Of a DNA stretch of 64,000 nucleotides, positions 1-64,000 are shown piece after piece. How positions within the stretch are numbered: the stretch's first letter is position 1; every line of letters begins with the position of its first letter. The notes beneath the pieces were generated by a model, which was not told the origin of the DNA, made no database searches, and saw nothing but the letters and a program-made list of their open reading frames with translations. The translations under genes and the position numbers were made by a program. Source of the stretch: Cerioporus squamosus (taxonomy: Eukaryota > Basidiomycota > Agaricomycetes > Polyporales > Polyporaceae). The stretch spans positions 418,301-482,300 of the forward strand of contig JABYQS010000011.1 in NCBI GenBank assembly GCA_022592435.1, in the 5' to 3' direction.

Positions 1-289
1 CTGCGTCTCAATTTCATGCCGATGTCATCTTATCTAATCCTACGCCATATGGTGAACCTTTGCGCACGCCGTGCACTGCTCACCTCACGTCAAATGGCTC
101 TTTCCGAATACCCGACGACTATCGCTCATGGTGCGCTCTCGGTTTGCCGAGTCTGCTGTTTGCTCGCATTGCTTTCTTTCGCTCCCGTTCATCGCCATTT
201 GCTTTGTGCTTGTCCCTGCAGCACTGCAAATCCCCGATGCCGACGTTATAGCCTCCCGCAACACTCGCCGCGCTTCTCCTTCAACCACG

Positions 290-1511
290 ATGGAGCCTTC
301 TGGTAATTCCCCTGCAGAGGTACGAGATTACAGCGACACGAGGAAGTCTGGACACTGACATCTGATCCAGGCTGCTCCCTATCACCATCTTCGTCAGGCC
401 ATGTGGTACCTTGCGGACACGATGGTCACGACACTCAGACTCCTCAAACACCCGCTCGCGTGCTTCATAGCCTTCATGGTATCGGTGTACCTTGTCACAG
501 GCTCTATGACCACTGCCATCGACGCCGTTCAGACCCATATCCTCCCCAGGGTCTGCAGCATTCCTCTCATATCGTCAACCTTCTGTGGCGTGGTCCAGCC
601 TCAGAGCGCAGAACAATCAACCGCTCTCCAACGCGCTGACTTCCCCGGCTTGGCGAAGATTCAAGACATCGCGCTCGATAATTTGCTCGAGAACTCAAGC
701 GGTGGGAACGCGTTGGCGGTGAACGTCAAACATGCCGAACTCGCGGTCAAGGACTTGGTGGTGGCGGTACGGGCCAGCAACCTCACCATCAAGTCTGTGC
801 TCGCGGACGCTCTCGGCAACTTTGCGGCCGATGCGCACAGCGCTGGGCGAGGACTCCAGAGGTTATCAGCGAAGATGCATGTGGCTGTAGACAGGTATGT
901 CTGTGGTTCGTGGTTCGTACCATGTCACGTCTGACTAACGAGCTTGCAGCATTGCTTCTCTGAACACGTACGCACTGCGGACTATCGAAGCAGCCAAAGA
1001 GCGTGGCGCCACGGAGGTCGAAAGAACTGTTCGACGCGCATTCGAGGCCTCTATCGACGGATTATCGTCTCAGCTCACCAGAGTCATCGTCGAAGCGACG
1101 ACGACGATGGTTACCCTTGACCGGTTGGAGGACCGTCTCTTCGAGATCCGTTCGCTCTGCCTGCCGGAAGAACTCCTTACCGAAGTGGAGCTTCACGATC
1201 TCCTTTGGACTATCTGGACCATCCTCGGGACTAACAAGGACCAGCTACGCGACCTCCGCTATCGGGGAGCCGTCTTGAGAGAAGTGGAGCAGTACCGAGC
1301 GGTAGCACTGGCGTACGTCGCCGCCGCGGCCCAAGTACTGCAAGGTCTAGAGGCCGAGCTCTCCGAGCTGCGGGTTAGACTTTATGGACTTGCGGCTGAC
1401 TCAGCAGACATACCCGTCGAGGTTCATCTCGCAAGCATCGAGCGCAGCATCCATCGTTTAGAGACAGGAGTCCAGGTGCGCGGTCATGTGACGGGCGCGG
1501 TACGTGGCTGA
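290..1511 (+). CDS. Hypothetical membrane-anchored helical/coiled-coil protein
   Basis: Three exons, 290-319, 371-894 and 950-1511, give 371 residues in one closed frame. The introns are GTACGA...ATCCAG and GTATGT...TTGCAG. I chose the ATG at 290 because the 30-nt first exon splices in frame onto the long second exon; the ATG at 401 is the alternative start. One hydrophobic segment lies at about residues 37-55 (core ACFIAFMVSVYLV). The rest is predicted soluble, rich in Ala, Leu, Glu and Arg, with heptad-like stretches in the last 150 residues, so I infer a membrane-anchored coiled-coil protein. I recognise no named family. It is the first of six same-strand genes of unknown function (290-10274), and the next gene starts about 300 bp downstream. 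Confidence is good for the gene and low for any role. Confidence 0.72.
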
Positions 1512-1818
1512 GCCTGAGGACTGAGCGCTCCTGAGCTCTGACTCGAGCGGTTGTGCTATCCTCCTCTCCCTCGTCTTACTTTAACTCCATGTAAGTACTA
1601 TCTCGCCCATTCTCGTTCGGTATCGACATTTTACTCTACGCTGTGCCAGTCGTACTCTTAATTCAAGCATGATGTCCTGTCTGCCGCATGGCTGTGACGC
1701 AACCGTGCTGCTTCGTCTCAAGCCCTTTGTACCCTCGTGGTCCTGGGCACTCCCGCATGGCCGTCCCTCTTCACTTCTGCAAACTACATTCCCCTCCTCC
1801 ACTCGCCTCGCCTCGACG
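1512..1818. other. Intergenic spacer, no gene seen
   Basis: Pyrimidine-rich spacer between the first two genes of the left cluster, presumably holding the 3' end of one and the promoter of the next. An in-frame ATG at 1669 lies upstream of the chosen start of the next gene, but the residues it would add look untranslated. No RNA gene or repeat is visible. Confidence 0.4.
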
Positions 1819-3490
1819 ATGCCTCTCAGCATAGAATCGCTCTCCAAGGTCCTGACACCTGAGTCGCTGGAACGGCTCGCAGTGCCACTCTCCGCTCTTC
1901 TGGCCTTCATGTGGCTTGTCTCCCGCCGACGATACGGCGCCACCCCTCGCAGTGGCGTGGCCGCTGCTCCCCTCGCGAACGCTGAAGGACGCAGCACGCA
2001 GTGAGTAGTTCTCCTTTCTCGCGCGCTGAGGATTATTCTGATGTAACTGTTGGCAGGAATCGCAACTCAGTGGGCGAGCAGGAACCCGGCGAAGACGAAG
2101 AAGTCGTGCCTGCCGAGGCGCCCTCTTCTAATTTGCAACCGGTTCAGACGGCAGGGGACCGCGGGTCAGACGGACGGGACCGCGGCCTCCACGAGCGCGA
2201 TCGCGGAGACGGGTTCGCGCGCTGGGCCTCAACGGCGGGTGGCGGGCAAGTCTCTTTCTATAACTTCCCCGCGCCCGGACCTGCGCCTCCATTCCCTCCC
2301 TTACCGATGCCTTCGTACCCCGAACACACTGTTTTTGGCCACCCATCTTACCCGTTTCCTGGGCCCGCCGCCTTTCCCGGGCCCGCCGCCTTCTCTGGCG
2401 CGACCGTCCAAGGCCCTGCTGCCTTCCATCCTCCGCCTGCCCCTCGGGTCCTCGACCGCACTGGAGCCCGCTCGAACCCCGTTCGTGGGATGTCCTTCAA
2501 CACGAAATGGGCGAAGTACAGAGACGTCAATTCCGACGATTCTGACCCTGACTTGCCTTGCAATGCCCCACCTATTCGAGGAGCTGGCTTCAAGGTGGCT
2601 GTCGAGTCCGTTAGCACACTGAAGACCAAGCCTTCCACCTCAAGCCGCCAAGACGCGAAACAGAAGGAGCGCGCCAAAGTCGAGGACTCTGACGGCGAGC
2701 TGAGCGACTCAGAGGCTCTTCCTGCCAAGGCACCATCCCGCGCTCAAACACCGGCGTCGAGCGTGAGGCTCAGCACACGGGCGTCGAGCGTGAGGCTCAG
2801 TGCGACCCCGAGGCGAGCGGCGGTATCCTCCTCGACGGCGGTGTCGAGCTCCCAGCAGCGCTTGTCCACCCCTGTCAAGTCACGGGACGGCTCTGTAGTA
2901 TCCTCCGCTGGTACTGTGATGCCATCTCAAGACATTCCCCCGCCTGATCTTTCCGGATTGTTGGCAAACGAGGTACGTCGGGTCGTCATGATTCACATAT
3001 ATTCAGATGCTTATGTCTTCAAAGGTCTTGCGCCGGTTCCCCCGCGTTACCAATACGAGATCCGCGAAGAAGAACGGTACCGGACCGAAGATCGTCACGG
3101 CCTACTTTGAATGGTCGTCAGACCGCGTGTTGTCTAGCCCTCCCGACCTTCGTGCCCACCCAGAACTCGAAATGGGGGATCTCTTCTTCAACCGCTGCGC
3201 ACTCCAGCTGAAGTATCGGGTCTGGCTGTGGACCGAAGACGGAGGGGCCTGTCAGTGGCTCAGAATATATCGGGGTCACGTCCGGTCCGACGGGCTCTAC
3301 CTGAGCTTGACACCGCGCGGGCTCAACCCCACCTGGGTGCCGGAGAAGCGCTACAGGCAGCGAGAGAGAGAAAGTAAGTCTTCCTTTGCCGCATCGTTTC
3401 CCTCAGATGTTCACAATCGTGGCAGTTCGCGCTCTCGGGAACGCCTCGCCCCTCAAGGAGGAAAGCGAGGTCGAGTCTTCTGACGAATAA
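1819..3490 (+). CDS. Cluster family B protein, copy 1 (membrane segment plus PPDL/DLF domain)
   Basis: Four exons, 1819-2000, 2057-2972, 3025-3373 and 3426-3490, give 503 residues ending in an acidic tail (EVESSDE). There is a short membrane segment at about residues 20-35 (LSALLAFMWLV). A long low-complexity middle follows, rich in Pro, Ser and charged residues, with small internal duplications (FPGPAAF twice, ASSVRLS twice). The C-terminal domain of about 90 residues contains PPDL, MGDLFF, VWLW, a Trp ten residues later, DGLYLSLT and PTWV. The same domain occurs in the genes at 5408-6386 and 6795-8079, with matching intron phases (first intron phase 2, last intron phase 1 just after the domain). 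That shows common descent. I do not recognise the domain. The ATG at 1819 gives a compact N-terminus leading straight into the membrane segment. Function unknown. Confidence 0.75.
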
Positions 3491-3969
3491 GCACAACTGA
3501 CCACGCGGAACGTTGCCTCCAGTGCTCCATAGATGTAAATCGTGTTTTGCAATGACTTCTGTCCTCTCAAGTATCTATCTCAGTTCCCAAAATGTATCCT
3601 CCTGTATCACCGCAATGATTACGCCGTTATTGACCCAACCGCACTGAAGAGTAAGAGCCTCCCGAGAAGGGAGGCACCCTGGAACGTCCGGGCGGCGCTC
3701 GGCAGCGGGCACGCTTGAGCGCTTTGCTCTGCTCTGCTTCGCTTCCAACCACCTCCTCCCGCTTCGCTCTCTATCACGTCGCCTCCGTTGGCTTCGCTAC
3801 ATCCCACTATGCTCGGGAAGTCGCTTATCTCAACATCCCTGGTACGACGCAATGCTCGAAGGCCGGCGATTGCCACGGACCAGAACAAAGCAGTTTGTAC
3901 CACCCAGGCCTTCTTACGGTGGCTGGCTTTACGCCACCCATATCACCTTACCCTTCCAATCGTCAAGCC
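3491..3969. other. Intergenic spacer, no gene seen
   Basis: About 480 bp between two cluster genes. It contains pyrimidine-rich, CTTCGCT-like short repeats near 3716-3800 that resemble the low-complexity DNA around 14450-15280. No coding sequence is supported. Confidence 0.35.
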
Positions 3970-5241
3970 ATGTCCTTCAGCGGCTCGACGGATGCTGCTC
4001 TGGCAGCTGAGCTCCTACAGACGTATATCCAGGGTATGGTGGAGGAAAGCCGAGATAAGCTGGAACGGTGCGTTGATCCCACTCTGTTCTGTGTTGCTTG
4101 CCACTGACCAGCGCAAACAGCGTGCTCCTGCTGAAGTCGGGTACAATTCTGAAATTGGCGACCATATCGCAGCAGGTCAGAGACTCTTTCGGGAAGGTCA
4201 GCTTGCAGCAAAAGCGGAAGACCGCCTCCTTGCTTCGGAGCGAGGCGGCTTATTACAGGAGCCGCCGCGAGAAGTCGAAGACGGCTATCATTGGTCAAAT
4301 ACGGGATATGTATGGTGACACCGACCTATCGCTTCGGGATGTGCGTCGTTTTCTCTACGGCATACACACGCCCCTGACTTCCTTACCGCAGGTGCAGGAT
4401 TACTACGGTCGCTGGTCATGGTTGCTCCCCGTGGAGACTCGTGCGGACATCGACGCACGACTCACCAGCCTCAAGACCTCGCAAGGCTACCTCAAGAGGA
4501 TGGAGGACACAGTGTGCATGTTCTTCGATGGGTATGGCGATGCACTGTCCATACTAGGGTTACCAAAGGTACCGTCACAGTCTTCTGGATCACGCATCCC
4601 CGTTAATCCGACGTCTCAGGACGAATTCGTGCAAGCAACGGAGTCGCTGCTGTATCCCAGCTCTACTGTGACCCACATGCGTTCCGCCGAACCCCATATC
4701 GACACACTCCGCGCTGCCTGGATCGCGGACGACGCTGCCCTCCAGCGTGTTTCTGATGTGTTGGTCCAGGCGCGCCGCGAGATGCGGTATGACGCCGCGG
4801 TGGCTGAACTCGTGAAGATCAAGGAGGACGTGGATACGACCGCCTTGCGGTTCCACGTGGCCGTTGACGGCATCAAGGTGAGCACACTTCCCGTATGTCG
4901 TCAACTTGCCGAACTCAGTGCTGTAACCAGGCGATATCGATGAGTATAGATGGTCCCTCTACACTGACCTCTGCGACGTTCCTGAATGGGCGAACGATCT
5001 CGGTGCAGAAGCTGCTGTGCGCGCGCACACGGTTCAACGGAATCCTCGACTGTATCGAGGGTTGTCGTAAGGTGGGCCGGCATCTCACGGCTTGGGTAGC
5101 GTGGGTGCGAGTATTAACCCTACCTCCGACTCCCAGGATGTAAAGGTGTTCTGTAGGACTGCTCAGATCCTCCTGGAGACGATACAGGATGCAGTCCGCA
5201 ATGCTCAGCCCGTCAGAGCTCCCGAAGTCGCTTCGGCGTGA
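3970..5241 (+). CDS. Hypothetical helical (coiled-coil) protein of the left cluster
   Basis: Exons 3970-4067, 4121-4340, 4392-4877, 4931-5071 and 5137-5241 give 349 residues. The second intron (4341-4391, GTGCGT...CCGCAG with a CTGAC branch site) is optional, since it is 51 nt and open in frame; retaining it gives 366 residues. The protein is predicted almost entirely helical, with charged heptad-like stretches such as LQQKRKTASLLRSEAAYYR and RVSDVLVQARREM. There is no signal peptide or convincing membrane span. I recognise no family. It sits between two family B membrane-domain genes and has the same orientation, the nearer one only about 170 bp downstream. The alternation of helical proteins with family B proteins across 290-10274 suggests, but does not show, that they work together. 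Confidence 0.72.
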
Positions 5242-5407
5242 CTGATGCCATAACGCGCCGGGCGTGATGGTCCATTTCCTTTGTATCATTGTTATCAATC
5301 CATGCTCTCGTCCCCTCCTCCACGTGTGAACGACGCGTACATTCTCTTTGTAACAATATTGCTATAGAGGTGAGCACTACCGCTTTCCCCCCTTCCCCTC
5401 GTCGACC

Positions 5408-6386
5408 ATGTTCACCTTCGAGTTCTACTTGATCTGCCTCGCCTTTGCAGGCTACGTGTTGCTCTCCCATCGCTGGGCAGTCGTAGCGCCACCAGCTCGT
5501 CGTCGGCCAAGGCAAGGTGTTCCACGTCCACCCGCTGCGCGCGGTGGTGGCGCACAACCTCCTGTCGTGGCGCCGCGACGTCGGGTCGTTCGTCCTTCAG
5601 CGGTTTCTATCAATGACCATGTAGAAATCCTCGAGATTAACCCGTACGTTGCAAAGTTGCTCTGCTAGAGTTCGAACTTACACTGCATTGTTCGCAGTCC
5701 TGCTCGCGCTCTCCCGGCTACACGTTCAGGCCCACGCCCACCATCTCCGGGTGTCTTTGCGTTGCGCCCCTCGGTCCTCGGTCATTCCGCTCCGCTTCCT
5801 TCCGCTCCACTTCCTTCTGCCTCCATTCCCTCCGCTCTCCACGCCCCTGCTCCTGGTCGCTCTGTCGCATCCCCCGCCGCCATCTCGCGGCACCCCACAG
5901 AAGAGCTTGACCCAGAACTTCCTGTTCCCTCCCCAGATCGAGCGGCGAACCACGCGTGTGCGGAAGCAGCTCCCTTGTATAATTCACCAATTCGTTGGCG
6001 AGAGCGGAGAGTTGGAGGTAACACCTTCTACTGGGAACCCGAGAAGTTCGCTCTGCAACTCATTCAAACACCACCCGACCTCACGGGAGACCCGAAGTTG
6101 GCCCTGGGCGACCTCTTCTTCTTCCAGACATTGACGAGGTACAAGTTCTGGATCTGGACCTTGGACGACTCAGAAAAAGCCTATTGGAAGGCGATCCGAT
6201 ACGGATTCCAACGTGAAGACGGGCGCCGGCTTATCGTCACTCCCGCCCAGCGGAAGCCTGGCTGGGTGAAGCAGGAGCGGTGGTCTCAGCTTTCGCATGG
6301 TAAGCCTGCTACGCTGTTATATCGGCGTACTCTAACACTTCGTCACAGAGTTGAGGCTGCTCGATGCGTACGGAGAGGTCTGGTAG
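5408..6386 (+). CDS. Cluster family B protein, copy 2 (membrane segment plus PPDL/DLF domain)
   Basis: Three exons, 5408-5643, 5698-6299 and 6349-6386, give 291 residues ending DAYGEVW. The start codon leads at once into a membrane segment (FYLICLAFAGYVLL, residues 5-18), then a Pro/Arg/Ala-rich linker with SAPLPSA-type repeats. The C-terminal domain carries TPPDL, LGDLFFF, FWIWTLDD, the conserved Trp of AYWKAI, EDGRRLIVT and KPGWV. The order and spacing of these motifs match the paralogues at 1819-3490 and 6795-8079. First (phase 2) and last (phase 1) intron phases also match, while the middle intron of the other two copies is absent here. A type I or tail-in membrane anchor with an intracellular domain is possible; orientation cannot be read. 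Function unknown. Confidence 0.74.
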
Positions 6387-6433
6387 AACTCCTCCGTGAC
6401 GTCGTCGCAACGCGAGCTCAACTCCCTTTCATT

Positions 6434-6560
6434 GGCATTCAACTGCCCTCTTGCATCACCGGAGCGGTCTAACGCTTCGACGCTGGCATTCAACTGCCCT
6501 CTCGCATCACCGGAGCGTAGCATGGTCTAACGCTTCGTAACTGGCATTCAACTGCCTTGC
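6434..6560. repeat. Imperfect tandem repeat, about 2.5 copies of a 51-58 nt unit
   Basis: Units begin at 6434, 6485 and 6543, each with GGCATTCAACTGCC. The first two continue through a GCATCACCGGAGCG core and a GGTCTAACGCTTCG end; the third is cut short. The repeat lies just after the stop codon of the preceding gene, in a 408-bp spacer (6387-6794) that otherwise shows no gene. Confidence 0.7.
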
Positions 6561-6794
6561 TATTCGCATCAGGCCACGAACAATAGTATCGGCTTATCAT
6601 AGTGTGTATCACGAGGTTAACGAATGTCATTGATTGAGCTTATAACGCGTCGTTGACGGAGGTGGTCGGATAGCCCAACCGGGACACATTCCGGACAAAG
6701 CTGCGTCTCGGACAAAGATCATGATACTTTGTCGCCCTCAGAGGCGAGCTCGAAGCGGCCCTCCTTCGCTCCTCTCCACTCGACGTTACTCTGC

Positions 6795-8079
6795 ATGACT
6801 GACACCCTGCTTGCGCTCCTCATTTGCATCGTTGCTCTGTGTCTGGCCCTGGCCTTCAAGGTCTTGCAATGGGTCTACGGCACAGCCTCTCCGAATACCG
6901 TGCGGAGGACACAGACGCTGACTTACACGTACTCCGCTACTGCGACAGTTCAGTCGCAGCACCCGACTTATCTGCCCTTCCCCGCACCACCCCTGCCTCG
7001 TCGCAACCCTGCTGCAAAACCCACCATCTTGAAAGATTTTACAAATGAATTGCATGACGTCGGGTTCAGGTACTTATGTTTTCGAGCGGCGAATATGTAT
7101 GAGCCACTGACATCGTTCTCTTAGAGCTGTTCGAGACGCCATGTCCGAACGAGCTACTGGCAGAGAAGTCCAGACGGGCCGGAACCGCTCCGCTCTGCGC
7201 ATCCAGATGGCTCCTGGCGGGGTTGCGAACGACTGCGACCACCATGCCTCAAATGACAACCAGGAGGAAATCGCCGTGCCTGGGAAAGGCAAAATGCGTG
7301 CCGTGAGTCCCCTCGCAGGTTCAACCCACCACAATATATCGCCGCCCCCGGTGGCTCGCTCCCCACCCCCGGCGGCTCGCTCTACGCCCCCGCCAGAGCC
7401 CACTAGAAGTGAACGAACTACCTGCGAAGACCGCCCGTGGACGAACGAAATCAATGAGCCTGAAGCTGGCCCTTCAAACAACCACGACCTGGACTGGTCG
7501 CGTAGCTCATCGCCCTTGACTGAGCTCTCCTCGGAGGGCGAGTCGGACACCGAAGCGTCGAGGCCAGCCGGACAGGGAATGACGCAGAAAGCGTTGCTCC
7601 GGGTCAACTCCTCTATCGATGTGCGTTTCCTCCTTCCGCATCTATGTGCATAGGCCTGAACGTCATATGCAGCCAACTGACTATCTCGAGAGAAAGGACC
7701 AGAAGCAGTCGGCATCTGAAGGGCGACTCACGGTGTACTGGTTTGAAACCAAATCCTCGACGCCTATTCACCGCCCTCCCGACCTTTCACGGCGTCGCGA
7801 TCTCGCGGAAGAAGACCTGTTCCTCCACAGGCATGGTGACACCGAGACGCAGTTCTGGATATGGATTACTGAACCTGGCCGAGCTTCCCGTTGAAAGAAA
7901 ATCAAGGAAGGTTATAGACGTCCGTCGGATGGACGGTACTTGTCCTTGACGGAGACGCACAAGAAGCCGTCTTGGCTGGTAGCCGGATGGTTCAAGACAC
8001 GCGAGAGGCAGAGTAAGTCAAATCTTGCTGTTGTACAGGACGATTGCTGACTTGCCATCCCGGAGCAGATCGCCTGTGA
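6795..8079 (+). pseudogene. Cluster family B protein, copy 3, with TGA in place of the conserved Trp codon
   Basis: Four exons, 6795-7069, 7125-7620, 7673-8012 and 8069-8079, give 373 codons with one internal stop, TGA at 7892-7894 (codon 331). A long N-terminal membrane segment (LLALLICIVALCLALAF) is followed by a Pro/Ser linker containing three PPP-x-x-AR-type repeats. The PPDL, EEDLF and FWIW motifs follow. The stop falls exactly where the two paralogues have Trp, so TGG to TGA is the simplest explanation. Downstream of it the same frame still encodes the rest of the domain (DGRYLSLT, KPSWLV) and a correctly placed phase-1 intron. Either the copy died very recently, or it makes a truncated protein, or the base is an error. 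No intron could remove the stop. Confidence 0.65.
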
Positions 8080-8472
8080 AGTACACCGATGTCTCTCGCT
8101 CCCCTCACCACATGTCGCTCTGCTCCTCGTCCGTTCCATCCACACTGCTTTGCACCGCACTGCGGCTCCGACCTCACATATATGCACATATTGTTCCCAT
8201 GTCTCTCTCCTCCATGTCTCTCTCCGTTAGTTGTCTGCTTCTTACTTCGTACCGATCTCTACTATGATGTATACTTAGTCTCTAGTTGACCTAGAATCGA
8301 GGTTATGACTCACGTGATGCATCCTTGGCAGCGCCGAACGCAAGCGCCTTGTCCCTATGTCTTCGCTTGTGCCCACCACACAAATGTCGCTATACTCTCC
8401 AATAATCGCGATGCAACTCCACAACCTCTCGTCGCGCCCAGAGACGCGTCTCTCCCCCGTACCACCACCACG
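8080..8472. other. Intergenic spacer, no gene seen
   Basis: Spacer of about 390 bp between the third family B copy and the next coiled-coil gene. An ATG at 8305 is in frame with the next gene but gives an implausible N-terminus. Nothing else was recognised. Confidence 0.35.
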
Positions 8473-10274
8473 ATGAACTCGCCAAGCGCTACACAGAGCG
8501 ATGAGCACCGACCGCACGACGCGCATTCTTCCTGCGACTCCCCCAGCTTCGATCAGGACTACGGGATCCAAAGCCAAAACTCAACCATCTCAGGGAGTGC
8601 TTCGTCGGCTTCCCTCAGGCATCTTAGAGATGCACTGTCGCCAATGGGTTTCGACCAGCTGTTGCGGATGCAGTAAGTGCTTCATTTGCCGTCCATGACA
8701 TGGTGATCCCTAACTTTGGCCAGGACGATCGATTTTTGTCACGTCGATCACAAATATCTGGAGGAAGAGTTCTCTGATGCCATTCGGGAGATGGAGCGGG
8801 TGGAATCGTTTACTGGGGCTCTGTTTAGGGCCTTCCTCGAGATCAAACGGACTCAGGTACGCATGTCAGCTACTTCATAGCACCTGCATGTCACATCGCT
8901 CTCCAGACGACCCACAATGACCGCGTCGTGCGAGTAGAGCAGGAGATCAGCCAAGTACGAGCTGAAATACAAGAACTCATGCGACCGCTCAGAGCTTCAT
9001 ATGTCTCTGCCGAAGGTGAGCATCCGCATACTGGCGTGTGTGTGAGTACTCACTGTTGAGAGCCACAGCTGAGTTGCGTCAGGAGAAGAAGGGTATCGAG
9101 TCTCTGAAGGCTCAGTATGCCGACCGCATGGACACGATTGAAACTTCTCTACACAAGGCTGAGCTGAACGTAACGGTCTTGCGGTCACAGTGGGCCACAA
9201 ATCGCAAGGATCTCGATCAACTGGGTGAGCAGCTCCTGCCTACACAAGAATTGGCACACTCTCTTGCCGCTCGACTGTTGGATATGGAACAATGGGAGGA
9301 GGGCGTCTGGAGTATGCTGAAGGATCTGCGTGAGGATGTCTATGAGCTCAGGCAGCCGGACGTAACAGATTTGGGTGACTCTGACGGTGAGTTATTCACT
9401 CGGCGGCCTGTCGCACGTAGGCCAGTTACTATATTGACTCGAATGTAGAACCCAACTCTCTTGCTGCTGAGTTCGCTGCTGGTACAGCACCAACGTACAC
9501 AATGCCAACCGCACCCACTCGGTCCAATGATGGATGGTACTACAACGAGTGCGAACAAGGCTCGGACTCGTCCGTGAGTATCGCCGACACTGCCATTCGT
9601 CTCAGACTGACGAAGAACAGATGCCGAGCACCGATATCTTCGGAGAATCCAGTGATGAGGTTAGGACGCCCGGCAAGGAGACATTGGACGGTAGCGACGG
9701 TTCGAATGGGCCTGAAGAAGAGACGGTAGGGTTGTACAACGAGACGGGAGGGTACTACGACGAGACCAGAGGGTCTGACGACGAGTTCACCGACCACGCT
9801 GCGCACGCCGATGGCGAGCCCAGAGGTGGAGAATTCGATTGCGAGTCAGTCCCGGGAGTCGTCGTGTCCTCACTTACAACCGGCTCTCCTCCACCTGCCT
9901 CGTTGAGGCGGCCCAGCGAGCGTGACAGTTCACCTACAGAACTTCCGGCCGACGCGACGGCGACTCGATCCTCGGACGATGTCGGCAGCAACTGCGCACG
10001 AGTACCCGCCGGACTCAATTGGCGGGCTTTCATCAGGTTCAACCTCGGCGACAATCGACTTCTACGAGTGGGCGAGGGCATCTACGACGGCATTGTCTAC
10101 TTGCATGCCATCCATCCCACATTGCCATATGTCTCACCCGTCGTGTTGTTGGGGGTTATCCGAGTCCTCGTACATCTCTTACCTCGCTGGTCTCTCGACG
10201 TCGACGTGCCTCCCCCCTCCCCTCCTTCCGAGCATCCCGTTTGGGAATGGGCGTTGCAGCGGACCTCATCCTGA
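8473..10274 (+). CDS. Hypothetical coiled-coil protein with acidic linker and hydrophobic C-terminus
   Basis: Six exons, 8473-8672, 8724-8856, 8907-9015, 9069-9386, 9449-9573 and 9621-10274, give 512 residues in a closed frame. All introns are 47-62 nt with normal borders. Residues about 70-300 form a strong coiled-coil prediction (for example VEQEISQVRAEIQELM and QEKKGIESLKAQYADRM). An acidic, Ser/Thr/Gly-rich low-complexity region follows. The last 80 residues contain two hydrophobic stretches (around IVYLHAIHPTLPYV and VVLLGVIRVLVHLL) that could be membrane-embedded. No named domain was recognised. It closes the cluster of six unknown genes. Its stop is only 153 bp from the transposase start, so its 3' flank may have been disturbed by insertion. 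Confidence 0.74.
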
Positions 10275-10427
10275 TGTGCTGGACGGGTTGTTGTGTTCCG
10301 GCAAATATGATATCTCTTCGCCATGTATGTCTACATCATCGATTACTCAGCAATGCCTTGATCACCCGTTCCTATCGATCCCAGTGTGCGCTCGTCCTCT
10401 CCCGCCCTTCAATCGCTCCTCCATGAC

Positions 10428-13400
10428 ATGCGGCCCAAGCTCCTGTGTACGTGCAAGAAATGCCGCCGGCAGGTCTGCGTCTACGAAGGAGAAGAGGTTC
10501 AGGGACGGCTCGTTGTCTCAAGAACACGAAACAAGCACCTTACGAGGGATGAAGTGCGGGAAGATCTTGATGATGAGCAAGTAGAGGAGGCCATGTCGAG
10601 CACCATCCTCCTGAGCGCGGGTGCTCAACCTCTCTCGCGTCAAGGTTCAGGAACCCTCCCAATTCGGCGCACAGATTCGGGGCGTGCATGGGATGGGATG
10701 GCGGGCGATGATGACGATAGCAGTGTAAGTCCAACATGGCTGTCGTCTTTCACGACCAACTCACGTCTCTCAGGATTCTACGAGCGACGACGAAGATGTC
10801 CCCTCACATGGATCCGGGGTTGGGAGTAAAGTGCGTATTCGCGCTCACCGCGGTGGAGTGCGTGACACGACTGACCGCCTTACAGACCGCGCCGAGTTAT
10901 GTCGAGGCCGCCCAATTCGCCGCCACCGTAGCCGTACGGGAGCGGGTGTTGGGAGACATCAACAGCAATATGGACAGACTCACCCGCACCATCCCGAGAG
11001 ACTTCAAGCTCACGTTCCCGGTCCGTCCTCAAACACTTGCTGATCCGGCGCCGGAGCCGAGGGAGACGAGCTTCATCGGTGTGTACAACTGGCTTTGGGA
11101 TAACTGGCGGTACATCCAGAATGAGCTGGCGCCCATCGGTCACCACGACATGGACCAGCGTCGCTTGAGCCTGTTGCGTCAGTTGAGAGAGGAGACCACC
11201 CGGATGGACAAACTGAAAGCGCGGGCTTGGAGCAAGTGCGTCGTGGAGCATCTTGTCCGGTCGGAGCTTGGTCCAGACCGCGGACCCGAGAGCTACTCGA
11301 TCGGTGCGTTCACTCCAACATCGCATTTACTGCTCGATACTGAGAACGTGTACGTTCCAGATATCACCAAATGGCAATATGCGAGGTCGCTCGAATATTT
11401 TATACTGGCCGCCATGGTCATGACCACCGTGCTTCATTCGCTCACCGCGACATCGCGAACCCAGAGTTCATACGTCTTGACCACCATCCAAGCCGTCTTG
11501 TTTGGAGCGTTCGCTTGGTGCAACACTCACCTATCCCACCCTCAGCCTCTCACTCCTGGCCAAACTGCCTTGCTGAACAAGATTCCCGACGACGTCAGGG
11601 AGGCGATCAAGGCCCTCGGCCTTGAACCGGACTTCATTCGCCACGCTTGCTGCCCAGACTGTTTCGCGACTTACGCTCCCAGTACCTCCAAGTCCCGTCG
11701 GGACGATCCCTATCCACGTACATGCACCTACAAGGAGACTGACAAGCCCGTCTGCGGTGCTCCTCTCGTCTACAGGCAGGAGCACGTCCCAAAGCGCAAG
11801 GGGGACCAGGCTCGTGTCACGTACAATCCGCTCCTCGTGTATCCCTACCGTCCCATCCGCTCTTGGATTGGCGATATGCTGCAACGTTGTGGGATGCCGC
11901 AAACGATGAGGGGTGCTTGGAAAGCTCCTCGTCGCCCTCGGTGGACTGACATCTTCCAAGCACCGGCAATACAGAACTTCTTAGGCCCCGATGGCAAGAC
12001 ACCCTTCTCGCACCAGCCCGGCCCCGCCGTCCACCTTGTCTTCAGTCTCTTCATTGATTGGTTCAATCCCTTCGGCAACAAGAAAGCAGGCAAATCGCAG
12101 TCGGTCGGTGCGATATTCCTGATCTGCCTAAACCTCCCAGACGACATCCGCTACAAACCCGAGAACATCTGCCTCGTTTCGATCATCCCGGGGCCGAAGG
12201 AGCCGGAAACGTACCAGCTGAACCATCTCCTGCGGCCCCTCATCGACGAGTTGCTTATTCTGTGGAATCGCGGAGTCCTCTACAAGCTGGACAAGGTCTC
12301 CTACGTGGTTCGCGCCGCCGTCATCCCCCTCGTCTGCGACCTGCCTGCCTTGCGGAAAGCTGCGGGCTTCGCCGGCCACAAGTCTCATCACTTCTGCTCG
12401 TTCTGTCGGCTCCAGAGGAAGTCCATCAACGAGCTCGATCGATCGAAATGGCAACGTCGTACGTGGGAAGAGCATCTCCACTATGCTGCCCAGTGGCGAG
12501 ATGCCCCTACGGAGGCTGCTCGTGACGACGTCTTCAAGGCTCACGGGTTGCGCTGGAGCGAACTGTTGCGACTTCCGTATTGGGATCCTACCCAGTTCGC
12601 TGTAGTCGACGCCATGCACAACCTATTTCTTGGCGAACTTCGGCATCACTGTCGCGAGGTCTGGGGAATTGACGTCAAAGATAAGAGCAGCGACTCCACG
12701 AAGACTACCCCCCATACTCCCGAACAGCAGCGCGTACAACTCCTCAAAGTTTTCAATGCGCTGCGCAGCAAATCGGAGTCGGCGTTCAACAAGATCCGGA
12801 AAGGCTATGTCGTTGCCGTAGCTGAGGTGAACGGCATACTGCCTCACCCTGGGAATTACACGAAGGCTGCATATCGCGATGCTTTACTCGCATGGGTGCG
12901 CCGCATATCTTCCTGGACCGGTTACCATTTACTCACATACTGATTGTCTAGGTGAACTCTGGCGTGCATGCAGCCATCCAATTGCCGCCCGTTCTCGAAG
13001 AGTCAACGACTGAATTCCACGTCGCCAAAGGTCCACACGACATCTCCAAGTACCGTGTCCTGGATCAGGCCACTATGGACGCAATCCGCGCCGATATCCG
13101 CGCGACGTACTTCCCTTCCTGGATGGAGCGACCGCCGAAGAACTTTGGTAGCCCCTCTCATGGGAAGTTGAAGGCAGATCAGTGGAGAACCGTCTGCACC
13201 GTGAGCCTTACAATCTCTCTATGCCGTCTGTGGGGTGGAGCGAACGCATTGGATAAGCACCGACTACTCCTCGACAACTTCATTGCCCTTGTCTGTGCTG
13301 TTGACCTTGCCACTCGACGTTCAATGGACCCCTCGCGCGCGGATCGATTCGACCGATACATGCTCCACTATCTCGACACGCTTCGATGCTTGTTCGGGCA

Positions 13401-14406
13401 CCAGCTGGTTCCCAACCACCATCTCTCCCTGCATCTCCGAGAGTGCCTCCTGTTATTCGGCCCTGTGCATGCCTGGTGGGCTTTCCCTTTCGAACGCTAC
13501 AACGGGCTCCTGCAGAATCTGAACACGAACAACAAATCTGGTATAGTTTCACTGTTAGTGCGCAGAGTTGATTTCTGATAACGTTTGACAGATAAAATGC
13601 CCATCACCTTCCTCCGATACTTCTACATCGGAGGAACTCTTCGGTGGCTCGTAAGTTCGACGAAGTGGCCTACATCCCCGTACTTCCGCAAGATGATCGA
13701 CGCGTTCAAGAACGCCATGATGAGCACGAGGAAGTCTAGTGGCGTCCAGGCCGCAGACTTCTTACCATTCGGTAGTTCGCCGGATGTACAGTTCGACGCA
13801 CCCGTCTACGATGAGGATAAGGAGACCAAACTGCCGCGTCCAACATATGAAGCTCTTCTCGCCGTCGTCTCGTCAGACGCCGCTCTGTTCGCGTCTGTCC
13901 ACGAACAACTGCCAGGCGACGCACCGATCCTGAACGACACTGTGAACTACGTACGCAACGTTAACCGCGACGGTATCAAGTTCGCCAGCCGTCGTGGCGG
14001 CCTGCGCGACTCCTTCGTCCTCTTCAGGGACCCTTCGCGACCGCAGGATGACTCCTTCCCATCCGCAGGTCAGATCTCGGACATCTTCCTCCACGGAAGA
14101 CAGGTGGGCGGCGAACTGATCGTGGAGCCCTTCATTGTAATCGACGAGTACAAGTCTCTGCACGATAGTCATGCCACCATGGACCCATACCGCAAGTTCC
14201 CGGACATCAACACCCGCTTGTTCTACAGCGACTTCTATCTCACGCAACGAGTCATCAGGTTGAAGGACATCATCAGTCACTTCGCAGCGCTCTTCTGCTC
14301 CATTGAGGGGATCGACAGAGAGTGTGTTGTGGCGCGATCACTCGACAGGGTAAGCAAACCTCAGTCAATCGTGCGCACCAGGTTACTGACTCTGCGTTAG
14401 GATTGA
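10428..14406 (+). mobile_element. Transposase of the Tnp2 / Plavaka type (CACTA-like DNA transposon)
   Basis: Six exons, 10428-10724, 10774-10830, 10886-12895, 12952-13540, 13592-14349 and 14401-14406, give 1238 residues with no stop or frameshift. The last exon supplies one codon and the stop. Family marks are an N-terminal Cys pair (CTCKKC), a zinc-binding-like CCPDC...VCGAP region and SLFIDWFNPFGNKKAGK. Further marks are IIPGPKEPE, the Cys motif HHFCSFCRL, DAMHNLFLG, and a C-terminal ECVVARSLDR. These occur in agaricomycete transposases related to Tnp2 (Transposase_21), which I know from the family rather than a search. Conserved Asp residues in the FIDWFNP and DAMHN motifs probably belong to the catalytic triad. 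A 57-nt in-frame intron at 11304-11360 is possible. Terminal repeats and target-site duplications were not identified. Confidence 0.85.
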
Positions 14407-14956
14407 ACCGGCCACCATTCACCGTCACTGTCATGTATGCCCCGAGCCACACACCTTCGCTTCGCCTTCGCCTCGCCTTCGCCCCGCTCCCCTGTGTAAC
14501 GCTTCCTTCTGCACCACTCACCACCGTTCCACTCTGTCGCTGCGTACAGTGAAATCTATGCGACTAGGACCCCCCCCCCCTTCACACTCTCGTCCGTTCC
14601 GGAATCTTATCGGCGCGTCGCATCGCGAGCCTATCATCGTCTCCTCTATCGTCATCGGAGACGAGTGCTCTGATCTCGCCCGAAGTCACTCTGTTTTCGC
14701 GTTGGCGCGAGCTGTTCAAGTTGACTCTCATCCACGCAAAAGAATATGCCGCTCACGACTCCTTCACCCGCGCTCCTCCTCCATTCCTTCCCCGTCTACT
14801 TGGCTTCGCTTCTGTCTTCGAATCGCAGCACACCTGCGCTCACGTTTGCTCTTCAACACACTTACTACACTCAACTTTGCTATTCGACCCCCGGGTTCCT
14901 GCGCTTGGCTTGGCTTTGCCTTCGCGTCATTGCTGAAGGTTATGCGCTCTTCGTAT
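14407..14956. other. Low-complexity pyrimidine-rich non-coding stretch
   Basis: Dense CTTCGCC/CTCCTT-type sequence after the transposase gene, with a C11 run at 14570-14580. Several frames stay open only because the composition avoids stops, and none looks like a protein. It may be part of the transposon's 3' non-coding arm. Confidence 0.4.
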
Positions 14957-15275
14957 GTCCACTACACTCCTTGCGTACTTAGCTTTGCTTCGAATTCCCT
15001 CCGCTACAGCTTCCTCCACTCCTAGTTGCTTTTTCTTCGTACGTCCACTTCACTCCTCGCGTACTCAGCTTTGCTTCGAGTTCCCTCCGCTCCATCTTCT
15101 TCCACTCCTAGTTGCTACTCTCTTCGCATGTCGACTTCACTCCTCGCGTACTCAGCTTTGCTTCGAGTTCCCTCCGCCACAGCTTGCTCCACTCCCAGTT
15201 GCTACCTTCTTCGCATGTCCACTTCAATTTTGCCTTACTCAGCTTTGCTTCGCGATTCTCTCCGTCACAGCGTCT
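14957..15275. repeat. Minisatellite, about 3.7 copies of an 86-87 nt unit
   Basis: Copies start at 14957, 15043, 15130 and 15217, each with GTCSACTWCAMT-like sequence. They continue through CGTACTCAGCTTTGCTTCG, a TTCCCTCCG block and CCACTCCTAGTTGCT. Copies 2 and 3 are the most alike; copy 4 is partial and diverged. It is pyrimidine-rich on the plus strand. Confidence 0.8.
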
Positions 15276-15479
15276 GGCCTGATCTGGATTCCAGCGCGAC
15301 GCTATACTTCGCTTGACTTTTCGCTCTACAGCTCTCGCATTCATCAAGTTTACTTACTCCCCTTCTCTGCATAAGGTGCTTGCGTACTACTCCTTCTATC
15401 AGTCTGCTCTTCTTTGCCCTATGTAACCGGGTGCTCGATATCCCCGCATTGATGGCATTTATGTAGGCTAAAGCTACGG

Positions 15480-15900
15480 GACTCTAAGCTATCGTTGTGG
15501 ACGGGACAACAAGCGAGATGGCGGGGTTTCCCGTCGACCGCATTTCGGACCGTCCGAAATGCGGCGGAGCAGCAGCCTGTTGTGCCCTTTTTGGCCGGTC
15601 CGAAAGGAAACCCCGCGGCACGTGCCCAAGGTTACCTTTTGTCCCGTCCGAAATGCGACCAAATTTGGAGTCGCTCCTTTCAGACCATCCAAAGGGCGTT
15701 CGGAAGCCGTCCGACAAGCCGTCCGATTGGTTGCCGACAGGCACTCCGGCAGCTTAGCTGTTGTCCGGTCTGATTTATGTCTGGCACACGCGCCTCATGG
15801 AGACCCTCCGGACCGGACAAAATTGGGCCGAAAGGAGTCGGGTGAGTAACCTCGTGACGCCGTTATGCGGCCAATTTCAGACCGACCGAAATGCGGGTAT
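15480..15900. repeat. Clustered palindromic TCCGAAATGCG motifs (subterminal-repeat-like)
   Basis: A perfect inverted repeat sits at 15538-15564, with arms of 13 nt (CCGCATTTCGGAC and its complement) around one C. Further direct or near copies of GTCCGAAATGCG occur at about 15645 and 15888, and weaker GGTCCGAAAGG or GGCCGAAAGG forms at about 15595 and 15828. Many GGAC/GTCC half-sites lie between. Dense short motifs in both orientations are typical of CACTA-transposon subterminal regions, so this may mark the 3' end of the element encoded at 10428-14406. That link is inference. Confidence 0.55.
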
Positions 15901-16194
15901 GCCTGCCGTGCACCCGCCCGCGGCTTCCAAGTATTCTGCGTTCGCATGTCCGCCACCCTAACACCTCTGCCGTCCCAGGCTTCCCGTCCAACTTCCACCC
16001 GTCAGTCCCGCAGGCTACTTTCAGACGTCAATCAGAGTTCCCGAGCTCCTCGCCCGGCTGTACATGTCGCTGCGCATGTCGTATTATACTTACACATACA
16101 TTACTAGATCCGCTGGCACTGATTAGTCCTCGTGAACCATGCTTCCTGCATACCTAGGTATGCCGTCGCCGCCGAACCAAACGCCGCGCCGACT
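15901..16194. other. Intergenic, no gene seen
   Basis: Spacer between the repeat block and the 3' end of the minus-strand pantothenate kinase gene. It presumably includes that gene's 3' untranslated region. Nothing else was recognised. Confidence 0.3.
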
Positions 16195-18337
16195 TCAGCT
16201 TTCCGACTCCTGTCCCTCGCCGATGTTCTTTATCCAAGCCCCAATTGCTCCTCTGCAACGCCGGTACGGAACGCAGGCACAGGCATGGGCGCCCCGGTGA
16301 AGTTGCACGGACAAGCACATGCAGATCAGCACACGGCTCGCCAGACGCTAATCCCGGACCACAAAACACTCACAGGAATCCTTCGTGCCGGAGGAACAGC
16401 GCGCGTTTCGTGCCCTTGCTCCAGAACCTGATAGCGTACGACAGCGTGCTGATCGTCGCCGCATGACCTGCCACATCCAAATTCCAGGGATCCCTGGTTA
16501 GCGACCCGCCCAGCACTCGCCGTCGACGTCTGCGGCGCGACACAAGTGACGTACCCCGAATGAAGTATCCACCAAAGTATATCCGGTCCAAGTTGTACTT
16601 TTCCGCGTTCATGTATCTGCAAAGGTGATCGGCGCGGTAGTTAGCCTATCTGCTGTCCCTGGACCTGGCGTGGACGCCACCAGCCAGAGGCTAGCGGCAC
16701 CGAGAACAGCCGCGGCAAATGCACACGGGCGGAATGGAGGCAGGGAGAGCTAGCACGTACGCAATTTGCCCAATGTTGTTCGAGATCGCATACAGCAGCG
16801 ACTTTGCGATGTCCTCAGGCGTGAACGTCCCCCGCTTGCCGCCCTGCTTCTTGAACACCTTCCCAAACGTACTCGCGATCATCGTCGACTTCAGCCCGAG
16901 TTTGGAGTAGTCTGACCCGTAAATGTCACCGACGAGCATGTCCACCGTCTCGTTGTTACCTTTCTCGGACAGCGCGAGCATCTCTGCATTCCAGTGAGCG
17001 GGCGAACGCTGTGCCACCACATGTAAGCGACGTACCGTCGAAGGTCGTTGCAGGTGTCAGCATGCTCAGAAGACCCCACAGCGTCCCTCCTCCCAGACTG
17101 GTCCCGCTCACACGCTCGAACGACCCGTCCTCATCCACCTTGACAATTGACACGCCCGAGCCGATGTTCACGAGCAAGCACGGGAGCTGCGGCACAGGAT
17201 CCTGCACGAACGTCACCGCGTACTTTGGCGGGTCCGGACTCGGCCTCTCCAGCGGCGGGGGCTGTTGGTGGGGATGCGAGACCGAGTGGATGAGCTCGTC
17301 CGAGAAGTAGTAAACCTCGTCCGGGATGAGCGTGATGAACTTCAGGCCCTCGATGAGGCATGCCATCTCATCTTCGCGGTGCACCTCGACCTTCACCTCC
17401 TCCGCGAGCAGGTCGAAGAACCGGTGCGCGCCGCCGCCCGTCGCGATGATCTTCACCCCCCGCCGCATCTCCTCGAGCGGGACCCCGTTGACCTCGGCCG
17501 ACCGCTCGATCAGGGCGCGGATGAAGGCCAGGCAGTCCTCGATGTGCTCCGTCTCGAAACGCTCGAAGTTCAGGGAGCCGCCGGGGAAATGCTGCACGGA
17601 AGCGCGGCGCAGGAGCGAGTCGTGCAGACGGGATGGGTTGACCGACTCTGGGGAGAGCGAAGCGGTCGCAGTACCGTTCAGGGTGGAGGACGCGGATGCA
17701 GCAGTAGTTTCTAGGGCGTCGCGCGGGACTGCGTCGACGTAGCTACTGTGCCCATTGCAATGCTCGAGCACGGAAGGGGTCAGCGCACCCTTGTTGATCC
17801 CGCTGATACCATTGGCCTTCGCTGAAGGTGAGGATATCGGGCTGTCCCGTGTCGGTGACGATGATAGAGGGGTGAAAATGTTGCTTGGTGACGATCCGCG
17901 TGTCGCGATTTGGGAAGGGGAGGATGGAGGGTTCGTCGATCGCGTAAAATAGATAACTTTTGCTAGTGATCCGCCAATCTGAAAGCGCAGTTTGTCTCCT
18001 CAGCACGAAGGACGCAATGTCACGCGAGAGGAAGCAGGACAACGCACGTCAACGGCGATGTGTGACACGGGCTCGATGTAGTTGGGAAAGTAGATACCGC
18101 GACTATCGCGCGTCTTCTCGCGTCAACCGCGGGAAGCAGGGAGATCCACGCAGCAGCGAAGGGAAGGCAGGGCGGATCGGGAGAGGGTGCACATGCGGGA
18201 GAACTTGAGAAGGAGGTCTCCTGACTTGGGTGCACGGATGGACGTACCTCGGGCGACTCCTCGTCCAGTATCATTGCCCCGCGCGTATCGACCTGGATGG
18301 TCTTCGCGGTGGGCAGCGACGGTCCTGCAGCGGCCAT
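16195..18337 (-). CDS. CAB1: Pantothenate kinase (eukaryotic type II)
   Basis: Seven exons read from the right: 18337-18248, 18116-18048, 17978-17036, 16983-16761, 16616-16555, 16467-16374 and 16252-16195. They give 512 residues. The enzyme phosphorylates pantothenate, the first and controlling step of cytosolic CoA synthesis. Visible family motifs, in order: HIAVDIGGSLAKVIYF (phosphate-binding start of the ASKHA fold), IIATGGGAHRF, LVNIGSGVSIVKV, GTSLGGGTLWGL, VDMLVGDIYGSDYSKLGLK, NNIGQIAY, RIYFGGYFIRG and FWSKGTKRALFLRHEGFLGAIGAW. The frame closes only with these splice sites and reconstructs every motif. A Ser/Thr-rich insert at about residues 65-150 is typical of fungal homologues. The first intron (131 nt) is long and its acceptor could be three bases away. 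The identification is secure. Confidence 0.93.
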
Positions 18338-18478
18338 GGTGTGGTATGGTTCTGTGCTTCCAGATGCGGGGTAATGGTGCCAAGGGGTGTGGTCGGCGGA
18401 TCCGGACTTGTACCAGTAGTACGATCGTCGCCGGTGTCAATGAAGCAAGCCAAGAAGCACAAGCAAAGGACGCGAGCG

Positions 18479-18484
18479 TATATA
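18479..18484 (-). promoter_or_regulatory. Possible TATA box for the pantothenate kinase gene
   Basis: TATATA about 142 bp upstream of the start codon at 18337. The position is plausible for a fungal promoter. This is sequence match only, with no transcript evidence. Confidence 0.3.
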
Positions 18485-19395
18485 CCGACGCCCGAGGTGG
18501 ATTAGCAGAGAGGCCGAGTAGCCGACGGAGATGGGGTCACAGTAGCCGATCTCGTCCCAGACGGCGAGGCGGGCTCACGAGGGTTGGCGAGGGGCGTGCA
18601 GCTGGTGTCACTTTACAAGCCGCGGCGGTCTCCTATTCGTCCGGCCGCGTCGTCTCGAGAGGGATAATTGCGAAGTCGGGGATAGGACGAGGCGCGAGGA
18701 GGGCGGCTGCGTGGGAGGAGGCCGGGTGGTACGAGGCATGGCATGTCGCGTTGGGGAATGTGGCGGCATGGCCTTCGGTGGGACGACTTCCCGATCCCGG
18801 AGGGCGTGCGCGACTTTGCTCTCGTGTCCTCCTCCCCACACGCCCGCCGCGACGTGCGACTCCCAGCGGAATCGGGTCTTCCGCCGTTCCATGCCTCCTG
18901 ACCTCCCTGTGCGTTCCGTTCCGTCGACGGTCGTGGCGTTCGTTCTCTTACACTCCGTACCTCCCCGGATCATGAGAATAGACGGCTGCATGTCCGCTAT
19001 ACATGGGACTGTATGGACGTTTGACAGGCTGTGGCCACAGCACAGACAGTTCGCAGCTAGAGTGACCGATAAACCAGGTACGCATATGCATCAAATCAAT
19101 CTATTACGCCCAACCCAACGTACGCCGTACATCAACGTTAACCAGGAGGAGCCTCACAGAGCCTCACTGCAGCGTCAGCTTCTGTCCTTCCAGGCTTCAC
19201 ACGCTGGAGACTCGAGTTCTCTGACGGCCTTGCGGTGGATTATCGCTGTTTGTTGCGGCCAGTCCACGTGTCACGGTGTACGGATACAATGCTGCGGCAG
19301 CGTTTACACTCTAGGGCCTGCAGACTGAGCTAATCCTACGACTGCGATACCCTGCATTTCTTACACTCAGCATCGTCCCGATTCTCTTGGAGACG
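18485..19395. other. Divergent intergenic region, no gene seen
   Basis: About 0.9 kb between the minus-strand pantothenate kinase gene and the plus-strand BTB gene, so it should hold both promoters. Overlapping open frames are present on both strands, but none has a recognisable protein or sensible start. Confidence 0.35.
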
Positions 19396-20444
19396 ATGTC
19401 AACAGATTCGCAAGTTCCAACTAGAGATTCAGACTTGTGGCTGTTGGACGGCAATGTCGTTATCGTAGCCCAGGACACGGCCTTCCGCATCCATCGCGGC
19501 CTGCTCTCCCGCCATTCCGAGGTGTTCAACGGGCTTTTCGCTCTCGCCGAGCCCGATGAGCCAGCTGCAGCCGAGCTCTGCGATGGATGCCCGGTTGTCC
19601 GCATCCCCGACTCTGTCCATGACTTTAGATATCTCCTGCATGCGCTCTACGATGGGTTGAGGTGAGTCTTCGTTCCGTCCGTACGACGCTGCGCGCGATG
19701 ATCTCACATACTGCACCGCCATTCCTCACCAGTTCTATGGAGTCCGTGGAAGAGCGTACCAAGTTCAGTATGTACGCAGCCCTCGCCCGCCTCGGCGACA
19801 AGTACGGGCTTCCTCACATCTTCGCCGCCGCGATCAAGTGGCTAAGCACCATCTTCACCGACACGTACTCCGTGTGGCATGATCTGTGGACTGAGCACCG
19901 GAGCATGAGCGGGATCATGAGCGATCGGGGCGTCAACCCATTCGAAGCTGCCAACCTCTTCCGCGTTACAGGGCAGGACCGGATGCGCCCCACGGCACTC
20001 TTCATGTGCTGCCAACTCGACGTCCCTCTTATGGTCGGCGGTCTCCCGCGCGCAGATGGAGTGGTGGAAGTGCTGTCGAGGGAGGATTTGCAGCGGTGTC
20101 TGCAAGCAAGGATCCAGTTCACCGCAGAAATGACCACCTCGATGCTCAAGTTCTACTTCGTGCACACGACCACGTTCGCCGCGGAGTGCAGCAGCCCAGC
20201 TCGTTGCACCGAAGCATTCACGCGGGAACGGGATTACTGTTGCTTCCCTGTGAACACCATCTACTACCAGCATCCAATGAAGATCAGCATCTGGATGTGC
20301 CGTACACGCCCCGCGCTGTGCGACCGGTGCGCCCAACACATGCTGGAGTATGGGCGAGATCTTGCGAGGATTCACTGGAACGCACTTCCCAAGCACATGG
20401 GTTTGGAAGACTCTATCCGAGGTTGGGAGACTGTGCTCGATTAA
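19396..20444 (+). CDS. BTB/POZ-domain protein (first of two paralogues)
   Basis: Two exons, 19396-19661 and 19733-20444, give 325 residues. The N-terminal third is a BTB/POZ fold of the kind expanded in Agaricomycetes. It has LWLLDGNVVIVAQDTAFRIH, then RHSEVFNGLF, then a PVVRIPDSVHDFRYLLHALYDG turn, where the single phase-2 intron follows LR. The C-terminal part is helical, Cys-rich (CCQLDVP, CSSPARC, CDRCAQHM) and has no named domain. BTB domains mediate dimerisation or binding to cullin-3 ligases, and which applies here is unknown. A paralogue at 33204-34240 has the same architecture and the same intron site. The ATG at 19396 is the first in frame after the promoter region. Confidence 0.85.
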
Positions 20445-21038
20445 TGTTGGGACGACAGCTTCCTACACATGCATCCTGTCCTTGTACATGTATGTACATG
20501 TGCATCGCGCGTGCACTCTATCTGTCTGTCTGGTCCACTCGGCGTATGTACTCCTATGCCTGATGTTGAGGCCGAAGTAACACCCCTCAGTTGGGGCCAA
20601 CGCGGATGACGAACGCGAAAGAATCACTGATCAGACCCGCGCAACATCGCGATCTGGCGTGAGGGGGTATACCAAGGCCTCCAGTGTACATTTCACTCAG
20701 TACTCAGTAGCATACTAGAAACAAATTCGATCGCATCGCGTCCCCCCACTCTCTCTACGCAGGTAAGTATGTGCACCGAACCAGCGACCCACAACTACGC
20801 ACACGCGCGCGATCAAGGTCAATCGGCGAACGGGGGGAAATGAGAAGGGGAGGGGAGACCACCGAACATATACGTACAAACAAGATACAGCGAATCGTTA
20901 CGACGACTCCAAAGACAGCGCGCGCAGAATTCCAGGGCCGACGTTTTCCACCATTCCATCACCACGGAGCTGAGTATCCAAACTATGTAGCGAAGGGGGG
21001 GAAGTAAGAAGGACATATCAATAATTAGGTGTTGGGGA
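20445..21038. other. Convergent intergenic region, no gene seen
   Basis: Tail-to-tail spacer between the BTB gene (plus) and chitin synthase (minus), presumably the two 3' untranslated regions. It has short ATGTACATG repeats near 20486-20502. No coding region is supported. Confidence 0.35.
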
Positions 21039-24000
21039 TCAGAATCCGACGAGGCGGAGGAGGAGATAGATTGTGGAGCCGAGGAAACGGATGGCGGACA
21101 GACCAGCCCTATAACGCGAGAGACGTGAGCTCTACGTCCACTGACGGGGACAAATGGGGCGGTACTCACAAGCAGTAGAAGAGGAAAGTGAGGTAGGGGT
21201 TGAAGTTCGCGTCCTTCGTCGTCGCCACATGTTCGTTGACCCACTTCGTGAACGCGGTGGAGGTGAAGACGAGGATCATGATGATGTTTGTCCCGACCCA
21301 CGCGAGGACGACGTTCGTCCGGCTGTTGCGGTCGTGGTCGGCCTGCTTTGTCGCTGCGTCACGGTGCTCCTTCTCCTCTGGGGGCTTGTACGAGAGCGCA
21401 GTGCGGGACGCTGACCAGACCTGGTCGACGTCGTCGCGGGCGGTAGGAAGCTCGACCTCCATCAGCTCCTTGCCGTCCTCGCCCTTCACCTTCTTCGCGC
21501 CACCGAGGTCCTTGGATGAGCCGTTGTCACCCTTGGTACCCCAGGTGACATCGTGCAGGTTGCACATGGCGTACATCACTGTGGAATGACAGTTAGTGAA
21601 GCACGTTACTCGTCACCGGCATTGTACGTACTGAGAATGTTGACGTCTGGTGAAGAGTGCGGAGTTCAGTACGTGTGAAAGATGAGAATGGGTAAAGCAC
21701 GTACAGCTAGGCAACCAGAACATGTACTGGATGAACGAGGTGAACATGTGCCAAGGCTCGAAGTGCATGAAGGAGCCGATGAAGTAGAGACCGTATGTCG
21801 CAGCAAGCGAGATGACGATATCGCGGAAGGTCGCATTGGTCTCCACCAGTCTGTTCAAAAATATATGAGGAAGACATCCCAAACAACACCATTGAATGGC
21901 ACACCTACTTCGGGAAGTCTTTCCAGCCATCAACAGTATGCGGGACGGCCAGGTAGACCGTGTAGCCAGCGCACCAAAGCGTGATGACGTTGCAAAGACC
22001 GAAGAGGACGATACATATCGAGTACGTCCACTTCGAACCCTGCGGCCGGTTTCCGAGCGAACAAACCAAAATGATGAAGAGAAGACCGAGGTAGAGCTTG
22101 AGGAACACCTCGAAGACTTCGGGGCCAGCACCATCGGCGAGGAAGTTGAAGGCATCCTGCGTGCCGGACGTTGCTGAGGACACGAGCTGGCATCACGAAA
22201 GATCACTTCAGTAACCACTAGGAGGAAACAGGCCTGGAGGGACTCACGAAGAAGAACGCGAGGTAGAAGTTGGCGAGGGAAGTCCAGGTGAAGAACAGCT
22301 GGACAGCGTTGTAGATGAACTCGATCTGGAGGATGATCTTGCGGAAGAAACCCTGGCCAGACGTCCAGATGCGGAACCAGAACACAGTGGCATGAACGGA
22401 AGCGAACAGGGAGCCGTTCAACCAGCGACGACGCTGCGAAATGAACTCGGGGACCTGGAGGCCGGTGTCAGCACGGGACAGAGATGTATGTATGGAAACG
22501 AACCGTAGTCGGCACGTCGGTTGAGGCCTTCGCGCTCTTCACGTACTGGAGACTAACCAAGCATTAATCCAGGTCATGTAAAGACACACAAAGAACTTAC
22601 CGCCAGGCCTCACGCTTCTTGGTGACGATCTCGAAGCAGAGAATACGATCCTCGGCGAGGTACATGTTACGCTCTATCAGCATGCAGCGGTCAGAATGTG
22701 CACTCTGATGATATATCGACTGTTTGCGCACCGAACAGTCCAGCATCGCTGCCTCCGCCGTGCATAGTCTCTCCCTTGAAGTAAGACGCAAGGGGACCTT
22801 TGCCGTCGGGACCGTTCTGGAGCGCCTTGTAGCGGTACGCACTGAAGGCACCGGGAAGCACGGAAATGTAGCCGAAGACGCTCTCCAGGGGCTTGTCGAG
22901 GATGTTAGACATCTTGTACTGCAGTCCGACGTGACATTCAGCCATCACGCCATATCAATCTAAGACCGTAACCGGTATCGCACCTCGAAGTTCTGCGAAG
23001 CTGCGAGCGGGCTCTTCAGCAGGAGGGAGCAGGCCTTGCCGGTGTCGACGCAGATCCTGCACGATACGGTCAATGAACAGCTCTGAACGGAACATACGCC
23101 AGTAGGCACGTACTCTCCGCATGCGCCACCAACGCCTGAATGCTTATCGAAGCCTAAAACGCGCTGTCAACACGCTGATCAGGATTCCGTGCCAATCAAG
23201 CTCACATTTCCAGAGTTCGTAGATCGACGTTCCGGTGGGCTTCGTTCCGACATCGAGCAGGATGCAGACTACGCGGTAAGTGAGCCATATGCTGGAAATG
23301 CCACAACACCAGGCAACTAACCGTTGGGTTGGATCAGAGGGCCGAACGCGTTGAAGAACCAACGGTGACTGATGACCGCCATGAGCACCATCTCCGCTAT
23401 GAATCACCGGTAGTAACCGACCTGTTCAGCTTCTTCTTGTTCTGTTCCTTCAAGCAGAAGATGACCTGCACAGGGCAAGCACCCTGCGAAACCTCACCAC
23501 GGTCGGTGACAACCACGTTGGTTGTATACCTAGGAAGTGTCAGATAGTGCCAGAGAAGTTCATAGCGTGGGACCAAGCTCACTCGAAGATGTGCGCAGTC
23601 ACGTCCTTGCCGCCAATCGAGTCCTTGGCGATACCCTCTTGGTAGCACCCCATCTGCACGCGCGTTCATGAGCGGACCATTGATATTAGCAGTGTGAATA
23701 CGTACAAGAGTGAGCACCTGGAGGGTGCGCTTGTTGACCTTGTTCCGTCCATCGGACACCACGCAGACGACGACCTTCTTCCATCCGTCCGGACCCCACA
23801 TCTTTGACTTGGTCCGGCTGCACAGATGCGCGATGTTCTTGAGGACACTGTGACATCCTTCCATTCAGCAAACAGCTCCCGCCGCCGATAGCAACAATAG
23901 TGCACGTACGCGTTCATAGTGCGACAGAACAGCACCTCGTCCTCATTGTACATCGTCATCACGATGAACAGCTCCGTGCGGCGGCCCATGAGGTACGGGC

Positions 24001-24538
24001 GGAGTGTGTACTTCTGGCGCATAAAGTCGTCGGGGTCGCACGTCGCGGCGGTGTAGCGGAGCTTGGTCATCTCCTCGGTCTTGTCCATGCTCTTCGGGAC
24101 GATGTGCGTCGGGACGTCCATGTCGAGCACGAGGTTGCCCTGCTGCAGCTCGACCTGGCGCACCGAACGCCGCTTCATGAGCTTCTCGCGCGCGACGGAG
24201 TAGCCGCTGCTCTGCTGCTGCATCATGCCCGGCCGTTGCTGGGGCGGGTAGTTGCCAGCAGGGGGTCCCTGGTATGGCATAGTGGGCATCGGGGGGACGG
24301 AGACTTGGCTCATCTCGTAGGGGTTGAGGTGCGCCTGGGAGCCGGCATAGCTGCTCTGGTAGGACTTGGTGGACTTCGTCTCCCAGTTCGACTGGTTGTC
24401 AAAAGAGTAGTCGTGCTGCTGGCGCTGCTGCTGGGGCGCAGCCTGCTGGCCAGAGTAGCCGTAGTTAGGAGCGTTGTTCGCGGGCGGGTAATCGGGGAAC
24501 GAGTTCGCATAGGGATCGTGTTGCTGGTGATAAGCCAT
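21039..24538 (-). CDS. Chitin synthase, division 1 (class I-III type)
   Basis: Seventeen exons read from the right (24538-23910, 23847-23706, 23653-23583, 23529-23422, 23368-23322, 23268-23206, 23153-23114, 23056-22984, 22918-22732, 22673-22601, 22552-22504, 22454-22248, 22186-21909, 21850-21705, 21646-21632, 21578-21170, 21108-21039). They join in a single frame of 868 residues. The enzyme polymerises UDP-GlcNAc into chitin at the plasma membrane. Order of parts: a Gln/Tyr/Pro-rich N-terminus (about 110 residues), [11 protein letters not shown] at the start of the catalytic domain, [16 protein letters not shown], the [10 protein letters not shown] and [11 protein letters not shown] motifs, and QRRRWLNGS (acceptor/processivity site). 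At least six C-terminal membrane segments end in LRLVGF. Exon 15 is only 15 nt. The frame closes exactly, so the model is well supported. Confidence 0.93.
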
Positions 24539-26454
24539 GGCTGGGGATTTGTTGCGGGGTGGGGGCGGGAGGGAGAGTGAGCCCGAACGCGTCGGGGAAA
24601 GAGTGTAGCTCTGAAGGAGTGACTGTCTGCTCTGCACACGAAACCGCCAGGGAACGCAGAGAGAGAGACGAGGCCCGGGGCGGGAGGTGGGAGATGGGGG
24701 GAGAGGAAGAGCTGGGCTGTGAACGGAAGATCGTTCAGTTGCAGTCGGCACCTTTCTTGTCACGCTGCCTCTCCGGCCGTCTATAGCCGCTCGCATCTTG
24801 GCCCATCACCAAAACACCGCAACATCTCTTGCACCCACAGAAAAACGTTCAGACACGGATATCTTACGCCGTCTCAGAGTTCGTACAACAGCCATCTACA
24901 TTACGAGCCAGCAGAACCCTTCTCTGCCGCAAGAGGAATAAATGTGGGTGAAGTGACTTCGTTATGACCCCGCAGCGCCCGTTGCTATGCACATCAAACT
25001 AGCCAGCTTACCCCAGCTAAAACGTGCTAGCAACCATAGTCTTGTCGCTCTATTGGTTGCCCGATAAAGCGACTATGAAAGTAGTTGCTGTTGGGGATCT
25101 CCTAATAGCCGAGTGCCGCATCGCCATAACGCCTACCAAACCCCGGTCCCCGCAACTCGTGAAGAACTAGATGAACAAGATGTGCATACCCTGCCAGAAC
25201 TTGCAGCGCGACTATCTTTGGTGCACACTACTGGCTCGTAGTATACAGACAATATACGATTCGTCTAGAGGTACACAGCGGTAGACCGATGTGACGGAGT
25301 GGACAAGGAGTACAAGGGAACATCAAGGCCGCCATGGGAACTTGAGAGGTACTTACCTCTCCATCCGTATCATGTTGTTCCGACGTAACCATCTCTGCTT
25401 GGAATGGATGAAGTAAAATGGATGTTTTCACAACAGGAGGCTGTCATTCATGAATGGTCATAAACAAGAATGGGATCGCAACAACAACCAACACAAGGAA
25501 GAGTTCTCCTACAGGTCGTATCGCGGACCTGCTCACCACGACAACTTTAACCGGGGAAGTGGGAGAGTGAGCCTTGTACGACCGGATCGCTGGGGTCAAG
25601 CAAATGACATCAGAGCAGGTGCAACTGAATAGCGACGCATTGGAGGGCCTCAGGTCAGGTAGGCAACGCGGCCACTGAGAACACTAATTGAGTGCAGCAG
25701 CCAAAGTCCTGGTATTGGGATGATGACGTCGATAGACCGAGGGGATGTGAGCGGGATGTGATGGCTTATGTACGATGGCAAGTAGTGAGTCCATAAGCCA
25801 AGATCATGAGACATGCCAGGGGCTCCGGAGACACCTTCACAGCCCTCGCTGCGGCGCGCGGGCGAGAGTCAGCCGGTCGGAGGACAGAAGCATGTGGGGA
25901 AGGGAGTCTTCGCCGGTAGAAGCTCGGTCACAATTGGGTTGCGCGGCATGCAGTGTGCGGCTTGCAGATGCTTGTCAAGCACGGTCGGGGTCTGGAGGCA
26001 CATGGCGGGCGTACTGCGGCATTGAAAAATAGGAACAGCAAAGTCGACGAACCTCCGAGGTGGGGCTGGACGGCGTACGGGGTGGCCAGTGGGCGGAGGG
26101 AGACGATTGGATGCCATGGGAGACGCTGGGCGAGGCCTAGAGTCCTGGACAATTCTGGAGACCGCAGGCGTGGACCCGCAGCGGACCACAGCTGGAAGTA
26201 GCGGGCATCGAGGAGGCTGACAGCGGCGGCGAGAGAGCGAGCCCGGCTGCAGCTGAGCAAGATGCGCGAGAGGACGAGGGACGCGGCTCAGGTGAAACGG
26301 ACGTGGAGGAGGAAGGAGAAGCGATCGATGAGATGTGGCGTGGTTGCCGGGCGCCTGGGTCCAACAGGCCATGTTCCCACGGGCAGCCCGCCACCTGGGC
26401 AGCTCGCTCTCCTCTGTTCTTTCTCCTGCCCTTGTACTCGCCCCCTCCTCCCTC
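24539..26454. other. Large divergent intergenic region, no gene seen
   Basis: About 1.9 kb between chitin synthase (minus) and casein kinase I (plus), presumably carrying both promoters and 5' untranslated regions. Several open frames of 60-270 codons overlap on both strands around 25870-26680, but they have skewed composition and no recognisable domains, so I left them out. Confidence 0.35.
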
Positions 26455-26455
26455 C

Positions 26456-26461
26456 ATATAT
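26456..26461 (+). promoter_or_regulatory. Possible TATA box for casein kinase I
   Basis: ATATAT within CCATATATACG, after a long pyrimidine-rich stretch and about 70 bp before the proposed 5' untranslated intron. Sequence match and position only. Confidence 0.35.
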
Positions 26462-26528
26462 ACGTCTCCGTCCGTCCTCTTCTCCGTCCTCGATATCTCC
26501 CTGTCTTCCTCTCTTCTTCATACGTCTG

Positions 26529-26879
26529 GTAAGTCTCTTTCTCCCTCGCCGTGCGTTCGTCGGCCGTCCTCTGCGCACCCCGTCCCCGCCTCGCGGCTGC
26601 CTCCCCCTTCCGCCTGCCACCCAGCCGGCCACGCCACCGCACGTAAAGATCCCTGCAGCCTCTCGAGCACGCGAACACATCCCTTTCCGACCTCTCCTCG
26701 TAGGCGGCTGCGCCGATGCTGTGCCCGGCGTTCCCAGGATAGCGTGCTTTTCAACTCGGCGGCCTCACCCCAGCCCTCACCCTCCTACCCTCTTAATCCC
26801 CACCCGCTTCCATTCCCTTCCTTCCTCCCTCTTCCCCGTCTCTTTCGAGCTAATTGTACTTACCTCTGCTCGTCTCCAG
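26529..26879 (+). other. Probable intron in the 5' untranslated region of casein kinase I
   Basis: A consensus donor GTAAGT at 26529 and acceptor CTCCAG at 26879 frame a 351-nt pyrimidine-rich stretch that ends 28 bp before the start codon. It is longer than coding introns here, as is common for leader introns. Inferred from splice sites only. Confidence 0.45.
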
Positions 26880-26907
26880 AACCCCACTACCTCTGATCTG
26901 AACATCG

Positions 26908-28179
26908 ATGGCCGACTCCTCTTCGCACCGCCTCGACCTCCGTGTTGGTGGAAAGTACAGGTTGGGCAAGAAGATTGGCTCCGGCTCCTTCGGTGCGTGG
27001 CCTGGTACAGCGAAGAACCCGACGCATTCATTGACACACATGCTGTTGTAGGCGATATCTACCTCGGTATCAACATCATCTCGGGTGAGGAAGTCGCCAT
27101 CAAGCTCGAGTCGGTCAAGGCCAAGCACCCCCAGCTCGAGTACGAGTCCAAGGTTTACAAGACTCTCGCTGGTGGCGTTGGTGTCCCCTTTGTCCGTTGG
27201 TTCGGGACAGAGTGCGACTACAATGCCATGGTCATCGACCTTCTCGGCCCGTCGCTCGAGGACCTATTCAACTTCTGCCACCGCAAGTTCAGTCTCAAGA
27301 CCGTCCTCCTCTTGGCCGATCAGCTGGTATGTAATGTCCCTTGTAACTCGCATCGCTATGTATCGGCTTATCGGATTGTCTAACGCCACGTCATTGCAGA
27401 TCTCCCGCATCGAGTACATCCACTCGCGCAACTTCATCCACCGGGATATCAAGCCTGACAACTTCCTCATGGGCATCGGGAAGCGCGGCAACCAGGTCAA
27501 CGTCATCGACTTTGGTCTGGCGAAGAAGTACAGGGACCCCAAGACCCACCTTCACATCCCCTACAGGGAGAACAAGAACCTGACGGGTACCGCTCGTTAC
27601 ACGTCCATCAACACTCACTTGGGCGTTGAGCAGGCTCGTCGGGATGACTTGGAATCCCTTGCCTACGTCCTCATGTACTTCCTCCGCGGCTCTCTCCCTT
27701 GGCAGGGTCTCAAGGCTGCGACCAAGAAGCAGAAGTACGACCGGATCATGGAGAAGAAGATGACCACTCCAACTGATCTGCTCTGCCGCGGTTTCCCCAA
27801 CGAGTTCGGCATCTTCTTGAACTACACCCGCGCGCTCCGCTTCGACGACAAGCCGGACTACTCGTACCTGCGCAAGCTCTTCCGCGACCTGTTCGTCCGT
27901 GAGGGCTACCAGTACGACTACGTGTTCGACTGGAGCATGCAGCGAGCCATGGATGAGGGTGCCGGCTCCAGCAACAAGGCCACTGCTGGCAGGCGCAAGG
28001 TTCTCCAGGAGGGCGAGGACGACCGAGGCAACGACAGGATGTGAGTCCCGGCGCAACTTAAGGTTCGCCCACTTTTACTTACTTGGTCCAGGCTGCGCTC
28101 CCACACTCGCCAACAGCAGGCTGCTGCCGGTGCCGTCGGCCAGCGTTCCATGCCCCGTCGCGGTGAAGACAACTGGTAA
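26908..28179 (+). CDS. Casein kinase I (CK1 delta/epsilon, HRR25/HHP1 type)
   Basis: Four exons, 26908-26992, 27052-27326, 27400-28040 and 28092-28179, give 362 residues. It is a serine/threonine kinase of the CK1 group. Kinase marks in order: [15 protein letters not shown] (glycine loop), EEVAIKLE (catalytic Lys), [26 protein letters not shown] (catalytic loop, Asp), [12 protein letters not shown] (CK1 form of DFG), and [15 protein letters not shown] with SLPWQGLK (CK1-specific signatures). The tail is short, basic and Gln-rich ([18 protein letters not shown]), unlike the long Cys-ended tail of the YCK type, so a nuclear/cytosolic HRR25-like role is likelier. That group acts in DNA repair, ribosome maturation and clock control. 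The model closes in frame. Confidence 0.95.
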
Positions 28180-28943
28180 ACGCCTCCCTCTAACATGACG
28201 GGGGAGCTGCGGTTACAGCACGTCCGGGTCCGGCCGAGCATGGGGGGTGGAGGGCAGATGCATGGGAGCGCTCGGTATAGGTTTGATCGCCTTCGGTATG
28301 GATGCCTCGGATGTCGGTTACGTTCTCGGTTGGTCGCGTCACCCGCGATCGGGAGGGTGGAGGATGCGCAAGTTGTAGGAGCACGCTGTGGGAAGAAGGC
28401 GTGCGGGCGGTGGATGGACGTACGCGTCAGCCCCGAGTTCAGATCGTCTCCACAAGCAGGACGGTCGTGGCTGGCGCTCCAGGTCTTTGCGATCCACATA
28501 CCCGCCCCTCGCCGAACGGACCGGTCTCTCGCACGCTCGCGACTTATGCGCAAGGTGTTCGCCTCAAGAGCTTGCACCCACGCACCCCTCCCAACGCTGC
28601 CAAGTTTCTATCTCGTACGGACGCTATTTCCTTTCAAGCCTCCTATTCGGCGGCCTGCTGAGGCCGCCACAGGATGGCCGCCTCATCCCCCTCGCATGAT
28701 ATTATTCCCCTCGCGCCGTACCTCGTGATGATCGCTCCTTGACTCCATGATGATTCCCTCCTACCCCCACAGTACACGCATCATCACGTCTTCATGATTC
28801 ATTGTATATCTTCCAGGTTCTCTTCCGTTTCCTCCTAATACGCCCACTGTACGCCCTGTGCGTCATCCCCTCGTTCCTTTGTTGCAGTCTCCTTATCCCT
28901 CTCCTCTCGTATATTTGCCTCGTCGTCACGTTGCTGGATCTCG
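28180..28943. other. Intergenic, no gene seen
   Basis: Region downstream of casein kinase I, including its 3' untranslated region. Short open frames in several phases have no recognisable content. Confidence 0.3.
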
Positions 28944-29220
28944 CTACTTGTTTTCCTCCCTCCTCCACTTCTTCGGAGGCCGACCCAGGACATTGGTCGG
29001 TCCCGTCGAAGGCGCGCTGGAGAGAGAGGGCGCCGCGTCTGGTCCGGGTGGGTGGAGGTCGCTGGTGTCGGTAGTCGGTGGCGGCCGGTGGTTGGCAGCG
29101 GTCGCTAGCGTGGAGAGCACGCCGAGCTCTCCGCAGATGCGGACGAAGTCGGCGGGAGGTTGTTGGTCGCGGCAGGCGGCGTAGACGGAAGAGCAGGCGA
29201 GGTCGGTGACCAGGCGCGGT
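28944..29220 (-). pseudogene. Possible antisense coding remnant (3' end of an unrecognised gene)
   Basis: On the minus strand a 92-codon open stretch ends at TAG 28944-28946. It has a protein-like composition: a helical start (DLACSSVYAACRDQ, FVRICGELGVLSTLATA), a Pro-rich linker and a basic end (LGRPPKKWRREENK). It has no ATG, meets a stop just upstream, and I find no acceptor that would connect it to an earlier exon. The helical part vaguely recalls the C-terminal cyclin-like fold of ORC6, but I cannot support that. It may equally be a chance frame in GC-rich DNA. Confidence 0.2.
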
Positions 29221-29625
29221 ATCCATCGTTGTATTCGTTATTGTGTGCACACTCATCGTCAACCAAATCACTTGTTATTACCCCATAATCTTTCGAGTGT
29301 CTAGTACTTCCACGCACACTTGCCGCTCTGACTTGTTGGTATAACCAGGATAATCCAAACTTGTGTAGATTGGATAGTTTCTCCGAGTGACAGCAGGCAT
29401 ATGTGAGACAAGGAGCAATTTCTCATGCAGCCCTGTTGTAGCAGGCCTACGCATGCAAGGAATTTCGACTTACTTTCCGAGGCGTTGAGTAGAACGCGAC
29501 GTGCTGTGCCAGCGAGCCACGTGGAGCAGTGCGAGTCGCGATGATGTGGGCGCCGGACTGAACCTGCAAAGTACACACCTTCCACGTCGTGCTGCCCCGC
29601 GCGCGCCCTCTTCTCTGCTTTCATC
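29221..29625. other. Promoter-side spacer of coatomer gamma, no gene seen
   Basis: About 400 bp before the coatomer gamma start. No coding region or clear TATA element was recognised. Confidence 0.3.
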
Positions 29626-32600
29626 ATGTCTTTCGCGACGAAAAAGGACGAGGAGAGCGGGCTCAGCACGTACTACAACAACAAGACGACCGTCATCCAG
29701 GAGGCCCGCGTCTTCAATGAATCCCCCATCAGTCCCCGCAAGTGCAGAGCTCTGCTCACGCGCATCGTGTACCTGCTCTATGTCGGCGAGACGTTCAACA
29801 CGCAGGAGGCTACGACATTGTTCTTTGGGACGACGAAGTTGTTTCAGCATAAGGACGTGCGTATGCTCGTGATCCCTCAGTTATTGATGTGCGTACTCAT
29901 ACCGCGCAACGGACAGAGTGCACTGCGCCAAATGGTCTACCTCGCGATCAAGGAGCTTGCCATGACCGCGGAGGACGTCATCATGGTCACGGCGAGCATC
30001 ATGAAGGATATGCAGCCGAACTCGGAGGTCATCTACCGGCCGAATGCCATCCGCGCACTCGCCCGGATTATCGACGTGAGTACTCATTCTCCCGTCATGG
30101 CTGACCGAGACCAATGCAAGTGGGGGACGTAGCCGTCTATGGCCCAAGGTGTGGAACGTTTCTTCAAGGCTGCAATCGTCGACAAGAACCCCTCTATCTC
30201 CTCTGCCGCGCTCGTGTCCGCGTACCACCTCTTCCCGAACGCGAAGGACGTTGTCAAGCGATGGGTGAACGAGGCGCAGGAGGCCGTCAGCTCCAAGTCC
30301 TCTTCGTCGTTCTTTGGCGCAGGCTCGTCTGGCGGTGGATACCTCGGCTGGGGCGGCTCGTCAAGCAGCGCGAACACTGGATACCAGCCGATCCCATCGA
30401 CGAGCCACATCACGCAGTACCACTCGCTCGGCCTCCTCTATTTGATCAGGCAGCAGGACCGGATGGCCGTCACGAAGATGATCCAGCAGCTGGGCGGGGG
30501 GAAGTCGGGTGCGGGTACGACGCTGAAGAACCCGATGGCGCTCTGCATGCTCATTCGCTATGCGGCGAAGGTTATGGAGGAGGATCCCAAGTGCGTACTG
30601 CTCTCTGTGATCATGTGCATAGGGTTGAGACCGGGTGTGCAGCGTTCAGCGACAAATGCTTGACCTTCTGGAAGGCTGGCTCCGTCACAAGAGCGACATG
30701 GTCAACCTCGAGGCTGCTCGGGTCATCTGCGAGATGAAGAACGTCACACCCACACAACTGACGCGCTCCATTGCTGGTGAGGGTAGTGTGTCTCGCTACT
30801 GGGTACAAGTCCTCATACGCCGTCATAGTGCTGCAGTTGTTCCTGTCGTCGCCCAAGTCCACCCTCAAGTTCGCGGCTACTCGTACCCTCGCTGCCCTCG
30901 CCGTCACCCACCCCTCAAGCGTCGCGGCATGCAATATCGATCTGGAGAACCTCATCTCAGACCCCAACCGCAGCGTCGCTACATATGCCATCACCACCCT
31001 CCTCAAGACGGGCAACGAGGCTTCAGTCGACCGCCTCATGAAACAGATCAGCGGCTTCATGAGCGAGATCAGCGACGAGTTCAAGGTCATCATCGTGGAT
31101 GCCATCCGCTCACTATGCCTCAAGTTCCCCGCCAAGCACGAGTCCATGCTCGCGTTCCTCTCTGGGGTGCTCCGTGATGAGGGCGGATACGACTTCAAGC
31201 GTGCGGTGGTGGAGGCGATGTTTGACATGATCAAGTTCATTGCCGACTGCAAGGAGCAGGCGCTCTCGCACCTGTGCGAGTTCATCGAGGACTGTGAGTT
31301 CACGAAGCTGTCCGTCCGCATCCTGCACCTCCTGGGTGTTGAGGGCCCCAAGGCTCCCAACCCGACCAAGTACATCCGCTTCATCTACAACCGGGTCGTA
31401 CTGGAGAACGCCACTGTGCGTGCAGCGGCGGTTGCGAGTCTGGCCAAGTTTGGGTTGAACAACATCGATGCGAAACTCGGCAAGAGCATCAATGTCCTCC
31501 TCAACAGGTGTCTGGATGATGTCGACGATGAGGTCAGGGACCGTGCAGCCCTTTACCTCAAGGTCTACGAGGAGCCGCCATTGGTCCAGCCATACATCAA
31601 GGAGGGTGAGTTGAAGGGCTGTGTTCATTTCATTGGCTGTATGCTGAGTATTGTTTCAAGAAACGATCTACTCCTTGTCCGCGCTGGAGTCGAAGCTCGT
31701 CTCGTATATCAGCGATCCCGATTCTTTGGACCAGCCATTCGATACCTCAGACATTCCCAAAATCAGCCGCGCGCAGGCCGCAAAGGATGCTGCACGTATG
31801 TGCTGCTTACGATCACCGCCGTGTATCATGCTGACATTTCCTAGGCCCGAGCACGTTGGACACAATCGGAGTTCCCTCTACATCGAAGGCGGCAACTCCT
31901 CCCCCTCCTTCCGCTGCCGAGACCCAGTCCCACTACGCCGAGCAATTGGCAGAGGTCCCCGAGCTCGCATCATATGGTCCCGTCCTCAACAGCAGCGCCA
32001 AGCCTTCTCCTCTCACCGAGAGCGAGACAGAATATCTGGTGTCCGTCGTCAAGCATGTCTTCAAGGAGCACATCGTCTTCCAGGTTAGTACCCCTGGCCC
32101 TCCATTCGCGGTTCCGCCAGCTTTAACTGTATCTCACAGTTCAACGTGTCGAACACCATCCCCGATACCGTCCTCGAGCAAGTCTCTGTTATCATGCAGC
32201 CTCAGGCCGATTCCGGCCTCACCGAGGACTTCATCATCCCCATCCCCACCCTCACATCTGCGACGTCGCCCGGCATCGTGTACGTCTCCTTCACCCGCGA
32301 TACGCCAGAAGAGTACGTCCAGGCGTCCTTCCAATGCATCCTCAAGTTCGTCAGCAAGGAGCTTGATCCGTCAACTGGTGAGCCCGAGGAGGAAGGCTAC
32401 GAGGACGAGTACCAGCTCGAGGACACGGAGCTCGCTGCTGGCGACTATATCATCCCGAGCTATGTCACGTTCGCGTCCGAGTGGGACCGTTTGCGCAGTG
32501 GTGTGTCCCTCACGGAGACGTTCTCACTGCCCGCCATGGAGTCTCTCAAAGGTACGTCTATTTTTGCGTGATGTCTTGCTGAGCCTTGGCTGAACATCCG

Positions 32601-32846
32601 CGCACAGCTGCATGCAACTCTGTCATCGAGATCCTCAACATGCAGCCTTTGGGTGGTACCGAGGAGCCCCAGGCGCCGACAGTACACACATTGCAGCTGT
32701 CGGGTCTCATCGGTGGCGGCGGAGGCAAGGTACTCGTACGGTGTCGCATGACCCACTCGAAGGCGCAAGGTGTGACACTCGAGGTTGGCGTGCGCGCGGA
32801 GCAGAAGGCGGCAGCAGACCTCGTCATCGCTGCGATTGGTGGCTAG
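29626..32846 (+). CDS. SEC21: Coatomer subunit gamma (COPI)
   Basis: Nine exons, 29626-29856, 29917-30075, 30133-30590, 30643-30776, 30829-31605, 31662-31795, 31845-32093, 32140-32551 and 32608-32846, give 930 residues, the usual size. The protein is the gamma subunit of the COPI coat that drives Golgi-to-ER vesicle traffic. N-terminal adaptin-like HEAT repeats run to about residue 590 (for example [63 protein letters not shown]). A Pro/Ser linker follows, then the gamma-appendage beta-sandwich and platform (from [21 protein letters not shown] to [20 protein letters not shown]). Fungal-specific Ser/Gly repeats ([17 protein letters not shown]) interrupt the HEAT region. All junctions are in frame, so identification and model are secure. 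Confidence 0.95.
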
Positions 32847-33203
32847 TCCAAGGTTGTCTATCATTCGTTATTTTTCCCTGTCAATAGAACGTGTTTATCA
32901 GGATCATCCTACTGTGACTGATGGTGCTTCGCAGACATGATACTCCGGTCGATATCATGTCGATACTTGGGGCCCAACAGCTTGTTACCGTCCCCGCCAC
33001 TCTGGATGTGATGGGGCCGAAGTGCGGCGTGACGGTGCAGTACTGTTACCACGGTCCCGTGGGTGGTGAGTTCATGTTCGACAACCCGGTCCCGAGTGCG
33101 CCTCGGGTTCCTTTCCTACCACTTCAGTCCCCGCATCTCATCCGCGATACCCATTTATCTATCGTTTCTGAGCCTATCCTAGCTCTCCACGCTCACTTGC
33201 GAC
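32847..33203. other. Intergenic spacer, no gene seen
   Basis: About 360 bp between coatomer gamma and the second BTB gene. A plus-strand frame from 32921 (MVLRRHDTPVDIM...) is open but has no recognisable domain and overlaps the BTB promoter, so I do not call it. Confidence 0.3.
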
Positions 33204-34240
33204 ATGCTCTCCGAACACGTACCTCAATTTGCGAAGGACCCAACGCTCTGGCTGGAGGACGGGAGTATCGTCATCATCGCGCAGACCACGGCTTTTTGCG
33301 TACACAGGTCCATTCTGGCGCGCCACTCGGAAGCCTTCAGCTCGTTGTTCACTCTTCCTCAGCCGGTAGACGGCGCGGAGACTTTCGAAGGCTATCCTGT
33401 AGTTCGAGTCCCAGACTCCTCAAACGACTTCCGGCACTTGCTCCTTGCCTTGTATGACGGATTGAGGTAGGACTCACTCAATGCCGTGGTATACCGATGC
33501 TCAACGCCTGTCATGACAGCTTCCTAGACCCCACGTCGGGGCCGACTTCGTTCAACGTTCTCGCGGCGCTCGTACGTCTCGGTCACAAGTACGACCTGCA
33601 ACGCGTCCTCTCAGCGGCCGTCTCTCGCTTGGAACTACTCTTCGCCGATTTCGAGGCATGGAAGAAGCACTCATGGCTGTCTCATCGAAACGTGCTGCTG
33701 AAGTCTACCTCCGAGGCTATCGAGGCGTACAACCTCTTCCGAATCTCCGGGCAGACGGTGATGCTACCCATGGCGCTCTACATGTGTTGTCACATCTCTG
33801 TCCCACACCTGCTGCAAGGTTGTGAACGCGCCGACGGAACACTGGAACAGCTCTCGCCTGACGATATCGGACTTTGTCTACTGGCGCGGAACACTCTGCT
33901 GGTGCGCAAGTCGCGATTGGTGTATGCATTCTGCAACGTCGAGCCACCGCAAGACTGTGCTAGTCTGGAACGCTGCCGAACGGCGGTGCAGCGTCTCCGG
34001 GATCTCATCCTCCAGGGCTGCGTGCCTGGTCTTGAGGCGGGACTGGCAGACTTCACGCCGCCTGGGCTCTTCCGAATGTTGCACGCGACCACGAAGGTTT
34101 TGGAAGGATGGCCCGAAGGTCTTTGCGCATCGTGCTCGGCGTTCCTCCATTCGCGGGCGATCGACTTGCCGAAGGCCATGTGGATGGACCTTCCGGAGTT
34201 GCTGGGAATGAAGGTAGATAAATGGCCGCCTTCTACATGA
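33204..34240 (+). CDS. BTB/POZ-domain protein (second paralogue)
   Basis: Two exons, 33204-33466 and 33520-34240, give 327 residues. The BTB domain (LWLEDGSIVIIAQTTAFCVH, RHSEAFSSLFTLPQP, PVVRVPDSSNDFRHLLLALYDG) aligns residue for residue with that of the gene at 19396-20444, and the phase-2 intron is at the same place after LR. The C-terminal half keeps the LVRLGHKYDLQRVL, AYNLFRISGQ, MALYMCCHISVPHLL and CASCSAFLH pattern of the paralogue, so the pair are duplicates separated by about 13 kb with housekeeping genes between. Target and binding partner are unknown. Confidence 0.85.
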
Positions 34241-35689
34241 TGTGGGTGCGTACACTATTACGGCGATGAATCAGAGGCAGTCTGACGTACTTTATCCAGT
34301 GATGTACTTGATCTCGAGTTTGCCAGGAGGTTAACCCCCCCCCCCCCCCCTACGATACATTCCTTCGTTCACTGGATACCTCCGCGTCACTTACCCCTCC
34401 AGAGCTACCCTCGATCTCCATGGTACATCCTTGTGCATTCACATCCTTGTATGACAACGCATGATGGTCCATGGTGAAGCTGGCATGTCCAGTCCATCTC
34501 CAAACGCGGGAGAGTTAGTTAGAGATCCAACTTGGTCCCGCGTACGCACGTTCTTAAAGCATCACCATATTACCTTGCTTGTCAAGGTTCTGTCCACCCC
34601 CACAATGAAGCCGATTTCATGCACCCGGTGCGCCCCGATAAATTTCACGAGATCATCCGAGCCTTGAGCGCTCACGTCTGCCCGCTTCAGCGCTTCAGCT
34701 TCCACTCGGCGAATTTGTCCAAGAACTGTCCACGGGCCACGGCAAATCTTCCATAACCTATTAACTATGTACGAGGTCGAGAGTCGAGACAGCAGAAAAT
34801 TGTGAGTGGAGACGCATGCTCTAGCCTCTAAGCGTGTTCGAAGTGGCCGAAGCTACTTGTCGCGATTGGGGCTTCGAAGTCCATTCGCTTTCAGCAAGCT
34901 GCAGGGAAACTTTCTGGGACCCCTCGAACGAGTCAAGCCGGAGAAGTTGTGCTAACCCGCTCAGGTGTGCTCGCCAGGTCACCCCGCCGGTGAGCGGGTC
35001 AGTACTCGTGCCATTCCAGGTCCGAACCGTTGACAGCCATGCTCTTGCGCATAATCCTGGACTGTTGACCTCTGATCGGTTCCTTCGTAGCATATAACAG
35101 GCCTCCTATCAGCTTTCGGACGACGTAGCGCATCCCGGTTGCGTTGATTGAATGTCAATATGAACTACTCTACTTATGTGCAACGCTCGCACTGGCACTC
35201 GCGTTTGACCACTTATATAATAGCTGTTTTTCTGAGCATATGAGCCTCATCCTCGCACATAGTGACCATCTCAAGCTGTCACCAGGAGCACCCTTCTACC
35301 GCATGATTGCCTGACAAGCAAGGTTGTAGCCGCCGCAGACGCGTCGGCGTTTCCCTCGTTAGGATATTTTGGCCGCGCTCACCGCATGTGTGTTTGCTGT
35401 GACAGCGCCCCCAGCGACGAGACTCCTTTCCAATCTGAGTGATCCAGCCAGGTCAGGGAGAAACCCGGCACATCGGACCGAACCGAGGAACGTGCGCACG
35501 TGATAGACGCGTTCCTCTCGGGCGCCAACGATTCCGAATGCTTGGCCCTTGGGCTTGTGGCTGGAATCCTCGCGAACTTGAAGCTTGAAGCTCGTTATCC
35601 TTCCTCTGTTTCCACCTATCAATCTCTCACTCGTTTCTTGCGTCTACAACAGCGACGAACCGGGACGTTGTCCAGGGAAGACTGCTGGC
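34241..35689. other. Intergenic region with a C16 tract, no gene seen
   Basis: About 1.45 kb between the second BTB gene and NTE1. A run of 16 C residues lies at 34335-34350. Short open frames around 34461-34756 and 35500-35690 lack recognisable content. The right part should hold the NTE1 promoter. Confidence 0.35.
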
Positions 35690-38600
35690 ATGGATCCGGC
35701 GCCGGAAGGAGGAGTGTCGGTGGACGACAGGCATCCGCTCATTCTGTTGCTCTCTGCGTTCTTCTGGGTCATATGTGCGTCCCGATCGTGCCCTACTCTC
35801 ATATGTCCGTAACATATAACCATCTTGCAGTATGGCTTCTCTCGTGGGTGAAGGCCTTGGCTGCCTTTGCTACCATCACTGTTCCCAGATTTATCTACGC
35901 CGTCCTATCCTACTCCATGACTCTGACGGTAAGTTTCCTCGTCCCTCGTTTCGTCATCGCACGTTCTGAAGATCCCTTGGAATCACACCACAGCTCAACT
36001 TTTGGTCATTTGCACTGCTGTTCTTGGCTGCTGCTGTCGCGCTCAACTACTGGATCCGCTTTCGTTACCTCAACAAGTACACGCAATTGAAGGAACCTCC
36101 CTTAGTCAAAGCAGACGCGCAAGAGCTCCATCCCGACGTCAACACTCCCGAGCAACCTGCCAACTTCCATAACTATCTGGACGAGTTCTTGCAAGCGGTG
36201 CGGGTGTTTGGGTTCTTGGAGAAGCCGGTACGTATGACGAGCCTAGTCTGCAGTGTGCACGTCTCTTATGTTCGGCCGCAGGTCTTTCACGAGCTAGCAA
36301 GACATCTCCAAACCAGGAGGCTGCTTGCGGGCGATACCTTATCCCTCGACCAAGACAAGAGCTTCTACTGCGTCATTGATGGCAATGTACAAGTATATGC
36401 ACAGACTGGGCAGCCTACTCCCCACGGCCGAAGTGGCGCCTGGGATGAAGAAGACATGAATGGCTACCAACTCCTCAACCAAGTTGGCGCCGGAGGGACT
36501 TTATCGAGCCTGTTCACGATCCTGAGCCTTTTCACAGAGAACGTCAAGATGAGCTGGCAAGATGGTGACAGACCGGATGAGCATCTGGACACTCACATTG
36601 CGTCACCGACGGGACGCGTACCCGTACGGACTCGGGCGCATCGTTCCAACTCTGACGTCTCGCAATTGGATCTTACTGCAATCCCGTCCACCCCGGGTCG
36701 TCGCTCACGCGCCGCATCTGTATCTTCTTCGGGTTCCACGGTACATGCTGTCGATGCCACTTCTCCTCGATCACCTCGGGGACGATCTACGTCCCAGGAC
36801 TCTCGCTACACAAGAACGCCTTCAAGAGGGTTTCCTTCCTCTTCCCGCGTTCCGGCAAGTGCTTCCACCACTACTGAGACTCAAAGTCATTACGGCGTCG
36901 TTGCTCGGGCTGCGGAGGATAGCACGTTAGCAGTGATACCAGCCGAGGCATTCCAGCGGTTGACAAAGAAATTCCCGAAGGCAGCAGCTCACATCGTACA
37001 AGGTCAGGTTTACTCTGACTGACGCTGCAGAATTGTTCAGACTCACCTTACTTGCTAATATTGCAGTTATACTCACGCGCTTCTCTCGCGTCACGTTCAA
37101 CGCCGCACACAACTACCTTGGGCTAACGACGGAAGTCCTTCGGACTGAGAAGGCCATCAACGATATCGCCTGCCATCCACTCCCCCAGTCATTCTACCAG
37201 GGAGGTATCAAGCAGCTGCGCCAGCGTTTCGATGGTGTCTCAATCTCGAGCGACTCGGACACCGAGAGCGACTACTTCACCTTTAGCTCCACCTCGAGCA
37301 AGTCGTCGTTCCTGCAGAACATCAGAAAGCCCAACTCACAGACAGCTTCGACCTCGACCGGAGCTAGCCTGAACGCTAAGTACTCCCCTGTGACCCCCTT
37401 GAAGGCCCACGGCTCCCGCCACTTCGTTCAGGCCGGCGATTTGCTCACATCTACTGGCAACTTCAACGAGAGCCCGAAGGCACTCGCACGCACCGTCAGC
37501 ACTAGCACCTTTGCCCTACCCACTCCTCGCCCCGATGCGCTCGAACTTCCCACGCAACGGCTGACGACGGACGAATTCGACCTCAAGGAAGAGGTCATGT
37601 CGTGCATCGCCAAGTCGATCGGCCTCATCCAGCCGCCCATTAGCGGGGGAGATTCTGTTGAGGCGTCGCCTGCGTTCCCTCCCAGCGAGGGTGGTAGCTC
37701 CCGGCCAGGAATGTTCAAGTCGTCTTTCGGGTCTCTAAGCCTACTTGAGATTGGGGTGGATGATGCGAGCAGCAGCCGGACGGAGAGTTCATCGTCGCTA
37801 TGGACTGACGGATATATGAGCAACCTGGACAATGAGGTCGAAATCCTGTTCTTCCCCGCAGGATCTATCTTGGCGAAGGCCGGGGAAAGAAACACCGGTA
37901 ATGTCATTTTGGTCCTTGCACGCCTGGGGCTTAATGCTGATGATACATCTAGGTCTTTTCTATGTCATTGATGGCTTCTTGGACATGATTCTTCCCGCAG
38001 AGAACGCCTCGAGCGACAAGGAGAAGGGAGGGACCCAGGCTAAGGGTGAGCGACCTAAGACGACTCGACAGAGACCCGAACCCGATCTCTCTTGGTCGCG
38101 CTCCGAGTCCACTTTCACCGCTGGATCCCGTAACTCCCACGCTGGAGGCGCGAGCAAGGGCAAGAGCACCAAGGACAATTCGCAGAAGCCGCTGTTCACT
38201 GTGAAGCCGGGAGGGATTGCTGGCTACCTGTGTGAGTGATCCGTTGACGAATGCGAGGTCATGTTAGACTGACGCACCGCAGCTTCGCTTTGCCAGACGG
38301 CGTCGTATGTAGACATTGTGGCAAAGACGGACGCGTACGTAGGTTTCTTGCCATCACCTGCACTGGAACGACTACTCGAGCGGCGACCGATCGTTCTCCT
38401 CACCCTTGCGAAGCGGTTGATCTCCCTTCTCTCTCCTCTCGGTAAGGTGTTTGTCGCTATGCAAGCATCGCTTCGCCTGACGTTATGGATAGTTCTCCAC
38501 ATTGATGGCTCTCTGGACTGGGTACAAGTGAACGCTGGTCAGGTGCTCTGGCGCCCTGAGGATGAGAGCGACAGCTTTTACATCGTAATCAACGGACGTC

Positions 38601-41291
38601 TGCGCGCAATCACGGAGAAGGATAACGGCGCAATCACCATCACTGCTGAGTACGGTCAAGGCGACACTGTTGGAGAGTTGGACGTTATCACAAGCTCGCC
38701 GCGGAGGAACACGCTGCACGCTATTCGTGACACGGAGCTCATCCGCATGCCGCAGACGTTGTTTAACGCCATCTCTTCTCGGTGCGTGCACTCTTGACCC
38801 GACGTTAGTGGGCAAAACACTGACTCGACGATCTAGGAACCCACGTACGACAGCTCAGTGCGTAATTATCGACATGTGCCGTGAGTCGCATTCTCCTGAC
38901 TTCTGATCTAGGTTACTCCGTATGATTGCCTCGCGCGTGCGGACGGAACTCGACTCCTCTCATAAGCCCTTGGCGGCGGAACGCGCGCGTGGTAATATCA
39001 ACCTCAAGAACGTCGCTGTGCTCCCGGTGTCCCGCAGTATCCCAATCGACGCGTTCTCAAGAAAGCTACATGCTGCGCTCGAGGGTATAGGCGCGCCAAC
39101 GGCTTACCTCAACCAAGCCTCAGTATCCGACCATCTGGGACGGCATGCATTCACGCGGATGGGTAAGCTGAAAGCCGCCGGGTGGTTGGCTGAGCAGGAG
39201 CAGAAGTATCGGATCGTGCTGTATATCGCCGACTCCGCGGTCAGCAGTTCGTGGACGCAGACATGCATACGACAGGTGCGCTAGCAACGTCTACGCCGCT
39301 GGCGGCAAACATGCTCACTGACTTGCAGGCGGATTGTGTCATGGTCGTGGGCATGGGAGACGACCCTAGCATCGGAGAATACGAGCGACTACTCTTGTCC
39401 CTGAAGACTACGGCAAGGAAGGAACTCGTCCTACTCCATTCCGATCGCTCGGTGGTCCCAGGCTCTACAAGAGAGTGGCTCAAGGTGTGGATATAGGTAT
39501 CTTCTCGTGCTGTGGTGGCTCATGCTCCTGCAGCACCGTCCATGGGTACATCAACATATCCACGTCGAACTGCCTGTAAGTCATAATTTTACATCGTGAT
39601 CTCCGTCGCTCATCATGGATCAGGGTCTCAATCCGTCAGCTGCAAGAGCCTCTACAACACATCAGGATCCTGCTGCCGTAGTCGCGCTGAAGAAGATGAA
39701 GGATCGTGTGCAAAGCGAGATCCAGCGGTATCGCGGAACACGGTCCGACCCGCGCCCACAACGGCCCCCACACATGAGCGATTTCGCCAGGTTAGCGCGG
39801 AGAATATGTGGGAAGTCGGTTGGTGTTGTCCTCGGAGGGGGTGGTGCCCGGGGTATCTCCCACTTGGTGCGTCAGGCGTCAGTCCAGTGCTACGTGGCAT
39901 ATGGATGTTCACCTCGTTGCAGGGTGTCCTCCGTGCCCTTGAGGAGTACGGCATACCTGTGGACCACATTGGAGGTTAGCTTAGTTGCGCAGTCGCGGGC
40001 GCCGACAAGTGCTCACATGAGGATGTAGGTACTAGCATCGGCTCCTTCATCGGCGGCTTGTATGCCCGGGAAGGCGACATCATCTCCAGCTCCGGAAGAG
40101 CGAAGCAGTTTAGCGCAAGAATGGGCAACATCTGGCGTATGCTTTCCGATGTCACCTATCCTCTCGTTGCATATACTACGGTAGGCATTCCATCCATGTG
40201 ACATAGCTTCTTGCGTCGGACTCACAGTGCTGCTGCAGGGTCACGAGTTCAACCGCTCAATATACAAGGTTTGCCCACGCCTAGATCTCCAAGAACTCAT
40301 CCTGACTTGCCTTCTGTTCTAGGCGTTCTACGACCTACACATCGAGGACATGTGGCTACCCTTTTTCTGCAACTCGACCAACCTGAATCCTTCTCAGATG
40401 GAGATACATGAGACTGGATATGCATGGAGGTTTATCCGTGAGTTTGCGCATGACGTCTGTCATAACGTCAGTGGCTCACCATACAACCTTAGGTGCGTCA
40501 ATGACACTCGTGGGCTTGGTACCACCTCTGTGCGACAACGGCAACATGCTTGTGGATGGCGGATATGGTGAGTCTGCATTACCGCACTCCTCCTCGCCTG
40601 TCTCTCATGCAGCCACTGCTCAGTCGACAACCTTCCTGTAAGTTCCGGAACAAACCACTCATCTTCGTCAGCGCTAATATCACTAGGTATCCACGATGTT
40701 GTCCATGGGTGCCAGTGCCGTCATCGCTTCCGACGTCGGTTCGGTAAGTAACATAAGCCATGTTGCGGTATAGTTCTGGGTTCTCACTGCGGTGCCGCAG
40801 ATCGATGACAACTCCCCTCGCAACTTCGGCGACTCCGTTTCGGGAGTGTGGTTGTTCATCAATCGTTGGAACCCTTTCTCCAATGCTCGCAACATTCCCG
40901 CTATCACAGAACTGCAGCAGCGTCTGGCTTAGTAAGTTCCTCCTCACCTCGCGCGATGCGCAGAGTTCTGACTTAGCTGCAGCGTCTCCAGTGTTAAGAC
41001 CCTCGAGGAAGCGAAGGTCATGAAGGGATGTTTGTACATGCAGATGCCCGTACAAGAGGTATGCGCAGTCGTTCTGGGAGCGGTAGCGCCTGGCTGACCT
41101 CCCATGTGTAGTATGGCACTCTCCAGTTCGGCAAGTTCGAGGAGATTCAGAAGAAAGGCTACCACGCAGCCATGGATTTCCTCGCGAAGTTCGAGGCAGA
41201 TGGACTGCTGCCATCCCCGTTCATCGGGGAGGCGAGCAACCCAGCCCCGAGTCGGACAAGGGGCAGGAGTGCTCGCCGCAATTCGATTTGA
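35690..41291 (+). CDS. NTE1: Lysophospholipase NTE1 (patatin-like, neuropathy target esterase homologue)
   Basis: Twenty-three exons give 1467 residues in one frame: 35690-35774, 35831-35928, 35994-36227, 36282-37002, 37067-37897, 37953-38231, 38283-38441, 38493-38781, 38837-38857, 38912-39275, 39329-39484, 39534-39575, 39624-39866, 39923-39974, 40029-40180, 40239-40268, 40323-40437, 40493-40567, 40624-40637, 40687-40743, 40801-40931, 40983-41058, 41112-41291. The enzyme deacylates phosphatidylcholine at the ER. Three hydrophobic segments lie in the first 125 residues. Cyclic-nucleotide-binding-like domains follow ([44 protein letters not shown]), split by Ser-rich linkers. The patatin domain has an oxyanion hole [10 protein letters not shown], nucleophile GTSIG split across exons 14/15, and catalytic Asp in DGGYVDNLP. 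Exons 9, 12, 16 and 19 are only 21, 42, 30 and 14 nt. Confidence 0.94.
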
Positions 41292-41926
41292 TTGCTCGGA
41301 TGTATTCTGGCTCTTGCTTACTAGTGAGTATCCTCAGTGACTTTGCCGTGCTGCCGTACTGAGCTCAGGCTAGGAAGTGTAGCCTAGTTGTTTCGTCTGA
41401 TACCACGGACATATTGCCTACGACTGCCATCTATAACTTGCCCATATTCGCCCAAACGCCGGAGGTCGCGCCGATGCTATCAAGGCGGCGGCCTGTATGA
41501 TCTTCGAATGCCGGGTTCAGTAGGCCTTCTTACCTGCAACTCATGTGGTACTTCTCAGAAAGTGTCTCGGTGGACAGGTAGGTCTGCTGCGGCGTTTTCT
41601 CCGCTTCCGAAACTTCGAAGAGACTTTCACGACATAAGGTTAGCACGCTCTGGGGTGGTACTAAGCTGACGGATGGCGATCAGTGCCCTGCAGCGGTTCC
41701 ACTGTATGGATTCCGGCGAACCCTTCCAGCCAAGGAGGAAAGTGTCCGCCACCACCTTTAGAGCTGCGGTAGTGGATTACGTTTCAAGCGTGACTGCGAG
41801 GAGGCCATATAGACTCTCGACGCGAGGTCCTGAAAGCCTCATCTCGCTGTAACCTCCTTCTTCCTCTGATACTCCTCGAATGATTGTCGGCATGCTTCCC
41901 TCTTTCATGGACCGTCACCCACACAG
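41292..41926. other. Intergenic, no confident gene
   Basis: Between NTE1 and the dsRNA-binding-like gene. A 49-codon frame from ATG 41706 to TAA 41852 could be part of a first exon of that gene, but no splice joins it in phase. Nothing else was recognised. Confidence 0.3.
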
Positions 41927-42265
41927 ACCTTCAGTGAGCCCACCAGCAATCTGTGGGGATACCTGGCCCAACTCAACGAGTGGGCCGGCGGCAAGTTGCA
42001 ATGGGCTATAGGGCGGTGCGGTGGCAAGGACCACATGCCCGAATTTGAAGCAATCCCGATCTGTAAGCATCTTCCACTCCTGCGATGCACGGCGAAGTAA
42101 TCTTCCGTCCAGACGATGGCGAGAGACTCGAGATATTTCGGGGCGTAGGGGCAACTAAGAAGGCCGCCAAGGAGCAGGCCGCCAGGCAGATGGCCCTCAG
42201 CGGGCATTGCGTAAGTGCCAGAAGTATCCCTTATGAGTTCGACCGCTCTGACCTATTGGCAGTGA
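41927..42265 (+). CDS. Small dsRNA-binding-motif-like protein, 5' end unresolved
   Basis: Exon 41927-42062 is preceded by an acceptor (CACACAG) and is followed after a 50-nt intron by 42113-42209. A further intron (GTAAGT...TTGGCAG) leaves only TGA at 42263-42265. The joined frame reads like one dsRNA-binding motif: LWGYLAQLNEWAGGKLQWAI as helix 1 and start of the sheet, FEAIPIYDGERLEIFRG as beta strands, and VGATKKAAKEQAARQMAL as the RNA-contacting helix 2 with its KKxAKExAA signature. Reading through the last intron would instead end at 42309. I cannot find the initiating exon, because the upstream ATGs at 41706, 41880 and 41892 are in other phases. It may be a short single-domain protein of a type frequent in Agaricomycetes, or a fragment. 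Confidence 0.5.
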
Positions 42266-42309
42266 TCGGTGCATTGGAGGGCCCCGTCGTGAGTGCTCAC
42301 CTTTGGTGA

Positions 42310-42769
42310 CCGGAGTACAAGCAACTGATAACCAAGTATCTGAAGTTCCACGTCTTTCGCTGTCGTACATCTCAACCCTCCATCCTCTTGATTTCTGCAA
42401 TTGTGACTTCTGATACACCGATCTGCCTGTCCCAACTTTTCTGCCGTGTATATCTGTAATAATTCTGTGAATATCAGTGTATCATCAACTTCTCAGCATC
42501 ACCACATCTCAGATGACTACCCACTCACAGCAGTACAAAACTCTGCTCGCGCTTGCAAGCTTCAGTACTTCTGAGTAAGTACTGAGTACGCGACGCGCGA
42601 CGCGTGCATCACATGCGCGCGCTAAAGCATGCGCTGAACGCGTCGGGATCTTCCCCTCGCTTCGCAGTGACGGCCACGAACCTGATTCCTTGCCATTCGC
42701 CACTACTGTGACTGCATGCCTTAGAGCTATCCCATCTGCGCTTTACGCTGTACAAACAAGACTGGTCTC
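42310..42769. other. Promoter-side spacer of VPS33, no gene seen
   Basis: About 460 bp before VPS33, with GCGCGC-rich alternating purine/pyrimidine sequence around 42590-42625. An ATG at 42514 followed by a good GTAAGT donor is discussed among the rejected items. Confidence 0.3.
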
Positions 42770-45508
42770 ATGGCTGCTGCGTCGGCTCCTCCGTCTGAAG
42801 CTGCTGCCTCAAAGTCGGATACCGGAGGCGAGGGTTTGCTGGATGTATCTTTGCTGAGGGAGCTCGCGCGCAAGGGTCTCATAGATGCATTGAACTCGGT
42901 ACGTATAGTTTAGCTCTGCCGCCGTCACTGGTGGAACGACGTTAGTATCTAGGTGAACGGTGCCAAGACTCTCGTGCTGGACCCAACCCTCGCAGGACCC
43001 CTCGGTCTGGTGACGGAAGTTGCTCTCCTGAAGGTTCGTACGAGACAATCTTCCATATATTGATTTGTGTCCTCAAGTGTTTGCGACCCCAGCACCATGG
43101 CGTTGACAAGATGTTCTGGCTCGAGCCTGGCCCTCTCTCTGCTACGTCCACTAACATCGTCTACTTGTGTCGGCCACTGATCAAGTGGGTCAAGATTGTA
43201 GCAGGTTAGGCACGTCTCTTCCGTATGGCGCGTGTCTTGTTCTCACGTATTGGAAGACCAGATCAAACGGCACGCCAGAGAGTCTCAGAAACATACATAT
43301 ACCCTGCTCCTGGTCCCCCGCACGTCCACCCTGGTCACTCGTATCCTCGAGGAGGAGGGCGTACTCGGTGACGTCACCGTGTCCTCCTACAACCTCCAAT
43401 TCATCCCCCTTGCGGAGGACGTGATCTCCTTGGAGAATGATAACGCTTTCAAGGAAATCTGGGTGGTGAGTACGTGGTCATGCGGGTTCACTTCGCTAGA
43501 GATCCTCACGTCCGGTTAGGATGGCGACGAGACCGTCGTGTATGACTCAATGCAAGCTCTCCTCACGCTGGAGAAGCTGCATGGCTTATTCCCTCGCATA
43601 GTTGGGAAAGGTGACTACGCTGCGGTATGTATTCAGTCCTTGCCGATCTCGCTCCGACTGAGACCAAATGCAGCGTCTCGCACATCTTCTGACTCGAAAC
43701 ACTCCTCAAGCTACGTCGAATGCACCTTCCGACAACCACCTCAATGCTCCGTCAGAGACGATTGACTCACTCATTGTGTTGGACCGACGGGTGGACATGA
43801 TATCCCCTCTCCTGACCCAGCTCACATACGAAGGCCTCATTGACGAGTTGATTGGGGTCAAGAATTGTAAAGAGACACCTTCCTCGAGCCAACTATATAC
43901 TGATGAACATACATAGCGCATGTGGAGCTGCCCGTCTCCCTACTCTCGCCCCCCTCCACCACTAACCAGGCAGACGGATCTGCGAGCGCGGGCCCCGCAT
44001 CATCCTCCACGGCTCCAACGACTTCGTTAGCGAAGGAGAAGAAGCGGAAACACCATCTCACGACGGCGACCGATCCCCTGCTGTCCGAGCTGCAGGACCT
44101 CAACTTTTCGGCTGTGGGCAAGAAGCTGAACCAAGTCGCGCGGAGGCTCGACGAAGACTACAAGGTTTGGCAATTATCGCAAATCCAGAACGTGTGCCTG
44201 ACTTCTTGATGAGCTGAGACACCAGGCCCACACGGTGGCACAACTGCGCGACTTCGTGGGGAAGCTCGGTGGACTCCAGAACGAGCACCAATCCCTCCGG
44301 CTGCGTAGGTGACCGGAAGCTGTAGCAGCCGTGACTTGACTCATCGTGTTGTGTCAGACACTGGCTTGTCTGAGATGCTGGTACCGTTGACAAGAACCGA
44401 AGAGTTCAACAAGTCCCTGGAGATCCAACAAAGTATGTGACGATACGTGCAGCACAGAATCATGACTAACGCACTCACTGGTAGATTTGCTGGCTCTGTA
44501 CGACACCAGCTTGCAAATAACTGCAATTGAAGACATGATCGCGCAAGGTGCCGATATGCGAGTTGTGGTGCGACTGCTTTGTCTAGCGAGCGTCTTGCTC
44601 GGCGGCGTGAAGGCAAAGTCGCTTGAGAATATCAAGCGCGAGATCTTGCAGGTAACGGCTGCCTGGCCCATACTATTTCCCATCCCTTCTGACTTTTTAT
44701 GCAGACCTATGGCTACAACTACCTTCCCCTCCTCCTATCGCTCTCCTCCCCACCACTTTCCGTCCTGATTCCAAATCCTCTCCCACCGAACACACCGCCA
44801 TCTGTGGCCGAGTCTAAGTACCCCTACGCTAACTTGCGGAAGCAGCTGCGACTGCTGATCGAGGATCCGGACCCCCTGGAAGAGCTCGAGAACGACATCA
44901 GCTACGTATATTCCGGCTATGCACCCCTCAGTGTACGGCTGGTGCAGTGCGTCGCGCAGAAAGGTGGTGTGCTCAGCAACCCGGCTGCGGAGAGGGAGAA
45001 GAAAGGGGTCGATGGTGATAGCTCGAGGAAAGGCTCGGCTAGCACGCTAGTACAAGCCCACCCAATAGTAGGTTGGAAGGGCTTTGAGGACGTCGTCGCG
45101 TCAATACCGGGCGAGACCGTCGACATTGTCCAGCGGGTGCCAGGGACGCAGGATGGATCCGCATTACCGTCAGTCGCGACCTTGAGTAAGTCCGCTTTTT
45201 ACTTCCTTCCCCGGTCTCCGTTGACGCAATGTCATACAGTGCTTGCAAGAGAACGTCCGACAACGACCGTGGTATTTTTCTTGGGCGGCTGTACCTACAC
45301 GGAGATTGCTGCGCTGCGCTGGGTGGGTCGGCAGAACAAAGGTTAGCGAGCCGCTTTGTTTGTTATTCGGACCACCCCTTCTGACCTCTGCGATGCTCCA
45401 CCAGGCCGCAAATTTTTGATAGCAACGACGGGAATCATAAACGGTAGCAGCATGATAGACAGCATTGTGGGGACGGCCAGCGCGACGTCGAAGGAAGTGG
45501 GCCTCTAG
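42770..45508 (+). CDS. VPS33: Vacuolar protein sorting protein VPS33 (Sec1/Munc18 family)
   Basis: Thirteen exons, 42770-42898, 42953-43033, 43093-43204, 43257-43465, 43520-43624, 43674-43866, 43917-44164, 44226-44304, 44358-44432, 44485-44651, 44705-45185, 45240-45341 and 45405-45508, give 694 residues. VPS33 is the Sec1/Munc18 subunit of the HOPS and CORVET tethers, chaperoning SNARE assembly at endosome and vacuole. Supporting sequence: [23 protein letters not shown] and [10 protein letters not shown] (domain 1), [47 protein letters not shown] (the SM-protein signature), and a C-terminal [22 protein letters not shown] typical of VPS33 rather than Sec1 or Vps45. It ends with [15 protein letters not shown]. 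The length fits the family. Every junction is in frame. Confidence 0.94.
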
Positions 45509-46519
45509 CTCAGGCTGGTTCTCTATACCCTGACCATGTCGGCATGAGATGGTTATATATGCCCTGGGACGAACGGCGCTCCGTGGACCCTTTTTAGTAG
45601 AGGATTCTCGCAGCTCGAGACCCCCGCCCTGAGCTGTTCGTTTTGTATACCGACCGGTGTCCGCGTTGTGTCAATCTTATTCGCCCGAGGTTCCGCATAC
45701 GAGTACATTCATCATTCATGCTTGTGCACATCGCCGACCTCAGAGACGCATGTATGACTGCGACCGGCAATCTGGGCCCAGTGACGTGTCGGGTAGGACC
45801 CCGTAACGCTTCACGCACACCGCGCTAGCCAGCGCCGGTTGTGTGGTGGATGGGCTGGAGAGGTGGCGTCGAGAACGGGAGCAGTACTTACGCGGGTTGC
45901 GAGCCAAAGTTCCCTTGCAATATTCCGTGCTGATCCTGTCGTTCTCACCAGGAGGCCGCTGGATCTGCCCAGAATTTGAGTTAGATCAGGAGTGATATCT
46001 AGGGTCGAGTCTCATTATGTACGCGGTTCACGCGACCTGGACGACCCCGAGTCTCCATTCCGTTGTCCAGGGAGGCTACTCATGATCCGGCCCTTTCAAT
46101 GTTTGAGAGCATGGCTGGGGAAGGGCGGTGAGGATGTCCTGCGGGTTGCAGAAAGGATCCGTTGGAAGCAAAAGGGCGTCGGGGAGCAGGGATTGTGGAC
46201 AAACACAACAGTTGCCAAAAGCGAGCAGAGTCGAACATGCGGTGGCCGGGGTCTGTGACTGACGGAGAAGTGCGATCGAAGCGCGTTACCGGACTAAATC
46301 CCGCCTGAGGTGCACGGTCCTCCTCTCGGCTCTCTATAAAGCCCTCAACCAGAGTCTATGCGTCACCCACTTCCTTTCCCCCTACCACACTCTGCACCCC
46401 TCCATCAGGAGTCCCGCAAACACTCTCCCAAGCGTTGAAATCAGCAGGTCAGTCCACTCTGGGTGTTTCCGCGGCACGTCGACTCACGGGTTGTCCTCCT
46501 GCGCAGTCAACTTAGCGTG
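45509..46519. other. Intergenic region with promoter of the small HMG/YABBY-like gene
   Basis: About 1 kb. The right end holds a TATAAA at 46335-46340, pyrimidine-rich leader sequence, and a probable 59-nt leader intron at 46448-46506 (GTCAGT...GCGCAG). No coding region is supported in the rest. Confidence 0.4.
46335..46340 (+). promoter_or_regulatory. TATA box of the small HMG/YABBY-like gene
   Basis: TATAAA in CTCTATAAAGCC, 180 bp before the start codon and followed by a C/T-rich leader. With the 59-nt leader intron removed the spacing suits a strongly expressed gene. Confidence 0.55.
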
Positions 46520-46871
46520 ATGGTCGTCACCACTAACAAGCAGACGGGCGCAGACGCCACCAAGAAGGCCAAGGCGCCGGCGAAGAGTGCGTAGAGACGT
46601 GTCGGTGCACATTCCGTGCGGAATTCTGATGTTTCGGCGCGGTGGTGTCCACAGGAAAGACGAGCAACGCCGGCGGCAGGAAGAAGCTGACCGAGTTCAA
46701 CAAGTTCATGCAGACCGAAGTCGCGCGGCTCAAACAGGAAAATCCCGACATGCCGCATAAGGATAGGTGCGGTACCATCTATGTTCTGGCAGTGGTGGTG
46801 CTTATCGCGTTCCCGGCCATAGGTTCAAGTTGGTCATCGACAACTGGAACAAGCAGAAGGAGAGCAAGTAG
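46520..46871 (+). CDS. Small HMG-box/YABBY-like protein
   Basis: Three exons, 46520-46586, 46655-46766 and 46823-46871, give only 75 residues, so the gene is easy to miss. A Lys/Ala-rich N-terminus (TKKAKAPAKRKTSNAGGRKK) precedes a compact helical unit, LTEFNKFMQTEVARLKQENP then MPHKDRFKLVIDNWNKQKESK. This helix, Pro-turn, helix ending in a Trp-Asn pair is the HMG-like fold shared with the plant YABBY domain, and short fungal proteins of this type are known from annotation. A nuclear, DNA-binding role is inferred from the basic tail and fold. A TATA box and leader intron suggest high expression. Confidence 0.82.
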
Positions 46872-47507
46872 GCTCGGGACTACACCTGTCCTCCGTGTAC
46901 CGCCAGGGTGGTGGGTTCCCCGTTCTGGGCCACTCCTTTTATTGTTCTCCGCGCGTGTCGGCTGCGGCCGTCGACTGTCTTCGTGCGGCTTTCTTCTCGA
47001 TCTCATCACTTCTCGACTCTTTGCTATCTTGTCATGATCCTACTGACCTTGGATTATTTCCCATCCCGACGGAAGGATGGGCCTTGATTCACATGCATGC
47101 CGTTGTACGATAGTGTTGATGACTGTACAGTACTTGCTATGCTCTATGCAGTAATGATGAGCCTTCTGTGCTTGCTCCATCTCGGAATCATGAGGTCGCG
47201 GTTGTGGCTGCATGCGCATATTACCGCATGCGCGCTGTAGTAGCCGGCGTCATCTAGGCGTATAGCAGGCGTGGGAATCTGGGGCCTAGCTGTCTTCCGG
47301 ATGCCGAGTCGGGATGCTGCCTCGATTCGAGAGCTAACCTCTCTTGACCGGACCCATCATGGTCATGTCCTCATATGCCCGCTAGCGACATTTTACCAGT
47401 CTGTTGCGCTCTCCTATCTCTCTCGTTTTCTACCGGCTGTCTCGCTCTACCCCAGCATTTGCAACTGTATCTCTTATCACATCGTCTCAGAACTGCTCTC
47501 TCTCGCC
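46872..47507. other. Intergenic region, no gene seen
   Basis: About 640 bp holding the 3' untranslated region of the small HMG-like gene and the promoter of the F-box gene. A pyrimidine-rich leader lies at about 47395-47505. An upstream in-frame extension of the F-box frame exists to 47271 but lacks an ATG before 47508 that improves the model. Confidence 0.35.
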
Positions 47508-50500
47508 ATGAGCCAGACGCACGACATCGATAACGACGTCCCGTTCTTCCTGGAACTTGATCCTTATGAGTCGCTTAGCGGCTCCCATCGCCTCGAGGGC
47601 TATGTGCAGGAGCCTCAAGAACCCCCTTCTGGCCTGCACACCTCGTCCCCGACAGTCATGTCCCCCTCACCAGACCCCTCGCTCTCCGAATTCTACAGGG
47701 AGCTGGCCATGTATGAAGGCATAGGAGACGGGGCTTCCTCATTCTACGACGGTGCCAACTCTCCATCGAGTCCTGCAAAGGGCAAGGGCGTCTCCCAGCC
47801 TGTGGACATTCAGAGGAAGGAACTCGACGTTCAAATCGACGTCCTCCCCGTGGTCGGATCGTCCTCATCCTCAGGTGACCTCAGCCTCGCGAACGCATGG
47901 GCTCTTCCATCTTCATCCATCAACCCTTCGTTCCTTTCGTATGAGGACTCCGCACACGCCGCAGATATTCTCAGCGAGCTCAGTGAGAATGTCGGTGAAC
48001 CTTCGGGCTTCTCGGCAAAGGGCAAGGGGCGTGAGCGGCCGCCCACGCTGCCGCCGCTGGTCTTCCTGCCCACGGGGTTCGACTACGGGAGTCCTGCGGA
48101 GTGGTCGTCGATGGACATGTTCCCGCAGACCGCAGGGCCGTCTTCCTACGACTCCGGGTTCGCGTCGATCGAATCTGCAGAGAGCAATCATGATGTCACT
48201 TCACCCGTAACTCGCGTAACTCCCGAAGCTTCAGCGCCTCTCGAACACCTCCCGGCTCGCCGACGGTCCTTGTCCAGTCTCTCCGTCCGCTCCACCCGCT
48301 CACTTTCCGCACTCTCCATATCCAAGGTCAGGGTGAGGCTCGCAGGCGCTACGCGACCCGGAAATATCGCGCGCAAGCTCCTCTTCAAGAAGGGACGTGA
48401 CTCCACGCCTGAAACGCCCCCGACTACCCCAACAAGGGTGGTAGACACCGAGGTCGAACTTGGACGTGGCAGTTGCTTCTTGCCTTGGGCGCCGCCCCTG
48501 AAGTCGTGCACTAGTCCACCCGTCGGCACGTTGGTGGACATTGATGTCGATCTCTTCGGCGGTGTTGGTCACCTTCCACCGTACGGGCCACCCTCCGGCG
48601 CCGCGATCTTGCGTGCCAAAGGTCGTTCGTACTCGTCACCGCTCCCCCTATCGTCGTCTGCTTTCGACGTTGTGCCAAATACTTCTGCTGACATTTTCGA
48701 GCCCATTCCTCTCGATCTGACCAACTACTTCGACGAATATCTTCCTCGTGAGCTCAAGCTCCATATCTTTGCGACCTTCGTCGATCTGTTCGAAGCCGAG
48801 CATCTTCGCATTATGTCCACGGATAGATGGTCCGCGTCCCTTGCCGCCAGGTCTCGGAATAGGTGGGTCGGAGTCGAGAAGGGCATCAGAGAGCTTCTCA
48901 AGTTGAGCCGGGTTGGTATACTCTCCTTGTGTTCCAACTGCAGTTGGTAATTCATGGTCATACCAGGTTTCGAGAGGTTGGCAAAACCTTGTGTACGACG
49001 GACAACTCTGGGGCCGACTTCCCAGACTCCCTACCACCGTCCTCTCTCGTCTCTGCGAAACCGCGGGAGGCTTCGTCCAGCGGCTTGACTTCGCCGGCTC
49101 GACAGGTATCACTCCGGACGCGCTCATCGAGATGACCGACGGGCTTTGCGTCGATTCCAGCATCCCGAATGGTCTCACGTCGACCTGCATCACGACGATC
49201 AACCTTCAGAACTGCATTGGCCTTACGACTCGTTCCCTCCATTACCTTCTCGTCCGTTCACCCGTGCTGCAAACCCTCAACGTCAAGGGTCTCAGCGCGG
49301 TCATAAACAGCACGTGTACCATCCTGTCGACATATTGCCAAAACCTCGCGTCGCTGGACATGAGCAGGTGCATCAACATCGACGGAGGAGGTATCCTCGC
49401 TATGGCAGCTACCGCGCTTGACCGGGGTGAGACCTTGCGTCTCAAGGTGCTTCGGTTGAACGCTCTGAGCAGGGTAACGGACGACATGATGTGGTGCCTT
49501 GGGAGGGCGGCGCCCGACTTGGAGGTGTTGGATCTCAGTTACGCTACATCACTCCACAACTCGGCAATCGACGCATTCGTGTCCTTGACCGAAGAGGAGG
49601 CGCGGAATACGCCATCCGTCCAGCTATCGGCGCGTCAGGCTGGCCGCGATCCTGCGGATCCGAATCAATACTGGCGCAGGGTCACACGTCTGCGGCATGT
49701 TGCGCTCTCTTCGTGCTTCCTGCTCACCGACCATGCATGCTCTCACCTCGCACACGCTGTACCCAAGCTCGAGTTCTTAGAACTCGCCGGTATAGGTGCA
49801 GACCTTCGGGACGACGGCCTGGTGCGACTCCTGGAGACGACACCCTACATACGGCGAGTCGACCTTGAGGACGCTTCCGAAATATCCGATGCGGTTCTTG
49901 CCGCGCTTATCCCGCATGTAGAGGAGAACCCAGCTCCGTCGCGTCGTGGAGCGCCCCCTCCACCTCCGCAACCTGGGCATGCCCTTGAGCACCTCGTTAT
50001 ATCGTGCGCGACGGACGTCACGAATAACGCCCTCTTGGCACTCGTCCGGAACTGCACGCGTCTCCGCGTCTTGGAGGCGGATGGCACTCGGCTGAACAGT
50101 GCGGTACTGAAGGAGTTCGTCCAGGTCTCCCGCCAGCGAAAGACGGTCGACGCGTACATCGCCGCAATAGACTGTCGGGGCATTGGCGAGCACACTGTCA
50201 AGGAGTTGAGGGCACATACCCGTCCGAGGCTGGGCTGGCGCGCTTGGGAGGCGCGCGACCTAAAGTACCTAGACGGGCGGGATGAAGAGGACCTCAACGT
50301 GGGCCAGGACGAGTGCGACGAAACGCGGGTCGTGCTCAAGACGTTCTACTCGTGGCAGACGGTCGATGCCGTTCGTGCGGCGCGGGAGAAGAAACGGAAG
50401 GCTGCGAGGCGCAACTGTAACGGCAGTGGGTCGAGCGAGAGCGATAGCCTGGGCTATGCCGTGGGGCGTACACGCTGGTGGTCCCCAAGTGGACGGCGTT

Positions 50501-50571
50501 CCGGAGTGGTGTCGCCGGGGCTTCCTGGGGATGCGAATGTTAACGGAGGTGAGGGCTGTACAATCATGTAG
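47508..50571 (+). CDS. F-box/leucine-rich-repeat protein with C-terminal CaaX box
   Basis: Two exons, 47508-48911 and 48967-50571, give 1002 residues. The first 400 residues are Ser/Pro-rich and probably disordered. An F-box-like segment follows (IPLDLTNYFDEYLPRELKLHIF), continuing after an insertion in LLKLSRVSRGWQNLVYDGQLW, with the intron inside it. Then come amino-acid-type leucine-rich repeats (LNLQNC-like TTINLQNCIGLT, LASLDMSRCINID, LEVLDLSYATSL, LRHVALSSCFLLT, LEFLELAGIGADL). F-box/LRR proteins are substrate receptors of SCF ubiquitin ligases. The protein ends in CTIM, a perfect CaaX motif favouring farnesylation, preceded by a basic region. That suggests membrane anchoring, as in animal FBXL2. 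The donor GTTGGT is a weak consensus but is the only one that restores the F-box. Confidence 0.87.
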
Positions 50572-50892
50572 GTGCGCGAGGAAGGTACGTGGAGGATGAT
50601 GTCTTGTAGCAACTGTGATTGGAGGGGACATATGTTCTCGAGTTTCCGCTCTTCTTGTATATGTACTGACACTGGTAACGACCATCCTGACGATTTAGAA
50701 CCTTGTATCACCTCTCACATTGTATAGGATGTGGTTTGCGTTGTGTATAGCTGTATGTATGCCTAGCCGAGGATGTAAGATCCTGTACGAGTATATCTGT
50801 AATATATGAGGCCGTCTCACGGACGTCGTACTAGCATATGAGCGCGAATTACAGTGTGGGTGGAAGTGAGACCTGGCTGTATTTGCCTAGCT
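50572..50892. other. Convergent intergenic region, no gene seen
   Basis: Tail-to-tail spacer of 321 bp between the F-box gene and LRP1. AT-richer than its neighbours, with TGTATA-type repeats near 50658-50810 that fit 3' end formation signals for both genes. Confidence 0.35.
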
Positions 50893-52117
50893 TCACGACG
50901 CCTTCTTCGCCTTCCTCTTCGCCTTCTTTTCCGTGCTCTTGACCTTCTTCGCGGATTTTGGGGTTGCACTCCCACTTGGAGGTTCGTTGTCGTCCATGGA
51001 CACATCCTCGCCATCAGCTTGTGGCGAAGACCTCTTCTTCTTCGAGGGCTTGGTCGACTTAGCACTTGCCTCGTCCCCGTACCCTACAGCAACGAAGTGT
51101 AAGCCTGCTGTGCCTCCCTCACCAATGTAGAAACGTACCAGCAAATGGATCAACCACAGGTCGTCTCCGTTTCTTCGTTCCCGCCGCCTTCGCGTCACTC
51201 TCTCCGTACGCCGCCCGGCCCTTGCCCTTCGCCTTCGAGCTCACCTTCTCAGGCTCAGCATCCTCAACACCCTCTGCGTCCTCGTCCTCGTCGAACACCT
51301 GCAGCGCGTCCGCGTCGTCGTCGCCATCCTCGTCCTCACCCATGTCCGCATCCCCGACCTCCCCCGCCGCTACCTGCTTCTGCCACTCCGCGCGCGCGAG
51401 CATCTTGCTCGTGACTTTGCCGGGCGCGAGCGAGGCGCGGGGTGCAGATGATGAGGATGAGGATGCTGCTGGGGCGTTACCCTCGGCGTCGAAACGGATG
51501 TGGGTGTTGCTGCTGCTGCTGCCGGCGCCGGGGCTCTGGTCTTCACCTTGGCCTTGCTCCTTGGCCTGGGCGATAGCGTGTTTGATGAAACGGTTCGCGG
51601 CGGCCTTGTCCACTGCGGTCTTCCCTGTGTCGACGAAGAGCATAAGTGAGAGGCAGGCCAAGTGGAAGGGGTTGGTTGGCGCGAGGACGTACGTTTCTCG
51701 GGGTCTTCTGCGTTCTTGATCTTGTCAAAGTATTGCCTGACGCGGTCCTGTGGCGGTGAGTTGTTGGTGTGCGGTGCGTACGAGGATGAGGTGCGCATGG
51801 GGCTCATACCAGTTCTGCGACGACCGGGTGCGTCTTGGGGTCGATACCCCGCGTCTTCAGGTAGACTGCGAACGCCGCACGGCACGATATTAGTCGAGCA
51901 TCTGCACGCAAGAGGTCCAGGCACGCGCACTAAAAATGAGGTCGTACACCAAGTACGGGATCGCGACGTTGAGCTTCACTTGCTGGATCGTCTCCAGAGG
52001 TAGCAGGGATTCGGGGAGCGTTTGGGCGAGCAGAGGCTCCAGTTTGTCCTCGAGGTCGTCCAGCGAGTCGTTCAGCGTGGCGAGTCTAGCGAGCAGTTTC
52101 TCAGAGTTATCCGCCAT
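50893..52117 (-). CDS. LRP1: Exosome-associated protein LRP1/RRP47 (Sas10/C1D family)
   Basis: Five exons read from the right, 52117-51931, 51865-51810, 51747-51693, 51624-51139 and 51083-50893, give 324 residues. The first 115 residues form the Sas10/C1D domain: LLARLATLNDSLDDLEDKLE, QQVKLNVAIPYLVYDLIFIY, LKTRGIDPKTHPVVAEL, DRVRQYFDKIKN, NRFIKHAI. In yeast the family partners Rrp6 of the nuclear exosome in 3' processing of snoRNA, snRNA and 5.8S rRNA. The C-terminal two thirds are disordered, with acidic tracts (MGEDEDGDDDADAL) and a Lys-rich end (KKAKRKAKKAS) suited to RNA binding and nuclear entry. It starts 186 bp from the divergent SF3b5 gene, an apt pairing of two nuclear RNA-processing factors. 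All junctions are in frame. Confidence 0.9.
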
Positions 52118-52303
52118 GTCGCAGATCCGCGCGTCCTGGTGCAAGTCGTAGGAGAGAGGCAGACGCGAAGAGATCTCGGACTGTGTGCGAGGGTGCGCGT
52201 AGAGGAAAAGAATGGAGGCGCCCGTCGATCGCGCTGAGATCCAGATGAGATCCTCTGCAATCTCCACGCGCTTGGCAAGCTTGCACCAACGCTGCTCTTG
52301 ACC
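52118..52303. promoter_or_regulatory. Bidirectional promoter between LRP1 and SF3b5
   Basis: The two start codons face away from each other across 186 bp, so both genes must share this stretch for initiation. No TATA box is visible on either strand. The minus-strand frame stays open upstream of the LRP1 start, but the family N-terminus fits the ATG at 52117. Confidence 0.55.
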
Positions 52304-53048
52304 ATGGTCAGTCATCATATCTACCCCCCTCGCCCTCCCGTCTGTTGACTTCCTGCCTTTTCGCAGTCTTCCGAGCTCAGATACACGGCCAACACCCAGC
52401 TCGAGCACTGTGAGTGGCCACTTTCTTTGTCTTTGTCGGGACGCCTCGCTGACCCCACACGACTACCGCGCAGTGCATGCTCGTTACACGGGAACGGGTA
52501 TGTCTCCACGGTCTTTGTCGATTCTTTCTATACTGACACTCGCTCTAGGACATGCTGATTTGACGAAATAGTGAGCGTCCTCTAGAGTTGTCGCGTGATT
52601 ACTGGGCCGGATACTGACTGGGGGCGCAGCGAATGGCTCACGCATCAGCACCGGGACACCCTTGCGTCCATCGTCGGACACCCGACTCTCACGTCGTATA
52701 TGGCGATTGCTGATGGAGAGGCGATTGGGAGGGTGAGGTTTGAGATGACTGAGGTGCGTGTTTCGTCTTTATGGGTGATGGACGCGGGTCGTTCGGGCGA
52801 TAGACTGTCAGTGGGTGTTGTTGGGTGACGGGCTAGGTATGCGTCGCTGGGAGTAATTATGCTCAGTGCGCCCGTCATGCCTTCGCAGCATATGGATATC
52901 GCCCAGTTTGCCCGGTTGAGCGAGAGGGACCGCTGACTCGAGCGACTCGCGCCCGTTGTCTCCCAGTTGCGCGGTACATCAAGCTGACGCCTTGTCCCTA
53001 CAGCGCATATTGCAGCCATGTGGACCTCCTCCCCCGAAGGATGACTAG
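52304..53048 (+). CDS. SF3B5: Splicing factor 3b subunit 5 (SF3b10-type)
   Basis: Six coding exons, 52304-52306, 52367-52409, 52474-52497, 52549-52570, 52630-52753 and 53004-53048, give 86 residues, a usual length for this family. SF3b5 is a small core subunit of the U2 snRNP SF3b complex. The assembled sequence shows LRYTANTQLEHLHARYTGTG, HADLTKYEWLTHQHRDT and the C-terminal LQPCGPPPPKDD, all diagnostic. Exons are tiny (3, 43, 24, 22 nt), so simple open-frame searches miss the gene. The start codon is followed directly by a GTCAGT donor, making the first coding exon just ATG. This gives MSSELRY, the N-terminus I expect for basidiomycete homologues. The last intron is 250 nt. Identity is secure and the ATG-only exon is probable. 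Confidence 0.88.
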
Positions 53049-53762
53049 GTTTGTCTCTTCGGAGGTATGATGTCAGTCCTGCATTGCTTTCCGCCGTGAC
53101 AGTGCGCAGTGTGTAGCGCAGTAGAGTAACCCACCGCGCCTCCGCCGCGAATCAAGTGCTCGTTGTACAGTAACACGCTGAGTCGCGCTGTGGCCAGAGT
53201 CTGGACGGGGCGCGCCGTCCGGACGCCATGCGACGCTCTGACCGCCGCCACAAAGCTGCGCGCCTAGTTGCCGAGGTAGGTGGCTGCTATTGTGGAATGC
53301 CTCGGAGCTTACTCGTGCAGCGGCGCACCCCGCGTCGCTGCGACGTGCCAGGACATGCGAGACGTGCCGTGGATGTGTCCGCGGTGGCCTGTATGTCTGT
53401 CCAAGTCAAAGTCTCTGATTCAAAGCACAGGCCGAGAGGGGAGGCGCGCGTGGAGGGGATGGAGCGCTGTCAGTTGTGTCAGCCCCTTCCGGTGTGGCCT
53501 GACGGAAGGACGTGCAACAGCCTCGGAGCGCCGCGACTCGCCGTCCCTTGCCCTGCTCGCCGATCCTGCTCTCGTCCCCCATATACATCTTCCCTGGCAA
53601 GCTTCGACTGCTCGCGACTTTACGCTCTGGCGCTGCGGCTTCTCCCACTATCCGAAGGCGCATTGTCACTTAGCACAAAGCAACCATCACCTTGACCTCC
53701 GCCACCCGACGCTTTGCTCGACTTGCCCCCTCTCTCTATAAACCTCCACGTCCTCCGCCGCC
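53049..53762. other. Intergenic region, no gene seen
   Basis: About 710 bp between SF3b5 and the methyltransferase gene. Open frames on both strands have no recognisable content. The TATAAA at 53737-53742 is described separately. Confidence 0.35.
53737..53742 (+). promoter_or_regulatory. TATAAA just upstream of the methyltransferase start
   Basis: TATAAA in TCTCTCTATAAACCTCC, only 21 bp before the ATG at 53763. If it works as a TATA box, transcription would begin at or after that ATG, and the next in-frame Met at 53922 could be the real start. Confidence 0.4.
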
Positions 53763-56290
53763 ATGGAGCCCCGGATCTTCTCACCGACATCTCCCAGTGG
53801 GACCATCCTTGGCTCTTCCTTCGACCGTTCAATTTCGTTCTCCCCCAGCGAGGACTCTTTCTGTCCTCTGCTCTCTTCACATAATTCTTCCGACTCCGTC
53901 TTTGACGCATACATATCCGAAATGGTAGCCAAGGACAACAACAGGTCTCTTCAACTCTCGCCGACCCCCACTCTTACCCCGACCGCGTCGGAACGATCGT
54001 CACTAGAGGAGCCGCCCATCGACGACTCGTCTTCGCAAGCGACAATCACGGAAGCTGCTCTGCGCTCCGAGTCCATGCGTCTGACTCTCAAGAAGAAGCG
54101 TTCCCTTGGACAGGCTCTCAAGACACTTCGCTCTTCCTCGCGCGACCTCACTGCCAGCCTCCGAGGTACGAAGCATGTCCCGTATCCGCTGCAGCTGGAG
54201 GATACCTCCATCTTGACCGTGGGCTCGGAGATTCTCCCGGGCTCTGCTGGGGTGCGGGCAGCGGAGGAGGACGACGGATTCGAGGACCGCAACAGAACCG
54301 TCCGTAGGCGCAACATGCCCCATCACCCCTTCCGCTCCGAGGACGTGCCATACATGCAAGCATACAACCAGATGTCGCTCGAGAAGTACGTCCAGCTCTG
54401 TCTCGCCCTTGCGCGCTTCTCACGTCTGTCCGTCTGACACATGTTTCCTTGTGCTGCGTGCAGTGACTATCAGACCCACCAGCTCCTTTGTCGTCTAAAG
54501 CCTGGCGACTCGCCCACCTTCCACAAGTTCGGTAAGAAGCCGCCAGCTGATGTCCTCGACCTTGGATGCGGCGAGGGATTCTGGGTACACCATGCTGCCA
54601 AGCTGTGGAAGTCAAGTAACACAAAGGTCACCGGTCTAGACCTCATTGACGTGCATAACAACCACGTCGGCGAGGTGCACCCAAACCTCGAGCCGGCACA
54701 GGTGCCCAAGAACGTCACTTGGTTGCGTGCCAACTTGTACGTCTTCCTTCCGTGTCCTCGGTGACTGTATGCGCGCGGTGCTGATCAGTCTCGCAGTGTC
54801 AAGTACGCGTTGCCATTCCCCGACAACTCGTTTGACCTCGTGCGAATGGCGAACCTTACGCTATGCATACCCATGAGCCGATGGAAGTTCGTGCTCACAC
54901 AAGTGCGACGGGTCCTGAAGCCAGGCGGCCGGCTAGAGCTTATTGACGACGACCTGTTTTTCCCCAGCGTTCTCCCCCGCACTGCCCGAGACTCTCCTCC
55001 GTCTCCTCAGAAGCACCAATGGAAACGGACTGCGAGCGCTTCCAGCACCTCTACCTCTTCACGCTCATCTTCCCTCTGTCGCTCGCTGTCCAACAAACAA
55101 CTTCCAGATGTCCCATCGCCGCACGGTTCGCCTGATCGCAAGGGTAGCAAGGGACATGCGCGGAAGCCGTCCGATGTCGAGTTCAGTACGAATGCGACCA
55201 TCTCGAGACATGTCGAGACGATCTTTGAGAACATGCTAGTGAACAAGTACGGCATCTCCCCACACCCACACCAATTCCTCGAACAGGTGCTACACGACGT
55301 CTTCGGGTTGGAGTGCGCGCGCCAGACGCAGAAGCTCGAACTCGCTGTACCCTCGCGCGAGCTCACCGAAAGCTGCGAAGCCCAAGGCCTCGGTCTCGGT
55401 ATCAATATGAACTCCGCCTCGACGATCTCGCATGGGCACTCGAAGCGCGCCAGCGAAGACGAGAAGAAGTCTTCGTGGATGTATATCGACTGGGAGAAGA
55501 AGGAGAAGCGGTCCCGCCCTTCGTCGCCCGTCCCGATTGCCATCTCTCTCCCCAACTCCTCCCCCGCTAGCACGTACTCTGGGCGCTCCAGCGAGGATAG
55601 CGTGCGCAGTATGGACCTAAAGCTCGACCCGCAGTTGCTGTCTCTCACCCCGAAGGCGCGTCAGTTGCTCTTTGGTGAAGGCGAGAACGTCAATGGAGGC
55701 AAGACCCCGTCTTGGCGCGCAACAGGCCCTTACCAGCCTCCCGGTCTCGTCCTGCTGCCGTCCACACTTATCCCTTTCTCGCCCATGGAGCTGGAGATGC
55801 ACGCGTGTAAGCATATGAACACCGTCCTGGGGTGCAAGTATGCGCTGGGGAAGTACGTCGCGGGACAGAAGGATCAGGACGGGCAGCCGCTGCTATCGGA
55901 GAGGGAGGTGGACGATTACCTATGGGACTACGAGTGGTACGTGTCTTCTCCGCCTGCCTGCATCCCACCTGTCTCACCTTCATGCCCAGCTTCCGGCGGA
56001 AACGCTTTAACTGGCCACAGGACATCCCTGGGCTGCAGATGGAGGACGAGCCGGAAGAGCCGGTGGTGCTGCCGCCTCCTCCTCCGAAGACCAACATCTT
56101 CAATAAGTTCGCGCCGAGCACGCCGCCAGCCGAACTGCAGCGCACGCTGTCGTCTGGTGGACTTGCGCCGGTGTACGGCGGCGTCTCCGTAAGCAGACAG
56201 TCGGCGACCCACGTAAGGACAATTCGCGTATACGAGGCGATGAAGGTGCACCATTGCTCGTGCCACGGTCACTGTAACGGCTCCTCCTAG
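53763..56290 (+). CDS. SAM-dependent methyltransferase (class I), fungal-specific long form
   Basis: Four exons, 53763-54385, 54464-54736, 54797-55936 and 55990-56290, give 778 residues. A disordered Ser/Thr-rich N-terminus of about 200 residues precedes a Rossmann methyltransferase core. The core has DVLDLGCGEGFWV (motif I, SAM-binding), TKVTGLDLIDV (acidic residue after beta 2), FPDNSFDLVRMANLTLCI (motif around beta 4) and VLKPGGRLELIDDD (post-motif). A 100-residue Ser-rich insertion follows, then a helical C-terminal domain (LEMHACKHMNTVLGCKYALG, DDYLWDYECFRRKRFNWP) and a tail with HVRTIRVYEA. The substrate cannot be told. Proteins with this layout are common in basidiomycetes and usually unnamed. 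The start may be the Met at 53922 (see TATA entry). Splice phases all agree. Confidence 0.85.
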
Positions 56291-56757
56291 ATATTCCAGC
56301 CTGCTCTTACGACTTGTCATGACTTACGACTTTGCATTGCCCGTTCGTTCTTCCTCGATTTACCCCATCTTCTACTTTCATTCGCGTCATCTCGACCTCT
56401 CTTGCACTTTCTTGTGTCGGAACCTGCCCCGCACCACACACTCCTTCGGCCCTCTTTATGCGCTCCATTATTTTTGCATAGATCCAACGCATCTCGTGCT
56501 TTCTCCTTTCGTTCCTTTTATACTTTGCTCGTCGCAACCGCGCATCCCACTCATCTTGGAAGACACTCCGCATTGTAACAGTAGACCAACACCGCATTCC
56601 AGTCAATAGATGTAAGCGTTATTACAATAGCTCTACAACCGACCGTCCGTACAATACTACAAATAAGTTACATGGCATCGCGTGCTGCACTGCAACATAA
56701 GCCACAACATAACGACGTGCGACGTGCGATCGCCTGCAGAGCAAAGTCCGTGTAACA
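56291..56757. other. Convergent intergenic region, no gene seen
   Basis: Tail-to-tail spacer between the methyltransferase and the Mg2+ transporter genes. T-rich on the plus strand near 56320-56530, fitting 3' untranslated sequence. No coding region recognised. Confidence 0.35.
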
Positions 56758-58226
56758 TCATATCCGAGCGACCGTACGCATTTTACACCTACACATGCTC
56801 TGGAGTCCGCGTCCGTTCGTCGCTCGAGCGATTGAGATGCATCCGCTCGTCGACGTGCTCGAAGTCGTCTGGCTCCGGCTCGTACATGGTCTCCAGGCCG
56901 ACGACGTCGCCGTTGTAAGCGCGGACGTAGCCTTCGCCTGGGCCCGAGGCCCCCGGTGTGCGCGCGAGCTCGAGGAGATGCACCCGAGGAAGGTCGTGAT
57001 GAACCCGGCGAGGAGCGAGATGGAGTTCGCGGGGTCATCGGTGTTGAGGCCCTGGAAGAGGATGATGGACGCGACGATAGTCGCGGTTGAGAAGCCGACG
57101 TAGTACATCGGGTTCACCCTGCGAGGAGAGAGCGAGTCAGGAGAGACGGACGGAAGGAGGGAAGAATGTAACGAGGATCGGAGAGGTACGCACACGTTCG
57201 TGGAGAATGTGTCGAGGGCCTTGTTGAAGTAGTTGGTCTGGACGACGATGCAGCCGCCGACGAGAATGGCGAAGACGTACGTCGCGGGGCGCGTGAACTG
57301 GTTGTTGCCGGAGAAGGTGAGCTTGACGGCGACGCCGAGGCCCTTGATCGCCATGATAGACACGGAGCCGACGAGCGAGCAGATGGATATGTAGACGATG
57401 GGGTTGGACCGGCCGTACCTCGGGACGACGGCATAGATCATGACTAGGCTGAAGACGAGGACCACGAAGCAGTATAGCATGAACCCTGCAGAGCTGTCTT
57501 GAGCGGGCGGGGATTGTAGGGGAGTGAGCAGAGGTGCGTACCTGGTTGGAGGGCGAAGTGCAGTATCTCATCGACCGTCTGGATGTCCTTGTCTGGGGGT
57601 GCGTGCAGGACGATGATGAGGGAACCCAGGAGGCATAGTGCGCAGCCGACACGACCAAGGTGTCCAAGCTTCTCGTTGAGCACGAAAGACGCCAGAATCG
57701 CCCTTGAGGTCCGAGTCTTCGTGAGCCAGACTCAGCATGGACCGGATACATGTGACGTACCCGATAATCACACTGAGCGCACCCAACGGAGTGATCAGTA
57801 TTGGAGGAGCGAACGTATATGCTACAAAGTTGAGGACTGTCCATGGCAATGAGTTTGGGAGACCAGAAACATGCTTGCGCTTCACGTACTCTCCCCAAGG
57901 ACCACTGAAACATCATTCCCATAAGGCCTCCGGACGCAACGTCATAGACTCGGCGTACTCACTGAGTGTCATTCCCGCCCACCATAACGGACTCTTGAAG
58001 TACGTGTGCTCGTCCGACGCATTCACAGTAGACTGAGGGTTGCCAGCCTGGATCAACCCCTGCGCACGCCAAGCCGCCACAAATCACGGGTCAGACTTCT
58101 GACTACGGGGGCCAATATACGGAGATTGATATCTGAACCGACCTTCTTGGTGAGGATGAAGCTGCTGCCGATGCCCACGGAGCCGCAGACGGCAATTATG
58201 AGGCCGATGTACTTGTCTTCAATCAT
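56758..58226 (-). CDS. NIPA-type magnesium transporter, last exon probably frame-shifted
   Basis: Seven exons read from the right: 58226-58143, 58056-57963, 57904-57890 (15 nt), 57836-57761, 57702-57542, 57485-57194 and 57118 onward. The protein is a DUF803/NIPA transporter with about nine membrane segments. It shows DKYIGLIIAVCGSVGIGSSFILTKK, SPLWWAGMTLMVLGEILNF, PPILITPLGALSVIIGAILAS, LNEKLGHLGRVGCALCLLGS, NQFTRPATYVFAILVGG and NPMYYVGFSTATIVASIILFQG. After TTFLG the current frame changes to Ser/Arg/Thr-rich sequence and stops at 56758. One base more at about 56985 would instead give the family-like VHLLELART and an acidic tail ending EHV at 56789. The second reading looks like the genuine C-terminus, so a single-base deletion (real or error) is likely. 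Confidence 0.82.
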
Positions 58227-60506
58227 CGTAGGAGCGTCAGAGGAGCGTTGTCATCGAGGCAAGGAGCGTGGAGGGGGGAGGGAGAAGGGCGGGTTCGGCA
58301 GCTGCTGGCGCGAGCTGCATTCGAGCTGGCATGATGTGCTCGCGAATTTCGCGCGCAGTTCCAGGCATCGCTTGCCTCGGCATCCCCCGCTCGCGAGTCG
58401 CTACGACATTGTTCGACCCTCGGGCGGCGGCGAACACGTCGACCACGACGGTCCTGCATACTCATAAGTACGTGAATACTTTAGTACGCCCGCGGTGATA
58501 GGGGAGTGCCTTCCGAGGCCAGCTCTCAAGCTCTCGTTCCCAAGGTGTACCCGGAGAGTCAAAAGTATGCTCACCTCGCGGTTTACAAGGTCGTATATCT
58601 CAACTGCTGCTTGTAACATACTCAAGGTCTAGGGTATTTCCTGTGAGGCCCCGTATCGGCCCGCTTCGTCACAATGCCTGATTTCAACGAGTACGCCGCC
58701 CATCCTCGCCCATCTGTTATGTTTATGTCTACTAACAGACAGTCTGTTGTACCTGTAGCATAGCGACATTCGCCGCGGGCTGAACTATTGGATCGGCACC
58801 GCCGAGGTGATATCACTAAGGTGAAGGCCGTGACGACGACTCAAGCTGCCATCTACCGTGCATGTCTTGCGCCCCGTCGTCCAGGTCGCCTCCGACATGG
58901 TTACCCGTGGCATTCAGTACCAAGCCCATTCTACATCCCACTTCATGCCGCGCCGACCGTGCCATTGTGCCTGAGAGGTTCATGATTCCTGCTTACGCAG
59001 TCTCACAGTGTTGCATTCACGGGTCAAACCAAATACTAGTACACGTTTCATACGGAAGCGTCATCACGTATCCCCGCACGAGCATGCCAAGGAGTAAGCA
59101 AGCAAGCCTGGGTCGAGGTCTGGACGTGAATCGGCATCTCTCATCGCCTTCGCAGGGTCGGTGACCGCGGCGCGCATTGTGCGAGGGCCTGACATAGAAA
59201 AGGTTAGAGTCGTCCTTCCGTTGGCTGTAGGTTCCTGGCTGATCAATTGCTTCCTGTGCATGTCCATGACTCGGACGTAGTGTGAGTACAACACTGATGC
59301 CATTGCAAACGGGAGAGGAGGCGCATCCATATGCGGATTGTCAGTACCGCACAATAACCTTCCGACTGTTACAAGTTGTTACATCTCGCGGCGCATGAGA
59401 GCCCGCCGTGGGATCATCCTCAAGCAGCTACTAGCCCTATGGCCGGGATCCTCTTCCATCTCTGGATCGAAGTGCCCCCGCCCCGGCTGAGAATATCCGT
59501 TGGCATCATCCAGCAGCCAAATGTCTACCGGTTCAAGAGCGCGATCTTGCTCCGCGGTCATATCACAGTGTTACAACTCCCGTGGACTGCCGTGGTGAGT
59601 ACCAGTTTTGTGTCTATTGATGCTAGCTCAGCTGAGGTAGACTCGTCGGCGGAGCGAGCTCACACTGCACAGTTAGCGACATCCTAAAGACAACCGTCAG
59701 GAACTACAGGCCAGCTGAAATATATGATAATAGGTGTCACCGATTTGCGGCGAGTACTCCGCATAATCCGTCCGTAACCTACAGCTTCATTCACCGCTGA
59801 TGGTTAGCGTGTAGTACAGATGTCCTAGCGCGGAGGTAATGAAATACATCCCACCAGCGCTGCTTGAGCGATCTTAGCCCTTAGGCTGTCGTGACGTCTA
59901 CGTCGATGCGGCGTTTGCAGCCACCATGCACCTTGTGCGAGATTTACGGAAGTGAGTTCATGAAATCAATCTCCCCCGTCGTTGCCATACCTGGCAACCC
60001 CTTCGTCTCCTGCGGGTACGGAGTACTACTTGGCACGGACAGGTACAATCATGCAGAGTTGACGTGTCGGGTCTCCACCATCGGAGGTACAGAAGCGCAT
60101 GCGCCCGCAAGCCATGCAGCTCGCAGCACCTGTGCTACTGCGTGAGCGTCCGCTCCGTCCTATACTCGGGACACTCTCACCCCTCCGGCTTTCGTTCGCG
60201 CGACTGCCGCCATTCAGGCCCAAACAGATGCGGCCTGCACTCTAGAGTCGAAACGGACCGCCCTGTCATGGCCCTAATGTCAACGGTCTCGATGTCTGTT
60301 ACTTATTCGTCCGCCTCTCCCCCGCAAGAGGTAGTGAGCAATAACACAATGGCAAGATCCCAATCCTGCATCTCGCGTCGTGAGCGGCTCGCTCGGACAA
60401 CCAGGATGATACTTAAGAGGAGGAAGATGAGGCATCTGTGCTCAAGCCGAGCTCTATTCATCGTCGGATTATACCATCCTCCACAGGAAACCCGATTGCG
60501 AACGCA
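58227..60506. other. Large divergent intergenic region, no confident gene
   Basis: About 2.3 kb between the Mg2+ transporter (minus) and the laccase (plus). Short open frames occur (for example near 58870-59160, 59380-59690, 59890-60150), but none has a domain, a good start and splice sites together. Relics of an older gene are possible but not supported. The right end should hold the laccase promoter; I saw no clear TATA box. Confidence 0.35.
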
Positions 60507-62703
60507 ATGGCGAGACTCTTCATCCTGACCCCGCTCGTAGCACTCGTCCTTGTCGCGAGCACTCAGGCCGCCGTCGCCGCCGTTGGGCCCTCCGCGGACC
60601 TCGTGGTCACCAACAAGGTCATCTCGCCCGATGGCTTTCCTCGCGACGCAGTTGTGGTCAACGGCGTGTACCCTGCGCCACTCATCACAGCGAAGAAGGT
60701 GAGGATCCACCCTCCGAGTCTAGCTGAGGCATCATCGGCTAACAGCTGCCGTAGGGCGACCAACTCCGGCTCAACGTCATCGACAAGCTCACGAATCACA
60801 CCATGCTCAAGACAACCAGCATTGTCAGTCAGAACTGTTTCCTATTACTGTCTCGTTGCACAACGGCTGATGCGCTCTCCCAGCACTGGCACGGTTTCTT
60901 CCAGAAGGGCACCAACTGGGCAGATGGCCCTGCCTTCGTGAACCAGTGCCCGATCTCTTCCGGACATTCGTTCCTGTATGACTTCCGTGTCCCCGGCCAG
61001 GCTGGTAAGGGCGACTCGCAAGAGCATCGCATCACGGTTGTCACTGACACATGTTCCTGCAGGCACCTTCTGGTACCACAGCCACCACTCGACGCAGTAC
61101 TGCGACGGCTTAAGAGGGCCGATCGTTGTCTATGATCCCAACGACCCGCAGAGGCATCTGTATGACGTCGACAATGGTGAGCGTCCCTCGCTACGATTGA
61201 CATGGATGTTCCTGATTTCTCTACGCAGAGTCCACCGTAATCACCCTTTCGGACTGGTATCACGTCGCAGCCAGGCTTGGTCCACGCTTCCCGTAAGTCG
61301 CTGGACTGACATCCGTGCTGCGATCCTGTGTAACTGGAGATGTTTCCAGGCTTGGCTCGGACTCGACACTCATTAACGGCCTTGGGCGGTCCGCCAGCAC
61401 CCCTACCGCTGACCTGGCTGTCATCAGAGTCACTCATGGCAAGCGGTGAGCCCTGCCGCCTTGGCGATACTGTGACCTGGAGCTCATCATGCACCTGGAA
61501 CAGGTACCGCTTCCGCCTCGTCTCAATGTCATGCGACCCGAACTACGTGTTCAGCATCGACAATCACGACCTGACTATCATCGAGACCGACGGCATAAAC
61601 ACCAAGCCGCACGTCGTCGACTCTATCCAAATCTTCGCCGCTCAGCGCTACTCGTTTGTGGTAAGCTTCTGTCCCATGTCTGTCTCCCCTGTGACTAAAC
61701 TAAGTACATGCGACCCCGCCGGTTCCTCCTCTCCTCCGCAGCTCAATGCAAACCAGAACGCGAGCAACTACTGGGTCCGCGCAAACCCCAACTTCGGCAC
61801 GACGGGGTTCGCGGACGGGGTCAACTCTGCTATTCTCCGCTATGACGGAGCTCCGGTCGCGGAGCCTGCACCCATCGACCCTCCGGGCTCTGTGAAGCCC
61901 CTGGTCGAGACTGACCTCCACCCGCTTGCGTCCATGCCGGTGGTATGTACTGCGTTCGCCGTCTGTGTGAGCTATTCCCACGTCTTACTCGTGTCCAGCC
62001 CGGCAAGCCATCTGTCGGTGGCGTAGACAAAGCCATCAACCTAGACTTCAACTTCGTGAGTCATGGCCCTCTTCCGATGCCAGAGAATTGCCTCAACATC
62101 CATACTTTCCTCAGAACGGAACGAACTTCTTCATCAACAATGCGTCCTTCACCCCGCCCACGGTCCCGGTGCTCCTGCAGATCCTCAGCGGGGCCCCACC
62201 AGGCTCAGGACCTGCTCCCGCCCGGGAGCGTCATCCCTCTACCCGCGCACAAGACCATCGAGATCAGCATGCCGGCCACGACTCACGCTCCCGGTGCCCC
62301 GCACCCTTTCACCTGCACGGTGTAAGTCCCCCTCTCCACTCGTTGAAGTTATGTCCTCTCTTCGTCCACTCACGCACGCCGCGCCTGCATAGCACGCCTT
62401 CGCGGTCGTCCGCAGCGCCGGCAGCTCCGCCTACAACTACAAGGACCCTATCTGGCGGGGACGTCCGTGAGCACGGGCACGCCCCAGGCGGGGGACAACG
62501 TCACGATCCGCTTCGTGACGGACAACCCGGGCCCGTGTTTCCTCCACTGCCACATCGACTTCCACCTCGACGCGGGCTTCGCGGTCGTCTTCGCGGAGGA
62601 CGTCCCGGACACGAAGCTCGCCAACCCCGTCCCGAAGGCGTGGTCGCAGCTGTGTCCGACGTACAATGCGCTTGCTCTAGGACCAGTAGGTGTGTGGGTG
62701 TAG
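60507..62703 (+). CDS. Laccase (multicopper oxidase), 3' part with several frameshifts
   Basis: Secreted copper oxidase of phenols, used in lignin and pigment chemistry. Exons: 60507-60698, 60755-60823, 60884-61004, 61063-61176, 61229-61292, 61350-61445, 61504-61660, 61742-61942, 61999-62055, 62115-62321 and 62393-62703. A signal peptide ([18 protein letters not shown]) is followed by all four copper regions: [33 protein letters not shown] and [10 protein letters not shown]. Exons 1-9 are clean. In exon 10 an extra C near 62196 and a missing base near 62306 put 62196-62306 out of frame (expected [19 protein letters not shown]) while staying open. In exon 11 two extra bases (G near 62459, C near 62464) lead to a stop at TGA 62467; the conserved C-terminus continues in another frame to TAG 62701-62703. 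The usual Trp before FLHC is Cys. Confidence 0.88.
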
Positions 62704-63189
62704 GCCTCATGGAACTGTCTTGTCTATGGTGGTTTATTTAACGTTCGTCGCGAGTGTTTGGGTACCTAAGTTATCTTCGTCGTAATGTTGTAGCTTCACT
62801 TGCTCTCTCATCACGGACAGTGGCAGAGCTTTTGGTGGGAAGCAGGACAATAATGATGTACTATTTATGCGGCTCTAAGTGTAATACATTGAATAAATCG
62901 TATCCTAGGTCATTAGAAGAGAGACAGCGTCAGTCGGGGGCACGTATCCAAGAACCCGGTCATGCGTCAGGGGGAACACTAGTACTGTACTGTACACACT
63001 ACTCGATACAACGATGCATCAAACCCAGAAATGGTACAGCGGCGAGGATGCGTCCGAAGCCAAGAACAGATCCAATATATACACGCTATAATCTAACACT
63101 ACACCGGACGCGATGAAGTCCAAGAAGGTCGAGAGCATCAAACCCGGGAAAAACATGTAGTCAGCCTATGCAGCGCAATACCCCCCGCC
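62704..63189. other. Convergent intergenic region, no gene seen
   Basis: Tail-to-tail spacer between laccase (plus) and the zinc-finger gene (minus). AT-richer sequence with AATAAA at 62891-62896 may be the laccase polyadenylation signal. No coding region recognised. Confidence 0.35.
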
Positions 63190-63952
63190 TTACGAGGCGA
63201 CCTTGACGCTCCCACAGAAGCGGCACGACCAGAAGTCAGGGGGCAGGTCGCGCTCGCCGCAGGTCTCGCACGTCCACCCCCGGTGTCGCGCGTCATCTGG
63301 TGCTCGAGCTCCGTCACCCGCGGCCTAAGAGCGAGGCACGCCGCGCATTGCAGCGCAAGCGCGTCGTTCATGAGTGTGCAGCGCGGGCACACCCACTGCT
63401 CCTCGCCGAGGATCGCCGTTTTGGCGTTGTGCGGGAGACGAGAATCGAGCTAGCCCGCGTCGGCGGGGGAGTGTTGGGCTTGGAGTGTTTGCGTGGGGCC
63501 GGGCGGGACACCGAGCGTGGCTTCGGCAGGCTGGGCTTGCTGTCGCCGGCGCCTCGGGGGACACGGTGGACGGTAGGGCGCGGCATGCGAGAGGATGATG
63601 AGGACGTCGAGAGCGTGGTGGTAGATGATGAACCGGATGCGTATCCGCTCCCTGGACGGATGGTGCCCGAGGATGAAGAGGTCGACGAAGAGTAGCCACT
63701 GTGAACGGGCTACGAGCGCCGTTAGACAGCGGAGTGGAGGCCATGGGTGTCGACAACGGCGACTCGTCCTCGATGACGATGATGTCCGCTCGGAAGCTGA
63801 GGGCGGGAGTACCGGATGAGGAATCGGAGTCGCTCGTTAGGTCGATTACGTCGTCCCGCCACGCCTCCTTGGCGGCCTTTCCGCTTCGTAGTAGGGCCAC
63901 AGCCCCTGAGGCGCAGGCCTTGTCGTCGCGTGCTCTGCGTTCGCGGCGGCCT
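63190..63952 (-). CDS. C-terminal part of a RanBP2-zinc-finger protein, WSS1-like (runs off the right edge)
   Basis: The stop is TAA at 63190-63192. An exon starts at 63952 after an acceptor (TTGACAG), with the 5' part beyond the window. Read from the right there are two SUMO-interacting-like motifs (VIDLTSDSD and IIVIEDE), then a Ser/Thr/Pro-rich linker. A RanBP2-type zinc finger (WVCPRCTLMND...LQCAAC) and a second one (WTCETCGERDLPPDFWSC..C) end in SVKVAS. This order is that of fungal WSS1 proteases, which cut SUMOylated DNA-protein crosslinks; the WLM protease domain would lie outside, so the name is inference. Likely introns are 63699-63763 and one ending at the CTAG near 63450. Between the two fingers the frame breaks: five Gs near 63280 where six are needed. 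Confidence 0.6.
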
Positions 63953-64000
63953 GTCAATGCCAGGTTAGAGTCAGAATGAAAGACGTCGTCAGGAGAGACA

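Follow-up and report, generated by a model that had tools for sequence, protein, structure and literature searches.

Six adjacent genes of Cerioporus squamosus belong to the cargo of a CACTA/EnSpm-type transposon, a large element with multiple genes that inserted as one unit. They lie in a 64,000-nucleotide stretch of DNA (the window). The transposon also carries a SUN-domain gene of the type known from the nuclear envelope, suggesting that the element supplies machinery of its own there.

Six genes carried by a CACTA/EnSpm-type transposon

The gene models confirm the initial annotation of a six-gene cluster: all genes are on the plus strand and contain introns, their order is helical, B, helical, B, B, helical, and the spacers measure 166-479 bp. 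The features of this part of the window are as follows.

1..15910, + strand: right 58% of the 27,279 bp transposon; terminal inverted repeat at both ends, CAC/CAC duplication, empty allele on C456
290..1511, + strand: g1, helical; conserved Cys pair and, at the N-terminus, a putative transmembrane segment; exons 290-319, 371-894, 950-1511
1819..3490, + strand: g2 (B1); exons 1819-2000, 2057-2972, 3007-3373, 3426-3490; B domain ~3037-3372
3970..5241, + strand: g3, helical; exons 3970-4067, 4121-4877, 4931-5071, 5137-5241
5408..6386, + strand: g4 (B2), with a putative N-terminal membrane anchor; exons 5408-5643, 5698-6299, 6349-6386; B domain ~5978-6298
6795..~8017 (3' end approximate), + strand: g5 (B3); exons 6795-7069, 7125-7620, 7673-~8017; in-frame TGA in the B domain
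8473..10274, + strand: g6, coiled-coil; hydrophobic stretch at the C-terminus, followed by a short tail rich in Pro; exons 8473-8672, 8724-8856, 8907-9015, 9069-9386, 9449-9573, 9621-10274
10736..14400, + strand: transposase region; open blocks 10736-12943, 12952-13578, 13585-14400, exon limits approximate
15847..15910, no strand: right terminal inverted repeat, 64 bp, a 100% match to the left end; outermost bases CACGGCAGGCATACCCGC
15911..15913, no strand: target-site duplication CAC; the same CAC stands directly before the left end

The complete element (G000:C13:406932-434210) spans 27,279 bp, contains all six genes among about a dozen, and has its left 11,369 bp outside the window. Its 64 bp inverted repeats are 100% identical between left and right. 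Further, the same assembly holds an empty allele of the insertion (C456:6264-6541), which matches the C13 flanks, joined with a single copy of CAC, over 278 of 278 nt at 98% identity. The cluster had been read as a product of tandem duplication in the host; the exact ends, the target duplication, the empty allele and a transposase frame beginning ~0.5 kb downstream of the six genes identify it as transposon cargo instead.

Block 10736-12943 of the transposase region matches Transposase_21 (Tnp2, PF02992) with an E value of 1e-17 and a score of 64.5 bits, well over the cut-off of 28.6. The Plavaka model (E 0.084) and the DUF4218 match in block 12952-13578 both stay under their cut-offs. Homologues of the transposase are present in the C212, C27, C568, C131, C39, C48, C110 and C822 stretches, and both ends were seen in five elements including that of C13. 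All five begin with CAC (CACTA/CACTG and the like): C13 and C212 with CACGGCAGG..., C48 with CACGACGGG..., C822 with CACTACGTG... and C27 with CACTGCAAG... Four of the five are flanked by a 3 bp duplication (CAC at C13, TCA at C212, TAA at C48 and TTG at C822), which is absent from C27. The C48 (35,321 bp) and C822 (26,109 bp) elements were detected by a scan for terminal inverted repeats plus duplication; the same scan of the available sequence found no element ends at C39, C131, C568 or C110. The joined flanks of C48 have seven full-length matches elsewhere, which are repeat copies (best 99%), and a search of the genome for an empty site of the C212 element found none.

Products of the six genes

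The g4 model equals NCBI protein C8T65DRAFT_736261 (291 aa) at 100% identity over 100% of its length, and splice sites are largely, though not wholly, conserved in the C212 copy, which is ~80% identical in DNA. As the initial annotation had stated, there is no named domain: a Pfam scan of whole g1, g3, g6 and B2 and of the B1 domain gave no family reaching its cut-off. On the basis of sequence comparison and predicted models, no known fold or family can be assigned to either the B or the helical genes.

The B proteins have in common a C-terminal domain of ~100 residues, in which B1 and B2 are 35% identical. Thus, of the three membrane-domain paralogues proposed earlier, the common domain is found in all three, but the membrane part is a short N-terminal anchor outside it. 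A strict Met-hydrophobic-basic anchor pattern is present in 8 of 18 stretches upstream of B domains, compared with 1 of 18 antisense stretches and 8.4% of 2000 random ones; it is missing from the other 10, the window's B1 among them. Of the 12 stretches that lie on contigs other than C13 and C212, 5 have it. An in-frame TGA lies inside the B domain of g5/B3, making this probably a damaged copy; the C212 counterpart has no such stop. We rejected B as a known domain, there being no Pfam match above cut-off and no PDB match below E 0.27 for a predicted model of poor quality (pLDDT 62, four sequences). A word-based database search returned only 3 proteins, two of them from C. squamosus itself, although such a search is weak for B homology and this number does not show B to be rare. 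Within the genome, the B1 domain finds 20 matches, itself included. The C212 copies are 31-39% identical to the window's non-corresponding B proteins. Each B gene of the window has its own counterpart in the C212 element, so the B genes had already been duplicated when the two 27 kb elements diverged.

The g1 protein matches 20 database proteins, three from C. squamosus and others from Ganoderma, Trametes, Lentinus, Fomes and further genera, listed mostly as hypothetical proteins; it is not matched in C27 or C48. Its predicted structure is a five-helix bundle (pLDDT 77). The putative membrane segment of g1 rests on the present gene model, the C212 copy and those homologues that have it, and the NCBI model begins downstream of it. 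The bundle weakly resembles pore-forming ClyA-type proteins, but the matches are not significant (best E 0.01, with designed bundles scoring equally), and this assignment was rejected. Similarly, g3 as a paralogue of g1 is unsupported (0.1% probability against the g1 family); its sole other match in the genome is the C212 copy, which is broken by six stops. Both g3 and g6 are outside the wider cargo set of the more distant elements. KASH luminal peptides typically end in PPPX, according to the available part of PMC6034078. We rejected g6 as a KASH protein: its hydrophobic stretch, at 1.86, is only marginal and is interrupted by an Arg, and the tails read ...QRTSS and ...QRTQS. No PPPX tail was recognised by eye in a three-frame translation near the C39 relative.

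Related elements, selection and the SUN gene

The second 27 kb element, on C212, has the same gene order as that on C13, and the more distant elements keep a smaller gene set. Between C13 and C212, omega is 0.07-0.35 in 15 of 18 compared segments at a dS of mostly 0.4-0.6. The B2 domain has an omega of 0.12. Of the other three segments, two have a higher omega of 0.45, namely g3, whose C212 copy contains the six stops, and a B3 piece 36 codons long; the third transposase block gave no usable value, its mapped piece being out of frame with 6 stops. Most cargo segments thus appear, from these sequence comparisons, to be under purifying selection.

Parts of the cargo set recur beside transposases of only ~50% identity. 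Within the C. squamosus genome 17 of the 20 B matches lie within 30 kb of a PF02992 match, on 9 of 12 contigs; C241, included among the 12, is a 99.9% copy of the C48 stretch. A simple binomial, with the query's own contig and C241 counted in, puts the chance of this at ~2e-9. Homologues scattered singly, which the initial annotation had named as the contrary outcome, are therefore not what this genome holds.

Beyond the edge of the window, the left arm of the C13 element carries several more genes, among them one for a SUN-domain protein and one for a WD40 protein. The SUN protein (open frame of 299 aa) matches Sad1_UNC (E 9.2e-18, 65 bits against a Pfam cut-off of 22) as well as SUN1 and SUN2 structures, including SUN1 chain 6r15_A at E 7e-15 in two stretches, which take in the tCLYRfRvHGEP-like end. 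Hydropathy predicts a transmembrane segment ahead of the SUN domain: the profile peaks at residue 46 with a value of 2.64, and the best Pfam stretch starts at residue 135. B and SUN are inside one element in C13, C212 and C27, and 1.2-1.4 kb apart in C257, C822, C48, C110 and C241, the copy of C48, giving four independent cases of such neighbours. The order WD40-g1-B-SUN is the same in C110 and C822, where the WD40 query may match any WD40 gene. By our own grouping of matches the genome has 19 SUN loci, some of them haplotype copies, and 11 of the 19 have no B match within 20 kb; few SUN loci would be expected here. B and Tnp2 are present without a SUN match in C39, C131 and C568, the last of which ends at a contig end and the first two of which belong to the elements whose ends were not found.

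Possible roles of the cargo and known systems

The best explanation, which we hold with moderate confidence, is that the transposon's cargo builds a SUN-based assembly at the nuclear envelope. The SUN protein would be embedded in the inner nuclear membrane, its SUN domain projecting into the perinuclear space. The single membrane pass of g1 and the adjoining Cys pair would place its helical bundle on the SUN-domain side, and one N-terminal pass followed by basic residues would leave the B domain facing the nucleoplasm or cytoplasm on a long flexible linker, with the WD40 and coiled-coil proteins peripheral. Less surely, the assembly might tether transposon DNA or transposase to the envelope, and the element might gain from being positioned at the spindle pole or at the periphery, or from travelling with the nuclei of the dikaryon. 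Linked inheritance, conserved order, mostly purifying selection and several putative membrane anchors support in part the membrane-linked complex proposed earlier.

Transposons often capture genes, and the cargo, SUN included, could consist of captured host genes that are passive passengers, the six genes doing nothing for the element. The breaks of g3 in C212 and of B3 in C13 agree with this, as do SUN genes away from B; we nevertheless consider it unlikely, given the low omega in most segments at the observed dS and the recurrence of parts of the set with divergent transposases. Still less likely is a selfish trait acting on host nuclei, by which carrier nuclei would be favoured in migration, pairing or meiosis of the dikaryon via the host SUN-KASH-motor system. 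According to the available text of PMC6034078, SUN proteins couple nuclei with the cytoskeleton, and in the basidiomycete Cryptococcus premitotic migration of nuclei becomes irregular when Sad1 is lost. This role would fit, as would the presence of the element at one site and its absence from a 98% identical counterpart, but the ORFs examined include no motor-binding or KASH protein.

A mobile nonself-recognition or defence system is improbable. It could draw on duplicated membrane-anchored proteins adjoining helical ones, on WD40 repeats, which also occur in fungal NLR-type proteins, and on the likeness of g1 to ClyA-type bundles, were that likeness significant. Purifying selection in most segments argues against it, and the scanned proteins contain no NACHT, TIR-type, HET or HeLo-type domain, the marks of fungal nonself-recognition (NLR/HET-type) clusters; nothing seen points to the recognition system that the initial annotation had offered. 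Adjacency alone would suggest a host gene cluster merely adjoining a transposon, which we regard as scarcely credible: the empty allele contradicts it, and the ends, the target duplication and the presence of related sets within other elements whose two ends were identified all stand against it.

Returning to the nuclear-envelope assembly, we propose only tentatively that these elements form a class of DNA transposon encoding its own nuclear-envelope complex (SUN with anchored B and g1), which possibly favours the element or its carrier nuclei in the binucleate cells of mushrooms. DNA transposons are usually viewed as needing a transposase and little else. If a CACTA element does retain a SUN gene and linked, putatively anchored genes by purifying selection, and does so in several lineages within a single genome, cut-and-paste transposons may operate by way of the nuclear envelope, and exploitation of nuclear position or movement by mobile DNA would become directly testable in a mushroom. 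Transposon-borne SUN may also explain part of the high number of SUN loci in C. squamosus, and transposon cargo may turn out to be where unnamed families such as g1 belong.

In its CAC...GTG ends, 3 bp target duplications and Transposase_21, the C13 element is like CACTA/EnSpm (CMC) transposons. Kojima 2025 classes fungal elements as EnSpm by such termini and duplications and names catalytic acidic residues and a C(2)C...H(3-4)H motif as further marks (PMC12730594, in part), and fungal CACTA-type elements with Transposase_21 were reported in 2006 (PMC1636069, in part). According to the available portion of a 2019 review, 1-2 ORFs are the usual number, and elements of 16-20 kb with 4-5 ORFs in a red alga count as significantly enlarged (PMC6431247). 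The present elements differ in their 26-35 kb and, for C13, in having about a dozen genes. SUN or membrane cargo is not mentioned for CACTA/EnSpm in the available parts of these three sources, and full-text searches of the open literature listed no SUN-carrying transposon. Auxiliary cargo as such has a parallel in the TET/JBP dioxygenase genes carried by several lineages of fungal DNA transposons, including EnSpm; these genes have been suggested to help evade silencing based on methylation (PMC12730594, available text). There the cargo is one enzyme acting on DNA marks, whereas that of C13 is a set of putative membrane proteins. Unlike the SUN proteins of LINC complexes (Sad1, SUN1/2), the C13 SUN protein is short and encoded by a mobile element. 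Starships are giant cargo-carrying elements, and Starships, Terminons and Helitrons use other transposition enzymes. Terminons and Helitrons are described as large cargo-carrying eukaryotic elements in the same portion of the review (PMC6431247). The C13 element resembles all three in its size and cargo, and differs from them in having Transposase_21 with terminal inverted repeats.

The six genes within a transposon

The six consecutive plus-strand genes proposed in the initial annotation are present, and they sit in a transposon, a CACTA/EnSpm-type element whose left arm lies outside the window.

Genes of the window (exon models by GT-AG splicing rules)
290-1511, plus strand, g1, helical protein
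1819-3490, plus strand, B1, B-domain protein
3970-5241, plus strand, g3, helical protein
5408-6386, plus strand, B2, B-domain protein
6795 to about 8017, plus strand, B3, B-domain protein
8473-10274, plus strand, g6, helical protein

The B2 model is identical to a protein recorded at NCBI for Cerioporus squamosus (Polyporaceae), and the B3 domain is interrupted by a TGA in the window copy. A Pfam scan of g1, g3, g6, B2, and the B1 domain assigned no family at its cut-off. Open frames directly 3' of g6 encode Transposase_21 (PF02992; E 1e-17).

Comparison of the window's contig, C13, with C212, the contig of the second-best B locus, shows similarity breaking off at a fixed right-hand point; the common right end reads ...GCGGGTATGCCTGCCGTG, after which the contigs diverge. 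The terminal 18 bases, CACGGCAGGCATACCCGC, are found without mismatch and inverted relative to each other at C13:406932 and C13:434210, and likewise at C212:65000 and C212:92258, giving element lengths of 27,279 bp and 27,259 bp. Genome-wide, this pattern is found exactly at 9 places and, when up to two mismatches are allowed, at 43, versus 6 for a reversed control. The C13 element (window -11368 to 15910) is flanked by CAC/CAC and the C212 element by TCA/TCA target duplications, and the C13 inverted repeat spans 64 bp with no mismatches. Further, C456:6264-6541 matches a junction of the two C13 flanks carrying a single CAC over all 278 nt (98%) and represents an element-free allele or copy. 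The joined C212 flanks gave no empty site.

The left arm carries further cargo, followed after L5 by the six window genes and then the transposase.

Left-arm cargo (positions within the element; open frames rather than complete gene models)
about 1367-2023, minus strand, L1, no Pfam match over cut-off
2742-3299, minus strand, L2, no Pfam match over cut-off
3038-5041, minus strand, repetitive Q/E-rich frame, no match over cut-off (HC2, E 0.0006, below it)
6068-6964, minus strand, SUN-domain protein (Sad1_UNC, E 9.2e-18)
from about 7063, plus strand, WD40 gene (E 1.2e-12)
9089-9706, minus strand, L5, no Pfam match over cut-off

Structure-chain matches show that the SUN frame resembles SUN1 and SUN2; two alignments to SUN1 chains cover two stretches, including the C-terminal end, which in SUN1/SUN2 takes part in KASH binding.

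Beyond the element, window positions 15914-64000 hold ordinary host genes, with Pfam matches for 6 of the 10 frames scanned.

Host genes beside the element (window coordinates; Pfam)
16956-17771, minus strand, Fumble family
23666-24796, minus strand, chitin synthase N-terminal
27085-28044, plus strand, protein kinase
30771-31844, plus strand, adaptin-N/HEAT protein
56758-57480, minus strand, NIPA magnesium transporter
61340-62026, plus strand, multicopper oxidase

Two unnamed host frames, at 19662-20444 and 33497-34240, look alike by eye; a Pfam scan of the former at 1e-5 matched nothing.

Related elements and their recurring cargo

The genome contains 20 B-domain matches on 12 contigs and 54 PF02992 matches, 48 of them exceeding the curated cut-off. 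PF02992 lies within 30 kb of 17 of the 20 B matches, on 9 of the 12 contigs; a simple binomial puts the by-contig chance at 1.9e-9, counting contigs that are not all independent, because the query's own contig is included and C241 is a 99.9% copy of a C48 stretch (4,000 bases compared). SUN gave 36 exon-level matches in 19 loci, among which C241 repeats C48, and C56/C626 and C591/C357 appear copy-like from their equal scores. B lies within 20 kb of 8 of these loci and is absent from that range at 11, and PF02992 lies within 30 kb of 6. Loci with neither at these distances are on C56, C626, C591, C357, C679, C51, C472, C246, C588, and C235 (two); those on C588 and C235 share their contig with an L1 match. 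Some of these loci may be the host's own and some further cargo.

Five of the seven contigs matching g1 (C13, C212, C110, C822, and C257) also carry B and SUN; C116 and C26 do not. L1 has 13 matches over 12 contigs, eight of which also carry SUN (C13, C212, C27, C822, C110, C48, C588, and C235), C588 and C235 doing so without a B match. Relatives of g6 occur only on C212 and C39, and of g3 only on C212.

CAC-type inverted repeats bordered by 3-bp duplications were sought in C13 (first 40 kb of its stretch), C212, C48, C568, C27, C39, C131, and parts of C110 and C822. C13 and C212 each yielded one pair, the known ends, and C48 one (33132-68452; 35,321 bp; TAA duplication), with none in C27, C39, C131, or the scanned parts of C110 and C822. 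A weak C568 pair (17/40 bases matching) was taken as chance. The C48 inverted repeats (1,968 bp, 99.4% identity) far exceed in length the 64-bp pair bounding the window's element. Seven element-free places match the joined C48 flanks in full length, with a top identity of 99% over 317 nt; this target recurs on C175 at 50, 11731, 23399, and 35119, a spacing of about 11.7 kb that resembles a tandem array of large units. A laxer scan of more DNA, also admitting 2-bp duplications, gave an element at C822:4775-30883 (26,109 bp, TTG, 34/40 bases), chosen over five weaker pairs (at most 20/40 bases) and enclosing all genes found there. In C27, repeats reading CACTGCAAGCGC... lie near 19041 and 48737, with no matching target duplication.

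C110 and C822 share the order transposase (opposite strand), WD40, g1, B, SUN. C27 reads SUN, WD40, B, B, transposase and is otherwise like C13, the genome search with g1 giving no match there. C48 has SUN, B, and WD40 on one strand and transposase and L1 on the other. From these orders and the co-occurrence across contigs, the recurring set is therefore transposase, L1, SUN, B, and WD40 (the least specific of the cargo matches), plus g1 in some; g3 and g6 are extras of C13-type elements. By eye, C110:45119-45997 and C822:13498-14193 (both minus strand) hold a similar open frame between transposase and WD40, with no counterpart noticed in the window's element.

Constraint and predicted topology of the cargo

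C212 has all six window genes in the same order, at about 80% DNA identity to C13 over aligned bases. Pairwise Nei-Gojobori omega, a ratio gauging selection, was compared for 18 segments, 17 yielding a value: g1, 0.15; B1 front, 0.26, and domain, 0.22; B2, 0.26 (domain only, 0.12); B3 front, 0.35, and domain pieces, 0.26 and 0.45; g6, 0.27; g3, 0.45, with six stops in the C212 copy; two transposase blocks, 0.12 and 0.07; SUN, 0.19; L1, 0.17; L2, 0.24; L5, 0.28; and a WD40 piece, 0.17. Because 15 of the 17 values fall within 0.07-0.35, most of the cargo is under constraint, close to or weaker than that acting on the transposase.

Hydropathy maxima (19-residue means) are 2.90 for B3, 2.64 for SUN, 1.89 for B2, 1.87 for g1, 1.86 for the g6 C terminus, 1.54 for B1, and 1.05 for g3. 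A strict anchor rule (Met, hydrophobic stretch, then basic residues), applied upstream of 18 of the 20 B domains, was satisfied at 8 of 18; the opposite strand satisfied it at 1 of 18, and random stretches drawn from the window's host DNA (2000 in all) at 8.4%. Excluding the C13 and C212 copies, the rule held for 5 of 12. Basic residues mark the cytoplasmic or nucleoplasmic side of a membrane pass (the positive-inside rule); here they follow the predicted pass, which suggests a cytoplasmic or nucleoplasmic position for the B domain. The g1 family has two nearly invariant cysteines right behind its hydrophobic stretch, a pair that would suit the luminal side.

The predicted B structure (pLDDT 62, four sequences) is mainly strands and matched nothing in the PDB below E 0.27. 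That of g1 (pLDDT 77, twenty sequences; NCBI model, without the membrane segment) has five long helices, with designed bundles and ClyA as best PDB matches (E at least 0.01). Neither predicted model names a function.

A possible nuclear-envelope role

From gene content, a nuclear-envelope function is inferred. The SUN protein would be sited in the inner nuclear membrane with g1 alongside, and B proteins would extend to chromatin or cytoplasm; any gain through position or movement would go to the element itself or to nuclei carrying it. In the basidiomycete Cryptococcus, one study describes delayed kinetochore clustering and irregular premitotic nuclear migration upon loss of the SUN protein Sad1 (PMC6034078). 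Work on the mushroom Marasmius describes fresh insertions of transposons in monokaryons and none in dikaryotic growth, the active families named in the available text being mainly hAT, not CACTA (PMC9674265). Because those insertions were confined to monokaryons, nuclear state may, by analogy, be relevant to mobile DNA in such fungi.

Among the open full-text matches listed, no title or abstract start reported a SUN-carrying transposon; the transposon type of the window's element is already known.
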